From Gemmatimonadota bacterium (GTDB taxonomy: Bacteria > Gemmatimonadota > Gemmatimonadetes > Longimicrobiales > Gaopeijiaceae): a stretch of DNA of 64,000 bases. Made by a program: the position numbers and the translations under genes. The notes beneath the pieces are model-generated. The model did not search any database, was not told the origin of the DNA, and saw only the letters and a program-made list of their open reading frames with translations. Positions 1 to 64,000 of this stretch are shown one piece after another (position 1 is the stretch's first letter; every line of letters begins with the position of its first letter). The stretch lies in NCBI GenBank assembly GCA_029262115.1, contig JAJCZZ010000031.1, positions 1 through 64,000 of the forward strand, in the 5' to 3' direction.

Positions 1-228
1 CGTACGACTGCAAGTCTGGCTACCAGCCTGCTGGCTAGGCTTTGGCTGCGTGGGGCTCGCACCCACTGGACGACTCCTCCGAGTTTCAGTCTCTCATCCT
101 TGACCTCCCCTCAGACCGGCATGGCCTGGTCGCAACTCTCAGTCGAAATTACGACCAAAGGACAAAAATTGAGCAGCTAAGAGAAAGCAGGAGCGTAACT
201 TAGCGAACAAGAATCCGGAAAACCTCGT

Positions 229-575
229 CTAGAGGGCTTTTCCACTCAGACTGACCCCATCGGCGTCGCGGGGGGCTGAATACCTACGGGTATGCCGGCG
301 GGGATCCGATCAACTTCTCGGATCCGTTCGGGCTGTGCCCGCCGGAGGATGACAATCTTGATGATTGTGAAGCGGGCTCTTCCGAATGGTACGCGTCAAG
401 ACTGGCAAAAGGCGAAGGGAACGCTGCTGTCAACACCGTTGGCTGCGTATTTGCAAGTTACGTCCTTCGGGACGCGGCCTCGTTGAAGGTCGCGATACGG
501 CTTCACGAAGCCCTGCGCCCGCGCCACCCTCCGTGTCCTTCGGGGCGCGGCCTCGTTGAAGCGGCGCGGCAATAG
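229..575 (+). pseudogene. RHS-repeat core domain remnant, frameshifted
   Basis: Two adjacent reading frames together spell the end of an RHS-repeat-associated core. Frame 1 (from 229) reads LEGFSTQTDPIGVAGG and frame 3 (from 276) continues LNTYGYAGGDPINFSDPFGL, which matches the classical signature ending in DP-F-G-L. The frames are separated by one missing base in the G run at 271-275, so the gene is broken or carries a sequencing error. After the core, about 80 residues of unrecognised tail run to a TAG at 573. In RHS proteins this tail is the variable toxin or effector part. Nothing upstream of 229 can be joined confidently to the RHS shell, so only the 3' end is seen. The signature is clear; calling it inactive is inference. 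Confidence 0.65.
462..561. repeat. Two-unit direct repeat, CRISPR-like
   Basis: A 27-base repeat occurs at 462-488 and 535-561 with one mismatch (A472 versus G545). Each copy begins with a hairpin around a TTCG loop, and pairing is kept in the second copy by G:T wobbles. Each ends in GTTGAAG, as many CRISPR repeats do. The 73-base period would fit a 36-37 base repeat with a 36-37 base spacer, but homology covers only 27 bases and there are just two units. No cas gene is in the window. It may be a degenerate array end or a REP-like element. Confidence 0.35.
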
Positions 576-687
576 GTGACACCGCTCCACAGCTCGGCCG
601 GACGGTCCCCCACCCCCCCACTGGCACCCGCCTTGTGTCGATGCGTAGTTCAATTCCGCTTCCCACCCCATCCACCCACGAGCCCCC

Positions 688-1134
688 ATGAAAGTCGATG
701 TCACGACCATGACGGTGATTGACGCTCCCCGCGAGGCAGTGGCAGCCTACGCGTCCGATCCCTCGAACGTCCCGGAGTGGTACTCGAACATCAGTTCGGT
801 GGAGTGGATCGACGAGCCGGTGGTCACTCCTGGCGCCCGGGTGGCCTTCGTGGCCCACTTCCTGGGGCGACGGATGGCCTACACGTACACGCTCACGGAC
901 GTGCAGCCTGGGAAGCTCCTGGTTATGCGGACGGCCGAAGGTCCCTTCCCGATGGAAACACGGTACGAGTGGACGGACGCCCCGGGCGGCGGTACCCACA
1001 TGGTCCTGACCAACCGGGGCGAGCCCAGCGGGTTCTCCGGCATGGCCGCGCCGTTGATGGTCAAAGCGATGAAACATGCGACGAAAAAAGACCTCTCACG
1101 CCTGAAAGCGCTCATGGAAGAGCGCCACGGGTGA
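688..1134 (+). CDS. SRPBCC (polyketide cyclase/dehydrase-like) protein
   Basis: This 148-residue protein has the length and pattern of a single START/Bet v1-like SRPBCC domain. It begins with a beta strand and the helix region DAPREAVAAYASDPSNVPEW, followed by alternating strands (ARVAFVAHFLG, MAYTYTLTDVQPGKLLV) and a long C-terminal helix that would close a hydrophobic cavity. Such proteins bind small hydrophobic ligands in the cytoplasm or act as cyclases; the ligand cannot be predicted. No signal peptide or membrane segment is visible. The gene is monocistronic and converges on the beta-barrel-type gene ending at 1144, with only 9 bases between them. The ATG at 688 has no strong ribosome-binding site. 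Confidence 0.8.
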   Translation: MKVDVTTMTVIDAPREAVAAYASDPSNVPEWYSNISSVEWIDEPVVTPGARVAFVAHFLGRRMAYTYTLTDVQPGKLLVMRTAEGPFPMETRYEWTDAPGGGTHMVLTNRGEPSGFSGMAAPLMVKAMKHATKKDLSRLKALMEERHG

Positions 1135-1143
1135 GGACGGCTG

Positions 1144-1854
1144 CTACCGCCCCCCGTCGAGCCTGATGCGCAGACCGATCGTGAGCGAGTTGTAATCCTG
1201 CAGCGGGCTCGGGAACTGGAGGGGCTCCCCCTGCCCGCCCGGCCAGACACCTCTGATATGTTCCGCATATTCGGCCCAGACGGTGGCCCGGTCCGAGGCG
1301 TGGAAGTCCAGGCCAAGGCCGATCGCCCGCATCCACTGAGTGTCCAGCCCCGACGACGTGCGAGTGAGACCCACGGCCTGAGGCTGATAGTCCACCGTTC
1401 GTCGGGCGAGGCCGACGAAGCCGTACGGTCCCAGGCGAGTGGCAAACGGAGCGAACCGGAGGTCGATGGCGGCGGTCGTCAGCGAGACATCTCCGACCGA
1501 CTCCTCGAAAGCCTCCGATTGAGTGCACCGCGGCCCGCACGACGTCCGGACAGACCCGGCCGGCACCACCATGTCTCCCCCGAACGTCCGCCCCAATCGG
1601 GCACGCCCATGGAGGAAGAGACTTGGTACGCCTACCTCCAGCGCGACACCGAAAAAGGTAGACGCGTCGGCTCGGACGGGCTCGCTCGGGGCCTGGAGCG
1701 TGAACGGCGCTTCGTTGTGAAAGCCCCCGAGTCCCGTGAACACCGATCCCGAGAGCGTCACGTCTCGCGACTGCTGAGCGTCGGCCGGCGCCGCCATCCC
1801 AGCCGATAAGAAGATCGCAACGGCGACCACCGCTCCCTTCCGCAACATCTCCAT
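1144..1854 (-). CDS. Outer-membrane beta-barrel-type protein (exported, unknown function)
   Basis: The start is set at 1854 because AGGAGG lies six bases upstream of that ATG; an in-frame start 36 bases earlier lacks this. The 236-residue protein opens with a Sec signal peptide (MEMLRKG, hydrophobic core, cleavage near ADAQQS). The rest alternates polar and aromatic or hydrophobic residues with glycine-rich turns and ends near a strand-like SLTIGLRIRLDGGR, as in small outer-membrane barrels. One cysteine pair (TSCGPRC, about residue 107) may form a loop disulfide. No family can be named. It lies 82 bases downstream of the amidohydrolase gene on the same strand and could be co-transcribed with it. 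Confidence 0.65.
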   Translation of the reverse strand: MEMLRKGAVVAVAIFLSAGMAAPADAQQSRDVTLSGSVFTGLGGFHNEAPFTLQAPSEPVRADASTFFGVALEVGVPSLFLHGRARLGRTFGGDMVVPAGSVRTSCGPRCTQSEAFEESVGDVSLTTAAIDLRFAPFATRLGPYGFVGLARRTVDYQPQAVGLTRTSSGLDTQWMRAIGLGLDFHASDRATVWAEYAEHIRGVWPGGQGEPLQFPSPLQDYNSLTIGLRIRLDGGR

Positions 1855-1936
1855 GATCAACCTCCTCTCGTTCCACTCGAACAGTGACACATTTATCCAT
1901 GTAACCCACGCGCTGCTTACGCAAGAGTCTTGTCGG

Positions 1937-2824
1937 CTACTTCATCGCCGGTACGAGGTCCGCAAGGTTGTCCTGACCGACCCTGGCTCCGGCGGCTGGC
2001 GAGAGCTGCGCCAGGAAGTCCTGCACGCTACGGATCTTCGCGCGGTCGCTCGACTCCGAGCGAAGGGACGCGTCCGTGCCGACCAGGAAGCGATCCGGCA
2101 TCGCCTCGATGAGGGCGATCCAGTCCGGCCACACGGCCCGCCCATCGGACAGGATCGTATACTCGGGCGACCGGGGGTGGCTCCGCCACGTCCGTGCGCT
2201 CAACTCATACGTAAGGTTGGGATGCCTTCGCAGCAGCCTCTCGGCAAGGAAGAGGGGGACGTATCCGCCATGGGCCCAGATCACAGGGACGTCCGGGAAC
2301 GCGTCGAGAAGCGCCTCGAACTCACGGAGCCGCGTCACCTCGGAGTGCACCGAGACGGGCACACCGTGACGACGAGCCACGGTGAGCAGCGCTCGCATGA
2401 TCTCACCGTCGGGCGCGAAGTCCGCCTCGGGGAAACCGGCGCCCGGGAAGTGGCTCACCGAGATCTCCCCGATCCCGAAGAACGCACCGGTTGAGAGCAA
2501 CGAGTCCGCGATCTGGGCCAGCGCGGGGTCGTCCTCCATCCAAAGACCACGGTACTCCCGGTGCTCGGGGGACACCGACACGAAGGGAAGGAGACGCCCG
2601 GGCCACCGCGCGGCGGCGCGCGTCAGGCTCTCGTTATCCGCCCGCCTTCCCCTGAAGACCACCGCCCGCAGGATGCCGGCCTCATCCATCAGCCGAATCC
2701 ACGCCTCCGGTTCGTTGAGATGCACATGCGCGTCATCGAACCGTACGGCCCGCTGTGCGTCAGCGGGGCCTGGAAAGGCGACCACGAATACACTCAAAAC
2801 GCCCAACAACAGTACGATTCTCAC
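1937..2824 (-). CDS. Exported metal-dependent amidohydrolase (TIM-barrel)
   Basis: The 295-residue product has an N-terminal signal peptide (MRIVLLLGVLSVF, cleavage near ADAQR) followed by an amidohydrolase-2 type TIM barrel. Metal-ligand candidates are in order: the HxH of DDAHVH near residue 33, HSE near 160, HGG near 185 and a late aspartate in GTDASLR. Relatives hydrolyse or decarboxylate small cyclic or carboxylated substrates; the substrate here is unknown. The signal peptide implies a periplasmic enzyme, less usual for the family, which is mostly cytoplasmic. The start is GTG with GGGAGA upstream. The DUF4956 gene ends 76 bases upstream, so this may be the next unit of the same strand. 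Confidence 0.75.
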   Translation of the reverse strand: MRIVLLLGVLSVFVVAFPGPADAQRAVRFDDAHVHLNEPEAWIRLMDEAGILRAVVFRGRRADNESLTRAAARWPGRLLPFVSVSPEHREYRGLWMEDDPALAQIADSLLSTGAFFGIGEISVSHFPGAGFPEADFAPDGEIMRALLTVARRHGVPVSVHSEVTRLREFEALLDAFPDVPVIWAHGGYVPLFLAERLLRRHPNLTYELSARTWRSHPRSPEYTILSDGRAVWPDWIALIEAMPDRFLVGTDASLRSESSDRAKIRSVQDFLAQLSPAAGARVGQDNLADLVPAMK

Positions 2825-2900
2825 CGACGTCTCCCGTCACACCCGAGTCACCCGTTCGACGTCGCCCTATGCACCCACGGTTGCCCGAACGTCGGCGAGC

Positions 2901-3914
2901 CTACCCCGACCCCTTCTTGGTCGTTCTGAACGGCACGTACTCCGCCGCATCGATCGGATCGGGCCAGTGGTCCTCCAACTCGTCCAGCATGTCGAGTGGG
3001 CTCACCTTCTTACGGATCGAGACCAGGATGCGGAGGGTGGTCATGCCGGCCGGGTGCTCGATCGGATCGAGGAACCGCCAGTCCTTGGCGATGGCATTCT
3101 GGAGCGTCACCTCGACCACGCCCCGCGCCATTGCGGGGTCCTTCGTGTGGACCGAGAGGATTCCGTCCGTGGAGAGCCCCACCGACGGCTCACCGGCCAC
3201 TTCACGCAACCGCTCCCGTGCCTCGGGAGCCTGCGCGGTCAGGAGCTTCCGGTCACCGATGAAGAGGAGCTCTGCCGGGGCGCCGAGCGACTTCAGTGCG
3301 CCCACGTTGAATTTCCACAACAGCAGGATCAGCGTGTTGAACGCGATCGACGCGACGAAGGCGATGTCCAGCGCCTGCACGCCCGCCGCCAGGCCGAGCC
3401 CCATCATCAGGAAGATGTAGACCGCGTCCTTCGGGTCCTTCACGGTGGTTCGCCACCGGACAGCGGCCACGATCCCTGCCAGGGCGAACGCCAACGCCAG
3501 GCTGTTCTTGATGACCATGACCACCATTGCCACGACCATCGGCAGGATGATGATGGCGTGCACCAACGATCGGTCGTACCGGAGCCGGCGCGTGAACATG
3601 TAGACCCAGGCGACCGGCACGGCCAGGAGCACCGCTCCCAGGGCGATGAACACGGTGGTGAGCGACCGCTCGAGGATGACCGATGCGGCACCGATGGCCG
3701 GGGCGGGGGGCGGCATCTCGCCTCCCGTCAGGAAGCCGGCGTCGACCGGAGCACCCGCCAGGTTGAGCGGTGCCAGGAAAAAGGCCCGTGCCGCCGGGAG
3801 GTACGCGACCGCTGCGGTGGCGACCAACAACAGCACGATGTAGTACGTCAGGAAGCCGACGAACGGCACTTGACGTGTTCTCTTCCGTCGGGTGGGTGGG
3901 CTGTTTGTGGTCAT
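2901..3914 (-). CDS. DUF4956 multipass membrane protein
   Basis: This 337-residue protein has four predicted membrane segments (near residues 17-44, 78-105, 113-150 and 160-195) followed by a soluble C-terminal domain of about 140 residues, the organisation of DUF4956 proteins. That family often sits beside VTC polyphosphate-polymerase or CotH-type genes, but here neither is present. It is the last gene of the amino-sugar operon, 28 bases after the kinase stop. The open frame extends further upstream, but the upstream part lies antiparallel-free inside the kinase gene in another frame and is not protein-like, so ATG 3914 is preferred. Its job in this operon is unknown; a regulatory or transport accessory role is speculation. 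Confidence 0.75.
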   Translation of the reverse strand: MTTNSPPTRRKRTRQVPFVGFLTYYIVLLLVATAAVAYLPAARAFFLAPLNLAGAPVDAGFLTGGEMPPPAPAIGAASVILERSLTTVFIALGAVLLAVPVAWVYMFTRRLRYDRSLVHAIIILPMVVAMVVMVIKNSLALAFALAGIVAAVRWRTTVKDPKDAVYIFLMMGLGLAAGVQALDIAFVASIAFNTLILLLWKFNVGALKSLGAPAELLFIGDRKLLTAQAPEARERLREVAGEPSVGLSTDGILSVHTKDPAMARGVVEVTLQNAIAKDWRFLDPIEHPAGMTTLRILVSIRKKVSPLDMLDELEDHWPDPIDAAEYVPFRTTKKGSG

Positions 3915-3942
3915 GGTCCGGTCCGTTGGCCGTGGGTTCGCC

Positions 3943-4887
3943 TCACCATCCGGGGGGCATCTCCGGCAGCGATGCGGGGTCGAGTTCGGGAATCTCCAGG
4001 GCGAGCCGCGCCGCGCCCAACCCGGCGTCCGGCTGTCGCTCCAGCGGCTGCACGCCGTGGCGCGCCAGGACCCGCTCCATCTGCCTGCGCAGGGGAAGAC
4101 CCGGGCGCAGGAGCCCTCCCGAAAGCGCGATCCGGGGGGGCTCCCGCCACGGGCCCAGCCGGGCCAGGATCGTGATGACGTGTCCTTCGAGTTCCTCGAC
4201 GGCGGTGACGAGGATCTCTCCGGCCACAGGGTCTCCCTCACCCGCCGCCTCCACGACAACGGGCGCGAGCGCGGCAATGTCTCCCTTGTCCGCGTCTCCC
4301 GCCCATTGGACGAGTCGTTCCACCGTGTTGATACCCATAACGTCGAGAAAGACGTTGCGGAGGTTCGTCTCGGGCGCCCGCCCATCGGCGTTACGGGCCA
4401 CTCGGCGCAACGCCTCAAGGCCGATGGCGTACCCACTCCCTTCGTCCCCGATGTGATGCCCCCACCCACCGACCCGCCCTTCTCGCCCGTCGTCCGAGCG
4501 TCCCCATGCAATCGAGCCGGTACCGGCGATCAGGAGAATACCGGGGCCCCTGGGGAACGCGTCATTGAACGCGCCAACCACGTCGGTACCGATCCGGCAG
4601 ATGTCCGCGACGCCGTACCGTGACAGTTCGAGTTCGACCGCCGAGCGGGCGGCCTCACGGCCAGCACCGGCCAGGCCGGCCCAGATGGCACGAGCGGGGG
4701 GCGCGGAATCGGCAAGGCGCAGGGCTTCCAGGCACACATCACGCACGGCCTCGGCCGCCTCGGCCGGATTCCGAGCATCGGCAATGGCCGCCTGTCCCTC
4801 TGCCCGGGCGAGTTCCACCCCCTCCCTGTTGACGACGACCGCACGTGTCCTCGTGCCTCCGCCGTCCACGCCGATGTAGAACGTCAT
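3943..4887 (-). CDS. BadF/BadG-type N-acetylglucosamine/N-acetylmuramate kinase
   Basis: The 314-residue protein is an ASKHA-fold sugar kinase of the BadF/BadG/BcrA/BcrD family. Visible motifs are the phosphate-1 loop DGGGT at residues 8-12, a candidate catalytic aspartate in GTD (102), the phosphate-2 loop AGTGS at 121-125 and GDEGSG at 147-152, typical of eukaryotic-type NAGK and of bacterial MurK. It should phosphorylate GlcNAc and possibly MurNAc at O-6 with ATP in the cytoplasm. Its ATG overlaps the stop of the symporter gene by four bases (ATGA), so the two are translationally coupled. With NagB-LmbE in the same operon it supplies the 6-phosphate substrate. Whether it accepts GlcNAc, MurNAc or both cannot be read from sequence. 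Confidence 0.85.
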   Translation of the reverse strand: MTFYIGVDGGGTRTRAVVVNREGVELARAEGQAAIADARNPAEAAEAVRDVCLEALRLADSAPPARAIWAGLAGAGREAARSAVELELSRYGVADICRIGTDVVGAFNDAFPRGPGILLIAGTGSIAWGRSDDGREGRVGGWGHHIGDEGSGYAIGLEALRRVARNADGRAPETNLRNVFLDVMGINTVERLVQWAGDADKGDIAALAPVVVEAAGEGDPVAGEILVTAVEELEGHVITILARLGPWREPPRIALSGGLLRPGLPLRRQMERVLARHGVQPLERQPDAGLGAARLALEIPELDPASLPEMPPGW

Positions 4888-6323
4888 ACCGTCTCGGGCT
4901 GCTTGAAGACGACGCCGGCGAGGAGGCCGACGACGAAGGTGATGATGGATCCAACCGGAACGTACCACGGCCACGCCATCTGGTCGCGCAGCAGGGTGAC
5001 CGTTCCGATGCCCACCACCATGCCGATAATGACCGCGCCCTGTCCGGGCTTCTTCGTGAGAACGCCGAGCCCGAACGCGCCCAGCAGCCCACCGTACACC
5101 AGAGAGGCGATTCCCAGGCCAACCTCCACCGCCGAAGTCCCCCGCGACAACGGGATGAAGATGATCGCGCCGGCAATCAGGAGCCCGGCCCAGACCAACG
5201 TGAACAGCTTCCCGGCCCGAAGGATGCGCGCGTCGTCGTCTTCCGCGCCGGCCAGCGGCGCCCAGTAGTCGTAGGCGCTCGCCGACGCGAGTGAGTTGAT
5301 CGACGACGACAACGACGACATGGCCGCGGCAAACACCGCAGCGATGAGAAGGCCGGTCACGCCCGGCGGCAACCCCTCCAGCAGGAACTTCGCGAAGATC
5401 TCGTCGGACCGCTCGAACGGCTGCCCTTGATAGAAGGCCCAGAGGCCGAGGCCGACCAGAAGGAAGAGAATGAACTGCAGGATGACGCTGAACGCGGAGC
5501 CGACCAGCGCGGCCTGGCTCGCTCGAAGATCCTTCGTGGTGAGCAACCGCTGAACGATCAACTGGTCGGTACCGTGCGAGGCCATCGACAAGAAGGCGCC
5601 GCCGATCACTCCAGCCCAGAGCGTGTACGGTGTGTTGAGATCGAAGCTGAAGTCGAGCCACTGCGTCTTCCCGGCCGCCGCGGCGTCGGACATGATCTGG
5701 CCCCACCCGCCCGGGATCGCCACCTGGAGGGCGATCATCGCGGCGGCGGCGCCGAGCAGGTACAGAGACATCTGCACGGTATCGACCCATACGACCGCCT
5801 TGATGCCGCCGAAGTACGTGTAGACCACGGTCAGGGCGCCGATGACACCGATCGACACGGAGTAGGGCCACCCGGTGATCAGGGCCAGGGGGATGGCGGT
5901 CGCGAACAGTCGCACCGAGTCGGCCAGGAGCCGGGTCACCATGAAGACGGCCGACGTGAAGCGGCGCGCCCCCGTCCCGAAGCGTGCTCCGAGCAGTTCG
6001 TACGCGGTCGACAGCTCGCCGCGGTAGTACGCGGGAAGGAGCACACCGGCCACCACGAGCCGGCCCACCAGATATCCGATCGTCAGTTGCAGGAAGACCA
6101 GGCTGCCCACATATGCCACGCCGGGAATGCTGAGGAAGGTCAGCGTGCTGGTCTCGGTTGCCACAACCGACAGCATGACCGCCGGCCAGGGAAGCGAGCG
6201 GCTACCGAGGAAGTAGTCGCTCCCCGACGTCTGTCCACGTCCCATCCACGCCCCCCAGGCCGTGGTCCCCAGGAGGTACACAACCAGGACCGCGAGGTCG
6301 AGCGAGGTGAACGCATCACTCAC
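4884..6323 (-). CDS. Sodium:solute symporter (SSS family), first copy
   Basis: This 479-residue protein has about 13 hydrophobic segments and the N-terminal SSS pattern: a first helix after MSDAFTSLD, then the GSRSLPWPAVMLSVVATETS region and a long run of transmembrane helices with YFGGIKAVVWVDTVQ, where SSS carriers show a conserved tryptophan/aspartate motif. It would import a sugar or acid with sodium. Its place between NagB-LmbE and the kinase points to GlcNAc, MurNAc or a small muropeptide. The start is GTG at 6323 with GGAG seven bases upstream. It begins 42 bases after the nagB stop and its end overlaps the kinase start by four bases. Confidence 0.85.
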   Translation of the reverse strand: MSDAFTSLDLAVLVVYLLGTTAWGAWMGRGQTSGSDYFLGSRSLPWPAVMLSVVATETSTLTFLSIPGVAYVGSLVFLQLTIGYLVGRLVVAGVLLPAYYRGELSTAYELLGARFGTGARRFTSAVFMVTRLLADSVRLFATAIPLALITGWPYSVSIGVIGALTVVYTYFGGIKAVVWVDTVQMSLYLLGAAAAMIALQVAIPGGWGQIMSDAAAAGKTQWLDFSFDLNTPYTLWAGVIGGAFLSMASHGTDQLIVQRLLTTKDLRASQAALVGSAFSVILQFILFLLVGLGLWAFYQGQPFERSDEIFAKFLLEGLPPGVTGLLIAAVFAAAMSSLSSSINSLASASAYDYWAPLAGAEDDDARILRAGKLFTLVWAGLLIAGAIIFIPLSRGTSAVEVGLGIASLVYGGLLGAFGLGVLTKKPGQGAVIIGMVVGIGTVTLLRDQMAWPWYVPVGSIITFVVGLLAGVVFKQPETV

Positions 6324-6365
6324 GAGGCATCTCCGGGAACGGGTCCGATCGGTCCGGCTTCGTCA

Positions 6366-8267
6366 TTACATCTCACCGAGGTCGGCCGTGGCGAACGGAC
6401 TCGGACGGAGGCGCCGCCCGTCGCGTACCACCACGTACGCCTCCATCGCGAAGTAGGCCGGGAGGCCGAGCTTGCGGAGCGCCTCGGCCGTGCCCGTATT
6501 CCGATCCTCGACCCGCTGCCAGAACTCGCGGGGGTCGGGCCCGGGGAACGGGGCGACGTCCTTCTGCGACTGGTGCTTGAAAATGGCCATCTTCTTTCGC
6601 CGCAGTTCATCCGCGGACATGGGCACGAGCAGAGACGCTTCGGCCAGCGGCCACTCCTGCCACGCTCCCCGGTACAGCCACAGGTCCGGAGCCGTATCCT
6701 CGTACTGCTCGAGCGCCGTCGTGACGGCCTCGAGGCACATCCTGTGCGTGCCATGCGGATCGGACAGGTCTCCGGCCGCGAACACCATGTCGGGCTTGGT
6801 CTCGTGCAGGAAGTCGAGGGTGATGGCAACATCCCCCGGCCCGATCGGGTCCTTCTTCACCTTGCCCGTCTGGTAGAACGGGAGGTTCAGGAAACGGGCG
6901 TCGTCCGACGAGAGGCCGACCACCTCCAAGCCCCCGATGGCCTCGGCCTCCCGGATGACACGCTTGAGGTTTTGCACGGCCACGTCGTCGACATCGTCGG
7001 GTGCTTTCGCCGCCATACACGCCTCGATCCGATCGATCCAGCCGTGAAGCCCGTTGTCGTCGACATCGAGCACGCCCGCGGCCCGGCGCACGAACTCCAG
7101 GTATCGGCGGACGTCGTGGTCGAAGACCGCGATGTTCCCGGAGGTCTGGTACGCGACCGTGATCTCGTTGTCGTTCTCGACGAGCTTCCGGAGGATCCCG
7201 CCCATCGAGATCACGTCGTCGTCCGGATGGGGCGAGAACACGACGATACGACGCTCTCGGGGCAGACGGCTCTTGCCGCGGATCTTTGCCACCAGACTGT
7301 TGAACGCCCGCCCGTTCAGGGGCTCGGCGGACCCGTAGCGGGCCACCAGCCCGGACAGATGCCGCTCGCGGTAGTCCTCGTTACGGAGATGCAGGATCGG
7401 GCGACCGGACTCCTGACTCAGCCAGATGACCGCCTCCAACTCCTGGTCGGCGGTCCAATCGACGTCGCCCAGCAACCACGGCGTGCGGATCCGGGTGAGA
7501 TCGGCGGCCGCGGCGGGGTCCAGGTACACCGTGGCGTCCGGATGCTCCTGGAGGAACGTGGCGGCCACGTCCGCATGGATCGGACCCTCGACGGCCCTTC
7601 GAACGATGCTCGCCTTGTGCTCCCCCGTGGCGATCAGCGCGATCTCGCGCGCCTCCAGGATGGTCGCCACGCCCATGGTCACGGCCTCGGGCGGAACGTT
7701 CTCCTCGCCGAAGAAGTCCGACGCGGCATCGCCTCGGGTGATGGTGTCCAGGTAGAGCAGACGGGTGCGGGAATCCTCCCAGGAGCCGGGCTCGTTGAAG
7801 CCCACGTGGCCGCTTCGCCCGATGCCGAGAATCTGGAAGTCGATACCGCCCGCGTCGCGGATCGCCTGTTCGTAGGCCTCGGCATGCTCGTCCATCTCCT
7901 CGCGCGGGAGATCGCCGCGGGGGATGTGGATCTGATCGGACGGGACGTTCACATGGTCGAACAGATTTTCGTGCATGAAGCGGTGGTAGCTGTGCGGGCT
8001 ACCCGGCTCCATCGGGAAGTACTCGTCCAGATTGAACGTGACCACGTTGGAGAAGTCGAGCCCTTCCTCACCGTGGAGGCGTGCCAGCTCCCGGTAGATG
8101 CCCACGGGCGTGGACCCGGTGGCGAGTCCGAGAACGGCCGCGCGGCCTTCCTCCGCCCGCTCCCGAATCAGCCCCGCAATCCGCCCGGCCACCTCGTCGG
8201 AGATGGCCTGATGGTCGTCGAAGATACAGACGGAGATCCGTTCGAGCCGTCGTGCGCCGCCACTCAT
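6366..8267 (-). CDS. nagB: Glucosamine-6-phosphate deaminase fused to LmbE/PIG-L deacetylase
   Basis: The 633-residue protein joins two enzymes. Residues 1-290 are NagB: LATGSTP at 48-54, LDEY at 80-83, GHVGFNEP with catalytic His154, and Lys218 in TGEHK. Residues about 340-633 are a LmbE/PIG-L zinc deacetylase with HPDDD at 347-351 and the later zinc ligand pair H505/H508 in DPHGTH. NagB converts glucosamine-6-phosphate to fructose-6-phosphate and ammonia. PIG-L enzymes deacetylate N-acetylglucosaminyl groups, so the second domain could supply the NagA step. Similar long NagB proteins are known in Bacteroidetes. The ATG overlaps the upstream symporter stop by four bases. All metal and catalytic residues appear intact in both halves. 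Confidence 0.9.
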   Translation of the reverse strand: MSGGARRLERISVCIFDDHQAISDEVAGRIAGLIRERAEEGRAAVLGLATGSTPVGIYRELARLHGEEGLDFSNVVTFNLDEYFPMEPGSPHSYHRFMHENLFDHVNVPSDQIHIPRGDLPREEMDEHAEAYEQAIRDAGGIDFQILGIGRSGHVGFNEPGSWEDSRTRLLYLDTITRGDAASDFFGEENVPPEAVTMGVATILEAREIALIATGEHKASIVRRAVEGPIHADVAATFLQEHPDATVYLDPAAAADLTRIRTPWLLGDVDWTADQELEAVIWLSQESGRPILHLRNEDYRERHLSGLVARYGSAEPLNGRAFNSLVAKIRGKSRLPRERRIVVFSPHPDDDVISMGGILRKLVENDNEITVAYQTSGNIAVFDHDVRRYLEFVRRAAGVLDVDDNGLHGWIDRIEACMAAKAPDDVDDVAVQNLKRVIREAEAIGGLEVVGLSSDDARFLNLPFYQTGKVKKDPIGPGDVAITLDFLHETKPDMVFAAGDLSDPHGTHRMCLEAVTTALEQYEDTAPDLWLYRGAWQEWPLAEASLLVPMSADELRRKKMAIFKHQSQKDVAPFPGPDPREFWQRVEDRNTGTAEALRKLGLPAYFAMEAYVVVRDGRRLRPSPFATADLGEM

Positions 8268-10027
8268 GATCCAAGTCCCGGGATGGGATCGAGGGACTCC
8301 CTCGACGGGCGAAGGTTTCTCCCGATCCATACGAAACACGCAAACGCGATCGAGAGGAGAAGCACCCCGAAGCTCGTGGGGCCGAAGAGCAACTGACCGA
8401 TGCCGAAGAGGGAGGCGTACACCGCGGTGATTCCGGCCACCCAGTTGGTCCAGTTCAGCGGCCCCCCGTCCATAGGCTCCGCGCCCAGGCCGAGCGACCC
8501 CGCGACCCGCGCCCACCCCTTGCCCCCGGGGCGGACCCGGAGGTAGAAGCGGCGAAGGATCTCCTCGTCTTCCGGCTTCGTGACAAAGGTCACGATCAAC
8601 CACACCACCGTCGATGCCGCGACGGTCGCCAGCATGATGTACGCCCACTGCGTCGGGTCGTCAGGGTTCAGCCCGACACCGAACCAGAGGATGACGCTTA
8701 CCACGAGCGACGCCAGCATCGCGCTGATCTCGGACCACGCGTTGATGCGCCACCAGTACCACCGGAGGATCAGGACGAGGCCGGTCCCCGCGCCGATGGC
8801 CAGGAGGAAACGCCACGCCCCCTCGATGCTCGTCATGAAGTAGGTCACCACCAACGACGCGAGCATCAGAAGAACCGTGCTGGCCTTCGAGATCCGGACG
8901 AGCGTCCTCTGGTCCGACTCCGGTCGGATGAACCGGGCGTAGAGGTCGTTCACGAGATAGGAGGCGCCCCAGTTGAGCTGCGTGGAAATGGTCGACATGT
9001 ACGCCGCCGCAAACCCAGCAAGTACGAGGCCGGTCAGGCCGGGAGGCAGGAGGTCCATGATGGCCAGGACGTATCCCTGCTTTGGATCGTCCAGCCCCGG
9101 GTAGAGGATCGTCGAGGCCAGAGCGACCAGGATCCACGGCCACGGCCGGATGGCGTAGTGCGCCACGTTGAACCAGAGCGTGGCCAACACGCCGTCACGC
9201 TCGGTCCGCGCCGAGAAAATGCGCTGGGCGATATAGCCGCCACCGCCGGGCTCCGCTCCCGGGTACCACGAAGCCCACCAGTTCACGCCCAGATACACGG
9301 CAAGCGTGATGAGCGGCATCCACGCTTCGCCCGTGGCCGGAAACATCGACAGCGCGGCTTCGGACGAGCCGTACACCTCGGCCAGCCCCGTCTCCATGCC
9401 GGACAGGCCACCGACCGCTTCGACGGCGAAGTAGGCGAGAATGATGGCGCCCGCCACCGCCAGGCCGAACTGGAAGAAGTCGGTGACGACCACGCCCCAC
9501 AGGCCGGAGAGCACGGAGTAGGCGGCCGCGAGCGAGAAGCAGATCCCCAGGGCCAGCACATCAGGCACGTCCAGAGCGGTGCTGATGATCGACATCATGG
9601 CCAGATTCACCCACCCCATGATGATGAGGTTGATGGGGATGGCCAGATAGGCAGCGCGAAAGCCGCGGAGGAGCGCGGCCGGCTTGCCGCCGTAGCGCAA
9701 CTCGGTGAACTCGACGTCCGTGATGACGCCGGCGCGACGCCAGAGTCGGGCGTAAAAGAACACGGTCAGGATCCCGCTCATGACCATGTTCCACCACAGC
9801 CAGTTTCCGGCCACACCGTGCCGCGCGACCATCTCTGTAACGGCCAGCGGCGTATCCGCCGCAAAGGTCGTGGCGACCATGGAGGTGCCGGCGAGCCACC
9901 AGGGGAGCGCGCGCCCACCGACGAAGTACTCGGAAACCGATGAGCTGGCCCGCCGGGACATCGCGAGGCCTATGGCCGCGGCGAACAGGAAGTACGCCGC
10001 GATGATGGCCCAATCGAGTCCGGTCAA
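8264..10027 (-). CDS. Sodium:solute symporter (SSS family), second copy
   Basis: The 587-residue protein is longer than the first symporter and diverged from it. It has roughly 14 to 15 hydrophobic segments, with FVGGRALPWWLAGTSMVATT near residue 36 and a WWASWYPGAEPGGGGYIAQR loop typical of sodium:solute symporters related to transporters of sugars and N-acetylated sugars. A cytoplasmic stretch follows PEDEEILRRFYLRVRPGG before two final helices. It starts with TTG, overlapping the glucosaminidase stop by four bases (TTGA), and ends overlapping nagB by four. Having two carriers in one operon suggests that two products, for example GlcNAc and MurNAc, are taken up separately. The substrate assignment is from context only. 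Confidence 0.85.
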   Translation of the reverse strand: MTGLDWAIIAAYFLFAAAIGLAMSRRASSSVSEYFVGGRALPWWLAGTSMVATTFAADTPLAVTEMVARHGVAGNWLWWNMVMSGILTVFFYARLWRRAGVITDVEFTELRYGGKPAALLRGFRAAYLAIPINLIIMGWVNLAMMSIISTALDVPDVLALGICFSLAAAYSVLSGLWGVVVTDFFQFGLAVAGAIILAYFAVEAVGGLSGMETGLAEVYGSSEAALSMFPATGEAWMPLITLAVYLGVNWWASWYPGAEPGGGGYIAQRIFSARTERDGVLATLWFNVAHYAIRPWPWILVALASTILYPGLDDPKQGYVLAIMDLLPPGLTGLVLAGFAAAYMSTISTQLNWGASYLVNDLYARFIRPESDQRTLVRISKASTVLLMLASLVVTYFMTSIEGAWRFLLAIGAGTGLVLILRWYWWRINAWSEISAMLASLVVSVILWFGVGLNPDDPTQWAYIMLATVAASTVVWLIVTFVTKPEDEEILRRFYLRVRPGGKGWARVAGSLGLGAEPMDGGPLNWTNWVAGITAVYASLFGIGQLLFGPTSFGVLLLSIAFACFVWIGRNLRPSRESLDPIPGLGS

Positions 10028-13000
10028 TTGCCGCTCCGTGGCGTGACGGTCATGTCGGTAATGGCCAGGGCGGCCGCATCCGCGATGGCGCGGCGCAGCG
10101 GCACGTGCTTGCTGTTCTCACGCGTCGGGTGCACCCGGTTGGTGAGCACGATGACCCACAGGTCGAGGGTCGGGTCCATCCAGATGGAGGTTCCCGTATA
10201 GCCCGTGTGACCAAAGGCGTCGAGCGTCACGAACTGACCGCCGGACGAATTCGGACCCGGAGTGTCCCACCCCAGCGCCCTCGTGGCCGACGCGTCGTGC
10301 CGGCGAGTGAAGCGGCGCAGGACGTCCGTGTCCATCACGCGGACGTCGCGCCGTCGGGCCACCGGGCACGGCTCACCCGCGGTCTGGCCCGGTGTGCAGG
10401 CCGGCGCGACCCCGCCGTTCAGCATCATCCGCGCAAAGACCGACAGATCGACCGCCGTGCTGAAGAGCCCCGCATGGCCCGCGACGCCGCCCATGGCGTC
10501 CGCGTTCTCGTCGTGGACGCGGCCCCACACCATTGCGTTGCGCCACACGCCGTCGAATTCCGTCGTCGCGATCCGGCTGCGCAGGGCTGAGGCCGGCCGG
10601 TAGTCCGTATCGAGCATCCCCAGGGGACTCCAGACGTCCTCCCTCAAGTATTCGTCGAGCGAGCGTTCCGTGATCTCCTCCATCACCCACGCCAAGGTCA
10701 TCACGCCCAGGTCGGAGTACGCCGTGCGGCTCCCCGGAGCGACCTCGAGCGCCTCGTCGGCAACCGCGTCTTTGTACTTCTGGAGGGTCGGGTCCTCGAT
10801 GTCGAGGTACCAGCGACGGAACGGGGTCAACCCCGCCCGGTGAAGGAGAAGATGCTCGATGGTCACCTGGTTTTTTCGCGGGTCACCCCGGGACCACCAC
10901 GGCAGGTACTTCACCACCGGATCGTCGAGCGACATGCGCCCCTCGCCGACCAGGCGCATGGCCATGGTCGTGGTGCCCACCACCTTCGAGACGGAGGCGA
11001 GGTCCCAGATCGAGGTCGGCGTGACCGGGCGACCGGAGCCGTACGCCAGTTCGCCGTATCCCTCGAGCTTCACCAGACGGCCCTTCCGCCCGACGGCCAC
11101 CGCAATGCCGGAAGCGGCGGAGTCCGCGATGGCGGCGAGCACGAGGGCGTCGATGAACGCCAGGGCATTGCCGTCCATGTTCACGGACGCGGGGGAGGCG
11201 ACGGTTTGGGGCGCCCGGGCGCGGCCTGCGTCTTCCCGGTCGACAATGCCGGCCGCGACCAGGGGGTCTTCCGTGACGACGACCGCCCGGAAGTCCGAGA
11301 CCCTCGCGCGGTCCAGCCCCTCGCCGATGTCGTGATACGGAGGAAGGGGAATGGGCAGGCGGCCGGAGATGGGCGCCTCGCCGAGGACGGCCTTCACGGC
11401 CGCGCGCTGGGACACGCTCCGGTCGCCCCACGCCAACACATAGCTCTGAACGTCCGAAAAGGCGGCCAGCAGGTACGGGTTGCCCAACGACACCACGACC
11501 GTGGGCTTGGCGCGAACGGCAGCGTGAACGAGGTCGCGGAGTTCGGACGGAACGACGCTCGGGGCCGACCCCGCCCCCGCGGAGACGTAGGCGCTCACGA
11601 TCACGCGGTCGGCGTTGCCGACGGCGTCGAGCGCCCGGGCGTAGTCCACGCCGGTGCTCCGCTCGTCGAGCGTGACCGTGCGCAGGGCCGAGAGCCGCTC
11701 CTGAAGGGCCGGTCCCATCACGCGGTTGGCCCACAGCCACGAGGAGCGGGCGTAGACGATGTGCGCGACCCGTCCGGCCTCCTCCGCCCGCATCGGCACG
11801 AGGTTGTCCCGATCCCTCACCAGCACGATCGAGCGCGAAGCGGCGGTGTCGGCCAGAGCCAGATGCGCACCCGAGCCCACGATGTCGTCGACGGCGTCGA
11901 GGTCGGTGTATCGGTTCTCGTGCAGCCCGAGGCGCGCCTTCAAATCAAGCAGCTTGCGCGCCGATTCCGCGACGCGGTCCCGCGTCAGGCGTCCGCTCTC
12001 CACGGCGGCGACCACCGCGTCGATCGCGACCGGGATTTCGCGAGGAGAAAGAATGACGTCCGCGCCGGCCTCCAGGGCGCGGATCGAGGCCTCACCAATC
12101 CCGTACCCGTCCGCGATGGCACGCATCGACATGGCGTCCGTGAAGAGGATCCCGTCGAAGCCCATCGATTCGCGGAGCAGGCCCGTCATGAACTCGGGCG
12201 AGAGCGTGGCGGGCTCGGACGAACCGACGACCTCGGGCACCGCGACGTGGGCCGTCATGATGGCGTCGACGCCCTCGTCGATGGCCGCCCGGAACGGGAT
12301 CAGCTCCAGCGTATCGAGGCGAGCCATGTCCGCGTCGACGACCGGAAGATCCACATGGGAGTCGCTCGTGGTGTCTCCGTGTCCCGGAAAGTGCTTGCCG
12401 GTGGTGAACGCGCCTCCGTCGTGCGCCCCACGAATGAACGCGGCGCCCAGCCGCGCGACGGCCTGCGGGTCGGCCCCGAACGACCGCGTGTTGATAACGG
12501 GGTTGTCCGAATTCGAGTTCACGTCCAACACCGGAGCGAACAGCAGGTGCACACCCACCGCCCGGGCTTCCCTGGCGGTGATCCGTCCGTACTCGTACGC
12601 GAAGCGGTCGTCCCCGATGGCCCCGAACGCCATGGTCGGCGGGAACGCCGTGCCGCCGCTCTGCGAGAGCATGGACGGAAGCGCGTAGACGTTCCCCAGG
12701 CGCATGCCCGGCCCACCGCTCTCGAAATCCGACGTCACCAGAAGCGGGACGTCCGCGAGTTCTTGGAGCGCGTTGAGCTTGGCGACATAGGCGTGGGGGG
12801 TGCCAATCGACGGAGACACCCCGCCGATGCGGTTTTCCGTGACCCACTCCCGGAGCGGCTCGAAGTCGGGGGCGGTCGGAGAGACGTAGCCGCCCGGCAT
12901 CCACTCGATGACGAGCTGGCCCACCATCTCCCGGAGCGTGAGCCGGGCCATGGTGTCGTCGACCCATCGCTGCGCGGCGTCGTCGAGCGTGGCCGCGATA

Positions 13001-13143
13001 ACCGAGGCGGGCGGATCGACCCCGGCCGCCGGAGGCTGGAGTTGCGCCGTGCCACCGCCGCACGCCGCCAGACCCGCGACCGTCGTCAAGGTCAGCCGGG
13101 AGCGGCTCCCCCCGCGATTCCCTTCGCGGCTCCCGTCGATCAA
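10024..13143 (-). CDS. nagZ: GH3 beta-N-acetylglucosaminidase fused to beta-lactamase-like serine hydrolase (lipoprotein)
   Basis: The 1039-residue protein starts with a lipoprotein-type signal (LAAC, Cys28). Residues about 55-400 form a GH3 NagZ barrel with the family signature KHFPGHGDT at 250-258, which holds the catalytic histidine loop; a second GH3-like domain reaches about 650. The C-terminal 350 residues are a class-C beta-lactamase/AmiE-like domain with SVSK (717-720), YSD (809-811) and HTG (979-981), so the serine-hydrolase triad is intact. It should release GlcNAc from muropeptides and cut a peptide or amide bond in them, anchored in the envelope. TTG start overlaps the upstream GH3 stop by four bases. 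It combines what Bacillus subtilis encodes as separate NagZ and AmiE. Exact amidase or esterase activity is inferred. Confidence 0.85.
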   Translation of the reverse strand: MIDGSREGNRGGSRSRLTLTTVAGLAACGGGTAQLQPPAAGVDPPASVIAATLDDAAQRWVDDTMARLTLREMVGQLVIEWMPGGYVSPTAPDFEPLREWVTENRIGGVSPSIGTPHAYVAKLNALQELADVPLLVTSDFESGGPGMRLGNVYALPSMLSQSGGTAFPPTMAFGAIGDDRFAYEYGRITAREARAVGVHLLFAPVLDVNSNSDNPVINTRSFGADPQAVARLGAAFIRGAHDGGAFTTGKHFPGHGDTTSDSHVDLPVVDADMARLDTLELIPFRAAIDEGVDAIMTAHVAVPEVVGSSEPATLSPEFMTGLLRESMGFDGILFTDAMSMRAIADGYGIGEASIRALEAGADVILSPREIPVAIDAVVAAVESGRLTRDRVAESARKLLDLKARLGLHENRYTDLDAVDDIVGSGAHLALADTAASRSIVLVRDRDNLVPMRAEEAGRVAHIVYARSSWLWANRVMGPALQERLSALRTVTLDERSTGVDYARALDAVGNADRVIVSAYVSAGAGSAPSVVPSELRDLVHAAVRAKPTVVVSLGNPYLLAAFSDVQSYVLAWGDRSVSQRAAVKAVLGEAPISGRLPIPLPPYHDIGEGLDRARVSDFRAVVVTEDPLVAAGIVDREDAGRARAPQTVASPASVNMDGNALAFIDALVLAAIADSAASGIAVAVGRKGRLVKLEGYGELAYGSGRPVTPTSIWDLASVSKVVGTTTMAMRLVGEGRMSLDDPVVKYLPWWSRGDPRKNQVTIEHLLLHRAGLTPFRRWYLDIEDPTLQKYKDAVADEALEVAPGSRTAYSDLGVMTLAWVMEEITERSLDEYLREDVWSPLGMLDTDYRPASALRSRIATTEFDGVWRNAMVWGRVHDENADAMGGVAGHAGLFSTAVDLSVFARMMLNGGVAPACTPGQTAGEPCPVARRRDVRVMDTDVLRRFTRRHDASATRALGWDTPGPNSSGGQFVTLDAFGHTGYTGTSIWMDPTLDLWVIVLTNRVHPTRENSKHVPLRRAIADAAALAITDMTVTPRSGN

Positions 13144-15050
13144 CGGCCGCCCTCAGAGGCCGAACGCGGCGTAAGAGAAATTCCGTCACCGATGTCGAAG
13201 AGCGACGGCGAACCGGTCGGGACCCGGCCGTCGACCGCGAAGTCGGCGAAGAGGGCGCGCGCCGCGGCTCTCTGACTCGATTCGGAGTTGCCCCAACCGA
13301 GCACGTACGCGCGCACGTCCGGAAATTCGGACAAGAGGTACGGATTACCGAACGAGACCACCACGTGCGGAATATTCCGACGACCGAGCTCCTTGACGAA
13401 GTCGCTCACCTCTTTGGGCAGCGCCACCGAGCCGGAGTACGAAACGGCGGAGACATAGGTGCTCACGACCACGAGAGCGGCGTTGCGGGATTGACGCATG
13501 AGGCCTTCCCACAACCCGACGCTCGCGTCTCGGGTGACCTCGGCGGTCCGGAGCCGACGGTACGTCCGTCGCAACTCCTGGTTGAAGTAGCGCCCGGCAA
13601 GGACGTCGTAAGAGCGCCGGAAGCTGACCGAGAGAACGGTCGCCGACGCGGTACCGCGGAGCGGCAGCAGATCACCCTGGTTGCGGAGCAGGGTGATCGA
13701 GCGGCGCGCGATCTCGTCCGCGACCGCCTCGTGCGCGGGAATGCCGACCTTCTTCCCCACGTCCTCAATCGGAACGGTCCGATTCTCGTGAAGGTCGAGG
13801 CTCTCTTTCAGCCGTAACAATGACAGCACGGAGCGGTCGATCCGGGCCTCCGGGATCCGGCCGGATCGGACCGCCTCGACGATGCCGTCCCGGGCGGGAC
13901 GCACCGCTGGCGGCATCAGGATCACGTCGGCTCCGGCCTCGACGGCGAGCACGGCCGCCTCGCCAGTGCCGAGCCGGCCCGAGATGGCCGACATGTCCAT
14001 GGCGTCCGTAAAGACGATCCCGCCGAAGTTCATGTCGTCGCGCAGGAGGTCGGTCAGGACGGCCGTGGACAGGGTCGCGGGATCGCCATTGCCACCATTC
14101 AACGACGGGGTCGTGATGTGGGCGGTCATGATGGCGCCCATGCCCGCGTCGATGGCGGCCTGGAACGGCTTCAGTTCGACCGAATCCATGCGGGCTCGGT
14201 CGTGGTCGATGGTCGGAAGTGCCAGGTGGGAGTCCGTGCCGGTATCTCCATGGCCCGGGAAGTGTTTCCCCGTGGCGATGCCTCCGTTGTCCTGCACACC
14301 GCGCACGAACGCCGCGCCCAACCGGGCCACCAGATCCGGATCCTCACCGAACGACCTGGTGTTGATGATGGGATTCGCGGGATTGTTATTCACGTCGAGC
14401 ACCGGTGCGAAGGGTACGTGCACACCGAGCGCCCGGGCCTCGATCGCGGTGATGCGCCCCATCTGATAGGCCAGATCCGCGTCTCCCGTCGCTCCGACCG
14501 CCATGAGCGGCGGAAAGTTGGTGGCGCCCCCCATCGGGATCGTGCCCTGCACCGCTCCGTTGAAGCGGAAGCCCGCGCCCGTCTCGAGATCAGCGGCCAC
14601 GAGCAGCGGGTACTTCGCGTGCGTCTGGAGGTCGTTCAGCTTTGCGGCAACTTCGGTGGGCATTCCCACGGACATGATGACGCCGCCGATCCCGTCGTCG
14701 ATGAACCGAGCGATCCGCTCGTGTCCCGGCGACCCTTCCGGAGCGAAGTCTCCGATGACGAAGGGCATCATCATCTGCCCCACCTTCTCTTCCAACGTCA
14801 TCTCGGCCAGCGTCCGCTCCGCCCAGGATGCGGACGGTCGGACGAACGCCGGAACGGGCGGTTGGGCCGCACTGTCCGTGCGCACCGTTTCCTCGGGAGG
14901 CGGTTGCGCTGGACCGGGGGCGGGTTCGGGCGGCGGGGCTGGAACCGGAGGAGTGGGCGCGCCGCCGCAGGACAGCGACGCGACCACGAGGATGCCTCCC
15001 GCGACGCGTGATGCTCTGGATCGGAGGCGATTCGTGTGTGGGGGCGCCAT
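13140..15050 (-). CDS. nagZ: GH3 beta-N-acetylglucosaminidase, lipoprotein
   Basis: Starting at ATG 15050 gives a 636-residue protein with an n-region rich in arginine, a hydrophobic core and a lipobox ending SLSC (Cys28), followed by a proline/alanine linker. The open frame extends 48 codons further upstream without a signal-like start, so 15050 is preferred. The catalytic barrel shows the NagZ signature KHFPGHGDTGTDSH near residue 257 and conserved blocks FAPVLDVNNNP and INTRSFGEDP. A second domain follows but there is no beta-lactamase-like module. It is a paralogue of the next gene and the first gene of the seven-gene minus-strand operon, 72 bases from the divergent namZ start. Envelope-located removal of GlcNAc from cell-wall fragments is the likely role. 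Confidence 0.85.
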   Translation of the reverse strand: MAPPHTNRLRSRASRVAGGILVVASLSCGGAPTPPVPAPPPEPAPGPAQPPPEETVRTDSAAQPPVPAFVRPSASWAERTLAEMTLEEKVGQMMMPFVIGDFAPEGSPGHERIARFIDDGIGGVIMSVGMPTEVAAKLNDLQTHAKYPLLVAADLETGAGFRFNGAVQGTIPMGGATNFPPLMAVGATGDADLAYQMGRITAIEARALGVHVPFAPVLDVNNNPANPIINTRSFGEDPDLVARLGAAFVRGVQDNGGIATGKHFPGHGDTGTDSHLALPTIDHDRARMDSVELKPFQAAIDAGMGAIMTAHITTPSLNGGNGDPATLSTAVLTDLLRDDMNFGGIVFTDAMDMSAISGRLGTGEAAVLAVEAGADVILMPPAVRPARDGIVEAVRSGRIPEARIDRSVLSLLRLKESLDLHENRTVPIEDVGKKVGIPAHEAVADEIARRSITLLRNQGDLLPLRGTASATVLSVSFRRSYDVLAGRYFNQELRRTYRRLRTAEVTRDASVGLWEGLMRQSRNAALVVVSTYVSAVSYSGSVALPKEVSDFVKELGRRNIPHVVVSFGNPYLLSEFPDVRAYVLGWGNSESSQRAAARALFADFAVDGRVPTGSPSLFDIGDGISLTPRSASEGGR

Positions 15051-15122
15051 GCGCGCGGGTCGCTTCCGTCTGTTGAGGTTCGAACGATTGACGCGGCCGT
15101 ACGTGAGCCCGAAGGTTGCCAT
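15051..15122. promoter_or_regulatory. Divergent control region between nagZ and namZ
   Basis: This 72-base gap separates the two arms of the amino-sugar locus and must hold both promoters if the starts at 15050 and 15123 are right. GAAGG, seven bases before ATG 15123, is a plausible ribosome-binding site for namZ. No regulator gene (MurR, NagR or similar) lies in the locus and no clear dyad is visible here. Confidence 0.45.
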
Positions 15123-16454
15123 ATGACAACAACCTACGAGCGGCGCCCTCGGCGCCAGGGCCAGATCCGGAAGAAACGTACGGAGACCCTCCAACGGTCA
15201 CAATCTATTATGCCCGCCATTCTCCTGGCTTGTTCCATCGGTGCGTGCGCGCCGTCCGGAGAGGCGGAAGGGGGTCCCCCGGTCGAAGGGGTCGAGGCGG
15301 AGCGCGTGGCGGTGCGCCCCGGGGTGGACGTACTGCTGTCCGACTCGCTTCGAGTCGTGCGGGGCCGACGTGTCGGGCTGGTGACCAACCACACGGGTCG
15401 CAACGCCGACGGTGTGCTCACGATCGACCTGCTGGCCGATCATCCAGAGGTCGACCTCGTCGCGCTCTACTCGCCGGAACATGGGATCCGTGGCGAGGAG
15501 GAGGCCGGCGCCCAGATTGCGTCCGGTACTGATGCGGCGACTGGGCTTCCCGTCCATTCGCTGTACGGACAGACTCGCCGCCCCACGCCCGAAATGCTGG
15601 AGGGTGTGGATGTCCTCGTCTTCGATATGCAGGATATCGGCGCCCGGTACTACACATATGTCTCGACCATGGCGTACGTGATGGAAGCGGCGGGTACGAA
15701 CGGGATCCCCGTCGTGGTTCTCGACCGTCCGAACCCGATTCGAGGCGATGTCGTGCAGGGCAACGTACTCGAACCGGAGTTCTCCACTTTTGTCGGCTTG
15801 TACCCGGTTCCCATGCGCCACGGGATGACCCCCGGCGAACTCGCTCGAATGTACGTCAGCGAGTACGGCATCGAAGTGGAGTTGCACGTGGTTCCCATGG
15901 ACGGATGGACGCGCTCGATGACCTACGACGACACCGCACTGCCCTGGGTGCCCCCGTCCCCGAACATGCCGTCGCTCGAAAGCGCGCTCGCCTACCCCGG
16001 CACCTGCCTGTTCGAGGGGACGCCACTGTCGGTCGGCCGTGGTACCGATCAGGCGTTCCAATGGGTCGGCGCACCGTGGCTGGACGCGGCGGCCCTGGCG
16101 GAGGCGCTGAACGGCTACGGTATCGAGGGCGTGACGTTCGAAGCGACGACGTTCACGCCGTCCTCGCCGGGTGACGGAAAGTTCGCCGAGACGGAGGTCT
16201 CCGGCGTCCTTCTCGTACCTGGGGATACCGGGTACGATGCCCCGCGCGCGGCAGTCGCGATGTTGGTCGAGACGTTCCGTATGTCGGGGGACCGCTGGTC
16301 GTGGCGGGAGTCTCACTTCGACCGGCTCGCCGGAACCGACGATCTGCGTGAGGGCATCGAGAGCGGTCGGACCTTCGAAGAGCTGACGGCATCGTGGGAC
16401 GGTGGGTTGGCGGCGTTCGAAGCGAAGCGTGCCCCGTATCTGATCTACGAATGA
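15123..16454 (+). CDS. namZ: Exo-beta-N-acetylmuramidase NamZ (DUF1343, GH171)
   Basis: The 443-residue product is a DUF1343 protein, the family founded by B. subtilis NamZ (GH171), which removes terminal MurNAc from peptidoglycan strands. Family blocks seen are GLVTNHTGRN, LYSPEHGIRGEEEAG (with the candidate catalytic glutamate), DMQDIGARYYTYVSTM, LDRPNPI and AYPGTCLFEGT. The start at 15123 gives a long arginine/lysine-rich leader before MPAILLACSIGAC, a lipoprotein-like signal; a later ATG at 15210 would leave a signal only 13 residues long. Its stop overlaps the start of the M14 peptidase gene (ATGA). Paired with GH3 glucosaminidases it allows complete sequential removal of both wall sugars. 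The start choice is uncertain, the family is not. Confidence 0.9.
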   Translation: MTTTYERRPRRQGQIRKKRTETLQRSQSIMPAILLACSIGACAPSGEAEGGPPVEGVEAERVAVRPGVDVLLSDSLRVVRGRRVGLVTNHTGRNADGVLTIDLLADHPEVDLVALYSPEHGIRGEEEAGAQIASGTDAATGLPVHSLYGQTRRPTPEMLEGVDVLVFDMQDIGARYYTYVSTMAYVMEAAGTNGIPVVVLDRPNPIRGDVVQGNVLEPEFSTFVGLYPVPMRHGMTPGELARMYVSEYGIEVELHVVPMDGWTRSMTYDDTALPWVPPSPNMPSLESALAYPGTCLFEGTPLSVGRGTDQAFQWVGAPWLDAAALAEALNGYGIEGVTFEATTFTPSSPGDGKFAETEVSGVLLVPGDTGYDAPRAAVAMLVETFRMSGDRWSWRESHFDRLAGTDDLREGIESGRTFEELTASWDGGLAAFEAKRAPYLIYE

Positions 16455-17797
16455 GGGGGGATGGGCGGGAAGGCGGGCGGCGGAGCGGCGGGGAGTCGAC
16501 GGCAGCGGGCCGAACGCTGGCGATGGCCGTGACGCTCGCGGCCGCCGGCTGTGCCGCAGGGATGGGCCGCACGCCCGACCCGGCGCCCACGACGCCGGCC
16601 GAACTCATCGGGCTGTACGAAGCGGTGAGCGTGCCGGGTCTGGAGGATCGTCGCTTCGATCACGCCACATACTGGGCGGCGGTGGAGCCGTACCTGGCAT
16701 CTCCCTGGGCTGTTTCTGTCGCAGGAACGTCCGCCGAAGGCAGGGAAATCCGTCGCCTGACTCTGGGGTCCGGCTCCACGCGCATCCTTTTGTGGTCGCA
16801 GATGCACGGGAACGAGAGCACGGCGTCGATGGCGCTGGCCGACATCGTCCGCTTCTTCCATGACCGGCCCGACCACCCCCTGGCGCGGCGCGTCGCCCAA
16901 GGCGCGACCGTGCACGTCATTCCCATGCTCAACCCAGACGGCGCCGAGCGCTTCCAGCGCCGGAACGCGCAGGGCGTCGACGTCAATCGTGACGCGCGCC
17001 GACTGCAGACGCCGGAGGGGCGCACCCTCAAGGCGGTCCGGGACGAGGTCGAACCGCACTTCGGTTTCAACCTCCACGATCAGGGTGCGGCGGTGCGGGT
17101 CGGAGACACCGACCGCCAGGCCGCGATCGCGCTGCTGGCGCCCGCCTTCAACGAGGCGCGGGACATCGACGACAAGCGCTACCGGGCCATGCAGGTCGCG
17201 TCGCTCCTCATTGAGGCCATGGATCCGCTGGTCGGTGGGCACATCGCGAAGTACGACGACAGCTTCAACCCTCGTGCCTTCGGCGACCTGATGGGCGCCT
17301 GGGGTGCCAGTACGGTGCTCATCGAGTCCGGTGGATGGGCTGACGATCCACAGAAGCAGCACCTGAGGAAGACCAACTTCGTCGGGATCCTGAGCGCACT
17401 GGACGGCATCGCCACCGGCCGGTACGAGGGGTACGACGACGACCCGTACGAGCGGCTTCTGTACAACGGTCGACGCGTCCCCGACCTGCTGATCGCGGGT
17501 GGCACGATCGCGGTGCCGGGGCTTCCCCCTCTCGAGGCCGACCTCCTGGTCAACTACGAGCGTCCCCTGATGCGCGAGGGCGGGCTCATCACGGACGTCG
17601 GCGACATGGGCGACTCCGACGCGCAGGACACGGTGGACGTGTCCGGACTCTACCTGGTGCCGATGCGGGCCGCGCTGGACGAAGACGGCGGCCTGAACAC
17701 GGGAGCGCCCGCCCACTTCATCGTGGCCGAGGATGCGGCCGGGCATCGGGTCCGGTTCCGGATCGAGGGCAGCCTTCCGGCCCGACCGCGGCGCTGA
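16451..17797 (+). CDS. M14 zinc carboxypeptidase, lipoprotein
   Basis: The 448-residue product belongs to the M14 carboxypeptidase family. Zinc ligands are visible in QMHGNEST (HxxE) and FNLHDQ, the substrate-binding NR lies in VDVNRDARR, and the catalytic glutamate is in VLIESGG. A C-terminal beta-rich domain of about 100 residues follows. The N-terminus has a lipobox-like AAAGC after an arginine-rich start, so it is probably anchored in the envelope. The ATG at 16451 overlaps the namZ stop by four bases, which argues strongly that it works on the same substrate. M14 enzymes include peptidoglycan-peptide hydrolases such as gamma-D-glutamyl-meso-diaminopimelate peptidases; trimming muropeptide stems is the inferred role. 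Confidence 0.8.
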   Translation: MRGDGREGGRRSGGESTAAGRTLAMAVTLAAAGCAAGMGRTPDPAPTTPAELIGLYEAVSVPGLEDRRFDHATYWAAVEPYLASPWAVSVAGTSAEGREIRRLTLGSGSTRILLWSQMHGNESTASMALADIVRFFHDRPDHPLARRVAQGATVHVIPMLNPDGAERFQRRNAQGVDVNRDARRLQTPEGRTLKAVRDEVEPHFGFNLHDQGAAVRVGDTDRQAAIALLAPAFNEARDIDDKRYRAMQVASLLIEAMDPLVGGHIAKYDDSFNPRAFGDLMGAWGASTVLIESGGWADDPQKQHLRKTNFVGILSALDGIATGRYEGYDDDPYERLLYNGRRVPDLLIAGGTIAVPGLPPLEADLLVNYERPLMREGGLITDVGDMGDSDAQDTVDVSGLYLVPMRAALDEDGGLNTGAPAHFIVAEDAAGHRVRFRIEGSLPARPRR

Positions 17798-17902
17798 GGG
17801 TCGAGCCCGAACGCACGGCGGCTCCCGACGCTCGTCTCCGCCTGCGGCAACTCCCGGCCGCCCCCGACGCCCCCCGACGCACCCGGCGCTCCAGGCGCCC
17901 CC

Positions 17903-20671
17903 CTACACCCCCCGCATTGCCTCGACCGGATCCGTACGCGCGGCCCGACGGGCGGGGACCCAGGCCGCCACCACTCCGACCGTCACCAGGAACGCCGCGG
18001 CGCCCAGGAAGGTCAGGGGATCCGTCGAGTTCACACCGAACAGGAGCCCGTCCAGGCGCGTTGCAGCCAGTCGCGCCAACACGAGACCTGCGAGAACGCC
18101 GAGCCCTACGGTGCCCACCACCTCGCGGACGACCATTCTCGTGACCCGATCGCGGCCCGCCCCCAACGCGATCCGGATCCCCAACTCGGCGGTTCGGCGG
18201 GCGACGCTGAAGGCGACGACCGCGTAGATCCCGAGCCCCGCGAGCAGGAGCGCCAGCAGGGAAAACGCGCCCATCATACCGGCCGCGAACCGCGGCGCCG
18301 CCAACCCCTCACCCAGCCAACCGGCCAGCGTGCCCTGCCCCGTGATGTTGACGGAGCTTCGTAGCGCCGCCAGGCCCTCCCGGACGGGGCTCAGGAGCGC
18401 GGACGGATCGCCGTCGGTGCGGGTCACAACGTAGAAGGACGACGGGGCGCGTTGTCCGCTGAAGAAGTACATGATCGGCCGGGTCGACTCGGACAGCGTG
18501 GATACCGGGGAGTCTCCGACCACCCCCACCACCGTCCGCCACGCGCTACCACCCTGAGAGCGGGTGCGTCGGCCCAGTGCCTGCTGCGCCCCGCCCCAGA
18601 AGCGGCGGGCCGCAGCTTCGTTCACCATGATCGAGGCGGGCCCGTCTGGACTGTCGTCCGGTCCGAAGGTTCTACCGGCCACGACCGGAACACCCAGCGT
18701 CCGGAAGTATTCCGCCGACACGACGGCAAAGGCCAACTCGACCGCGTCGGTCCCGGTGGGCGGCGTGTAGTCCTCGACCACCGTGGTGGTGCTCCCGCCT
18801 CCTTGGGCGGGAAGTCGCGTCGTGACAGCCGCGCCGGTAACGCCGGGCATGGACTCGACGTTCTCAATCATTTCGTCCACCGCTATCCGCAGTTCATCGG
18901 CTTCGAGGCCAGCGCGACCCAGATCCGCCCGAACCCACGCCACCCGGTCCGCGTCGAGGCCGGGGTCGAGACTCTGAAGTGCACTCAGGCTACGCGCCAG
19001 GAGCCCGGTCCCCAGTACGAGGACCAGCGAGGCTGCCACCTGAACCACCACCAGTGCGTCACGCAGACGTCGAGTGGCGCCGCCCATGGAGCTGCCACGC
19101 CGCTCGTCACGGAGGCTTCCGGCCACGTCGGCCCCCGCCGAACGAACGGCCGGCGCCAGCCCGAACAACACGCCCGTCACCACGACCAGCCCGCCGGCGA
19201 AGAGGACCACGCGGGTATCGAACAGGAGTTCGACGTGGTCCCAACCCGGGACGGGAATGGGCAGAGACGGGATCATCCCGACGGCCCATCGCGCCAGAGC
19301 GAGGCCCGCCACACCTCCCGCCACGGCCAGAATCATGGATTCGAGGAGGAACAGGCGTGCGACCCGCAGGCGGCTGGCACCCAGGGCTCGGCGGATGGCC
19401 ATCTCCCCGGACCGACCGAGCCCCCGGACGAGGAGCAGGTTCGCCAGATTCGCGCAGGTGAGGAGAAGCACCACGACGACAACGCTCAGGAGGAGCCCGC
19501 CAATGAGGAAGAGCGAGCCGTCCTCGCCCGGGTGAATGCGAACATCGCTCGACCGGAACACCGTGATGTCACGGCCGCGGTTGAACTCGGGAAAGTTCTC
19601 GGCCAGCCGAGCCGCGAGCGCGTCCATGGCCGCTTGTGCCTGCTCGACGGTCGTGTTCTCGGCGAGCCGCGCGCGGACGTCGTACCAGTGATCGGACCTT
19701 CGATCCAGGTTGCTCACCCGGAACGGCCCGCTGAGGGGAGTGGACGAGATCGACAGCCACAGGTCGGTGGTCCTGGGCGGATAGCTCCCTGAGATCTCCC
19801 GCGGACCGACGCCGATGATCCGAACCGACTGCCCGTTGAGCCGGATGACCCGCCCGACCACGTCCGGGTCGTTGCCCATCACCTTCCGCCATGCCGCCTC
19901 GCTGATGACGGCCACCGGCTCGCTGCCCACTCGGTCATGCTCCGGGGCGAACCACCGACCTCGGAGGGGAGCCAGTCCCACCGCGTCGAGGTACGAAGCC
20001 GTGGCGTATTCGGCGGCAAGGTCGAGCGGTCCCTCCGGGCTCTCCCACGTGATGGCGGCGAACGCCGGCGACATCGCCGAGACCTCCGCGAAGACGTCGG
20101 AGTCAGCCATGTCGCGGTACGCGGGGAAGGAGCTGGAGTTCGGCTCGCCGTCGTCGGAGTCCTGGTACACCATCACGACTCGGTCGGGATCGTCCCACGG
20201 GAGCGGCCGAAAGAGCATCGCGTCGACCAGCGTGAACACCGTGATGTTCGCGCCGAGCCCTACGGCCAGGAGCGCCACCGCGGCCACCCCGAACGCCGGG
20301 GCTCGCAGAAGGTGTCGAAGTGCCTGGCGCGTGTCGTGGATGAGCGTGTTCATGGCCCCCTCCTCCCCTCGTTGTCTCGATTGGTGACGAGCCCGGCGCC
20401 GCAGCACCCAGGCATTCTCGATGGTGTCCGCGACCAGCCGAACCCAGACCCCCATGCGGCTGACCGGTCCGGTGGAACGGCCCAGTCGAACGCGGAACAG
20501 GTGTTCCATCTCCTGCCCGTGGGCGTCCCTGAAGGCCCGCGGATAGAGCCGGATCAGCAGCCGAGCGAGCGTGGCCGACCGGGGTGATGGGGTCGGCCCG
20601 GGCGACTGAGTGGGGGGCGGGGCGGTGGTGGGCGGCGGCGTAGTGTCCGGCCCCCGGGGGTCCGGGCTCAC
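17903..20671 (-). CDS. ADOP-family permease (MacB/FtsX type), module 1
   Basis: The 922-residue protein has the ADOP (acidobacterial duplicated orphan permease) layout: a short prefix domain (RLLIRLYPRAFRDAHGQEM), a first helix near NTLIHDTRQALRHLLRAP, a MacB-like periplasmic domain, an FtsX domain of three helices (LLLLTCANLANLLLVRG), a second periplasmic domain and a second FtsX domain ending in WVPARRAARTDPVEAMRG. There is no ATPase gene nearby, as is normal for orphan members. The start is taken as GTG 20671 because it overlaps the stop of the preceding small frame in GTGA. The frame stays open for another 130 codons upstream but that part is proline/arginine-rich and overlaps PadR. Export or sensing function is unproven. 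Confidence 0.85.
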   Translation of the reverse strand: MSPDPRGPDTTPPPTTAPPPTQSPGPTPSPRSATLARLLIRLYPRAFRDAHGQEMEHLFRVRLGRSTGPVSRMGVWVRLVADTIENAWVLRRRARHQSRQRGEEGAMNTLIHDTRQALRHLLRAPAFGVAAVALLAVGLGANITVFTLVDAMLFRPLPWDDPDRVVMVYQDSDDGEPNSSSFPAYRDMADSDVFAEVSAMSPAFAAITWESPEGPLDLAAEYATASYLDAVGLAPLRGRWFAPEHDRVGSEPVAVISEAAWRKVMGNDPDVVGRVIRLNGQSVRIIGVGPREISGSYPPRTTDLWLSISSTPLSGPFRVSNLDRRSDHWYDVRARLAENTTVEQAQAAMDALAARLAENFPEFNRGRDITVFRSSDVRIHPGEDGSLFLIGGLLLSVVVVVLLLTCANLANLLLVRGLGRSGEMAIRRALGASRLRVARLFLLESMILAVAGGVAGLALARWAVGMIPSLPIPVPGWDHVELLFDTRVVLFAGGLVVVTGVLFGLAPAVRSAGADVAGSLRDERRGSSMGGATRRLRDALVVVQVAASLVLVLGTGLLARSLSALQSLDPGLDADRVAWVRADLGRAGLEADELRIAVDEMIENVESMPGVTGAAVTTRLPAQGGGSTTTVVEDYTPPTGTDAVELAFAVVSAEYFRTLGVPVVAGRTFGPDDSPDGPASIMVNEAAARRFWGGAQQALGRRTRSQGGSAWRTVVGVVGDSPVSTLSESTRPIMYFFSGQRAPSSFYVVTRTDGDPSALLSPVREGLAALRSSVNITGQGTLAGWLGEGLAAPRFAAGMMGAFSLLALLLAGLGIYAVVAFSVARRTAELGIRIALGAGRDRVTRMVVREVVGTVGLGVLAGLVLARLAATRLDGLLFGVNSTDPLTFLGAAAFLVTVGVVAAWVPARRAARTDPVEAMRGV

Positions 20672-20901
20672 GGGTCCAACCTCGACGCCGCCTGGTCGGT
20701 GGCGGACGGCTCGGTGGTGCCTGAGCGAGCGGGATGAGCGGTGGCGTCCGACTCGGCGGCGACCGATCGAGCGACCTGAGCGGTGGCGGGTGGCTCGGCG
20801 GCGACCGAGCGAGCGGGCTGAGCGGTGGCCAGCGTCGTCCCGGGGGGCCGCCCCGTGCCTGGCCCCCCGTCCTCCCGGGGGCGCCGGCCTCGATCGCTCA
20901 C
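20668..20901 (-). CDS. Small Ala/Thr/Pro-rich repeat protein between PadR and ADOP
   Basis: This 77-codon frame starts with GTG overlapping the PadR stop (GTGA at 20901-20898) and stops overlapping the ADOP start (GTGA at 20671-20668), so ribosomes could pass through all three genes. It consists of a charged start (VSDRGRRPRED) and about three 14-residue repeats of the form ARS-V-AAE-ATAQ, encoded by the 42-base DNA repeats below. No domain is recognised. It may be a real coupling peptide or only the by-product of repeat expansion that moved the ADOP start away from PadR. Confidence 0.4.
   Translation of the reverse strand: MSDRGRRPREDGGPGTGRPPGTTLATAQPARSVAAEPPATAQVARSVAAESDATAHPARSGTTEPSATDQAASRLDP
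20698..20829. repeat. Three 42-base tandem repeats
   Basis: Units lie at 20698-20739, 20740-20781 and 20782-20823, followed by six further matching bases. Each begins GGTGGCG and ends TGAGC on the plus strand. The unit is a multiple of three, so copy-number change keeps every frame. The array separates the PadR stop from the ADOP start in module 1; the other two modules have no such insert. Confidence 0.8.
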
Positions 20902-21242
20902 GCGGTTTCCGGGCGCACGTTCCGCGAGCGGACCGCGCCCACCAGCCGCTCGAGACGAGCGACTTCGTCGGCCAGCACGGCCTGACCCGATGGCGTGATC
21001 CGGTAGTACTTCCGTCTCGGATCGGCTTCGGGGCCCGGGGCAGCCACCATCTGGACCAGCCCGGCGTCACTCATCTCCGAAAGAGATCGGTACAGGGTGC
21101 CTGGGCCCAGTTCGACGGTGCCCTCGGAAACGGCTTCCGCTGCATCCGCGATCCCGAGCCCATGGAGATCACCGGTCGAGAGGGCCAGCAGTATGTGAAG
21201 TACGGCGGGACGAAGTGGCAGTGCGGACGGATCGGGGGCCAC
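20898..21242 (-). CDS. PadR-family transcriptional regulator, module 1
   Basis: The 114-residue protein is a PadR winged-helix repressor: LRPAVLHILLALSTGDLHGLGI, the recognition segment LGPGTLYRSLSEMSDAGLV, and the wing with RRKYYRITPSGQAVL. The start is set at GTG 21242, five bases after AGAGGAG; an earlier in-frame GTG at 21269 abuts the 17-base repeats and has no such site. It is short at the C-terminus, lacking the long dimerisation helices of larger PadR proteins, as in the s2 group. It is coupled to the small frame and ADOP downstream. It probably binds the dyad at 21424-21457 and controls its own operon. The ligand is unknown. Confidence 0.85.
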   Translation of the reverse strand: MAPDPSALPLRPAVLHILLALSTGDLHGLGIADAAEAVSEGTVELGPGTLYRSLSEMSDAGLVQMVAAPGPEADPRRKYYRITPSGQAVLADEVARLERLVGAVRSRNVRPETA

Positions 21243-21269
21243 AGAGACTCCTCTTGTTGCGGCGTTCAC

Positions 21270-21388
21270 GAATTGCGCCGTTTGGCGGATCGCGCTGTTT
21301 GGCGGGTCGCGCTGTTTGGCGAATTGCGCCGTTTGGCGGATCGCGCTGTTTGGCGGATCGCGCTGTTTGGCGGGTCGCGCTGTTTGGC
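21270..21388. repeat. Seven 17-base tandem repeats in the padR leader
   Basis: Seven head-to-tail 17-base units run from 21270 to 21388. Two variants occur: GAATTGCGCCGTTTGGC (units 1 and 4) and GG(A/G)TCGCGCTGTTTGGC (units 2, 3, 5, 6, 7). They end 35 bases before the dyad operator and begin 27 bases upstream of the chosen padR start, so they would form the untranslated leader. Order 1-2-3-4-5-6-7 looks like a duplicated three-unit block plus one unit. Confidence 0.9.
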
Positions 21389-21423
21389 GGACTGTGTATG
21401 GTGGGACACACGAGTCGGTAAAT

Positions 21424-21457
21424 AGTATCCACTATAGATATATCTGTATTGGATACT
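21424..21457. promoter_or_regulatory. 34-base AT-rich dyad, probable PadR operator
   Basis: The two 17-base halves match at 15 positions: AGTATCCA at 21424-21431 mirrors TGGATACT at 21450-21457, and the centre AGATATATCT (21436-21445) is a perfect palindrome. It is strikingly AT-rich in GC-rich surroundings and lies upstream of padR (minus strand), where promoter and operator are expected. Binding by this PadR is inferred from position and symmetry. Confidence 0.65.
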
Positions 21458-22031
21458 TCCGTCAAGACTCGTTGTCGCCGGCGGTCAGGTGCGAGCTGCT
21501 GGCGACATGGCCGTGGCGGCCGGAAGGCATCCGGATCGGGACGGCCGGGCGGTCAGCACCGTGGCGGGGCGGCGGGCGGTCAGCAACGGCTGCGGGCGCC
21601 GTGGCCGGCGGCGGGCCGGCGGAGGGCACCCGAATTGTGGTGATCCGGAACGCGCACGAGCCGAAGGGCGCGTCCGACCATGCGGCCGCCCGCCCCGTAG
21701 CGAGAGCATGGACGCCCGCGCGACTGCTGGTCGCGTCCACGCCCTCCAAGGCGCCACTCCATCATGCCCGACCCGAAATATTGCCGGTACGGTTGCAATC
21801 GTTGCGGCATCCATGACTCCTTCACGCGAGGCAAGAAATAGTGCCGGTTCGTTAGCAGCCGCGCCGATCAGTCGGCAATGGCCACCCGATCACAGCGGAG
21901 AGCGAGCGTCGGCTTGTGGCCGTCGCGACCCGTCGGCACCCCGTCGCGACCACGATCAGACTCCGCCCCGTCGAGATTGCCCTCGGTCTGCGGGGGAGGT
22001 CGACGACCAACGGCCACCCGGCTACGACACC
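21458..22031. other. Gene-free stretch
   Basis: About 570 bases between the PadR operator and the DUF559-type pseudogene show no convincing gene. Open frames here have no recognisable domain or ribosome-binding site. Two loosely similar segments (GAAATATTGCCGGTACG near 21774 and GAAATAGTGCCGGTTCG near 21835) are the only structure noted; they may belong to a promoter of the following gene. Confidence 0.4.
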
Positions 22032-22915
22032 GTGATCGATCGATTCGCCGCGCGCCAGCACGGAGTAGTGGCCCGATCCCAGCTTCTCGGGGCGGGGGTG
22101 CCCCCGCACGTGATCGAGTACCGGATAAAGTCACGCCGCCTGCGCCGACTCTACCGCGGCGTTTACGGGGTTGGGCCCGTGCAGGCGCCCTTGAGGCCCG
22201 TCATGGCCGCGATCCTCGCGAGTGGCGCGGGGGCGGTCATCTCGCACCAGAGTGCCGCAATCCTCCGGGACATGGTCCCGAGGGCCGCCGACCGACCCTC
22301 CCGCATTCATGTGAGTCGTCCGGGCGCGTGTCGGCGGCCGGGCCCCGGCGTGTGCGTCCACCGTGTCGCCGCTCTCGCCCCCCTTGATCGGCGGTCATCG
22401 AGGGGATTCCACTGACCGGACCGGAGCGGACGCTGGTCGATCTTTCCGGCCGGCTCAGCGCCCGGGAGCTGGAACAGGCGCTCGCACGCGCGTTGAGGCT
22501 GGGGCTGACCGACGCAGACCGGCTCGAGGTGACGCTCCGAGAGAATGTTCGTCGCCCGGGCCCCAAGGCACTTCGTCGGTTGGTGGAGGAGGAGATGGAG
22601 CCGGTCTGGACGCGGTCGGAAGCCGAAGAGCGCCTTCTGACTCTCATCCGAAAGGCAGGCCTCCCTCGCCCGCTCACGAACGCTCACATTCATGACCACG
22701 AGGTCGACTTCTTCTGGCGGACAGAGCGCCTCGTGGTGGAGGTAGACGGATTCGCCTTCCACCGCTCCGCCTATCAGTTCGAACGCGACCGCCGGAGGGA
22801 CGCCGAACTGGTGGCGCACGGGTATCGCGTGGTCCGTGTCACGTGGAGACAACTCACCCGCGAGTCTGAGTCTGTCCTCGTCCGGCTCGCCCGGGCGATG
22901 GCCTTGTCGGCGTGA
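22032..22915 (+). pseudogene. AbiEi-antitoxin-like/DUF559 protein, frameshifted
   Basis: Two frames together encode one protein of about 294 residues. The first (from GTG 22032) gives an N-terminal winged-helix region, IDRFAARQHGVVARSQLLGA and LRRLYRGVYGVG, typical of AbiEi-type antitoxin domains, and runs to a stop at 22413. The second resumes at about 22407 with IPLTGPERTLVDLSGRL and ends in a DUF559 Vsr-like nuclease fold (DHEVDFFWRTERLVVEVDG, then HGYRVVRVTWRQL) at 22915. The join falls in a GGGG run near 22402-22405 where one G appears to be missing. The combination AbiEi-like plus DUF559 is a known architecture, common in actinobacteria. It is either a real frameshift, so a broken gene, or a homopolymer sequencing error. 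Confidence 0.7.
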
Positions 22916-22993
22916 GGCGCGAACCGAACACTCTCGCCGGGCGGGCGGAACCACGCCCTGAGCAGGGGAAGGTCCACTTCGGAGGCGTGCATC

Positions 22994-23041
22994 CACTCGC
23001 CCGCTGGTCGGCCGTGACGGCTCAGCGCCCTGCGGCGAGTG
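22994..23041. terminator. Long hairpin between convergent genes
   Basis: Nested arms CACTCGCC (22994-23001)/GGCGAGTG (23034-23041), CGCTG/CAGCG and GGCCG/CGGCT fold into one long interrupted hairpin. It sits between the stop of the DUF559 pseudogene and the stop of the ADOP on the other strand, where a two-way terminator is expected. There is no T tract, so intrinsic termination is uncertain. Confidence 0.45.
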
Positions 23042-23056
23042 CCGCCGGACCCTGCC

Positions 23057-25828
23057 CTACTCCGACCGCAGGACCTCGGCTGGATCCACGGACGTGGCTC
23101 GGCGTGCCGGAATGTACGACGCGGCCATGGCCATCATCCCGAGAAGCGCAGCAGCCCCCAGGAGCGACACCGGGTCGGCGGGCTCCACCTGAAAGAGGAA
23201 TCTCGTGAGAGTTCGGCTCAGCGCGAGCGCGCCCACGAGTCCCAGGGCGATCCCGACGACGGCGGACCGCAGGGCCTGCATCACCACCAGGGCACGGACG
23301 CCCGAGCGACGGGCCCCGAGAGCCATCCTGACGCCCAGCTCTCTCCTGCGGAGGCTCACGGAATGCGCCAGAGACGCGTACAGGCCCGCGCCAGCGAGCA
23401 GCAGCGCTACGCTCGCGAACGTGGTGAAGAGAAGCGCCTTGAACCGCGGATCGGTTCGGGTCGCGGCCATACGGTCGCCGAGCGTCCCCATCGCTTGGGT
23501 CGGTACGGCCGGAGAAAAGCGAGCGACCGCGCGGCGCAACTCGGGCGCCAGGATCTCCAGCGGCAGATCGCTCCGGACCACGGGCTGGATGAGAAACCAC
23601 GGCTGCTGTGTGTAGGGTACATAGATGGCCGGACGGGCACCGTCCTCCGCCCGCCGTTGGATCACGTCGCCCACAACGCCCACGATGTGGACCGTCCGAA
23701 GTTCGGCGCTCGCCAGGCCGGTCATGCGTACCGAAGTGGACAACGCGTCGCCGTCCGGACCGAGCTTGGACCGCACCCACGCTTCGTTGACGATGGCGAC
23801 GAACGGTCCATCGACGCCGTCGCCACGGGTGAAGTCACGTCCCCGACGGATCGGTGTCCCGAGCAGGTCGAAGTAGCCGGGGGTGACCGCGTATCCGGCC
23901 ACGCCATCGCCTCGAGCGTCGGGCGGGTCATCGGGGAGAAGGACTCTGGGGGCCCAGTATGGATCCTGGAAAGGAGGGTTCGTCGAGGCGGCCACGGCCT
24001 GAACTCCGGCGGACGCTCCTACCAGCTCGAGGAGTTCGTCCCAGGCTTGCCACGGCTCCTCGTCGGCCGCGGCGCCCGGCCGTTTGATCGCCACCTGGAA
24101 GCTGACCAGTCCTTCGGCGTCGAATCCCGGTTCGACCGACCTCAACTCGAGAAACGAGTGGAAGAGAAGGCCGGCGCCGGACAGGAGCAACACGGCCAGA
24201 CCGAGTTGGACCGTGACGAGGGCGCTCCGAAGCCGGGAGGCCGAGCGGTCCTCGCTTCGAGAGCTCAGTCCGCCGGGAGGGCGACGGACCGCGCGTAGGG
24301 CCGGCGCGGTACCTGCCACGAGTCCCGAGGCGATGGCAAGGCCCATGGTCACGAGGAGGACCCTCAGATCCAACGTCACCTCGGCCATTCTGGGGACGGA
24401 TGAGGGTCCGAATCTGTGGAAGGCCCAAACACCTCCCCACCCCAACCCCGCGCCGACGAGCCCCCCTCCCACCGCGAGCACCACGCTCTCGCCGAGGACG
24501 AGTCGGACCACGCGCCAACGGCCTGCCCCCAGCGCGACACGGACGGCGAGTTCGTGGGAGCGCTCCATCGACCGTGCGAGAAGCAGGGTGGTCGCGTTGA
24601 GAACGGCGATCATCAACAGGAGCACCGCGGCGCCGAGGAAGACCAGCAGTGTATTCGCTGCACCGCCGACGGTCTGCTCCTGGAGGCCGTTGACCCCGGC
24701 ACCGAACGAACTCCCGTCCGGATACACATTCCCGTCGGGATACTCATCCGCCAACCGATCGGCGATTGCGTCCACTTCCGCCCGGGCAACTTCCACGGTG
24801 ACGCCGGCGGCCAGGCGACCGACCAACACCATACTCCGACCGCCCCGATCGGTGTATCTGTCGTGGCCGCCCTGCAGTGGCAGCCAGAGCTCGGGCGCAT
24901 GCCCGAACAGGGTCTCCGGGGGCTCGAAGTCGGCGGGGAGCACGCCGACCACCACGGAAGGGCCACCGACCGAACCGAGGGGCCGACCCAGCACTCCGGG
25001 GTCGGCGCCGAAACGGCGGGTCCATGCCGCGTGGCTCAGCAGAATCGGGTCCGCGCCCGTGCCCACTTCGTAATCCTCCGGACCAAACAAGCGGCCAAGC
25101 ACGGGCGCGACACGAAGCGCGGTCCAGAAGCCGTCGGTGGCGCGGGCGGCGGTGACCAACTCCGTTCCGTCTCCCTGGTCGGGAAGGAGAACGCCGACGG
25201 ATTCGGCCCCACCCAGTGCTTCGAAGGACCGCGCACGCTCCCGGAAGTCCGCGAAGTTCAGATACGACATGCCAGCCAAGTGCTGCAGCCCAGCCTCCTG
25301 ATCGTCCCACTCGCGGCCCGGGAAGGTGGTCCCGAACGCCACGAGACGCTCCGGATCCTCGTAGTCGAGGGGCCGGAGCAGGACGGCATCCACCACCGAG
25401 TAGGTGGCCGTGGTCGCCCCCACCCCGAGGCCCAGGGTCAGGACCACACCCACGGCGAGCGCGGGTCGGCGTACCAGTGTCCGTAGGGCAAACGATACGT
25501 CTCCAAGAGCCCCTTTGATGCCCACTCCCCCGCGCCCCGACAACGTCGGGCGCCCCTCTTTGTTCTGACTGGTTCGGGTTGCACGCCGCCGTGCGCTCCG
25601 TGCTGTGGGCGCCCACCATGCCGCGCACGATCCGGCCAGCCGACGGCGCAGTCGGCGGCGGGAGACGGACCCTCCAAGTCCGCGCGTCCGATCGTCGCAC
25701 CACCGCTCCTCCAGATCACCCAGGACGTGTTCCGAGCCCGGCCCACGGATGACGAGAAGCGCGATGCTGCGCTCGAACCATGGCATAGGATGGTGCCCCG
25801 GGTCTCCCGGGGGTGTGTCCACGCTCAC
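23057..25828 (-). CDS. ADOP-family permease (MacB/FtsX type), module 2
   Basis: The 923-residue protein shares the ADOP plan: a prefix domain of about 90 residues (PWFERSIALLVIRGPGSEHVL, GDLEERWCDD), a first helix after DVSFALRTLVRRPALAVGVV, a MacB-like periplasmic domain, FtsX helices (LLLMIAVLNATTLLLARSME), a second periplasmic domain and a last FtsX domain ending SYIPARRATSVDPAEVLRSE. GTG at 25828 overlaps the PadR stop by four bases. It is only distantly similar to modules 1 and 3, so it is not a recent duplicate. The protein should lie in the inner membrane with large periplasmic domains. Transport substrate and ATPase partner are unknown. Confidence 0.85.
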   Translation of the reverse strand: MSVDTPPGDPGHHPMPWFERSIALLVIRGPGSEHVLGDLEERWCDDRTRGLGGSVSRRRLRRRLAGSCAAWWAPTARSARRRATRTSQNKEGRPTLSGRGGVGIKGALGDVSFALRTLVRRPALAVGVVLTLGLGVGATTATYSVVDAVLLRPLDYEDPERLVAFGTTFPGREWDDQEAGLQHLAGMSYLNFADFRERARSFEALGGAESVGVLLPDQGDGTELVTAARATDGFWTALRVAPVLGRLFGPEDYEVGTGADPILLSHAAWTRRFGADPGVLGRPLGSVGGPSVVVGVLPADFEPPETLFGHAPELWLPLQGGHDRYTDRGGRSMVLVGRLAAGVTVEVARAEVDAIADRLADEYPDGNVYPDGSSFGAGVNGLQEQTVGGAANTLLVFLGAAVLLLMIAVLNATTLLLARSMERSHELAVRVALGAGRWRVVRLVLGESVVLAVGGGLVGAGLGWGGVWAFHRFGPSSVPRMAEVTLDLRVLLVTMGLAIASGLVAGTAPALRAVRRPPGGLSSRSEDRSASRLRSALVTVQLGLAVLLLSGAGLLFHSFLELRSVEPGFDAEGLVSFQVAIKRPGAAADEEPWQAWDELLELVGASAGVQAVAASTNPPFQDPYWAPRVLLPDDPPDARGDGVAGYAVTPGYFDLLGTPIRRGRDFTRGDGVDGPFVAIVNEAWVRSKLGPDGDALSTSVRMTGLASAELRTVHIVGVVGDVIQRRAEDGARPAIYVPYTQQPWFLIQPVVRSDLPLEILAPELRRAVARFSPAVPTQAMGTLGDRMAATRTDPRFKALLFTTFASVALLLAGAGLYASLAHSVSLRRRELGVRMALGARRSGVRALVVMQALRSAVVGIALGLVGALALSRTLTRFLFQVEPADPVSLLGAAALLGMMAMAASYIPARRATSVDPAEVLRSE

Positions 25829-26169
25829 CGACCACGGCCCCGCGCAAGGGAATCGACCGCCGGAAGGAGGCCGTCCGCCATGTCCCGCATGACCTGGACC
25901 GATCGCCGAAGCGCCGTGGCGCCCTCCGGCGTCACCCGGTAATGCTTTCGGCGCCGTCCGCCGCGCTCCGGAGTGGGTTCGCCCACCCAGGACGACACCA
26001 GACCGCGTGTTTCCATCCGATCCAGGGCGGTGTAGATCGCGCCCGGTGAGACCTCGCGACCGGTCCGAGCCTCGATCGACCGACCGACCGACGCGCCGTA
26101 CCCCTCCTCGTCGAGCTCGACCAGCGCGAAGAGGATCAGCTGTTCCATTTCACCGAGTGCTCGTCCCAA
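25825..26169 (-). CDS. PadR-family transcriptional regulator, module 2
   Basis: The 114-residue protein shows the PadR winged helix: LGEMEQLILFALVELDEEG, the recognition helix PGAIYTALDRMETRGLVSSW and the wing RRRKHYRVTPEGATALRRS. The start is TTG at 26169 with GAAGGGG about seven bases upstream; an internal ATG seven codons later is possible. It overlaps the ADOP start by four bases. The promoter region holds a perfect 13-base inverted repeat, which is the likely autoregulatory operator. The protein is the same size as the module 1 regulator but the recognition helices differ, as expected if each regulator reads its own operator. Confidence 0.85.
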   Translation of the reverse strand: MGRALGEMEQLILFALVELDEEGYGASVGRSIEARTGREVSPGAIYTALDRMETRGLVSSWVGEPTPERGGRRRKHYRVTPEGATALRRSVQVMRDMADGLLPAVDSLARGRGR

Positions 26170-26179
26170 ACCGTATCCC

Positions 26180-26226
26180 CTTCAGTGCAGTAGAAATGCG
26201 TGAAGAGAATATGTACTGCACTGAAG
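26180..26226. promoter_or_regulatory. Perfect 13-base inverted repeat, probable PadR operator
   Basis: CTTCAGTGCAGTA at 26180-26192 is the exact reverse complement of TACTGCACTGAAG at 26214-26226. The 21 bases between are A/G-rich and could contain the core promoter of the minus-strand padR gene, whose TTG start lies 11 bases from the inner end. Position and symmetry argue for a repressor site. Confidence 0.65.
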
Positions 26227-26262
26227 TAGTAAGCAAGAGGGGACGACCGCATGGTGGGTAAA

Positions 26263-26376
26263 GGCCCCCGCTCAGCGCACCGGGAACCGGAAGACCGTGT
26301 TCAGACCATTTCTCGGGATCGTCCCGATCATACCGGCCCCCGCTCAGCGCACCGGGAACCGGAAGACCGTATTCAG
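26263..26376. repeat. 42-base direct repeat duplicating the end of the MBL gene
   Basis: Bases 26335-26376 contain the last 11 codons and the stop of the MBL-fold gene. The same 42 bases recur at 26263-26304 with one mismatch (G26299/A26371). The 30 bases between contain TCGGGA-TCG-TCCCGA, a hairpin. This looks like a tandem duplication of the gene's 3' end together with a terminator-like element. Confidence 0.85.
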
Positions 26377-27360
26377 GTCCGGGAGCCAATGCTCGCCTTC
26401 ATGGACGCGCCTCAACCGGGCGCGGAAGTGGTTCACGTCGGTCAATGCGACCGATCGGGCTTCCCCACTCGGAGGCCCGAAGAAGTCCTCCCAGTGTCCG
26501 AGCAGGACCCAGCGCGGCCGGAGGTTGGCGACGAACGCTTCCGGATGCCAGTCCACCTGGTCGAACGTGGACGGCACGAAGATGGCCACGTCGCTCGGAC
26601 GCTCCGCCATGAGTTCGGCCGGCGCGAAGCCGCGCGGCGCACCCGCGACGGCGTCCTGATAGTAGATACGAAACGCGACCGAGCCATCGGCGTCGAGAAA
26701 GTCGATCAAGAACGCGAAGCTGGGCCCGTCCAACCATTCCGTGGCCCATCGGGGCGGCGTGTCTCGGGGCGTGTCGACGGTCCCGGCGTAAAAGGTGTAC
26801 CCGTCGAAGTGGGGCGCGTGGTTCGAACGAAGGGGGAGCACCCTCAGCCCCGGCCCCAGGTCGATCCACCGCCCCATGTGGTCGACGTCACCCGCCGAGT
26901 CGTCGACAAGGACGAGGCGGTCGTCCAATCCCGCCCAGGTGCCGAGGAGATTCTGTACCGTCGTGGTGGTCACGATCCGCGCCGTCGGCGCGTACCGCCG
27001 GGCGACGTACGGGACATCCATCAAGTGGTCGTAGTGACCGTGGCCCACCAGAATCGCTCGAACGTCGCTGAGGTCCCTGCCGTTGAGGCCGGCGTCCACG
27101 GCGGCGGAGTCCGAGACGATGCCCGTCAGACCCGTTCCCACGAAGGAGGGGTTGCTGAAGAGTGGTGCGGTCATGACGCGCACGTCTCCGCGCTCCATGA
27201 TCCACCCGCCCACACCCAGATAGGTGATTTCCACGGCGTCGGCACCCGCCGGCGCGCGATCAACGACGCCGGACACGCTCGGACCGACAGGGCAACTCGC
27301 CCCGGTCGCCAACATCAGAAGTGCGGCGGCGGTGGGGCGCGCTGGCCGCCAAGCGTTCAC
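26344..27360 (-). CDS. MBL-fold metallohydrolase, exported
   Basis: The 338-residue protein has a signal-like N-terminus (alanine/leucine-rich core ending ATGASC, possibly a lipobox) and a metallo-beta-lactamase fold. The metal site appears as HGHYDHLMD near residue 106, followed by further histidines in SNHAPHFDGY and LGHWEDFF. Relatives include UlaG-type lactonases and NAPE-PLD-like phospholipases, where the GHGHYDH motif sits in a similar context; the substrate cannot be chosen. The start is GTG. The last 11 codons are duplicated just downstream. It is flanked by the aminotransferase upstream (106 bases) and the PadR operator region downstream. Confidence 0.75.
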   Translation of the reverse strand: MNAWRPARPTAAALLMLATGASCPVGPSVSGVVDRAPAGADAVEITYLGVGGWIMERGDVRVMTAPLFSNPSFVGTGLTGIVSDSAAVDAGLNGRDLSDVRAILVGHGHYDHLMDVPYVARRYAPTARIVTTTTVQNLLGTWAGLDDRLVLVDDSAGDVDHMGRWIDLGPGLRVLPLRSNHAPHFDGYTFYAGTVDTPRDTPPRWATEWLDGPSFAFLIDFLDADGSVAFRIYYQDAVAGAPRGFAPAELMAERPSDVAIFVPSTFDQVDWHPEAFVANLRPRWVLLGHWEDFFGPPSGEARSVALTDVNHFRARLRRVHEGEHWLPDLNTVFRFPVR

Positions 27361-27466
27361 GGGGTCACCGATGATCGAGCCTCACCGCCCGTCGGCACCC
27401 GTCTCGCCCGGCGATTTCTTGGCCGGTACGGGACCGACACGCCCTCGGACCGAATCGCCACTCCGA

Positions 27467-28354
27467 TCAGACGCCCGCTGCCTCGGCCCGTTCAGCGGCC
27501 TTCTCCTGCGCCCGAGCGATCGTCTCACGGAAGCCTTGCGACAGCGCCCGGGTGATCGGACCGACGCGCCCATCCCCGATCGGCCGACCGTCGATCTCGA
27601 CGCACGGGCGCACCTCGCCCGTCGTGCCCGTGAAGAACGCCTCGTCGGCCGTGGCCAACTCCTCCGCCATGATCGCGCGCTCCTTGATGGCGATCCCCTT
27701 CTCCGCCGCAATCCCCATTACAAGGCCTCGGGAGATACCGGGGAGGATGAGATTCGAGATCGGGTGGGTGACCGCCGTGTCGCCGAACACCGCCCAGAAA
27801 TTCTGGTGCGCGCCTTCGATGGCCACACCGTCGCGGACGAGAATCGCGTCATCGGCGCCGGCGTCTCGCGCGTCCTGGAACGCCATGACGTTCGGGAGCA
27901 GGGAAATCGTCTTGATATCCACACGAAGCCAACGACGATCCGGAACGGTGATGGCCGTGAATCCCTTGTTCCACGCTTCGGGACTCGGACGGCTCCACGC
28001 CTTGGCGAACGCGTACACGGTGGGCTCGACCGGCTCGGTGGGAAAGTAGTGCGTTCGGGGAGCGACGCCGCGTGTAATCTGCAGATATACCAACGACGTC
28101 TCGGCGGACTGGAGCCCGTTTTCCGCGATCAGACGGTGGTGGATTTCCTCGACGCCGCTGCTGTCGAAGTCGATGCGCAACTCGTTGAGTCCGCTCCGCA
28201 TCCGCGCCATATGACGATCGAGCGCGAGCGGCACTCCCTCGTAGAACCCAGTGACTTCGTAGATGCCGTCCGAGAGGAGAAACCCGCGGTCGTCCGGCGA
28301 GATACGCGCCTGGTCCTTGGGGAGGTACTGTCCGTTCAGATAGACGGTGCTCAT
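27467..28354 (-). CDS. dat: D-amino-acid transaminase (class IV PLP enzyme)
   Basis: The 295-residue protein is a fold-IV PLP aminotransferase. The PLP lysine lies in WLRVDIKTISLLPNV, and the blocks RGVAPRTHYFP, DDRGFLLSDGIYEV and FFTGTTGEVRPCVEIDG resemble Bacillus D-alanine transaminase more than branched-chain transaminases. It should interconvert D-alanine and D-glutamate with their keto acids in the cytoplasm, supplying D-amino acids for the wall or degrading those recovered from it. The ATG at 28354 is preferred over a TTG five codons earlier because GGGA precedes it at a usable distance. It lies about 120 bases beyond the pspA stop, past a terminator, so it probably has its own promoter. 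Confidence 0.85.
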   Translation of the reverse strand: MSTVYLNGQYLPKDQARISPDDRGFLLSDGIYEVTGFYEGVPLALDRHMARMRSGLNELRIDFDSSGVEEIHHRLIAENGLQSAETSLVYLQITRGVAPRTHYFPTEPVEPTVYAFAKAWSRPSPEAWNKGFTAITVPDRRWLRVDIKTISLLPNVMAFQDARDAGADDAILVRDGVAIEGAHQNFWAVFGDTAVTHPISNLILPGISRGLVMGIAAEKGIAIKERAIMAEELATADEAFFTGTTGEVRPCVEIDGRPIGDGRVGPITRALSQGFRETIARAQEKAAERAEAAGV

Positions 28355-28405
28355 GTGGGATCCCGCCAAGAGGGTTGGAGATATTCCGGAAGATGTGACG
28401 GCCCC

Positions 28406-28444
28406 GGAAAAATGAAAGGGGGAGCGTCCTCGGACACTCCCCCC
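28406..28444 (-). terminator. Intrinsic terminator after pspA
   Basis: On the minus strand, seven G:C-rich pairs (28418-28424 with 28437-28443) and a further three or four pairs form a hairpin closed by a short loop, followed by TTTCATTTTTC (28417-28407). It lies 30 bases beyond the pspA stop codon and is the clearest intrinsic terminator in the window. Confidence 0.85.
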
Positions 28445-28473
28445 TCACTCGTGCGTCGGACCGCGGTCTACTG

Positions 28474-29361
28474 CTACGCGTCGGCCTGCCGACCCTCCAA
28501 GCGGTCGAACTCCTCGATAAGGCGGGCTTCCGGGATGCCGGAGGCCTCCTCCTCGGAGACGTTCTCCACCTGCGCGTCCTGGACACCGGACGACGCGGCA
28601 CCCTCGTCCCCACCCTCGTCGTCATCGTCCCCGGAGGCGAGCTGACGCGCGGCCCCGCCGCCCGACGACGTGGCCGGAAGGAGACCCATCTCCTGCTTGA
28701 GCGCCGCCAGCTTCGAATCGACATCGGCGTTTCCGCCATCTCCCGTTTCAAGGCGCAGGAACTCGTGCTCGAGCGAATCGCCGGTAAGCGCCTCGGTGAC
28801 CTCCGCATGGGCGACACTCTGGCGCTCCTCTTCTTCGATCTTGTCGGCCATCCGGTTGAAGGCCTCGAACGCCGAGGTGTCGGAAAGACCGGACATCGTC
28901 TCGTGGATGCGCCGCTGGGCCTGCGCCCGCTTCTGCTTCGCGATCAGCAGATTCCGCTTCCGCTTGGCTTCCTCGATCTTGTCATTGAGCTGACGGAGGG
29001 AGCCCTTGAGCTTCTCCGTCTCGGAGGCCTGGGCCTCCCAGGTGTTGCGGATCACGTGGGCACGTTCGGCATGCTCCTGCTGGCGAATCAGCGCCTGCTT
29101 CGCGAGGTCGTCGCGACCTTCTTTAACGGCCAACATGGCCCGGTGCTCCCAGTCCTTGGCCTGCTTGACCTCGTCCTCCAACTGCGCCTTCAACTTGCGC
29201 TCGTCGGCGATGGCGGCGGCGACTTCCCGCTTGGCCTTCGCCAACTGGTCGCGCATGTCGAGGATGATCTGATTCAGCATCTTCTCCGGATTCTCGGCCC
29301 GGGAAATCAGATCGTTGATGTTCGACTTCAGCAGCGTCGAAAATTTCGTGAAAATGCCCAT
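28474..29361 (-). CDS. pspA: PspA/IM30-family membrane-stress protein
   Basis: The 295-residue protein is a PspA/IM30 (ESCRT-III-like) member. It begins MGIFTKFSTLLKSNINDLIS, with the amphipathic membrane-binding helix, and continues as a long coiled coil (about residues 25-215, with many lysine/glutamate heptads). The last 80 residues are an acidic, serine/glycine-rich tail not seen in E. coli PspA (222 residues) ending in a short helix, RLIEEFDRLEG. It should bind the inner membrane and protect it under envelope stress. The start has GGAGAGGG upstream. It lies four bases after a YbjN-like gene, so both are one operon, and ends before a strong terminator. Confidence 0.9.
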   Translation of the reverse strand: MGIFTKFSTLLKSNINDLISRAENPEKMLNQIILDMRDQLAKAKREVAAAIADERKLKAQLEDEVKQAKDWEHRAMLAVKEGRDDLAKQALIRQQEHAERAHVIRNTWEAQASETEKLKGSLRQLNDKIEEAKRKRNLLIAKQKRAQAQRRIHETMSGLSDTSAFEAFNRMADKIEEEERQSVAHAEVTEALTGDSLEHEFLRLETGDGGNADVDSKLAALKQEMGLLPATSSGGGAARQLASGDDDDEGGDEGAASSGVQDAQVENVSEEEASGIPEARLIEEFDRLEGRQADA

Positions 29362-29365
29362 GGAC

Positions 29366-29770
29366 TCAGCCCTCTCCCTCGACGCCCGCGAGGGCGCGGA
29401 TCCGGTTCATGTGGCCGGACGCGGCAAGTTCGATCGACTCGAGAGAAGCCCGAAGCTCGTGGAAGTCCAACGTCTCGAGCTCGAGTGTATCGCTCAGAAT
29501 CAACTCGCCGTTCTCGATGCCGTACGCCCCGTGCACCACATCGCACGCGTTCAACTCCAGCAGGGTTCGATAGAGCTCCCCGTTCTTTCCGCCCTCATCC
29601 TTCGGGAGATCCATCAATTTCATCCTGCACAAGAGCAACGGTGCCGAGTAGTGCACCACGACCGGGAGCCCCGAATTGGGCCCACGGACGAGGTACATAC
29701 CATCGTCGACCTCGTCATGCTCCAGATCCATGCGAATGAGGAAGCTCTCCAGATCCTCTCGGCTGACCAT
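29366..29770 (-). CDS. YbjN/CesT-like small acidic protein
   Basis: This 134-residue protein has the alternating helix-strand pattern of the YbjN and CesT/Tir-chaperone superfamily: an N-terminal helix (SREDLESFLIRM), strands (DGMYLVRG, LPVVVHYS), then NGELYRTLLELNACDVVHGAYGIE and a final helix. There is no signal peptide or membrane segment. The gene ends four bases before pspA, suggesting that it acts with PspA as a chaperone or regulator. Such pairings of PspA with small CesT-like proteins are reported, but I could not verify this family by search, so the name is tentative. Confidence 0.6.
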   Translation of the reverse strand: MVSREDLESFLIRMDLEHDEVDDGMYLVRGPNSGLPVVVHYSAPLLLCRMKLMDLPKDEGGKNGELYRTLLELNACDVVHGAYGIENGELILSDTLELETLDFHELRASLESIELAASGHMNRIRALAGVEGEG

Positions 29771-30005
29771 CGTCCACTCCGTTATCTGAGTCTCCGACCC
29801 GCGGAGACAGTGCTCATCGCCACCGGCGGTGCCGGAGGCGCACGTCGTCTACGCCCATCACCTTCAGCGCCAGTACGAAATCAAGCCTGGCGCCCTTCAG
29901 GCCGCCGTACCGTCGTAACGCCATCCTACGGAGCCTGGAAGGGCCCGGTTTCCCGACACAAAGTAACCCGGGAACACGACCTACCGCGACCGCGACGGCC
30001 GCCCG

Positions 30006-32864
30006 TCACGCGAGCAGCGGCGCGAGATGGCGGCCCGTGTGGGACGACGCCTCTCGGGCCACGTCCTCGGGCGTCCCCTGGGCCACGATCTCGCCGCCGC
30101 CTGCACCCCCCTCAGGACCGAGGTCGATGACCCAGTCTGCCGTCTTTACGACGTCGAGGTTGTGTTCGATCACGACCACCGTGTTCCCCAGCTCGACGAG
30201 CCGGTGGAGCACGTCGAGCAGCACCCTGACGTCCTCGAAGTGGAGACCGGTGGTGGGTTCATCGAGGATGTAGAGCGTGCTTCCCGTCTGACGCTTGGAG
30301 AGCTCGGTGGCGAGTTTGACGCGCTGCGCCTCGCCGCCCGACAGGGTGGTGGCAGACTGCCCGAGATGGATGTACCCGAGACCCACGTCCGAAAGCGTCT
30401 GGAGTTTGATCTTGATCCGGGGGACCGCGTCGAAGAAGTCCAGGGCCTCCGCCACCGTCATCTCCAAAACATCTGCGATGTTCTTGCCCTTGTAGTAGAC
30501 GTCCAGCGTCTCGCGGTTGTAGCGCCGTCCCCGGCAGACGTCACACGAGACGTACACGTCCGGCAGGAAGTGCATTTCGATCTTCACGAGACCATCGCCC
30601 GCGCACGATTCGCAACGACCGCCTTTCACGTTGAACGAGAAGCGGCCGGGGCCGTATCCACGCATCTGTGACTCGGGCAGGTTGGCGAACAGGTCGCGGA
30701 TCGGCGTGAAGAGCCCTGTGTAGGTCGCCGGATTCGATCGCGGCGTCCGTCCGATCGGCGACTGGTCGACGTCGATGACCTTGTCGACCAACTCGAGCCC
30801 CTCGATGGAGTCGTAGCTCCCCGGGACGAGCTTGCTCCGGTAGAAGTACCGGGCCAGCGCGTGGTACAGCGTCTCGTTGACGAGCGTAGACTTACCCGAC
30901 CCGCTCACGCCCGTGATGGCCACGAACATCCCGAGGGGGAAGACCACGTCCAGATTCCGAAGGTTGTGCTCCCGCGCCCGTCGTACGGTGAGCACATGCT
31001 CGGGATTCACCCGCCGGCGCTCGGCAGGCACCTCGATGGCCCGGTCGCCTCGCAGATACGCACCGGTAAGGGAGGCGGGCTCCGCGAGCACGTCCTCCAG
31101 CGTTCCGACGGCCACGATTTCCCCACCGTGGCGCCCCGCCCCTGGCCCGAGGTCGATCACGAAGTCCGCCGCACGGATCGTGTCCTCGTCATGCTCGACG
31201 ACCAGTACCGTGTTGCCGAGGTCCCGGAGGCGCCTCAGGGTGTCGAGGAGTCGGTCGTTGTCCCGCTGGTGGAGGCCGATGGACGGTTCGTCGAGGATGT
31301 AGAGCACTCCGACCAGGCGGCTGCCGATCTGCGTAGCGAGGCGGATGCGCTGCGCTTCCCCTCCCGACAGGCTACCCGCCGCGCGGCCGAGCGTGAGGTA
31401 GTCGAGCCCGACGTCGCGGAGGAACCGTATGCGCTCCTGTACTTCCTTCAGGATCGGCCCGGCAATCTGCTCCGACAGCGCATCCTCGCCCGAGCCGCCC
31501 ACCTCGAGACCACCGAAGAAGTCGGCCGCGCCGCCGATCGACATGTCCGTGACCTCGCCGATCGCGCGCCCGCCCACCGTGACGGCCCGTGACTCCGACC
31601 GGAGGCGTGATCCGTGGCATGCTCCGCATGGGAGCGTCGACATGTATTCCTCGAGCTGGTTTCGGATCGTGTCCGAACTCGTCTCGACGTACCTCCGCTG
31701 GACATTCGCGACCACGCCTTCCCAATGATCCTCATAGTGGCTCTGCTTACGTCCGGACCCCGCCTTGTACGGGAAGCGGATCTTCATTCCGTCCGATCCA
31801 TTCAGAATCCCGTCGCGGACCTCCTGCGACAGCTCGGCCCACGAGGTGCTGGCCGAGAACTCGTAGGCTTCCTCGAGGCCGGGAATCACGGATCGGCGGA
31901 TATGCCCTGAAGGCTCGCCCCACGGCAGAATGACACCTTCGAGGATCGTGATGCTCCCGTCGGCCGTCAGGAGGTCGGGGTTCACCTCTTTGCGCGTTCC
32001 GAGCCCTCCGCACTCCTCGCAGGCACCGAACGGGGAGTTGAAGGAGAACTGCCTCGGTTCCAACTCGGCCAGGCTCGTTCCGCACGATGCGCACGCGTAG
32101 TGCTCGCTGAAGAGATGAATGTGCGGGTCCTCGCGCGTCTTCTTTCCGTGTTCGGCGACCTCGACCACTCCCTCGGCAGCCCGGAGCGCCGTTTCGACCG
32201 AGTCAGCCAGCCGGTCGCGGTCGGCCGCACGGACCACGAGGCGGTCGACCACCACCGCGATGTCATGGTTCTCGTAGCGATTGAGACTGGGGGGCTGTGT
32301 CAGCTCATGCGTTTCCCCATCGACGCGGACCCGTACGAAGCCGTCCCTACGAGCCCGCTCGAACAGCTCGCGGAACTCGCCCTTCCGTCCGCGGACGAGC
32401 GGCGCGAGAACCTCGATGCGCGTGCCCTCGGTGAGTGTCAGTAGACGGTCGACAATCTGCGTCGCCGACTGGCGCCGGACCGGTTCGCCGCACGTAGGGC
32501 AATGGGGTGTCCCCGCGCGCGCCCACAGAAGCCGGAGGTAGTCGTATACCTCGGTCACGGTCCCGACCGTGGAGCGCGGGTTTCGACTGACCGTCTTCTG
32601 CTCGATCGAAATGGCCGGTGACAGCCCCTCGATGGCGTCGACATCCGGCTTTTCCATCAGTCCCAGGAATTGACGCGCGTAGGCGGACAGCGACTCGACG
32701 TATCGCCTCTGGCCCTCGGCGTAGATCGTGTCGAACGCGAGCGACGACTTCCCGGATCCAGAGAGACCCGTGATGACCACGAGCTTCTCTCTGGGGATTT
32801 CCACATCGACGCTTCGGAGGTTGTGCTCCCGCGCGCCGCGAACGACCAGTTTATCTTGAGCCAT
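30006..32864 (-). CDS. uvrA: Excinuclease ABC subunit A
   Basis: The 952-residue protein is a full-length UvrA, the DNA-damage sensor of nucleotide excision repair. It carries two ABC ATPase modules: Walker A motifs GLSGSGKSS near residue 35 and GVSGSGKST near 655, signature [12 protein letters not shown] and [12 protein letters not shown], and Walker B ILDEP in each half. Zinc-finger cysteine pairs are visible in CASCG with CEECGG, and CESCAG with CDVCRG. Length equals that of E. coli UvrA (940). It is transcribed alone, divergent from the uspA-type gene across a 162-base gap. No LexA-box consensus is recognisable, so damage induction is undetermined. Confidence 0.97.
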
Positions 32865-33026
32865 AGCCTTGCAAGTTAATCATTGTCGGACCGCGTTCAA
32901 TGCGAGCAGCTCGAGACCCGGAGATGGGCGGGAGGGGACTTTCCCGACGGCCCCGGTCCCGCCCTCCGAGTAGATTTCAGCAGGGTTCCGGCAGCCGTGT
33001 ATCGTCCAACTCAGGGAGAAAGGCTC
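32865..33026. promoter_or_regulatory. Divergent promoter region uvrA/uspA
   Basis: The gap must hold both promoters. On the minus strand TTGAAC (32900-32895) and TAACTT (32878-32873) are spaced by 16 bases and could serve uvrA, but transcription would begin only a few bases before its ATG. GGGAG lies eight bases before the uspA GTG start. Confidence 0.3.
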
Positions 33027-33947
33027 GTGGCGAAGCTGGTCTTGGTGCCGCTCGACGGCTCGGCGTTCAGTGAGCAGGCTATTCCCGTCGCCCTGCGACT
33101 GGCAGAGAAGCTGGAGGCCGAGGTGCAGATCGTGCACGTTCACGTGCCCCGGAACCCCGAGGTGCTCCTTTCCGACGCACAGCTCGGTATCGGGACCGTC
33201 GACCTCGGCGCCTGGGACAAAGAGCGTAGAGAGCAGAGTCGGGAGTACGTCGAGGAGAAGGCCGCGTCTCTTTCCACCGAGCACGCCGAGGTTCGAGCGG
33301 TGTGGCTGGAGGGACGGTTCGCCCTCGCACTGGACGCTCACGCCATCGGTTCGGGCGCGGACCTGATCGTCATGACCTCACACGGGCATACCGGGTTCAA
33401 CCGGTTCTGGCTCGGGTCCGCCGCGGATGAACTGATCCGGACGACACGGGTTCCGACGCTCCTGATGCACCCGAGCAGCGAGGACGACGAAGCCCCAGTG
33501 GTGGAGCCGTCGTTCCACAACATCCTGATCCCGCTCGATGGATCGACGGAATCGACCAGCGCCATCGCTCCCGCGGTGATGCTCGCTCGGGCCACCGGAG
33601 CCCGCATCACCCTTTTCCACGCCGTGTCGTCCGACGACCTGATCGGCGGCCCGATCCTCCCGGTCCTGATCCGCAGCATCGACGACGCCTTGGACGGCGC
33701 GCGGGAACATCTGGAGCGCAGGGCGGAGAAGCTCCGGGCCTCCGGCCTCGAAGTAGACGTGGCCGTGGCCCACGGGCAGCTACCGGCGCGCGCCATCAAG
33801 GAGGCCGCGGACGATCACGGCGCCGACCTCGTTGCAATGAGCACGCACGGGTACGGGGGCGTGCGCCGCCTGATCCTCGGTAGCGTCACCGACAAAGTGC
33901 TGCGGAACTGCGGAAGACCTCTTCTCATCCAACATCCGGACGACTGA
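33027..33947 (+). CDS. Tandem universal stress protein (UspA)
   Basis: The 306-residue protein contains two UspA domains (about 1-148 and 158-306). Each has the nucleotide-binding glycine pattern: SHGHTGFNRFWLGSAA in the first and THGYGGVRRLILGSVT in the second, so both sites look able to bind ATP. The GTG start at 33027 is chosen because the fold begins there (VAKLVLVPLDGSAFSE) and GGGAG precedes it; the open frame runs further upstream but is not protein-like. Tandem-type stress proteins help survival under starvation or redox stress. Stop lies 74 bases from the convergent htpX stop. Confidence 0.85.
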   Translation: MAKLVLVPLDGSAFSEQAIPVALRLAEKLEAEVQIVHVHVPRNPEVLLSDAQLGIGTVDLGAWDKERREQSREYVEEKAASLSTEHAEVRAVWLEGRFALALDAHAIGSGADLIVMTSHGHTGFNRFWLGSAADELIRTTRVPTLLMHPSSEDDEAPVVEPSFHNILIPLDGSTESTSAIAPAVMLARATGARITLFHAVSSDDLIGGPILPVLIRSIDDALDGAREHLERRAEKLRASGLEVDVAVAHGQLPARAIKEAADDHGADLVAMSTHGYGGVRRLILGSVTDKVLRNCGRPLLIQHPDD

Positions 33948-33978
33948 ACGCCCGGCTACGGCCGCACCGGTGGGAAGG

Positions 33979-34014
33979 CCCGGAGAGTCCCCGGGCGTCG
34001 GCCGTGACGGCTCA
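33979..34014. terminator. Hairpins between uspA and htpX
   Basis: Two adjacent hairpins lie between convergent stops: CCCGG (33979-33983)/CCGGG (33991-33995), and GGCCG/CGGCT around 34000-34012. The second shares the 18-base string at 33997-34014 with the hairpin at 23007-23024. A two-way terminator is likely, although there is no T tract. Confidence 0.4.
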
Positions 34015-34021
34015 GGATCGG

Positions 34022-34873
34022 CTAGCCCAACTCCACCTCTCGCAAGGCAGCCAGGCGGTCTTCCAGCGGCGGGTGCGTCGAGAAGAGCCCGCCGAATGCC
34101 ATCTTCCGCCCCTTCAGCGGGTTGATGATGGCGAGCTGAGCGGCCGCGGGGTTCACGGCCATCGGAATCTGACGAGCGTGGGCATCGATCCGCTGGAGAG
34201 CGGACGCAAGACCGTTCGGGTCCCGGGTGATGCGAGCCGCGGTCGCGTCCGCCTGGAATTCGTTTTGGCGGCTGATGCCCATATGGATGATCGTCGCGGC
34301 CAGTGGCGCAACGACGAGCATCACGAGCATGGCAATCGGGTTGCTGTCGCCGTCGTCCCGGCCGCCGAAGCCACCGAAAATCAACCCCCACCGCGCGAGG
34401 CTCGCGAGCATCGCGATGGCGCCCGCCATGGTTGCGGCAATCGTGCCGACCAACATGTGGCGGTGCTTGATATGCGCGAGCTCATGTGCGATCACGCCCT
34501 CGAGTTCGCGAGGGGCCAGTGCCCGGAGGATTCCTTCGGTCATGCAGACGACGGCATGAGCAGGGTTCCGCCCGGTAGCGAAGGCGTTCGGCTGCTCCGA
34601 GGGCGCGATGGCGACCACGGGCATGGGTAGCCCGGCCTGCTGCCGCAGTCGGTCGACCATCTCATAGAGCTGCGGCGCCTCCTGGGGTCCAACGACACGG
34701 GCCTTGTACATCTTCAACACGGCCTTATCGCTGAACCAGTACATGCCCACATTCATGACCGCGGCCATTCCGAACGCGATGACCGCACCGTTCGAGCCGC
34801 CCAGGTATTGCCCGGCCGCGACCACCAGAACCGTCAGGCCCGTCATGAGCCCGAATACCTTCAACGTCTGCAT
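34022..34873 (-). CDS. htpX: Membrane zinc metalloprotease HtpX
   Basis: The 283-residue protein is an M48 protease. It has two N-terminal membrane segments (VFGLMTGLTVLVVAAG and NGAVIAFGMAAVMNVGMYWF), the zinc motif HELAHIKHRH near residue 141, two further hydrophobic segments, and the third ligand in NEFQADATA. HtpX degrades misfolded membrane proteins on the cytoplasmic side of the inner membrane. ATG 34873 is preferred to an upstream in-frame start because the family begins directly with the first helix; AGGAG lies 11 bases before it. It is monocistronic, with 192 bases to the tamB stop. Confidence 0.93.
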   Translation of the reverse strand: MQTLKVFGLMTGLTVLVVAAGQYLGGSNGAVIAFGMAAVMNVGMYWFSDKAVLKMYKARVVGPQEAPQLYEMVDRLRQQAGLPMPVVAIAPSEQPNAFATGRNPAHAVVCMTEGILRALAPRELEGVIAHELAHIKHRHMLVGTIAATMAGAIAMLASLARWGLIFGGFGGRDDGDSNPIAMLVMLVVAPLAATIIHMGISRQNEFQADATAARITRDPNGLASALQRIDAHARQIPMAVNPAAAQLAIINPLKGRKMAFGGLFSTHPPLEDRLAALREVELG

Positions 34874-35065
34874 TGCCGTCACAACTCCTGCATCGGGGGA
34901 CCATGCCCGGGAAACGCCGGGACCGCACTCTTCCGGCATCGCCTTGAGACGAAGCCGGTAACGCCGGAAGGTACCCCACGGTGCCCCGCCGGTTCGACCC
35001 TGGCCGGGGCAGGAGATGTGCCGCGTCGCTCAAAGCGAACGGCCCGGGCGTCCCGGGCGTCCCGG

Positions 35066-38000
35066 CTAATACCCCCACTCCCTGAACACGAACACGCCGA
35101 CGATCCGGGATGTCTCGACCGCTTCGAAGGCGGCCAACGCGCTGCGCAGAAACCGGTCTTCGATGAAGCCTTCCAGCGTATACGAGTCGCTCAAGGCGAC
35201 TTCCACCTGGGCACCGGCAAAGACCGGGGGCTCCGGGCGGAGGAGGAAGATCAGGAAGATGTCGTCGCCGATGTATCGGCCGACCTCGACCCTCGTCCCA
35301 CCCAAAAAGCCACTCGCGGTCAACTGGGCGTCGGCGGCCTGACTCACGGACAGGTAGTCCACACCGAACCGCTGCGCGACAGACGCCCCCAACTGGGCGG
35401 TAATCTGCCCCAGCGCCGCCCCCCCGAGGCCCGAAGCGAGCGCACCCTGGCTGCCGCCGATCTCACTGGTTGGGCGACCGAAGACGAGGTAGCTGATGAG
35501 GTCGGCTTCCGACACGGCCGCCTCGTTGGTTCCGAGCGTGACTTGTGGTTGGGTCAGGGTGCCGGACACGGTCGCCGTCACCTGCATCGGTGCGCCCTGA
35601 TCCGACGCGCGCCTGAGTTCGGTCGCCGCCTGGATCTCGAGCGTCGGGTTGATTCCGGGCGTGCCGATGAACGACACTGTTCCGGACTCCACCTCGAAGC
35701 TCCGACCGAGCACGTTGTACGACCCACGGAGCGCCTCGAGATCGCCGACCAGCACGATGTCACGGCTCCGGCGGTCGTAGCTGACCTCGAGAGCTCCGCC
35801 GATCTCGACGTTCATGTCGGGGGATCGGAGCCAGACGTCCTGCGGAACGCTCAGGGAAACGTCCATCCTCAGGTTGTCGAGAAACGGGTTGCGGATGCCG
35901 GCGAGGATGGGCCGACCGGTCAACGCCGTCGTGTCGACGACCTGTCGGAGCAGGCGAAGGTCCGTGAGGTCGATGACACGGGAGTTCCGACTGAACTCGT
36001 CGAGGAATACCGTCCCCTCGTCGACGATGAGCGATCCCGTCATCGCCGGACGCTCGTAGGTCCCCTTCAGATCCACGCTTCCCGAGATCGCGCCTTCCAC
36101 GTCCGCTCGATCCACGGCCTGGAACTGAGAAAAGGCGATCTTGAGGTCGAGCGTCGGGTTCAGGAGCGGCTCCAGATCGATGGTTCCGGTCGTGACCGCG
36201 CGGCCGCCGGCATCCGCGGTGACATCGACCGTGACCGTACCGTCCGGATTCAGCCTGAGCGTACCGCCGACGTTGTCGTGGCGGACGCCGATGGCCTCGA
36301 TCCCGTACGACAGGTCTTCAATGCGGAGGACGCCCCCCGGACGCGGGCTGGCCATGGTCCCCTCGATCCGGAACTCGCCAGAGACGGAACCGACGGGGTC
36401 CTGGAGGAACGTCAGGTATGCCGTCAGGACCTCGGCCTGCAGAGAATCCGCGACCACTCTCATATCCATGGGGGCGTTGTCCATGATCACCCCGCCAGGC
36501 GCATCGAAGGCAAGGTTCAACGGCACCTGGCCGTCAGCCCGGAAGGCCCGCCGGCCTTCGTCCCACGCCGACAGGTCGATGTCGGCCTCCTGGTCGTCGT
36601 ATGCCAACGTGCCGGAAATGCTGTCGAGGGTCACGGAGCCGAAGCTCAGGCCGTCCGCTCGGACCGCTCCCACGATGGTCGGGGCCGACGCCGGACCCGA
36701 CACGGTCAGGTCGAGGTCCACGTGCCCGCCGATGTCGAGGCTATCCAGTTGAAAAAGGCGGGTGGCCACCTCCAGATGGATCCCTTCCACGTCAAGGTCG
36801 AAGTCAGATTCGCCACGCCGGCTGAGGCGCCCCGACGCCCGCAGTCGCATGTGATCCTCACCCGGTCGCCGCACCTCCAGATTCTCCACTGTGAGCGAGG
36901 ACGCGTCCCAACTGAGACGGGCGGGCTCGAGGAGCTCGTAGGTCAGCGTATCGATCTGCGCCCGAGCCTCACGTAGATCCACCGTACCGTTCCAGAGGGA
37001 ATCGAGAGCAAAGGTGCCCTCGGCGGTCACATCTTCATTCTCTCCGAGGCGCGCGTAAAGGTCAGCAGTGCCGGCCCGGTTCGACATCGATACCGTCGCG
37101 TCGAGTCCGCGGAACTCACGTCCCTGCACGGTCATGCCCTCGGCGGCCAGGGTCAGGTCCATCGACCCCACGGCGGACGGCAGCCCCCGCGCCTTGAACG
37201 TCACTTCAGCCGAGTCGACCATGTTCCGACCGTAGCGGGCGCCGAGGAGGGTCGCTTGGCCGGTCGCGTCCATGGCCTCAATGGACCCTTCCAGTTCGAC
37301 GCTTCCGTGAACCGAGCCGGCGACGGTGACGTCCGCCGTATCGGGGAGGGTCGACAGATCGAAGCCGCCGCTCTCCAACACCACCCGGTCCAGGGCGGAC
37401 AGCGTGTCGCCCGCGATGACGGTATCGCCCATGAAGACCGTCCGGATGCCCGCGATCGACTCCGCGTCGAAGTTCAGGACGGCCCGCCCCTCGCGCTCAC
37501 CGACGAGCCCCAGAGTGCCGGACCCCGTCACATGGAGACCGGCCAACCCGGCCTCGAGCGTATCGATCATCAGAAGCCCGTTCTCCGCACGGAGATCCGC
37601 GCGAGCGGTGTCGACCCGGAGTCCGCCGTACCGCGAGCTTCCCGACACCACCTGCGCGGTCATTTCGGCCGAAGCGGGGTCGAAGCCTCGACCCTCGAGG
37701 AGCAGGGTGCCCGTGAGATCGGACCGCTCCGGCACCAGCTTCGAGACCGTCTCGAGGGCCAGCTTCTCCACACGCACGTCGAGTCGGTATTCGCCGTCGG
37801 GTTGCAGCGCATTGAAGCGCCCGTCCACGACCGCTCGTCCCTCACCGACGCTCAGATCCGCGCCGACTTCCAGGTCGTCGAGTGGGCCGAAGACATGGAC
37901 CGGACCGCTCGCCTCTCCCTGTAGACCGGCGTCCGGCATGGCGTGCGCCAGAACATCGAGCGAGAACGGCTGCAGGTCGCCATCGATATCCGTGATCCAC

Positions 38001-39526
38001 GTCCCGCCTCGGTTGCGCCGGAGCAATCCGTCGGCCGTGAAGTGGGAGTCACTGTAGGCATCGGGGCGGAAGTCGACCTCCGTACTGAATCGAACACCCT
38101 CGGCTGCCCGTCCGTTCGCCTCGACGTAGACGACGCCGGTCGCCGGAGGCACGAAGCCAGGCTGGAGAACGTTCAGCAACTCGAAGTTGACCGGATCGAG
38201 TCGCGCAACCAGATCGGACACACCGGGATTCGCCTCGTCGGCGTAGAACCGCCCGCGGAAGTCGGCCGTCGTCGATCGCCCGCCGTACCCGCTGGGCACG
38301 AGCGTCATCCGACCTCGCGCCTGAAGCGACGTGAACGTTCCGCTCAGGGTGGCTTGCCCGGACAGGAAGCCGTCGACCGGGAACTCGAAGCCCAGCCACG
38401 GTTCCGCGCGAGAGAGCACCAGCGGCGATGCTTGCACGTCCAGCCCGTCCATAACGATGACGCCGTCGACGAATTGCACACTTCCGTCCGCCTCCAGCGA
38501 GCTGGCCTCCAATTCGATCTGCAGGTCATGAAGCTCGATGTCCATCACGCTCCCGACCGAGAGGACGATCCCACCGTCCGCGGTCCCGTCCGGAATTCTG
38601 GGATCCAGCCACTGAAAGTCCGCGAGGTCCGCCGGCCCCTGCGTCTCCACGTCGGCGCTGAAGCCCCACCCTTCGTCATCGGGTGACTGCGGCCCGAGCG
38701 CCACGACCCCGCGAGCCCTGGACCCCGGGAAGGTGAGAAACGCGTCGGCGAGTCGAAGGCCGTCGTTCCCGAACGTGACCTTGCCCTCCCCACCCGTGAC
38801 GGTGAGGGGGTCCTCCATCAGGTAGACCTCGGTGCGGACGTCCGCGAGGAATCCGGTGAACGACTCCTCGTAGCCAGCCCGGATGACCGCGTCGTCGACC
38901 TCGATGACGATGTCTTCGAGGGCCAGCCGGCTGAGCGGGGGGCCTCCGACCGGGGACGGGACGGTCGGCCGCTCTGTCCCCGCCTCGACCGGAGTGAGCA
39001 CCTGCACGAGTCCGCCTTCGATCGTGACGGTTCCGAGGGTGATCTCGGTACGGGTGCCGGGAGGCGCACCCTCCGGGCGGGGCCGAAGGAGTTGAGTGAC
39101 GTTGAGGGGCTGCTCCTCCGAGTATTTGGAGATCTCCATGTCGACCCCCCAGATCCTGGCCGAAGCCAGCCGAGGGGTTCGGGAGATCAGTCCGACGGGC
39201 GAATAGCGCAGACGGATCGAGTCGGCCACGAGGAACCTGCGGTCACCTGCCGCCGTGAGCTCCACGTCGTACAGCGTCGCTCCACCCAACAGCCCCGCGC
39301 TCCGGATCCCGCCGATCGTGAGCTCACCCGCCAAAGAGCCGCGCACCTGGTCGAGGAGGAACTCGAGAGCCATCCGCTGCCCTTTGTCGGTCTGCGTCAG
39401 ATACGCAAGGAAACCGAGCGCGAGCACCATGACGGTGGCCAGGAGAAACAGCGTTCCTTTCCCGCCTCGCCGCATCCAGCGGAGAAGCACCCGCACCCGG
39501 CTCCGTTTCCTCTTCTCGGCCGGCAT
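35066..39526 (-). CDS. tamB: TamB/AsmA-like translocation and lipid-transport protein
   Basis: The 1486-residue protein has one N-terminal membrane helix (GKGTLFLLATVMVLALGFLA, near residue 25), then more than 1300 residues of beta-rich repeats (AsmA-like/DUF490) and a conserved C-terminal TamB domain (about 1150-1486) with LISYLVFGRPTSEI and a final barrel-interacting segment. It would span the periplasm as a hydrophobic groove and work with the Omp85 protein encoded immediately upstream in barrel assembly or phospholipid transport. Its ATG overlaps the Omp85 stop by one base (TGATG), strong evidence for coupled expression. It is the last gene of an eight-gene envelope operon. Confidence 0.92.
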   Translation of the reverse strand: MPAEKRKRSRVRVLLRWMRRGGKGTLFLLATVMVLALGFLAYLTQTDKGQRMALEFLLDQVRGSLAGELTIGGIRSAGLLGGATLYDVELTAAGDRRFLVADSIRLRYSPVGLISRTPRLASARIWGVDMEISKYSEEQPLNVTQLLRPRPEGAPPGTRTEITLGTVTIEGGLVQVLTPVEAGTERPTVPSPVGGPPLSRLALEDIVIEVDDAVIRAGYEESFTGFLADVRTEVYLMEDPLTVTGGEGKVTFGNDGLRLADAFLTFPGSRARGVVALGPQSPDDEGWGFSADVETQGPADLADFQWLDPRIPDGTADGGIVLSVGSVMDIELHDLQIELEASSLEADGSVQFVDGVIVMDGLDVQASPLVLSRAEPWLGFEFPVDGFLSGQATLSGTFTSLQARGRMTLVPSGYGGRSTTADFRGRFYADEANPGVSDLVARLDPVNFELLNVLQPGFVPPATGVVYVEANGRAAEGVRFSTEVDFRPDAYSDSHFTADGLLRRNRGGTWITDIDGDLQPFSLDVLAHAMPDAGLQGEASGPVHVFGPLDDLEVGADLSVGEGRAVVDGRFNALQPDGEYRLDVRVEKLALETVSKLVPERSDLTGTLLLEGRGFDPASAEMTAQVVSGSSRYGGLRVDTARADLRAENGLLMIDTLEAGLAGLHVTGSGTLGLVGEREGRAVLNFDAESIAGIRTVFMGDTVIAGDTLSALDRVVLESGGFDLSTLPDTADVTVAGSVHGSVELEGSIEAMDATGQATLLGARYGRNMVDSAEVTFKARGLPSAVGSMDLTLAAEGMTVQGREFRGLDATVSMSNRAGTADLYARLGENEDVTAEGTFALDSLWNGTVDLREARAQIDTLTYELLEPARLSWDASSLTVENLEVRRPGEDHMRLRASGRLSRRGESDFDLDVEGIHLEVATRLFQLDSLDIGGHVDLDLTVSGPASAPTIVGAVRADGLSFGSVTLDSISGTLAYDDQEADIDLSAWDEGRRAFRADGQVPLNLAFDAPGGVIMDNAPMDMRVVADSLQAEVLTAYLTFLQDPVGSVSGEFRIEGTMASPRPGGVLRIEDLSYGIEAIGVRHDNVGGTLRLNPDGTVTVDVTADAGGRAVTTGTIDLEPLLNPTLDLKIAFSQFQAVDRADVEGAISGSVDLKGTYERPAMTGSLIVDEGTVFLDEFSRNSRVIDLTDLRLLRQVVDTTALTGRPILAGIRNPFLDNLRMDVSLSVPQDVWLRSPDMNVEIGGALEVSYDRRSRDIVLVGDLEALRGSYNVLGRSFEVESGTVSFIGTPGINPTLEIQAATELRRASDQGAPMQVTATVSGTLTQPQVTLGTNEAAVSEADLISYLVFGRPTSEIGGSQGALASGLGGAALGQITAQLGASVAQRFGVDYLSVSQAADAQLTASGFLGGTRVEVGRYIGDDIFLIFLLRPEPPVFAGAQVEVALSDSYTLEGFIEDRFLRSALAAFEAVETSRIVGVFVFREWGY

Positions 39527-41811
39527 CAGAACGCCTGTCCAAGCGACAAGTGGAGCTGAAACTTCCGCAGGAAGCTCCCCGAATCCTCGAAGCGCACGAG
39601 CGGGTCGAGAATGGCCAACTGGTCCGACCGCACCCACGGGATACGCACGGTGTCACCATTCAACTCGAATCCGATCCTGGAGTCTGGGTCGTCCCCGCCC
39701 AAAGGGTTGAACGGACGGATCTGCGTGGTCACGACCTGCAGCATCGACGCGGCCTCGAAGCGGTACGCCACGTCGAGGCGAACCGGCCCGATGGGGCTCA
39801 TGTAGCGGGCGCCCACCCCCGGAGAAATCACCCAGGACGAGCCCTGACCTCCCCTCTGGAAGATCCGCCCAGCATCCACGAAGCCAGCCATCTGGAAGTT
39901 GAGGCCGAATGGAACGCGAGCCTCGGCGTTGGCCTCCACGACGGTGGTGCCCCCGGTCGGACGCACGGTGAACTTCGTCGCATCCAACTCGCTCGCGTCA
40001 CAGGTCAGGGCGACGAGTTGTTGCGGTGTGCACCCCGCCCCATTGGTATCTCCTCCTACCGGCGCGAAGAGGAGGCCGATATCTACCGGGCGGAGGCTGA
40101 GGACCTTCGGCCCCAGGCGGTTCTCCCCGTACCCGCGGACGGAGTTCGCTCCCCCGGAGTAGAAGCGCTTCTGGGGGTGCACCACCCTCACCGAATCGCC
40201 GCCCGCACCCAGGAGTTGATCGAACACGCCCGCGCTGACCCATCCGCCTCGGGCCCGTAACGCCAGCACGAGTCCGCCATCCGTCGGCTGCGTATAATAG
40301 GTCCCGGTGGACTCGACTCGATCGTACCTGAAGTTCGAGCCCGTCAACCCGGAGGCGTGCTCGAGGTTGAGGTTCACGGTATAGCCGCGACTGGGATCGA
40401 AGATGTTGTCCGTCGTCGTGCGGGTGAGGGACGCGACCGCCGGAGCCAGCCAGTTCGCCCCTTGGAGCACTTCGATATCGGTCGGACGGCACACGAGGAA
40501 GCTCGTACAGAACAGAAATTCGGCGGCGTCCAACCGAGAGAGTTCGGGGCGATACGACAGCACCAGCGGCGTGCGCGGCCCGATCGCGCGGGTGAGCGCG
40601 ACGTTCAGGCCGATGGCTTCACGGACGAACACGTCCGGCACGCTCTGACGCTCCCCGAAGAGCCCGGCTTGGAAGGAGTTCCGGGTCGAGAAGATCCAGG
40701 GCTGCCTGAAGTCCACTGCCGCCAGCCATGTCAGTTGGTTGAAGGGGGCCTCGCCACTGTCCCAGCAGAGTTTGTCCCCGGACTGCGCGGCCAGCACGTT
40801 CCCGATCCGCCCGCGCGCCTGAAGCGTGCGTGCGCCACCCAGGAAGTTACGGCTGGTCCAGCGACCTTCGGCCGAGAGACACTCCGCGCTACTCCAACCC
40901 GTCCCTCCACGGACCCGGTGGACGTCGCCCTCGGCCACCGTCACCGTGACGTCGATGATCGAATCCTGGCCGCTCCCCAGGTCCGGGGTCACCTGTGCGT
41001 TTCGAATGATGTCCAGCCCGAAGAGCCGGCCCTGCGCCTGCCGCAGTTGAGCCGCCCGGTAGAGGTCACCCTCTCTGAACTGCAGCGTGCGCCGGACGGT
41101 TTCCGCGGACAGCTCCGCGTTCCCGGCGACCGTGATCGTCCCGTATTGCGAACGCGGACCGGGCAGAACGTCGAACGTCACTTCGGCCGAGTACCGATCG
41201 TCGTTCTGGATCCGCCACGAGCGCAGCGCCTCCGCGTACGCGTAGCCACCGTTGCGTAACCGCGTCTGTATGGAGTCGATCGTCGCGTCCAGAACGATGG
41301 TACTGAGCCGGTCGCCCGCCGAGATCGGCAAATCGGCGGTCACGTTCTCGTCCTCCAGATCCTCGATCCCGACGACCGCGACGTCGCTGACCACCACCGG
41401 ACGACCCTCGTTGATCAGGAAGGAGACCGTCACCTTCCCGTCTTCGTCGTACGCCGTGGCCGTATCGACCAGTGTCTCCCGGAACCCCTGCCTCTGATAG
41501 TAAATGCGCAGCCTGAGCGCATCTCGCGGGATCTCGTTCGGTCTCAAGAACTCCTCGGCGATGGAGAAGCCGAACTTCGCCCAGCAGGCCACAATGACGA
41601 AGGGCGAGCGACACTGGGTCTCCTGCGTGACGATCGCGCGGGCCAGCGAATCGTCCGGGAACGTCTCGTTGCCCTCGAAGATGACCTTTTCGATCTCCGG
41701 TGCGGTCTGGCCGGCTTGAGCGTCCGCGCCAAGCGGCGACGTCGCGACCAGCGCCAGAAGCAGAAGGGCCCGCCCAAACCAGACGGACCCCAGGATGACC
41801 GGCCGTCTCAC
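39526..41811 (-). CDS. tamA: Omp85-family outer-membrane assembly protein (TamA/BamA)
   Basis: The 761-residue protein has a signal peptide (cleavage near GADAQA), POTRA domains over about residues 38-330 (IEKVIFEGNETFPDDSLARA; GTITVAGNAELSAETVRRTL) and a C-terminal 16-strand barrel with the Omp85 signature VRGYGENRLGP near residue 570 and a terminal phenylalanine. Direct coupling to tamB supports a TamA role, but length and three or more POTRA domains would also suit BamA. An unusual pair of cysteines lies in the first POTRA region (TQCRSPFVIVACW). The GTG start overlaps the small membrane protein stop by four bases. It acts in the outer membrane. Confidence 0.88.
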   Translation of the reverse strand: MRRPVILGSVWFGRALLLLALVATSPLGADAQAGQTAPEIEKVIFEGNETFPDDSLARAIVTQETQCRSPFVIVACWAKFGFSIAEEFLRPNEIPRDALRLRIYYQRQGFRETLVDTATAYDEDGKVTVSFLINEGRPVVVSDVAVVGIEDLEDENVTADLPISAGDRLSTIVLDATIDSIQTRLRNGGYAYAEALRSWRIQNDDRYSAEVTFDVLPGPRSQYGTITVAGNAELSAETVRRTLQFREGDLYRAAQLRQAQGRLFGLDIIRNAQVTPDLGSGQDSIIDVTVTVAEGDVHRVRGGTGWSSAECLSAEGRWTSRNFLGGARTLQARGRIGNVLAAQSGDKLCWDSGEAPFNQLTWLAAVDFRQPWIFSTRNSFQAGLFGERQSVPDVFVREAIGLNVALTRAIGPRTPLVLSYRPELSRLDAAEFLFCTSFLVCRPTDIEVLQGANWLAPAVASLTRTTTDNIFDPSRGYTVNLNLEHASGLTGSNFRYDRVESTGTYYTQPTDGGLVLALRARGGWVSAGVFDQLLGAGGDSVRVVHPQKRFYSGGANSVRGYGENRLGPKVLSLRPVDIGLLFAPVGGDTNGAGCTPQQLVALTCDASELDATKFTVRPTGGTTVVEANAEARVPFGLNFQMAGFVDAGRIFQRGGQGSSWVISPGVGARYMSPIGPVRLDVAYRFEAASMLQVVTTQIRPFNPLGGDDPDSRIGFELNGDTVRIPWVRSDQLAILDPLVRFEDSGSFLRKFQLHLSLGQAF

Positions 41812-42026
41812 TCGGCCGAACTCCCGCCGGCGGGGGGAAGGCGTCGACCGGCGAGCCGCCGCTTGGGCTCCGGAGCGGGCGGGAGCGGCTCTCTTGCCAG
41901 GAAGAGGCGACCCAGATAGAACGTCGTCAGACCAGCCCCCACGCCGACCGCCACCCCCGCCATGGCGGAGATGACCGATTCACGGTCGTCCGGTGCCTTC
42001 CGGACCCACCGGCGACTCCTCATCAC
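41808..42026 (-). CDS. Small single-span membrane protein
   Basis: This 72-residue frame is held by GTGA overlaps at both ends: its start with the phosphoesterase stop and its stop with the Omp85 start. It has a basic N-terminus (MRSRRWVRK), one hydrophobic segment (about residues 18-45, SAMAGVAVGVGAGLTTFYLG) and a proline/arginine-rich tail. No family is recognised. The start may be GTG 42026 or the ATG one codon later. Its position inside an envelope-assembly operon suggests a membrane accessory, but no function is claimed. Confidence 0.65.
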   Translation of the reverse strand: MMRSRRWVRKAPDDRESVISAMAGVAVGVGAGLTTFYLGRLFLAREPLPPAPEPKRRLAGRRLPPAGGSSAE

Positions 42027-42871
42027 GAACCGTCCGAACCGTCGGCCCGCAGCGCGGAGGCTCTCCGATCAAACTTCCGCACTTCGAGCGGAATGAAAAC
42101 GCCGCGGTCCTCCGAGTACTCGTGTGGGGTGACCTCGATGCAGCCTTCGTCGAAGCAGACGACGTTGAGCGTGTTCCGCCCCGCCTCGGGACCACGCCCG
42201 CGCGACGACGCCGTGGTCCCGCACGCCAGCAGAGGGATGCCCGGGTCGTCGTCGGGCCCCGGAACCGCCAGCCGGCTCGAGATCAGATGCGTTTGGTGGA
42301 CATGGCCTCCCATGATGGCGTCCACGCCCATTCGCTCGAACTCCCTCAAGATCCCGGCTCCGCCCTCGAGCGGGGCTCCACCCAACCGATCCTCGGTGGC
42401 AATGAAGTGATGGTGGATGACCAGGAGCCGAAGGTCGTCAGCGGGTCCTGCCTCGAACTGCTCTTCCGCCCACGCCACCTGCTCACCGCCGATATAGCCC
42501 GCGACGATCTTCCGACGCGGCGCAGACGAGTTGAGGGCAACGACGGTGGCCCCCTCGATCCGAGTGACGGTGTTCAGATCCTCGGAGATGAAGCGCTTCC
42601 AGTTCCGGTACGGCCGGGCGATCCGCTCCCACACGCGATACAAGGGCACATCGTGGTTGCCCGGCGTGACGACGACGGGCACGTCGGGAAGATCGTCGAA
42701 AAATTCCTGGACACCGCGGAACTCCGAAGAGCGAGCCCGCTGGGTGAGATCCCCTGCAACGACGATGAGGGCGGGCTCCAGACCCGCCGCGAATTCGGTG
42801 AATGCCCTTCCAACTTCCGGACGATACGGCGCGCCGTACTGAAGGTCGGAGCCCTGCAGCACGGTGATCAT
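42023..42871 (-). CDS. Calcineurin-like metallophosphoesterase
   Basis: The 282-residue protein has the ordered motifs of the calcineurin-like phosphoesterases: D-x-(Q) at SDLQYG, GDLTQRA, GNHDVPLY, HHHF and GHVHQTH, giving a complete two-metal site. Similarity to CpdA (cyclic-nucleotide) and Icc-type enzymes is suggested by length and motif spacing; LpxH-like UDP-diacylglucosamine hydrolysis is an alternative given the envelope operon. No signal peptide is seen, so it is cytoplasmic. Its ATG at 42871 overlaps the lgt stop by one base (TGATG); the longer upstream frame lies inside lgt and is discarded. Confidence 0.8.
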   Translation of the reverse strand: MITVLQGSDLQYGAPYRPEVGRAFTEFAAGLEPALIVVAGDLTQRARSSEFRGVQEFFDDLPDVPVVVTPGNHDVPLYRVWERIARPYRNWKRFISEDLNTVTRIEGATVVALNSSAPRRKIVAGYIGGEQVAWAEEQFEAGPADDLRLLVIHHHFIATEDRLGGAPLEGGAGILREFERMGVDAIMGGHVHQTHLISSRLAVPGPDDDPGIPLLACGTTASSRGRGPEAGRNTLNVVCFDEGCIEVTPHEYSEDRGVFIPLEVRKFDRRASALRADGSDGS

Positions 42872-43701
42872 CAGGCCTTCCGCGTTCGGGCCATGCCGAC
42901 GGCCCCCACCGCCACGATGGCCAGGCTGATGATCTGCGCCAGCGTCAGGATACCGAAGAAGCGGTCGTCTTTCGCACGGAAGAACTCGACGATGAAGCGT
43001 TCGAACCCGGCCAGGACGAGCCACAGCATGAAGAGCCAACCCGCCTTGTTCTCGTGCCCCTTCAGGCGCCATAGGACGAAGAAAATGAGCGTGCTCATTC
43101 CGACTTCGTAGAGCTGCGTCGGGTGGACGGGTACGATCTGTCCATACTTCTCGATGAGCTCGGGATCCACGGTGATGCCGAAGTCCCGCTCAATGCGGGC
43201 AACAGACGTGGGAGGCGTGCCCATCGGGAAGCGGATACCGACCCACGAATCCGTCGGACGGCCCCAGTCGTCGCCCACGAGAAAGCACCCCACCCGCCCG
43301 ACGGCATAGGCGAGCGCCAGGGCCGGGGCCACCAGGTCGGCCATCGTACCCAGCGGGAGCTTCTTCCGGCGAATCTCCCAGACGACCAACGCCGTCGCAC
43401 CGAGAAAACCGCCATACCAGACCAGACCGCCACGCGAGAACAGGAAGCCGATCCCCTGCTCCATCAGTTGGGGGAAGTTCAACAACACGTAGTAGATCTT
43501 GGCCCCGCCGATGCCCCCGATCACCGCCATGAAGACGAGGTCCCACCCGTGGTCGGGATCCATGCCCTCGCGAGCCATCCCGGCCCGCAGGACGTACCCG
43601 CCGGTCAGGAACGCGGCCAGCATCATCACCCCGAACGAGGTGATCGGCGCCCCTCCCATCAGGGGCAGCCACTCGGGAAGTCGGAAGAAGATCGGGTACA
43701 T
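42871..43701 (-). CDS. lgt: Prolipoprotein diacylglyceryl transferase
   Basis: The 276-residue protein has about seven membrane segments and the Lgt signature region: GGIGGAKIYYVLLNF, FSRGGLVWYGGFLG and, most characteristic, the GRVGCFLVGDDWG block around residue 150, with the HPTQLYE motif near 205. It transfers diacylglycerol to the lipobox cysteine of prolipoproteins in the inner membrane, the first step of maturation for the lipoproteins predicted elsewhere in the window. The start ATG 43701 follows the tsaD stop by 17 bases; no strong ribosome-binding site is visible. Confidence 0.95.
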   Translation of the reverse strand: MYPIFFRLPEWLPLMGGAPITSFGVMMLAAFLTGGYVLRAGMAREGMDPDHGWDLVFMAVIGGIGGAKIYYVLLNFPQLMEQGIGFLFSRGGLVWYGGFLGATALVVWEIRRKKLPLGTMADLVAPALALAYAVGRVGCFLVGDDWGRPTDSWVGIRFPMGTPPTSVARIERDFGITVDPELIEKYGQIVPVHPTQLYEVGMSTLIFFVLWRLKGHENKAGWLFMLWLVLAGFERFIVEFFRAKDDRFFGILTLAQIISLAIVAVGAVGMARTRKA

Positions 43702-43718
43702 GGAATCGGAGTTGGGGG

Positions 43719-44789
43719 CTAGGCGAGTGCGACCGTGGAATCGGACGTGTGGGTCATACCCGGGAATGGCATGGACGCCGCCGCAGTGAGATCCAACGGC
43801 GCGATCTCCCCGAGGTCGAAGCGGAAGCGGGCAGCGCGCGCAATCATGGCGCCGTTGTCGAGCGAGAGCCGTGGAGAAGCACGCAGAACCACCCCGTCGG
43901 GCCCGAGCCGCCGGGCCATCTCCTCGCGAAGGCGGAGGTTGGCGCTCACCCCGCCCCCGAGCAGAACGCGGGAGCACCCCGTTTCCTCGACGGCCCGCAG
44001 CGTCTTCGACACCAGCACGTCGACGGCCGCGTCTTGAAAGGCCGCCGCCACGTGATCTCTCTCCATCTCGAGAACTCCCTCACGGCCCAGTCGGCCGACG
44101 AGGTCCACGACTGCCGTCTTGAGACCACTGAAGGAAAAATCGAAGTAGTCGTCCTGGCCAGGTCTCTGATCGCTTCGGAGCATGGGTCGGGGCAGACGGT
44201 GCCGCGCAGGGTCTCCGGACAGCGCCGCTCTCTGGATCTCCGGCCCCCCGGGATAGGGAAGCTGCAAGAGCTTGGCCACCTTGTCGAAGGCCTCGCCCGC
44301 CGCGTCGTCCCGAGTCTGACCGAGAAGCGTGTACTCCCCCCAGGCCCGGGCATACAGGAGGAGCGTGTGCCCCCCTGACACCAGGAGGCCCACGAAGGGT
44401 GGCTCCGCGCCCGGATCCTCCAGCGACGGAGCAAACAGGTGGCCCTCCATATGGTGGACACCGACGACCGGACGTCCCAGCGCGAACGCGGCCGCCTTGG
44501 TCCAGCACACGCCCACCAGGAGAGCTCCAATCAGGCCCGGTCCCGCCGTCACTCCGAAGACGTCGATGTCGCGGAGCGTGCATCCGGCTTCGTCGAGCGC
44601 GGCGTCCACCACGGCGTCGATCTTCTGTAGATGGGCCCGGGCGGCCAACTCGGGCACCACACCGCCGAATACTCGGTGCACGTCCTGGGAGAGGATGACA
44701 TGACCGAGGATCCGGTTCTCACCATCCAGGACAGCGGCCGACGTCTCGTCGCAGGACGTCTCGATGCCGAGAACGAGCGGGCCCGTCAC
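43719..44789 (-). CDS. tsaD: tRNA N6-adenosine threonylcarbamoyltransferase
   Basis: The 356-residue protein is TsaD (Kae1/Gcp): it opens VLGIETSCDETSAAV, has the metal-binding HMEGH (near 111), SGGHTLL, and the nucleotide-binding GGGVSANLRLRE and DNGAMIA blocks. With TsaB, TsaC and TsaE it adds threonylcarbamoyl to A37 of ANN-decoding tRNAs in the cytoplasm. Length is usual (337 in E. coli) with a short C-terminal extension. GTG at 44789 overlaps the YbbR stop by four bases. It is a housekeeping gene inside an envelope operon. Confidence 0.97.
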   Translation of the reverse strand: MTGPLVLGIETSCDETSAAVLDGENRILGHVILSQDVHRVFGGVVPELAARAHLQKIDAVVDAALDEAGCTLRDIDVFGVTAGPGLIGALLVGVCWTKAAAFALGRPVVGVHHMEGHLFAPSLEDPGAEPPFVGLLVSGGHTLLLYARAWGEYTLLGQTRDDAAGEAFDKVAKLLQLPYPGGPEIQRAALSGDPARHRLPRPMLRSDQRPGQDDYFDFSFSGLKTAVVDLVGRLGREGVLEMERDHVAAAFQDAAVDVLVSKTLRAVEETGCSRVLLGGGVSANLRLREEMARRLGPDGVVLRASPRLSLDNGAMIARAARFRFDLGEIAPLDLTAAASMPFPGMTHTSDSTVALA

Positions 44790-45760
44790 TGCGGACCGCC
44801 AGGAGCCTCGGGCTGGTCGATCGCTCGGCGCACGGTAACGAGTTCGACCGTCGACTCGGCGGCGACCAGGGCCGGCACGCCCGTGATCCGCAGCGGCACC
44901 CGACGTTCCTCGCCGGGCTCCATTCCCGCAACGAGGGGTCCGCCGACCTCCGCCCGGAGGTCGGATGTCGAGACAGCGGTGACCAACGTCCTGGCACCCA
45001 CCAGGATGACATCAACGGTCTGCGGGAAGACGACGACTTCGACATCGGTGATCCCGGTGATCCGAACAGGCACGCCCGTCAGAACCCGCTGCACTTCCTC
45101 TTCGAGCCGGAACGAAAGCGTGGCCGACCCCGGGGTGACGAGCATTCCGGGCAGGGTCGCGGTGTCGACGGGCACGACCAGGCGACCGGACTCGGAAATC
45201 TGAGACAGGTCGACGACTTCCAGGCGGACGGAATCCAATCCCTCCACGGCCGTCGTGGATCCGCGTACGCGCATGAGCGGCGGGTTGAGTCCGATCGCGC
45301 TCGCGAGTGCAAGGTGGTCGGGCAGCCGCCCGCGGAGGCGGACTGACACCGGAATGACCCTGGCCGTGGCCGGCTCGAACAGCAGCCGCACGGCCGACGG
45401 CAAGACCGACTCGACCGACACCCCCGAGCCTTCCACGACGGCCACCCAATCGCGGCGGAGCGCCACCAGCGTGTCGGCCGATCCTACCTCGCTGATCGGT
45501 ACACGAACCACCGTTCCCTCGCGGGCGAGGCGGAACATCTCACGAACCGGGCCACTGATGCGCACTTCGACCGAGGGGGGGTTGGGACGAGCGGCAAGCG
45601 TCCATGCGCTGTCCGCCACCTCGATAACCACCGGAACGGCGGAAAACGTCTCGGCGTTTCCGTCATCGCTCTGCACGAGGGCCCACAGCAGGACCGACAG
45701 ACCCAGAGCCGCAAGCTTCAGGCGCCCGTTGTGGGTCACCAGCCCGGAAAGAAAGCCCAC
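44786..45760 (-). CDS. YbbR-domain (CdaR-like) membrane-anchored protein
   Basis: The 324-residue protein has an N-terminal membrane helix (RLKLAALGLSVLLWALVQ) followed by three YbbR-like beta repeats (about residues 37-120, 125-215 and 218-310), each with the pattern VPV-I--ITG-P. In firmicutes the homologue CdaR regulates the diadenylate cyclase CdaA, but no cdaA gene lies next to it here, so the partner is unknown. It would face the periplasm. The GTG start lies five bases after the thioredoxin-like gene, and its stop overlaps tsaD. Confidence 0.8.
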   Translation of the reverse strand: MGFLSGLVTHNGRLKLAALGLSVLLWALVQSDDGNAETFSAVPVVIEVADSAWTLAARPNPPSVEVRISGPVREMFRLAREGTVVRVPISEVGSADTLVALRRDWVAVVEGSGVSVESVLPSAVRLLFEPATARVIPVSVRLRGRLPDHLALASAIGLNPPLMRVRGSTTAVEGLDSVRLEVVDLSQISESGRLVVPVDTATLPGMLVTPGSATLSFRLEEEVQRVLTGVPVRITGITDVEVVVFPQTVDVILVGARTLVTAVSTSDLRAEVGGPLVAGMEPGEERRVPLRITGVPALVAAESTVELVTVRRAIDQPEAPGGPQ

Positions 45761-45765
45761 GGCCC

Positions 45766-46323
45766 CTAGTCGCTCAGAAGCCGGCGCACCAACTCCTGGT
45801 TGACGGCAGCATCCCAGTCGGTCGGTCCGGCCACCTTCTTGAAGATGACCCCGTCCCGCCCGATGATGAACGTCTCCGGCACGCCGGTCGTCTGATACAG
45901 CGACTGGATGCGTGCGTCCGGGTCATGGACCAACGGAAAGGTCAGACCGAGCCGCTCCCCATATGCCCAGACATCCCCTCCGGGACGGCCGGTGATGTTC
46001 AGGTACCCCGGCGGGGAGTCCACACTGACCGCGAGGATCTCGAAGTCGGTGCCTTCCAGCGACTCGTACAAGCGTTGAAGCGACGGCATCTCCTCGATGC
46101 ACGGGGGGCACCAGGTCGCCCACACGTTCACCAACACCACCCGCCCTTCGTAGTCCGACAGGGCGACCGTATTGCCCTCTCGGTCCAGTGCGGTGAATTC
46201 CGGCGCGACCGAACCCGTGATGACGGGCTGGTAGTTCTCCCGACCGACCCACGCGACGGTCACCACCACCACCACGCCGATGATGGCCCATAGATAGGGA
46301 GACTTGAGCGAACTGCGCTTCAT
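45766..46323 (-). CDS. TlpA/ResA-like thiol-disulfide oxidoreductase
   Basis: The 185-residue protein has an N-terminal membrane anchor (SPYLWAIIGVVVVVTVAW) and a periplasmic thioredoxin fold with the redox motif WCPPC (near residue 75) and a cis-proline segment GVPETFII. It belongs to the TlpA/ResA/CcmG group, which reduces disulfides for cytochrome c maturation or other exported proteins. ATG 46323 is preferred over an in-frame start 20 codons earlier because it begins directly before the anchor. It is the first gene of the envelope operon; 219 bases separate it from the divergent barrel-like gene. Confidence 0.9.
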   Translation of the reverse strand: MKRSSLKSPYLWAIIGVVVVVTVAWVGRENYQPVITGSVAPEFTALDREGNTVALSDYEGRVVLVNVWATWCPPCIEEMPSLQRLYESLEGTDFEILAVSVDSPPGYLNITGRPGGDVWAYGERLGLTFPLVHDPDARIQSLYQTTGVPETFIIGRDGVIFKKVAGPTDWDAAVNQELVRRLLSD

Positions 46324-46542
46324 GGTTGACCCCGAGGTGGTGGCCCGTCGGACGCTTTCGGTCGTACGGCTGGCCCGGCCCATTGTTCCGCGTGAAATCT
46401 AGCCGGTTGCCGACGCGATTCCGACCCGCCGCGCTGGAAACAGCGGGGATCGTCGCTCCCTGGCGGCACTCGCCTTCCGTGGGGATATTCCGTCCGGTTC
46501 CCATCCCAACCCGGATCTCGTCCGGTAATCTGCCCGAAGCCT

Positions 46543-47034
46543 ATGCGTCCACGACTCGTCCTGACCGCGTGCCTCACCCTGGCGGGCGCGCTCCTCGTGC
46601 CCGCGCGCGTCGCCTCTCAAACGGGAATCGGCGTGGGCGTCCGGGGTGCGGAAGCGCTCGGGGACTTCGAGTCCGTCGCGGGGGGGAGAGGCTATGGGGT
46701 CATCGGCACCAGCGCGGTCACCGGACAGGGCGTCTGGCTTTCGATGACCACCGGGTGGACACGGTTCCCCGGCCTCGAGGTCGAGGGGGTGGATGAGGAG
46801 GGGAACCCGCTGGAGCGCGACTCCATCGACATCTACGAGTTGATGCTCGGGTACGGGCTGCGGTTCGGCCCGGCTCGAATCGGAGTCCGGGGCGGTCGTT
46901 TCTTTGGAGATGGCGCCTCGTGGGGCTTCATGCCCGTGGGTGGCTTGTCTGCCGGCTCACTGATCGTGGCCGCGGAGTGGGACCCGCGCGGTGACATCCA
47001 GTGGTGGGGTGTGACCGCGTCGATCGTGCGGTAG
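46543..47034 (+). CDS. Small outer-membrane beta-barrel-like protein
   Basis: The 163-residue protein has a signal peptide (MRPRLVLTACLTLAGALLV, cleavage near RVASQT). The mature part alternates strands and glycine-rich turns (VGVRGAEAL, YELMLGYGLRFG, ARIGVRGGRFFG) and ends in a strand, consistent with an eight-strand outer-membrane barrel. No family is recognised. It stands alone on the plus strand, converging on the PASTA gene seven bases away. Confidence 0.6.
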   Translation: MRPRLVLTACLTLAGALLVPARVASQTGIGVGVRGAEALGDFESVAGGRGYGVIGTSAVTGQGVWLSMTTGWTRFPGLEVEGVDEEGNPLERDSIDIYELMLGYGLRFGPARIGVRGGRFFGDGASWGFMPVGGLSAGSLIVAAEWDPRGDIQWWGVTASIVR

Positions 47035-47041
47035 CGGCTCC

Positions 47042-47842
47042 TTAACGCCGTCGCCCACCCCGCCGGCCGACCGAAAGGCGCACGGTCGCACCGCGCTCCA
47101 ACTCACTGTCCGCGGCCGGCTCCTGGTCGATCACGATCCCCTGATCCCGCCCGAAGCGGAACACCTCGGTCACCTCGCCCACGAAGAGCCCGAGCGAATC
47201 GAGCCGGGCAATCGCCTCGTCTTCTTCGAGCCCGAGCACGAGCGGCATCAGCACCACCGGGGGTCCCGTGCTGACCCTGAGCAAGACTTCGGTGGGGAGA
47301 ATCACGACGGTCTCGACATCGGGAGTCAGGCTCACGACCCGGCCGCGTCCCGCCCGCGACTCCACCGAGTCGATGCGGACGAAGAAGCCCGTGGTCTCGA
47401 GGACGATCCGCGCGCGTTCGCCGTCCAGGCTGAGGACGTCCGGAACGGCCCGGCGCTGCGGGCCCCGACTGACCGTCATGCGGACTTCCCCGTTCGGAAG
47501 CAGGAGCTGACCGGGCAGTGGCGACTGGCCGAGCACCTCGCCGGCGGCGACGTTCGGGTGGCTGAGCGTATCGACGCGACCGAGCGTAAGGCCGACGCTC
47601 CGGACCTGGCTCTGCGCCTCCGCCAACCTCATGCCGCGGGTGTCGGGAACCCGAACCACATCGCTGGGCGGTGGTGGCGCCGGAAATAAAAATCTCGTGG
47701 CCATCAGGTACCCCCCCCCCCACCCGACCACCGCGAGCCCGCCGGCGTAGAGGAGCGTCTTTCCCCAACCCTCCGAAGACGAACGCCCTTTGCGCTTTCC
47801 CCCCTTCTTTCGGTTCCTCCGCAGCGATCCACCCAGCTTCAT
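47042..47842 (-). CDS. Membrane-anchored PASTA-domain protein without kinase
   Basis: The 266-residue protein has a very basic N-terminus, one membrane helix (about residues 29-52) and three PASTA domains (about 62-130, 131-197 and 198-262), each starting with a VP/MP-D motif such as RVPDTRGMRLAEAQ. PASTA domains bind muropeptides or uncrosslinked wall and usually sit behind a PknB/PrkC kinase. In firmicutes prkC follows fmt and rsmB; here the same place holds PASTA domains alone. The coding strand has 11 consecutive G in the helix region (GWGGGYL). ATG overlaps the rsmB stop by four bases. Confidence 0.85.
   Translation of the reverse strand: MKLGGSLRRNRKKGGKRKGRSSSEGWGKTLLYAGGLAVVGWGGGYLMATRFLFPAPPPPSDVVRVPDTRGMRLAEAQSQVRSVGLTLGRVDTLSHPNVAAGEVLGQSPLPGQLLLPNGEVRMTVSRGPQRRAVPDVLSLDGERARIVLETTGFFVRIDSVESRAGRGRVVSLTPDVETVVILPTEVLLRVSTGPPVVLMPLVLGLEEDEAIARLDSLGLFVGEVTEVFRFGRDQGIVIDQEPAADSELERGATVRLSVGRRGGRRR
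47711..47721. repeat. 11-base C/G homopolymer inside the PASTA gene
   Basis: Eleven C in the plus strand (G in the coding strand) lie within codons for Trp-Gly-Gly-Gly of the membrane helix. Tracts of this length are prone to slipped-strand change, and one base either way would truncate the protein before its PASTA domains. Confidence 0.9.
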
Positions 47843-49146
47843 CCAACCCTCCGCAGGCGCGCGGCAAAGGCCCCATCGAACCCGGAATCCTGCGGAAGAA
47901 CGTACAGGTGGCCCGACGCATCCAGATAGTGGGCCGGGACCGCACCGCTCGGCTCAAGTCGGAACCGGGGGTGCCGTCCCAGAAATGCCGCCACCTGCTC
48001 CTCGTTCTCTTCGGGCTCGAGCGTGCACGTCGAGTAGATCAGGATTCCTCCCACCTTGACCGCCGGGGCCGCTCCATCAAGGAGGCGGCGCTGAAGCACT
48101 ACGAGTGTATCGATATCGTCGGCCGAGAGACGCCACCGCCCGTCCGGATGCCTGCGGAGCGTGCCCGTGCCTGAGCATGGAGCGTCGACCAGAACCGCAT
48201 CCACGGGCCGGATCGGCGGCGCCGCCGCGTCCGCCACCATCAACCCGATACGTGAACCGGTGCGACGAAGGTTCTCGCGCACACGTTTCAGCCGGAGCCG
48301 GGATCGGTCCCCCGCGACCGTATACGTCGCCGTCTCCGCGAGCGCCACTGCCTTACCCCCCGGAGCCGCGCAAAGGTCGGCAACGCACATACCCTCCGCC
48401 ACTTCGGCATAACGGGTGACGAGGTGGGCGGCAGGGTCCTGGATCATGCCGTCGACCACGCTGAGAGCCCTGCGCACATCGGTTCCGGGAGCGAGCTCGA
48501 CGCACTCGGTCCCACGCCCAACCGCGGTGGCCTCGGCGCCCGCCGCCACCAAGGCGGCGACGGCTTCCTTCGCCGAAGTCCGAAGTGGGACGAGGGTGAG
48601 GGACGGACGCCCATTGTTCCCCGTCACGAGTCGATCAACCGACGGGACGTCCCATCGAGCGAGCCACCGGTCCACGAGCCACCCGGGGTGGGAGCCCCAC
48701 GTCCGGAAGTAGCGGGCGGGCTCGGCCACCAGCGAGGGGAATAAGGCGGGCTCGGCCCCCGCCTCCGCCACCCTGCGCAGCACGGCGTTCGCGAGCCCGG
48801 ACGCGCCCTTTCCCGCCACGGCCCGTGTCTGATCGACGGCTTGCGAGATGGCCGCGTACACTGGCACGCCATCCATGTACAACAGCTGGTACACCCCCAG
48901 CCGCAGAACCTCCAGTACGTCCGGGTCGAGTCGGCCGAGCCCGCCCTTCACGCGCATCGCCAGGAGGTGGTCGAGTCGTCCACGGAGTCGACTCACTCCG
49001 AACGACAGCTCGTGGACGAAGGCTCGATCGCGCGGATGGAGACCCCCCGCGACCCGCGCGAACGCAAGGTCGAGTCGAAGGCCGCGCGCTACATCCTGCC
49101 GCACCGCCAATGCCGCGGCGCGAGAAGGCGTGACAGCATCAGTCAA
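47839..49146 (-). CDS. rsmB: 16S rRNA (cytosine-967-C5)-methyltransferase
   Basis: The 435-residue protein has the N-terminal NusB-like RNA-binding domain (about 1-140, RLDPDVLEVLRLGVYQLLYM) and a Rossmann methyltransferase domain with the SAM motif DLCAAPGGKA (near 270) and both catalytic cysteines, in DAPCSGTG and YSTCTLEPEEN. It methylates C967 of 16S rRNA. The TTG start overlaps the thiG stop by eight bases. Gene order fmt-rsmB-PASTA is a widely kept neighbourhood, here with thiamin genes inserted. Confidence 0.95.
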   Translation of the reverse strand: MTDAVTPSRAAALAVRQDVARGLRLDLAFARVAGGLHPRDRAFVHELSFGVSRLRGRLDHLLAMRVKGGLGRLDPDVLEVLRLGVYQLLYMDGVPVYAAISQAVDQTRAVAGKGASGLANAVLRRVAEAGAEPALFPSLVAEPARYFRTWGSHPGWLVDRWLARWDVPSVDRLVTGNNGRPSLTLVPLRTSAKEAVAALVAAGAEATAVGRGTECVELAPGTDVRRALSVVDGMIQDPAAHLVTRYAEVAEGMCVADLCAAPGGKAVALAETATYTVAGDRSRLRLKRVRENLRRTGSRIGLMVADAAAPPIRPVDAVLVDAPCSGTGTLRRHPDGRWRLSADDIDTLVVLQRRLLDGAAPAVKVGGILIYSTCTLEPEENEEQVAAFLGRHPRFRLEPSGAVPAHYLDASGHLYVLPQDSGFDGAFAARLRRVG

Positions 49147-49933
49147 GGAGGCCGCGGCTCGGAGACGATGGTACGGCGATCTCCCGGGAGGGCATCCGAC
49201 CCGCGAGGTAGGCCAACCGCCCGGCCAGCACGCCGTGCTTCATGGCGTGGGCCATCCGAACCGGATCGCCGGCGGCGGCCAGAGCCGTGTTCATGAGAAC
49301 TCCGTCGACGCCCTGCTCCATGGCCACTGCCGCATGGGAAGCGGTGCCCACACCGGCGTCCACGATGACCGGAACGGACAGGCGTCGTTTGATCTCACGG
49401 ATGAAGTACGGATTCACGACTCCGAGGCCGCTCCCGATCGGGCTGGCCAGCGGCATGACCGCAACGCAACCCACGTCCTCGAGGCGAAGCGCCGTCACGA
49501 GGTCATCGTTCGTATACGCCATCACCTTGAAGCCCTCGTCGCACAAAATACGCGCGGCCTCGAGTGTGCCATGCACATCAGGTAAGATCGTCTCCTCGTC
49601 TCCGATGACCTCGAGTTTGATCCACTCGTTGAAACCCGCGGCTCTCGCGAGCCGTGCGTAGCGGATCGCGTCCTCCGCGGTGTAGCATCCGGCGGTGTTC
49701 GCCAGCAGGAAGAACTCGTCCGGACTGAGGTGGTGGAGAATCGCCTCGTCCTTCGAACGGTCGAGATCGACGCGGCGCACGGCCACCGTCACCATCTCCG
49801 CGCCACTGGCTCGGATGGCGTCCACCATGACCTGGTTGCCTGAGTACTTTCCGGTGCCGACGATCAGACGGGAGGTGAAGTCCCGCCCACCGAGGGTCAA
49901 GGGGCCATCGAGAGGGCGTGTCGGATCAGTCAT
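49139..49933 (-). CDS. thiG: Thiazole synthase
   Basis: The 264-residue protein is ThiG: SRLIVGTGKY at the start, the ANTAGCYTAEDA block, the Schiff-base lysine in WIKLEVIGDE, and the phosphate-binding GVGTASHAAVAMEQGVDGV and MNTALAAAGDP regions. It makes the thiazole phosphate carboxylate from deoxyxylulose phosphate, ThiS-thiocarboxylate and dehydroglycine. ATG follows the thiS stop by 15 bases. The glycine-derived precursor enzyme (ThiO or ThiH) is not in the window. Confidence 0.96.
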   Translation of the reverse strand: MTDPTRPLDGPLTLGGRDFTSRLIVGTGKYSGNQVMVDAIRASGAEMVTVAVRRVDLDRSKDEAILHHLSPDEFFLLANTAGCYTAEDAIRYARLARAAGFNEWIKLEVIGDEETILPDVHGTLEAARILCDEGFKVMAYTNDDLVTALRLEDVGCVAVMPLASPIGSGLGVVNPYFIREIKRRLSVPVIVDAGVGTASHAAVAMEQGVDGVLMNTALAAAGDPVRMAHAMKHGVLAGRLAYLAGRMPSREIAVPSSPSRGLLD

Positions 49934-49948
49934 TGTATTGGTCGCTCT

Positions 49949-50176
49949 TCATCCCCCGCCCACAAAGTGGACGAGTTCAACGGTATCTCCGGGAGAGACG
50001 AACACGGCCTCGTATGAATCGCGCTCGAGGATCTCCCGGTTCAGTTCCACCACAATCATACCGGGGTGTAAATCCAATGAGGCCAGCAAGTCCTGCACGG
50101 TCATCCGGGCGGATATCGCACGCTCCTTCCCGTTCAGTCGGATAGTGATGGTGTCTCGTGTGTCCAAAGCATCCAC
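49949..50176 (-). CDS. thiS: Sulfur-carrier protein ThiS
   Basis: The 75-residue product has the ubiquitin-like fold of ThiS (ITIRLNGKERAI, VQDLLASLDLHPGMIVVELN) and ends HFVGGG, giving the C-terminal Gly-Gly needed for thiocarboxylation. The GTG at 50176 lies five bases after the thiE stop; a TTG three codons later is an alternative. A longer upstream frame exists but lies inside thiE. It donates sulfur to ThiG encoded next. Confidence 0.9.
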   Translation of the reverse strand: MDALDTRDTITIRLNGKERAISARMTVQDLLASLDLHPGMIVVELNREILERDSYEAVFVSPGDTVELVHFVGGG

Positions 50177-50180
50177 AGGG

Positions 50181-50825
50181 TCAGGCGCCGTCGGTGAGGG
50201 CGCCGAGATAACGATCGAGCGCCGCAATCGGATCCGCGTCGTCCCACACCCCCGAACGAACCGCGACGGCTCTCGCTCCGGCCGCAACAACCTCGGCCGC
50301 GGCGTCCGGGCAGATGCCCCCGATCGCCACAACCGGGACCGAACCGGCTCCTACGGCGGCGACGCGGACGACGTCGAGACCGAGCGGTGGACGCCCTGGG
50401 TGGGACGACGTTGGAAAGATAGTACCCAGAAGGACGAAAGTGGCCCCCTCTGCGGAAAGGCGAACCGCATCCGCAACCGAATGGGCGGACGCTCCGACGA
50501 CGGCGCCCTCGCCAAGGAGGGCACGTGCGTCCGCTACCGCGAGCGAGCGAGCGCCCAGATGGACGCCGTCCGCCGGCAGCACCATGGCCACATCGACCCG
50601 GTCGTTCACCAGCAGCACGCTACCGGCATCACGCGCGGGCGCCACGAGTGCCTCCACATGCTCGTAGATCGTCCGGCCGGACCCCGAAGGACCTCGAACG
50701 TGGAAGGCAACGGACGGGCCGCCCCGTCTCAGAAGACCCACCGCCAGGTCTCTGAAGTCGTCGCGCTCGAGGATCTCATCATCCGTCACCACGTGGAGCG
50801 ACGGGAGTGCGTGCCGCCGACTCAA
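50181..50825 (-). CDS. thiE: Thiamine-phosphate synthase-like protein (ThiE/TenI family)
   Basis: The 214-residue TIM barrel matches the ThiE/TenI superfamily: SLHVVTDDEIL, VLLVNDRVDVAMVLPADGVHLG, VVGASAHS, TIFPTSSHPGRPPLG and PVVAIGGI. The usual (R-x-K) stretch after the second strand is replaced by FHVRGPSGSGR, and the pyrophosphate-loop SK is SH, so true ThiE activity is not certain; TenI thiazole tautomerase is the alternative, and fits a place beside thiS-thiG. The TTG start overlaps the fmt stop by four bases. Confidence 0.8.
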   Translation of the reverse strand: MSRRHALPSLHVVTDDEILERDDFRDLAVGLLRRGGPSVAFHVRGPSGSGRTIYEHVEALVAPARDAGSVLLVNDRVDVAMVLPADGVHLGARSLAVADARALLGEGAVVGASAHSVADAVRLSAEGATFVLLGTIFPTSSHPGRPPLGLDVVRVAAVGAGSVPVVAIGGICPDAAAEVVAAGARAVAVRSGVWDDADPIAALDRYLGALTDGA

Positions 50826-51754
50826 GTGAAGCGCTGCCCCACCTCGACGCCGCGTCCGTTCACCCACTCCGCAGCGTCGAGACGCCTCTTGCCCGAGGGC
50901 TGGACCTGATCGAACGCGATGCTCCCGGTCTCGGTGGCCACGACGATGCCCGTGTCGCCGGACGCGGCCAGGATCGTGCCGGGTTCGTCGCCCCCCCCCG
51001 CCTCGCCGATACGGGGACAGAACAGCTTGACGGGTTGGCCGTCCAACTCCGTCCAGGCACCGGGTCCGCCGTCCATGCCGCGCACATGCCAGGAGATGTT
51101 CTCGGAAGGTTGGTCCCAGTCGATGCGCGCGACCGCGCGGTCGAGTTTTGGCGCGAACGTCGCCAGGCTGTGATCCTGCTCGACCTCCTCCACGTCGCCC
51201 TGGGCCATGCGGGTCAACACCTCAAGAAGGAGCTGGGCCCCGACCTCGGACAGCCTGAGCCGTAGTTCGCCGGCCGTCTCATCCGGGAAGATCGGCTCGG
51301 CGGTTTGTCCCAGGATGGGTCCGGCGTCCATTGCCTCGACCATCCGCATGACGGTCACGCCGGTCTCGGTCATCCCTCGGGCGATGGCCCAGTTGATGGG
51401 GGCGGCTCCGCGCAGCTCCGGAAGGAGAGACGCGTGAACGTTGATCGAGCCCAGGGGAGGGACGCCCAGAACTTCCCGGCGGAGAATGTGCCCGTACGCC
51501 ACCACCACGGACAGGTCCGGGCTCAGATGCCCGAGCTCGACCAGAAAGTCATCGCCTCGGGGAACGTCCGGCGTGAGTACGGGAAGGCCCATGTCCTCCC
51601 CCAGGACCTTGATGGGAGAGGGCCGCAGTTGGCGTCCCCGCCCTGCGGGGCGGTCGGGTTGCGTAACGATGCCGACGACATTGAAGCCCTCATCGTCCAT
51701 GGCGCGCAGGCACGGTACCGCGAAGTCGGGAGTGCCCCAGAACAGGATTCTCAA
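50822..51754 (-). CDS. fmt: Methionyl-tRNA formyltransferase
   Basis: The 310-residue protein has the formyltransferase domain (RILFWGTPDFAVPCL; active-site block VHASLLPELRGAAPI with the folate-binding loop) and the C-terminal OB-like tRNA-binding domain (about 205-310). It formylates initiator Met-tRNA. Nine consecutive G encode part of the AGGGDEPG turn in the C-terminal domain. TTG start overlaps the def stop by four bases. Confidence 0.96.
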   Translation of the reverse strand: MRILFWGTPDFAVPCLRAMDDEGFNVVGIVTQPDRPAGRGRQLRPSPIKVLGEDMGLPVLTPDVPRGDDFLVELGHLSPDLSVVVAYGHILRREVLGVPPLGSINVHASLLPELRGAAPINWAIARGMTETGVTVMRMVEAMDAGPILGQTAEPIFPDETAGELRLRLSEVGAQLLLEVLTRMAQGDVEEVEQDHSLATFAPKLDRAVARIDWDQPSENISWHVRGMDGGPGAWTELDGQPVKLFCPRIGEAGGGDEPGTILAASGDTGIVVATETGSIAFDQVQPSGKRRLDAAEWVNGRGVEVGQRFT

Positions 51755-52266
51755 TTGTCCTCCTCAGCCTGCAACTTCTTCCACTTCTTCATCAACATCT
51801 TCCGCTTGAGCGGGCTGACCCGATCGGAAAAAAGGACACCGTCGAGGTGATCGATCTCATGCTGGAGCGCTCGGGCCAGCAACTCGTCCGCTTCGAACGC
51901 TACTGGACGACCGTCGGGGTCGACGGCGTCCACCTCGATGGCCCGGGGGCGCTGCACCACCTCCTCCAGGCCGGGCATACTGAGGCAGCCCTCCGGCTGC
52001 TTGTCGATCTCGTCGCTGAACCAGGTGATCCGCGGGTTGATGAGAGCCATCCGCTCGTCCACACCCTCGTCTCGCCGGAGATCGACCACCAACACCCTCT
52101 TGGAGACACCGACCTGCGGTCCGGCCAGGCCGATCCCCTCCGCGTGGTACATGGTGTCGAACATGTCACGGACCAGCTTCTTGAGGTCATCGTCGAACCG
52201 GTCGACTTCTTCGGCCTCCCGCCGCAGCACCGGGTCACCCAGGAGGACGATTTCCCTTCGCGCCAT
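51751..52266 (-). CDS. def: Peptide deformylase
   Basis: The 171-residue protein carries the three deformylase motifs: GIGLAGPQVG (near 45), EGCLSMPG (near 91) and QHEIDHLDG (near 134), which supply the metal-binding Cys and two His and the catalytic Glu. It removes formyl groups from nascent proteins. ATG overlaps the yajC stop by one base, and its stop overlaps fmt by four. Confidence 0.97.
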   Translation of the reverse strand: MARREIVLLGDPVLRREAEEVDRFDDDLKKLVRDMFDTMYHAEGIGLAGPQVGVSKRVLVVDLRRDEGVDERMALINPRITWFSDEIDKQPEGCLSMPGLEEVVQRPRAIEVDAVDPDGRPVAFEADELLARALQHEIDHLDGVLFSDRVSPLKRKMLMKKWKKLQAEEDN

Positions 52267-52586
52267 CAGTTCGACTTGGCCTCGCCCGTCAGCACCTGTG
52301 CGATCCGGTTGGGGTCCACGGTCAGGCGCGTGTTGTCTCCCGTCTTCACGGTCATACGGGTCTCGTCGACGTGCACGACGGTGGCGATGATGCCTCCATT
52401 CGTCACGATTTCGTCACCCTTCTTGATGGCCTTCAGCGCCTCTGCGTGGCGCTGACGTTCCTTGGCCTGGGGACGCAGCACGATGAAGTAGAAGATCGCG
52501 AAGATCGCGAGCATCTGGAGTGTGAAGATCAGGGTCGCGTTGCCGCCCTGTCTGTCCACCATGAGAAGCGAGAGATACGGGGTCAC
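52266..52586 (-). CDS. yajC: Preprotein translocase accessory subunit YajC
   Basis: The 106-residue product has one membrane helix with the YajC core (LQMLAIFAIFYFIVLRPQAK) and a soluble domain (GDEIVTNGGIIATVVHVDE). It belongs to the SecDF-YajC complex. The GTG at 52586 gives the usual short leader before the helix; ATG 52562 is an alternative. It lies 22 bases after the tgt stop, the familiar tgt-yajC neighbourhood. secD is not in the window. Confidence 0.92.
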   Translation of the reverse strand: MTPYLSLLMVDRQGGNATLIFTLQMLAIFAIFYFIVLRPQAKERQRHAEALKAIKKGDEIVTNGGIIATVVHVDETRMTVKTGDNTRLTVDPNRIAQVLTGEAKSN

Positions 52587-52608
52587 GGAGTGCACTGTCT
52601 GAAGGAAG

Positions 52609-53850
<1,242 letters not shown>

Positions 53851-53894
53851 ATCTCTCACATCGAGGCGGCCGCCGTCCGTGACCAGGAGGAATA

Positions 53895-54245
53895 ATGACG
53901 CTGGAGCGGGAGTGGATGCGCGGAGCGGCGCCCCTGGCGGTGCTCACCCTGCTGGAAGGGCGGGAGATGTACGGCTACGAATTGGTCGAGGCCCTCGAAA
54001 AGGACACCGGGGGGATCCTTGCGATGGGACAGTCCACCGTATACCCGCTCCTGTACAACCTCGAAGCACGGGGCCACGTGACGCCGGTGTCGCGCACGGC
54101 CCCCACGGGCCGGCGGCGGAAATACTACCAAATCACGCCGGTCGGCCGCACCTGGCTCGAGGGCCAGCGCCATCAGTGGGGTCAGCTCGTACACGGGCTG
54201 GGACGGCTCGGCATCGTCGCGGGGCCCGACGAGGCCCGCGCGTGA
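53895..54245 (+). CDS. PadR-family transcriptional regulator, module 3
   Basis: The 116-residue protein is a PadR winged helix: GAAPLAVLTLLEGREMYGYELVEAL (split here by motif), recognition segment MGQSTVYPLLYNLEARGHV and wing RRRKYYQITPVGRTWLEGQ. The ATG at 53895 follows AGGAGG by four bases, one of the best ribosome-binding sites in the window. Its stop overlaps the GTG of the ADOP gene. It probably represses the operon through the repeats at 53816-53850. Confidence 0.88.
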   Translation: MTLEREWMRGAAPLAVLTLLEGREMYGYELVEALEKDTGGILAMGQSTVYPLLYNLEARGHVTPVSRTAPTGRRRKYYQITPVGRTWLEGQRHQWGQLVHGLGRLGIVAGPDEARA

Positions 54246-56956
54246 CCGGGCCGCTCCTTCCGCCGTCCGTGCGTGCCTTCGTCCGGGAGGTGGTCGAGGC
54301 CACCGGGCTGGAGCTACCCGACCGCCACGAGGTGGAGCGCGAGCTCGAGGCCCACTTCGAGGACGGGCTCGAGGCCGGCGTGGACGCAGACGAACTGATC
54401 CGCCGCTTCGGAGATCCGGCCACGGCAGCCATGAAAATCGCCCGCGCTCGAGAGCGCCGGGCGCACGACACCACGACCCGAACGGGAGGGGGACGGATGA
54501 GCGTCGGAGATTGGGCTAGGGAGTTTGGGACGAGTTGGAGGGCGCTCCTTCGGGCGCCCGGCTTCACCGTGTTGGTGGTGCTCACCCTGGCGCTCGGCGT
54601 CGGCGCCAACACCGCGGTGTTCTCGGTCATCGATGCCGTTCTCCTGACACCCTTACCGTACCAGGCGCCGGAACGGCTCGTGCGGATCTACGAGGTGCCC
54701 ATGGACGATGTAACGGCGTTCAGCTTCGTACGGAGCCCCACCGTAGCTGCCATGCGGGAGTGGGACGACGTGTTCGACGGCCTCGCCTCGATCTACACGT
54801 ACAGGGAGACGGGGGCGGACCTCACGGACGGAGACCGTCCGAGGCGCGTCACCGTGGTCCCGGTGAGCGCCGGCTACTTCGACATGCTCGGCGTGCCCCC
54901 GGCCATGGGGCGACCGTTCCGCGAGGAGGAGTCGGTGGGCCCGGGGGAGCCGGTCGCGCGGGGGCCGATGGTACCGGTCACCATTCTCTCAGACCGGCTG
55001 TGGCGCGACCAGTACGGCGCCGACCCGGGCATCATCGGACGATCGATCCGCATGGATGGGGCGTCCTATGAGGTCGTTGGCGTCATGCCGGCACGCTTCT
55101 CCGACCCGTTCGGACCGCGGGCCGACCTGTGGACCCCCCAGGACCTACGTGAAGGAGGCTTCAACAATTGGGGCAACTACTACCTGTCGGTCGTCGGACG
55201 ACTTCCCGAGGGCCTGACCCTGGCCGCGGCGCAGGAACGGGTGAGCGCGCACTTCGCGAACCTCATGGAGTCCATCGGGGAGTCGGACTTCGAGTGGGCG
55301 CCCCGCCTGGTTCCCCTCCACGACGACATCGTCGGCGACACCAGGCGGGCCATGCTCCTTCTCTTGGCCGGGGCGGCGGCGCTGGTCCTCCTGAGCGCCT
55401 GCGTCAACGTTGCGAATCTAGTGTTCGTGCGTGGGCTCGGTCGTGCTCGGGAAGCGGCTGTCCGGGCGGCACTCGGCTCCGGCAGGCTCCGCCTCGTGAT
55501 GCGAACCCTGATGGAGAGCACCATCTTGGTGGCCGGAGGCGCGCTGCTGGGCATGCTCATGGGGTGGGCGGGGGTGCACGCACTCGTCTCCATGGCGCCC
55601 GACGCGCTCCCGGCCGGAGCCACGCCCACGCTGAGCATCCGAGTATTCGGATTCGCCCTCGCGGTCAGCATGGTGGCGCTGCTCGTGTTCGGGCTGGCGC
55701 CCGCCTTGCGTTTCGCCTCGGTCGACCCCGGCGACGCGCTGCGGCAGGGGCAGCGCGGCAGCACCGGCGGAGGCACGTCCCGGCGGGTCCGAGGAGCCCT
55801 CGTAGTCATTCAGGTGGCGACAGGTCTGGTGCTCCTCACGGGTGCAGGTCTTCTCACGCGTAGCTTTGTCCAGCTTCAGGACGTCCCCCTCGGGATCGAG
55901 CCGCAGGGCGTTCTCACGTTCGAGGTGCATCTACCCGACGCCCGATATCCGGACGGACCGAGCCGCCGAGCCTTCCAAGACCAACTTCACCAACGGATCT
56001 CCACCCTCCCCGGCGTGAGAGCGGCCGGCTCGACGTCGTGGCTGCCGGCGAACGGACTCTACCACGGCTGGGGTGTGCGCTACGTCGCTCCGGGGACCAC
56101 GCCGGCTGAGGACCAGTCGCCGTGGTACGGCACCCAGATCCGGGTTGTGAACGGCAACTACTTCTCTGCTCTGGGCATCGAGATGCTCAGGGGCACACCT
56201 ATGGACGAGTTCGATCCGGACGGGGACCTCGGCGTGTGGGTGAACGAGCGATTTACCGACATCTTCGGTGAGGCGGACCCCATCGGTCAGATCATCAGCG
56301 TGGGGAACGCGGACCGCCGCGTCATCGGCGTGGTGGCCGACGTGCCGACCGACACCCGAGGGTCTGTGAGCCGGAAGGCGTATATCCCTCACGCACAGTT
56401 TGCCGACAACCGGAACTGGGCTCTGATACACACCGTGTCGACCCGGGCCGACCCCACCTCGATGCAAACGCAACTTCGCGATGTGTTGGCGAGCCTCGAT
56501 GGAGATCTCGTGCTGTACCTCCCACGTCCGCTGAACGACGTGCTCGCCACCGGCCGCGCACGCGACCGCTTCGCCACCGTGCTCATGGGCGTCTTTGCCG
56601 CGTTGGCGCTAATCCTGACCGTCGTCGGCGTCTATGGAATCCTCGCACACGCCGTCGCCGGGCGTAGCCGCGAGATCGGTATCCGGATGGCCCTCGGCGC
56701 GGACCGCCGTTCGGTTCTGGAGATGGTCATGCGCTATGCCACCTCGCTGGCGGTGCCCGGCGTGGTCCTCGGCGTATTGGCCGCGTGGTACGGCAGCCGC
56801 TGGGTCGCAGCCTTCCTCTTCGAGGTCAAGCCGGTCGACCCAGCGGTCTATGCCGCTACCGTCGCACTCGTTCTCGGAGCGTGCCTCTTGGCAGGGTACA
56901 TCCCGGCGCGCGGAGCCGCCGGAGCCGACCCGGCCCGCACGCTGTCGGAGGAATGA
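54242..56956 (+). CDS. ADOP-family permease (MacB/FtsX type), module 3
   Basis: The 904-residue protein starts at GTG 54242 (GTGA overlap with padR). It has a prefix domain of about 80 residues (DRHEVERELEAHFEDGLEAG), a first helix after WRALLRAPGFTVLVVLTLAL, MacB-like periplasmic domain, FtsX helices (LVLLSACVNVANLVFVRGLG), second periplasmic domain, and final FtsX domain ending AGYIPARGAAGADPARTLSEE (last motif cut to its core). No partner ATPase is adjacent. The module lies on the opposite strand inside the queA-tgt region. Membrane export or signalling is the family expectation only. Confidence 0.85.
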   Translation: MTGPLLPPSVRAFVREVVEATGLELPDRHEVERELEAHFEDGLEAGVDADELIRRFGDPATAAMKIARARERRAHDTTTRTGGGRMSVGDWAREFGTSWRALLRAPGFTVLVVLTLALGVGANTAVFSVIDAVLLTPLPYQAPERLVRIYEVPMDDVTAFSFVRSPTVAAMREWDDVFDGLASIYTYRETGADLTDGDRPRRVTVVPVSAGYFDMLGVPPAMGRPFREEESVGPGEPVARGPMVPVTILSDRLWRDQYGADPGIIGRSIRMDGASYEVVGVMPARFSDPFGPRADLWTPQDLREGGFNNWGNYYLSVVGRLPEGLTLAAAQERVSAHFANLMESIGESDFEWAPRLVPLHDDIVGDTRRAMLLLLAGAAALVLLSACVNVANLVFVRGLGRAREAAVRAALGSGRLRLVMRTLMESTILVAGGALLGMLMGWAGVHALVSMAPDALPAGATPTLSIRVFGFALAVSMVALLVFGLAPALRFASVDPGDALRQGQRGSTGGGTSRRVRGALVVIQVATGLVLLTGAGLLTRSFVQLQDVPLGIEPQGVLTFEVHLPDARYPDGPSRRAFQDQLHQRISTLPGVRAAGSTSWLPANGLYHGWGVRYVAPGTTPAEDQSPWYGTQIRVVNGNYFSALGIEMLRGTPMDEFDPDGDLGVWVNERFTDIFGEADPIGQIISVGNADRRVIGVVADVPTDTRGSVSRKAYIPHAQFADNRNWALIHTVSTRADPTSMQTQLRDVLASLDGDLVLYLPRPLNDVLATGRARDRFATVLMGVFAALALILTVVGVYGILAHAVAGRSREIGIRMALGADRRSVLEMVMRYATSLAVPGVVLGVLAAWYGSRWVAAFLFEVKPVDPAVYAATVALVLGACLLAGYIPARGAAGADPARTLSEE

Positions 56957-57038
56957 CGGACGCTCCGTGGGGCGATCCGTCCGCCCGACGGGGCCCACGG
57001 TCTCACCGCCGACCGGAGCGGATGGCCGTGACACGCCG

Positions 57039-58556
57039 CTACGAAATCGGCTGCTCGGACTTCCGGGGCATCATCTCCTCACGCATGGCCAGGTGATACA
57101 CGGTGGCCGCCACGATCATCGCCGCCTGGCGGAGGTCGTCGATGACCAGATGGTCGAACGTGTCGAGTTCGGTGTGGTGGGTGTTGATGCCGTACTCTAT
57201 GGGATCCTGAATGAAGTTGAAGCCGGGGATGCCGGCCGCGTCGAACGCGAGGTGGTCGGTCCCACCGGTGTTGCCGTCCCGCACCGCCACCACGCCGAGG
57301 TCGCGGAACGGCCACAGAAGCTGCTCGAACACCGGGATCGCCGCTGGATTCGACTGATTCCAGATGCCCCGGAGTCGGCCGGTACCGTTGTCGATGTTGA
57401 CGTACACCGAGATCCGGTCGTGCAACTCCGGGTGGTTCGCGACCCAGTTGCGGGAGCCCAACAGCCCCTGCTCCTCCCCGCTCCACAGGCCGATCCGGAT
57501 GGTCCGGCGAGGCCGAAGATCCAGCGTCTTCAGGATGCGCATCGCTTCCATCATGATGACGGAACCCGCCCCGTTGTCGGTTGCCCCTCCGCCCATGTGC
57601 CACGAATCGAGGTGTGCGCCGAGCATGACGAGCTCGTTCGCCTTGTCGGAGCCCGTGATCTCGGCAAACGAGTTGTATTCCCGCGGGTCGTCTTCGAAGA
57701 ACGTGTTGACCACGTCCACCTGCAACTCGACCGGAACGCCGGCTTCGACGTTTCGCCAGATCTGATTGTACTGCTCGCGAGACAGGGCGATGTGCGGCAG
57801 CCCCTCCGGGTCGCCGGGCGTCCGGCTCCCGGCACTCCCTCCGCGTACGACACCGTCATCGCGTGACGAAATACGGATGATTCCGTGCGCGCCCTCCTCC
57901 GCTGCCATCTCCTGGACAGTGTTGCGGAGTTGAGCGGCTGCACGGAAACGGGCGAACGTTGCCTGTCGTTCGGCCTCCGTCTGGGTATTCTGCGCGGAGG
58001 GGGCCGGCTCCAGGAGCGACTCGAGCGAGGCACGCCGGTCGCGGTGTTCGAACTCCGGCTCCACCTCGGCCGGTTCGTCGATCAGAACGAAGGTTCCGGC
58101 CAGCCGGCCGCGGTACGCCGCTAGATCCGCCTCCGTCTCGGCCCGCACCACCGTCGCCTGGCCTCGCTGGGAACCGTCCGTGCTCCCGGTCCATGCCAGC
58201 GGCATCCCGCGGAGCGGCTGGCTGAACGGTGTCAGGATGCGGCCAGCGTACCACTCGTTCCGCCACCCCCGACCGAAGTCGCCCCAGGCCTCCAGAGTCG
58301 TGTTGGCCAGTCCCCACTCGTCGAATTTTTCCTGCGTCCAGGCGTTGGCCGCGGCCATCCCGGGCGAGCCGGTGAGGCGCGGCCCGACGACCTCCGTGAG
58401 ATGGCGTGCGAGGTCCTCGATCTGGGATCGCTCCAGACCCTCTTCGCGGATCCGCTCCACGACGCGGAGGTCGACCGACTCCTGCGCGATCTGGGCGGCG
58501 GAGTTGGTCGCGAACGGGGACAGCAGGCTTACTGCGAGGGCGACGGGTGCGCGCAT
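57039..58556 (-). CDS. Exported M28-family zinc aminopeptidase
   Basis: The 505-residue protein has a signal peptide (cleavage near NSAAQ), a PA-type insert (about 130-320, with GTFVLIDEPAEVEP) and an M28 peptidase domain. Co-catalytic zinc ligands are visible as HLDSW, TDNGAG, SGEEQG (catalytic Glu plus ligand), NIDNG and THHTELD. Relatives are carboxypeptidase-Q or glutamate-carboxypeptidase-like enzymes that cut dipeptides in the periplasm. ATG 58556 is chosen as the signal peptide begins there. The 141-base leader contains two TATACT boxes. It lies between queA and the ADOP gene, which converges on it. Confidence 0.88.
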   Translation of the reverse strand: MRAPVALAVSLLSPFATNSAAQIAQESVDLRVVERIREEGLERSQIEDLARHLTEVVGPRLTGSPGMAAANAWTQEKFDEWGLANTTLEAWGDFGRGWRNEWYAGRILTPFSQPLRGMPLAWTGSTDGSQRGQATVVRAETEADLAAYRGRLAGTFVLIDEPAEVEPEFEHRDRRASLESLLEPAPSAQNTQTEAERQATFARFRAAAQLRNTVQEMAAEEGAHGIIRISSRDDGVVRGGSAGSRTPGDPEGLPHIALSREQYNQIWRNVEAGVPVELQVDVVNTFFEDDPREYNSFAEITGSDKANELVMLGAHLDSWHMGGGATDNGAGSVIMMEAMRILKTLDLRPRRTIRIGLWSGEEQGLLGSRNWVANHPELHDRISVYVNIDNGTGRLRGIWNQSNPAAIPVFEQLLWPFRDLGVVAVRDGNTGGTDHLAFDAAGIPGFNFIQDPIEYGINTHHTELDTFDHLVIDDLRQAAMIVAATVYHLAMREEMMPRKSEQPIS

Positions 58557-58697
58557 GGGTCGCTCGGGATTCGGAGTATACGGCGCCCGGGCCAGGCCGG
58601 CTGACGGGTAGTATACAAATGTAGTGCGGGCGCCCGAGGCTTCGCGAGTACGATGGGGCGCCGACAACGGCCTCGGCGTGGGGTTCGTGTCGGGCCG

Positions 58698-59759
58698 TCA
58701 GGAGTCGGGAGCGGCGGAACGCCCGACGAGCGCCATGGCGTCTCCATACGAGTAGAACCGGTAGCCGTGCCCGATGGCCTCGGCATAGGCATCGATCGTA
58801 CGCGAGTACCCCGCGAACGCCGCCACCAGCATCATCAAGGTCGACCGGGGTAGATGGAAGTTCGTCAGCAGGCAGTCTACCACCTGGAAGCGGTACGGCG
58901 GCCGGACGAACAGGTCGGTGACCCCGACCCCGGCGCGCACCGTTCCGTCTCTGGCGACCGATTCCAGCGTACGGACGGCCGTCGTGCCCACCGCCCAGAT
59001 CCGCCCACCCCGGGCTCGTGTGGCGTTCACCGCGTCGGCCGTCTCGGCGGAGACCGTGTAGGTCTCGTGGTGCATCTCATGGTCCCGGGGGTCGTCGACC
59101 ATGATCGGGCGGAAAGTTCCGACGCCTACATGAAGGGTGACCGGCACCCTTCGCACTCCGCCCGCTTCCAGACGCGCGAGCAGGTCATGCGTAAAATGCA
59201 GCCCGGCCGTGGGCGCCGCGACCGAACCGGGCACACACGCGTAGACCGTCTGGTACCGCTCCCTGTCCGACGCTTCCGCCGGGCGGTCGATATACGGGGG
59301 CAACGGCATGTGACCGTACGTCGATAGGACGTCGTCGACCGACCGATCCGAGTCGATCCGCACCATCCGCCCGCCCCCGGGCGCCGGCCCAACAATCTCG
59401 ACGTGGACGTCGGGAGAGATCTCGACCCGCCGGCCCGGCTTGAGCTTGGACCCGGGCCGGACCAGCGCGTCCCATACCCGCTCGTCCTCGTCGGCTGGGC
59501 GCAGAAGGAGGATCTCAGCCGCTCCGCCGCCCGGCCGCGTTCCCAGAAGGCGGGCCGGTCGCACGCGGCTTTCGTTCACCACAAGGAGGTCGCCCGGGCG
59601 GAAGAGGTCCGCCACGTCGTGGAAGTGGACGTGACGCAACGGCGCATCGCCCTGAGGAACCACGAGAAGGCGGGACCCGTCCCGCCGGTCGGACGGATAC
59701 CTCGCGATGAGGTTGTCGGGCAGGTCGTAGTCGTAGTCCGAGAGGCGCGCCCCGCCCAT
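58698..59759 (-). CDS. queA: S-adenosylmethionine:tRNA ribosyltransferase-isomerase
   Basis: The 353-residue protein is QueA: SDYDYDLPDNLIARYP at the start, FHDVADLFRPGDLLVVNESRV, APTAGLHFTHDLL and the C-terminal TNFHLPRSTLMMLVAAFAG. It transfers ribosyl from SAM to preQ1 in tRNA, making epoxyqueuosine. ATG 59759 (GGAG eight bases upstream) gives the standard length; an ATG at 59846 overlapping the ruvB stop (ATGA) would add 29 glycine-rich, non-conserved residues and cannot be excluded. Same pathway as tgt, 5 kb away. Confidence 0.94.
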   Translation of the reverse strand: MGGARLSDYDYDLPDNLIARYPSDRRDGSRLLVVPQGDAPLRHVHFHDVADLFRPGDLLVVNESRVRPARLLGTRPGGGAAEILLLRPADEDERVWDALVRPGSKLKPGRRVEISPDVHVEIVGPAPGGGRMVRIDSDRSVDDVLSTYGHMPLPPYIDRPAEASDRERYQTVYACVPGSVAAPTAGLHFTHDLLARLEAGGVRRVPVTLHVGVGTFRPIMVDDPRDHEMHHETYTVSAETADAVNATRARGGRIWAVGTTAVRTLESVARDGTVRAGVGVTDLFVRPPYRFQVVDCLLTNFHLPRSTLMMLVAAFAGYSRTIDAYAEAIGHGYRFYSYGDAMALVGRSAAPDS

Positions 59760-59842
59760 CGCGCCATCTCCATCAGGCGACCTTCCGGAGTGCGTATCGG
59801 CACGCTGCGCCCCACCGCCGGAACCGACGTGCCCGATTCCGC

Positions 59843-60883
59843 TCACCCGTCGAAGAGCATCCCCTGCTGCCCCGCTCGATCCCGCGGCAGCGCGTACCCG
59901 AACCGCTTGAACGCGCGCGGCGTGGCTACCCGGCCCTGCGCCGTCCGCATGAGGAAGCCCTCCATGATCAGGAAGGGCTCATACACCTCTTCCAGAGTGG
60001 TTTCGTCCTCACCCATCGCGACCGCGAGCGACTTGAGGCCCACCGGCCCACCGCCGAACTTTTCGATCAGGGTCTTCAGGACGCGCGCGTCCATCTCGTC
60101 GAGCCCGTACTCGTCGACGTCGAGCATCTCGAGCGCGGCCGCGGCCACGTCGGCATCGATGCGGCCGTTCGCGCGCACCTCGGCGAAGTCGCGGACCCGC
60201 CGGAGGAGCCGGTTCGCCACCCGCGGCGTGCCCCGGGCTCGCTTGGCCAACTCTCGGGCACCCTCGTCTGTCGTATCGACACCGAAGATCTCCGAGCTCC
60301 GCCGAACGATCGTCACCAGATCCGACGGCGGGTAGAAGTTCAGTCGCTGGACGATGCCGAAGCGCGCCCGCATCGGTGCGGTCAGGAGTCCAAACCGCGT
60401 CGTGGCCCCTACGAGGGTGAACGGCTCGATCTTCATGGTCATGGTCTGCGCGCGCGGCCCGTCCGACAGCCGGATGTCGACCTGCCAGTCCTCCATGGCG
60501 GGATACAGGAACTCCTCGATGATCGGCCGGAGTCGGTGGATTTCGTCGATGAAGAGGACGTCTCCCTCGCGCTGGTTCGTGAGGATGCCCACCAGATCGG
60601 CCGGCTTCTCCAGAACGGGGCCGGACGTCGACTTGAAGTTGACCCCCATCTCCCGAGCGATGAGCGACGCCAGCGTCGTCTTGCCGAGGCCTGGAGGTCC
60701 GTGGAAGAGGACGTGATCCAGCGGTTCCCGGCGTGCCGTGGCCGCCTCGATGGCAATGGCCAGGGCCTCGCGGACCTTCGGCTGCCCGATGAACTCGGTC
60801 AGCCGCTGCGGTCGCAGCGACGGTCCGGAGGACTCGTCGTCCGGAAGCTCTTCCGGAGTCGTGATCTGGATACGGTCGGTCAT
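59843..60883 (-). CDS. ruvB: Holliday junction branch-migration ATPase RuvB
   Basis: The 346-residue protein is a complete RuvB AAA+ motor: [13 protein letters not shown], Walker [13 protein letters not shown] (near 61), Walker B FIDEIHRL, sensor 1 GATTRFG, arginine finger region and C-terminal winged helix ending RFGYALPRD. It drives branch migration with RuvA. No ruvA or ruvC lies in the window. It is the first gene of the ruvB-queA unit; 180 bases separate it from the divergent AhpD-like gene. Confidence 0.97.
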
Positions 60884-61063
60884 GCGGAGAAACTAGTCCA
60901 TCTGAGGCGGCGCGCATCTAGGTCCTGGCGGCCATCATTCCGTCCCGGCATCTCCATCCCGATCGCCGAACGGAACCCTTCCAGCCATCAAACAGTTTTG
61001 TTGGTCCCAACGCGGTGCCTACGGTGCCGCCATGCAACCAAGGACTCAACGGAGAGATACATC

Positions 61064-61627
61064 ATGGCTCGCTTCACCCAGCACACGGCAGCCACGGCCC
61101 CGGAAGGTGGCCCGGAGGCACTCGCGCGCGCTCAGAGCGCGTTCGGCATGGTTCCGAACCTCATCGCCACCATGGCCGAGGCCCCGACGGTCGCCCAGGC
61201 CTACCTGGACGTCCATGAGCGTCTCAGCGCTTCCTCGTTTTCGCCCGTCGAGCAGCAAGTGATCACGCTCACCACGAGCTTCCAAAACGGGTGCGACTAC
61301 TGCATGGCCGCCGAGTCGGCGGTGGCAAAGATGGTTGGTGCGGAGGACGGCCTCATCGAGGAGCTCCGCCGGGGCGGCCCCGTTACGGACCAGCGGATCG
61401 AAGCGCTGCGCACCTTCACGAAGACGGTGGTGGAGTCTCGGGGCTGGGCGGGCGACGACGCCGTCGACGCCTTCCTCGCGGCCGGATTCACCAAGGCCCA
61501 GGTGCTCGAGGTCGTGCTCGGGGTCGCAAAAAAGGTCCTGTCCAACTACACGAACCACCTCGCCGGCACGCCGGTGGACGAGCCGTTCAAGGCGTTCGCG
61601 TGGGAGCGCCCGGCCGTCACGGTCTGA
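61064..61627 (+). CDS. AhpD/carboxymuconolactone-decarboxylase family protein
   Basis: The 187-residue, all-helical protein carries the AhpD-type redox motif in NGCDYCMAAES near residue 75. In AhpD and most relatives a histidine follows two or three residues after the second cysteine (CxxCxxxH); here that position is glutamate, so peroxidase-type proton relay may differ. ATG 61064 follows GGAGAG by seven bases. It probably reduces peroxides or alkylhydroperoxides, as a general antioxidant protein. It stands alone. Confidence 0.85.
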   Translation: MARFTQHTAATAPEGGPEALARAQSAFGMVPNLIATMAEAPTVAQAYLDVHERLSASSFSPVEQQVITLTTSFQNGCDYCMAAESAVAKMVGAEDGLIEELRRGGPVTDQRIEALRTFTKTVVESRGWAGDDAVDAFLAAGFTKAQVLEVVLGVAKKVLSNYTNHLAGTPVDEPFKAFAWERPAVTV

Positions 61628-62001
61628 GTCCGATCTCGGCCGCCGCGCAGGAGAGGTCCGGCGATAGCCGAACGGCTGAGGTCCGTGCGGGCGGAACTCC
61701 TCCGGCGGCCGGGGGTTGGCGGACCAACTGAGGGGGAGGTTCGCTCCCCGATTCGAACTCCCCACTCATCACATCGAACCCGGACCATGACTGCACCGCG
61801 TCGCACCCTGCTTTCCTCCGTGCCCCAGGGCGGGCGCTCGGGGAGTCGTGCTACGGCCATGTGTTGTTGTCGGCCCATCTCTGCGTCGTCCGGTCGGGCG
61901 AGCACCTAACTCACACGCTCCCGACCCCGCGACGCCCTTCGGCTCGCGGGAGTTCGGACCCGCGCACTGGGGGTCGAGCGGGGTCCACGCCAGGATCCCG
62001 A
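61628..62001. other. Gene-free stretch
   Basis: No convincing gene, tRNA fold or repeat was seen in these 374 bases. The frame of the following ATP-grasp gene is open from 61861, but that part is basic and low in conserved residues. AGGA just before 62002 is the ribosome-binding site of the next gene. Confidence 0.5.
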
Positions 62002-63012
62002 ATGGTACAGTCGACTTCGCACGTTGGAGGCTCCGCGTGGTCCGAGCCTCCCCTCCAGATTCTCTACGAACACCCGGACTGGTTCCGTCCGCTGTTCGCC
62101 GAACTCGATCGACGAGGCATCCCTTATCGGCGCATCGACGCGCACACCGCAACGTGGGATCCGGCGCGCGCACCATCCGGCTCGATCCTGTTCAACCGGA
62201 TGAGCCCCTCCGCATGGCTGCGGAGCGGCGGCGCGGCCGTGTTGGCGACAGCCGACATCCTCGCCCGGGCCGAAGCGGCCGATCTGCGCGTCATCAACGG
62301 CAGTCGCGCGTGGGCGACCGAGATCTCCAAGAGCCTCCAACTCGACCTGCTTCGTCGGGCCGGGGTCTGCGCCCCCGCGTCTCGGGCCGTACATGACAAC
62401 AGGGCGGCCGTAGAGGCCGCGCGGGCCCTCTCCTTCCCTGTGGTGACGAAGCCGAACGTGGGCGGGAGCGGGGCAGGTGTTGTTCTGTGGGAGACCCATG
62501 CGGCACTCGAGGAAGCCGCCTCTGCGGGGACGCTCAGCTTCGGCCTCACAGGCGTTGGGCTTGTACAGGAGGCCTTCCGACCGGAGGACGGGGCGATCCA
62601 GCGCGTCGAGGTGCTCGACGGCAAGGTCCTCTACGGCATCCGGGTCTTCTCGCCCGAGGGCGAGTTCAACCTCTGCCCAGCCGACGCATGCCGGACCACG
62701 GCGGGGGTCGAACTCTCGAGAGGCGCCTGTGCGGTCGACGGAGCGGACCAGGGTCTACGGGTCGAGGCCTTCGAGCCGGCAGCGGATATCGTGGAGGAGG
62801 TCGAACGCATCACGGCACTCGCCGGAATCGAGATCGGGGGCGTCGAGTATGTCGTCGATGCAAGCTCGGGCGAGCGACTGTACTACGACGTGAACGCCCT
62901 CTCGAACTTCGTGGCGGACGGGCCGGCCGTGCTCGGGTTCGACCCGTTCTCACGGCTGGTGGATTGGCTGGAGTTCGAACTCGGGGTCACGTCCGTGGGG
63001 GTGGCCCGATGA
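62002..63012 (+). CDS. ATP-grasp ligase (RimK-like)
   Basis: The 336-residue protein shows an ATP-grasp fold: an N-terminal Rossmann-like domain (LQILYEHPDWFRPLFAEL), the nucleotide-binding segment FPVVTKPNVGGSGAGVVL near residue 150, and magnesium ligands in IGGVEYVVD and YYDVNALSN. The family joins a carboxylate to an amine or thiol with ATP. RimK and other peptide or natural-product ligases are nearest in layout; the substrates are unknown. ATG 62002 is preceded by AGGA at seven bases. Its stop overlaps the start of the monooxygenase gene (ATGA), so the two are likely one pathway. Confidence 0.8.
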   Translation: MVQSTSHVGGSAWSEPPLQILYEHPDWFRPLFAELDRRGIPYRRIDAHTATWDPARAPSGSILFNRMSPSAWLRSGGAAVLATADILARAEAADLRVINGSRAWATEISKSLQLDLLRRAGVCAPASRAVHDNRAAVEAARALSFPVVTKPNVGGSGAGVVLWETHAALEEAASAGTLSFGLTGVGLVQEAFRPEDGAIQRVEVLDGKVLYGIRVFSPEGEFNLCPADACRTTAGVELSRGACAVDGADQGLRVEAFEPAADIVEEVERITALAGIEIGGVEYVVDASSGERLYYDVNALSNFVADGPAVLGFDPFSRLVDWLEFELGVTSVGVAR

Positions 63013-64000
63013 GGTACGGATTCTGGCTCCCCGTGTTCGGCGGGTGGCTCCGCAACGTCCACGACGAGGGCATGGAAGCGACCTGGCCCTACGTGAAGCG
63101 CCTGGCCCAGCGTGCCGAGCAGATCGGATTCGACCTCACACTGGTCGCCGAGCTCAACCTCAACGACATCAAGGGGGAAGAGGCCCCCTCGCTCGAGGCA
63201 TGGTCAACGGCATCGGCCCTCGCGGCGACGACGGAGAATCTCGAGATCATGGTCGCCGTCCGACCGGTCTTCCATCAGCCCGCTCTTCTCGCGAAGAAGG
63301 CCGCCAACGTCGACGGGATCTCAAGCGGACGGCTGTCATTGAACGTCGTTTCCGCTTGGTGGAAGACGGAGGCCGAGAAGTTCGGGATCGGCTTCGATGC
63401 GCATGACGATCGGTACGAGCGCTCGGAGGAGTGGCTCTCAATCGTTGATCGAGGGTGGCGCGAGCCGAGTTTCTCGCACGAGGGCCGATTCTACCGTACC
63501 GAGAACACCGTGATCGAACCCAAACCCGTTCGCACTCCGCGCCCAACCGTGTGGGCTGGCGGCGAGTCGGAGGCCGGGAAGGACTTTATCGCGCGCACCT
63601 GTGACGGGTGGCTCACGCACGGAGATCCGCCGGAGGTGCTGGCCCAAAAATTCGAGGCCATGGCCGAGCGACGGGCAGCGACGGGACGCGATCCGCTCAG
63701 ATTCGGTGTCGCAGGCTTCGCCGTGGTTCAAGATACGGAAAAGGAGGCGAAGGCCGAGGTCGCTCGGATTACCGACGTGCGACGGTCCGCGAGGGGGTAT
63801 GCCAACTACCAGGACTGGATCGAGAACACACAACTCGAGCGTCGAATGTCCATCGAGGACTACTCGGTGTCGAACCGGGGGCTGAGGACCGGACTCGTCG
63901 GCACGCCCGAGCAGGTGGCCGAACGCATCCGCGAGATCGAGAAGGCAGGAGCCGACCTTGTACTCCTGCAGTTCTCCCCCCAACTCGAGGAAATGGAGCG
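63009..64000 (+). CDS. LLM-class flavin-dependent monooxygenase, partial (SfnG/SsuD-like)
   Basis: The gene starts at ATG 63009, overlapping the ATP-grasp stop, and runs off the window after about 330 codons, still open. It begins MRYGFWLPVFGGWLRNV and has LTLVAELNLNDIKG, MVAVRPVFHQPALLAKKAAN, GRLSLNVVSAWWKTEAEKFG and TVWAGGESEAG, all typical of bacterial-luciferase-like, reduced-flavin-dependent monooxygenases. The start resembles dimethylsulfone monooxygenase SfnG and alkanesulfonate monooxygenase SsuD. Oxidation of an organosulfur or an amine-linked substrate is possible. No flavin reductase gene is visible before the edge. Confidence 0.8.
   Translation, partial: MRYGFWLPVFGGWLRNVHDEGMEATWPYVKRLAQRAEQIGFDLTLVAELNLNDIKGEEAPSLEAWSTASALAATTENLEIMVAVRPVFHQPALLAKKAANVDGISSGRLSLNVVSAWWKTEAEKFGIGFDAHDDRYERSEEWLSIVDRGWREPSFSHEGRFYRTENTVIEPKPVRTPRPTVWAGGESEAGKDFIARTCDGWLTHGDPPEVLAQKFEAMAERRAATGRDPLRFGVAGFAVVQDTEKEAKAEVARITDVRRSARGYANYQDWIENTQLERRMSIEDYSVSNRGLRTGLVGTPEQVAERIREIEKAGADLVLLQFSPQLEEME

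What the first reader, a model, noticed from the sequence alone, without database searches (positions are those of the whole stretch)
2901..17797. Self-contained muropeptide-sugar scavenging locus
Nine genes in two divergent, tightly coupled units encode every step from cell-wall fragment to central metabolism: NamZ, two GH3 enzymes, an M14 peptidase, two sodium symporters, a BadF kinase and NagB-LmbE. Four-base overlaps join most genes. Classical recycling parts (AmpG, NagA, MurQ, AnmK, PTS) are absent from the locus. This suggests envelope-side digestion with import of free sugars, using sodium carriers instead of PTS or AmpG. The exported lipoprotein enzymes also fit feeding on other bacteria's walls. 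Fate of MurNAc without MurQ is unexplained.
Basis: partly seen in the sequence, partly recalled or inferred. Interest (0 to 1): 0.7.

Follow-up and report, generated by a model that had tools for sequence, protein, structure and literature searches.

The report
Gemmatimonad cell-wall sugar salvage locus
A conserved gene cluster in a poorly studied soil and water phylum very probably digests cell-wall fragments outside the inner membrane and imports the free sugars with sodium carriers; the plan is known from other bacteria, but one step appears to use a fused replacement for the usual deacetylase.

Summary
Eight genes (window 3943-17797, two divergent units, five 4-base overlaps) encode NamZ, a NagZ-type GH3, a GH3 fused to a serine hydrolase, an M14 peptidase, two sodium symporters, a BadF kinase and a NagB-LmbE fusion. 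The ninth gene, DUF4956 (2901-3914), was not found near the locus in relatives and is probably not part of it. The order is kept across several genera of the same family. MurNAc's fate is not a mystery: murQ lies on another contig of the same genome, above its curated cut-off. AmpG, AnmK, NagA and PTS EIIC gave no credible match genome-wide, and this BadF kinase is the only one, so it most likely phosphorylates both GlcNAc and MurNAc. The serine-hydrolase half of the GH3 fusion is 32% identical to E. coli YfeW, encoded beside murQP; an AmiE-like role is likely. The plan (digest outside, import free sugars, kinase, MurQ) is known from Bacillus subtilis and Tannerella. The newest part is inferred: the LmbE half of NagB-LmbE replacing NagA. 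In this family MurQ is in 103 of 116 genomes, NagA in 1, the fusion in 40. A new variant of a known kind.

The parts
3943..4887 (-). BadF-family sugar kinase; only one in the genome; probably phosphorylates both GlcNAc and MurNAc
   Evidence: PF01869 117.5 bits; best solved relative is N-acetylmuramic acid/N-acetylglucosamine kinase 8zo3; only PF01869 match in genome; Thr before catalytic Asp102 in 7 of 8 and GGWG in all 8 family kinases
4884..6323 (-). Sodium:solute symporter 1 (SSS1), next to the kinase; inferred carrier of GlcNAc or MurNAc
   Evidence: PF00474, TIGR00813 above cut-off; found with NagB-LmbE in six loci of the family and in L021
6366..8267 (-). NagB-LmbE fusion: GlcN-6-P deaminase plus PIG-L deacetylase domain; inferred replacement for NagA plus NagB
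   Evidence: NF002557 873 bits, TIGR00502 above cut-off; PHPDD and DPHGTH invariant in 30 proteins; AlphaFold model with LmbE half on BshB and diacetylchitobiose deacetylase, Z about 20
8264..10027 (-). Sodium:solute symporter 2 (SSS2), only about 26% identical to SSS1; inferred carrier of a second sugar or disaccharide
   Evidence: PF00474; kept only in L086, L097 and L021 among the relatives; comparison with SSS1
10024..13143 (-). GH3 NagZ-type glucosaminidase fused to a C-terminal serine hydrolase of the beta-lactamase family; lipobox-like LAAC
   Evidence: PF00933 and PF00144; KHFPGHGDT...DSH dyad, TDAM, ASVSK, YSD, GHTG motifs; 32% identity to E. coli YfeW and to a Deinococcus hydrolase between murQ and GH3
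13140..15050 (-). GH3 NagZ-type beta-N-acetylglucosaminidase with signal sequence; start may be 15122
   Evidence: PF00933 290.8 bits; best solved relative GH3 beta-N-acetylglucosaminidase 6k5j, then B. subtilis NagZ/YbbD 3bmx; dyad and nucleophile motifs
15123..16454 (+). NamZ exo-beta-N-acetylmuramidase, lipobox-like IGAC
   Evidence: PF07075 299 bits and PF20732 148 bits; PEHGIRG and DRPNP motifs
16451..17797 (+). M14 zinc carboxypeptidase-like lipoprotein, presumed to trim stem peptides
   Evidence: PF00246 48 bits; HGNE, NLHD, IESGG motifs; weak match to MpaA, 20.6 bits against cut-off 157
2901..3914 (-). DUF4956 membrane protein, 28 bp after the kinase; probably not part of the system
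   Evidence: PF16316; no match near the locus in any syntenic relative

Best explanation
The locus is a peptidoglycan-sugar salvage system of Gemmatimonadota. Outside the inner membrane, lipoprotein enzymes take muropeptides apart: NagZ-type GH3 domains release GlcNAc, NamZ releases MurNAc, the serine-hydrolase half of the fusion probably removes the peptide from MurNAc (AmiE-like), and the M14 peptidase trims the peptide. Two sodium symporters import the free sugars. One BadF kinase makes GlcNAc-6-P and MurNAc-6-P. MurQ, encoded elsewhere, turns MurNAc-6-P into GlcNAc-6-P and D-lactate. The NagB-LmbE fusion then deacetylates GlcNAc-6-P (LmbE half, in place of NagA) and deaminates and isomerises GlcN-6-P to fructose-6-P (NagB half). 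Shown here: gene identities, conserved catalytic motifs, conserved gene order, presence of MurQ, no credible match for NagA, AnmK, AmpG and PTS EIIC. Inferred: substrates of each enzyme and carrier, localisation, the LmbE reaction, the amidase role.
For: Gene families. MurQ over cut-off on contig C104. No match for AnmK, AmpG, PTS EIIC; no NagA, best 34 bits against a cut-off of 226 with all candidates scored. Only one BadF kinase in the genome, closest in sequence to the MurNAc/GlcNAc kinase 8zo3. Conserved clustering in several genera. Family of 116 genomes: MurQ 103, NamZ 111, NagB-LmbE 40, NagA 1. Among 30 fusion-bearing genomes of several phyla, NagA is over cut-off in 7, all Bacteroidota; it is present in all 3 Selenomonas/Mitsuokella genomes that have NagB without LmbE. 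LmbE metal motifs invariant; model matches amino-sugar deacetylases. Serine-hydrolase half homologous to YfeW beside murQP and to a Deinococcus gene between murQ and GH3. Precedents: sodium-symporter-superfamily MurT plus MurK in Tannerella (PMC5790795); murQRP-amiE-nagZ-ybbC in B. subtilis (PMC5061867); RmNag3 GH3-beta-lactamase (PMC6987092).
Against: No biochemical evidence for any protein. The transporters are only placed in the SSS superfamily, and Tannerella MurT was not available for comparison. In most MurQ-bearing genomes of the family neither NagA nor the fusion was found, so GlcNAc-6-P must have another fate there. Pedobacter, Rufibacter and Flavisolibacter carry both NagA and the fusion, so the LmbE half need not replace NagA everywhere. 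SSS2 is missing in several syntenic relatives. The MAG is 95.7% complete, so absences are not certain.
Confidence: 0.78

Rival explanations
1. The locus is mainly for chitin or chito-oligosaccharide use: GH3 enzymes release GlcNAc from chitobiose, and NamZ and M14 are passengers.
For: GH3 glucosaminidases including RmNag3 act on acetyl-chitooligosaccharides (PMC6987092); GlcNAc enters the same kinase and NagB-LmbE steps.
Against: NamZ and M14 lie in the same cluster in L047, L100 and L104, and one or the other in L021, L086 and L103; the serine hydrolase is homologous to genes beside murQ; MurQ and NamZ are nearly universal in the family. No chitinase seen in the locus.
Confidence: 0.1
2. The LmbE half does not deacetylate GlcNAc-6-P; it acts on another small molecule (for example a GlcNAc conjugate as in BshB or MshB), and GlcNAc-6-P is used directly for wall synthesis or by an unrecognised deacetylase.
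For: Structural matches of the LmbE half include BshB and MshB with Z similar to diacetylchitobiose deacetylase; most MurQ-bearing genomes of the family lack both NagA and the fusion; some Bacteroidota have both.
Against: Fusion to the enzyme that acts on the product of deacetylation, tight coupling with kinase and symporter, and no NagA in this genome.
Confidence: 0.2
3. The system serves only turnover of the cell's own wall rather than feeding on other bacteria. This is compatible with the biochemical pathway above; it differs only in the source of the fragments.
For: NamZ and MurQ are present in nearly all family members, as expected for housekeeping; B. subtilis uses the same plan for its own wall (PMC5061867).
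Against: The full locus is present in only part of the family; there is no endolytic secreted wall hydrolase in the locus either way.
Confidence: 0.4

Closest known systems
Bacillus subtilis murQ-murR-murP-amiE-nagZ-namZ (ybbIHFEDC) cluster
   Same: NagZ, NamZ and a serine hydrolase act outside; free sugars enter; MurQ converts MurNAc-6-P (PMC5061867; NamZ identity of ybbC and the beta-lactamase family of AmiE from own knowledge)
   Different: PTS MurP replaced by sodium symporters plus kinase; no MurR in the locus; murQ unlinked; NagZ and serine hydrolase fused; extra M14 peptidase and NagB-LmbE
Tannerella forsythia murTKQ
   Same: MurNAc import by a sodium-symporter-superfamily protein, then an ATP-dependent BadF-fold kinase, then MurQ (PMC5790795; PMC10465942)
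   Different: Tannerella also has AmpG, links murQ to the kinase, and lacks MurNAc synthesis; its MurK is only distantly similar to this kinase (25.8 bits)
Clostridium acetobutylicum-type MurK (8zo3; organism from own knowledge)
   Same: Closest solved relative of the kinase; named N-acetylmuramic acid/N-acetylglucosamine kinase
   Different: Only moderately similar (115 bits); substrate of the window kinase not tested here
Rhodothermus marinus RmNag3 (GH3 plus beta-lactamase domain)
   Same: Same three-domain architecture, signal peptide, no AmpG; authors propose peptidoglycan turnover (PMC6987092)
   Different: No adjacent glycoside hydrolase genes there, and R. marinus has AnmK (PMC6987092)
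E. coli murQP-yfeW
   Same: YfeW is 32% identical to the serine-hydrolase half and sits beside murQP
   Different: PTS import; YfeW is not fused to NagZ
PRK02122 / NF002557 NagB-LmbE proteins
   Same: Full-length member, 873 bits
   Different: The model name says only 'deaminase-like'; the role as NagA substitute is proposed here

Membership tests
B. subtilis-type MurNAc recycling cluster | NamZ and NagZ encoded together | tested here: met
B. subtilis-type MurNAc recycling cluster | AmiE MurNAc-L-alanine amidase | tested here: inconclusive
   Serine hydrolase domain homologous to YfeW and to a Deinococcus gene between murQ and GH3; B. subtilis AmiE itself not available for comparison
B. subtilis-type MurNAc recycling cluster | MurP PTS transporter | tested here: not met
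   no PTS EIIC match in the genome
B. subtilis-type MurNAc recycling cluster | murQ in the cluster | tested here: not met
   murQ is on contig C104, locus on C31
Tannerella-type MurT-MurK-MurQ route | sodium-symporter-superfamily transporter next to a BadF-fold kinase | tested here: met
   precedent PMC5790795
Tannerella-type MurT-MurK-MurQ route | kinase uses MurNAc | tested here: inconclusive
   GGWG loop and Thr before the catalytic Asp fit MurNAc tolerance as described for MurK; no assay
Tannerella-type MurT-MurK-MurQ route | MurQ in the genome | tested here: met
   352 bits against cut-off 302
E. coli AmpG/AnmK/NagA cytosolic recycling | AmpG, AnmK and NagA present | tested here: not met
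NagB-LmbE (NF002557) | full-length match over curated cut-off | tested here: met
   873 bits against 384
NagB-LmbE (NF002557) | PIG-L metal motifs intact | tested here: met
   H347, D349, D350, H505, H508 invariant in 30 proteins
GlcNAc-6-P deacetylase (function) | deacetylation of GlcNAc-6-P | not testable with these tools
   fold match to amino-sugar deacetylases only

The most novel reading that the evidence does not exclude
NagB-LmbE is a bifunctional GlcNAc-6-P deacetylase/deaminase that has replaced NagA by a non-homologous enzyme in Gemmatimonadota and probably in several other lineages, while NagA has been lost from almost a whole bacterial family that keeps MurQ and NamZ.
Probability: 0.6. 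Interest if true: 0.55.

Novelty: new variant of a known kind. Interest (0 to 1): 0.42.

Why it matters
It gives a testable route for peptidoglycan-sugar salvage in Gemmatimonadota, without PTS, AmpG or AnmK, and a concrete candidate for a non-homologous replacement of NagA. No paper in the searched library links the LmbE domain to GlcNAc-6-P deacetylation, though that library is incomplete. If right, annotation of NagB-LmbE as plain 'glucosamine-6-phosphate deaminase' misses half its function, and metabolic models wrongly report a gap at NagA. The work also exposes a gap of its own: many relatives have MurQ but neither NagA nor the fusion.

Tried and rejected
Missing MurQ as the puzzle: rejected, murQ found. 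DUF4956 and the amidohydrolase at 1937-2824 as parts of the system: not found near the locus in any relative. Divergent NagA hidden by a strict threshold: repeated over the family at E 1e-9, only one full match among 116; there only the 15 best candidates per genome were scored. In the own genome all 62 candidates were scored and only short, weak amidohydrolase pieces appeared. Promoter and terminator scans gave no more than shuffled sequence. Literature search for LmbE as GlcNAc-6-P deacetylase found nothing relevant. The papers on NamZ and on B. subtilis AmiE were not held.
Full report
What is there. The window is contig C31 of a 5.45 Mb assembly, 95.7% complete. The closest named relatives of the fusion protein are Gemmatimonadota MAGs. 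From 17797 down to 3943 two divergent units meet near 15050-15123. The plus-strand unit encodes NamZ and an M14 peptidase; the minus-strand unit encodes a GH3, a GH3 with a C-terminal serine hydrolase domain, a sodium symporter (SSS2), NagB-LmbE, a second symporter (SSS1) and a BadF kinase. Five junctions are four-base overlaps. DUF4956 follows after 28 bp.

Are the enzymes intact? Both GH3 domains keep the KHFPGHGDT...DSH dyad and the TDAM nucleophile motif and are closest to GH3 beta-N-acetylglucosaminidases, including B. subtilis NagZ/YbbD. They are 45% identical to each other. The serine hydrolase keeps SxxK, YSD and HTG. M14 keeps its zinc motif and a glutamate in an IESGG motif. NamZ keeps PEHGIRG and DRPNP. 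The GH3-serine hydrolase fusion, NamZ and M14 carry lipobox-like signals that fit the usual consensus; the single GH3 has SLSC, a weaker fit, though some relatives have clear ones. Export and lipid attachment are therefore inferred.

Is the locus conserved? Searching related genomes with the window proteins shows much the same order in L086, L097, L087, L100, L103 and L104, from genera g39, g19, g6 and g9 of the same family, and in L047, with partial forms in L091 (g8) and L021. SSS2 is kept only in L086, L097 and L021. DUF4956 was not found in any of them. In L013-L021 a stand-alone serine hydrolase sits before NagB-LmbE in most loci, so the fused domain also exists as a separate gene.

Whole-genome context. 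MurQ is present, 352 bits against a cut-off of 302. AnmK, AmpG and PTS EIIC give no match. NagA gives only short weak amidohydrolase pieces. The BadF kinase is the only PF01869 protein. A second NamZ without an evident signal sequence lies on C85 beside another serine hydrolase.

The kinase. Its best solved relative is an N-acetylmuramic acid/N-acetylglucosamine kinase (8zo3). In Tannerella MurK, MurNAc binding depends on small residues at 133-135 in place of a bulky Glu or His, and on Thr94 before the catalytic Asp (PMC10465942). Here the corresponding loop reads GGWG in all eight family kinases and the residue before Asp102 is Thr in seven of eight; human NagK and the MurNAc/GlcNAc kinase 8zo3 share the GGWG loop. 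With one kinase and a MurQ in the genome, dual use of GlcNAc and MurNAc is the simplest reading. It is an inference.

The NagA gap. In 116 genomes of the family MurQ occurs in 103, NamZ in 111, NagB-LmbE in 40 and NagA in one (repeated at E 1e-9, which added only one short weak piece). In 70 high-quality genomes the counts are MurQ 65, NamZ 68, NagB-LmbE 30, NagA 0. In genomes of other phyla that carry the fusion, NagA is absent from most and present over the cut-off only in Pedobacter, Rufibacter and Flavisolibacter; the three Selenomonas/Mitsuokella genomes, with NagB but no LmbE, all have NagA. The LmbE half has invariant PHPDD and DPHGTH motifs in 30 proteins from several phyla. The predicted structure is confident (pLDDT 88); its N-terminal half lies on NagB (Z 38) and its LmbE half on BshB, diacetylchitobiose deacetylase, MshB and other amino-sugar deacetylases (Z about 17 to 21). 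A shared fold does not prove the reaction. Fusion to the next enzyme of the pathway, the missing NagA and the intact metal site together make GlcNAc-6-P deacetylation the most likely function.

The amidase step. The serine hydrolase half is 32% identical to E. coli YfeW (PBP4B), encoded immediately after murQ and murP, and 32% identical to a Deinococcus serine hydrolase encoded between murQ and a GH3 gene. B. subtilis encodes AmiE beside NagZ in its murQ cluster (PMC5061867). The fusion is therefore read as NagZ plus an AmiE-like MurNAc-peptide amidase; a D,D-carboxypeptidase role is not excluded.

Comparison with what is known. Digestion outside and import of free sugars is established in B. 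subtilis (PMC5061867). Import of MurNAc by a sodium-symporter-superfamily protein followed by a kinase and MurQ is established in Tannerella (PMC5790795). The GH3-beta-lactamase architecture was characterised in Rhodothermus and already linked to AmpG-free peptidoglycan turnover (PMC6987092). What differs here is the combination in one locus, two symporters, the unlinked murQ and the likely replacement of NagA. Verdict: a new variant of a known kind, moderately interesting.

Limits. Everything rests on sequence, gene order and a predicted structure. The own genome is a draft.

Noticed in passing
family of 116 genomes: At least half of the high-quality genomes of the family have MurQ but neither NagA nor the NagB-LmbE fusion, so the fate of GlcNAc-6-P in them is unexplained.
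   Followed up: partly
L133:5093-6265 (own genome contig C85): A second NamZ, 43% identical to the first, starts at the domain without an evident signal sequence and lies beside another beta-lactamase-family serine hydrolase.
   Followed up: partly
L134 (own genome contig C104 around murQ): murQ sits divergently next to an M20 peptidase and not with other recycling genes.
   Followed up: partly
window 17903-21070, 23057-25828, 53825-56956: Long ORFs of MacB/FtsX type: Pfam matches for the latter two; the first judged only by eye from its translation.
   Followed up: no
window 35066-41811: Adjacent TamB and Omp85 genes, as expected of a two-membrane cell.
   Followed up: no
L130 (Deinococcus sp. 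NW-56 plasmid): A compact AnmK-MurQ-serine hydrolase-GH3 cluster on a 375 kb plasmid.
   Followed up: partly
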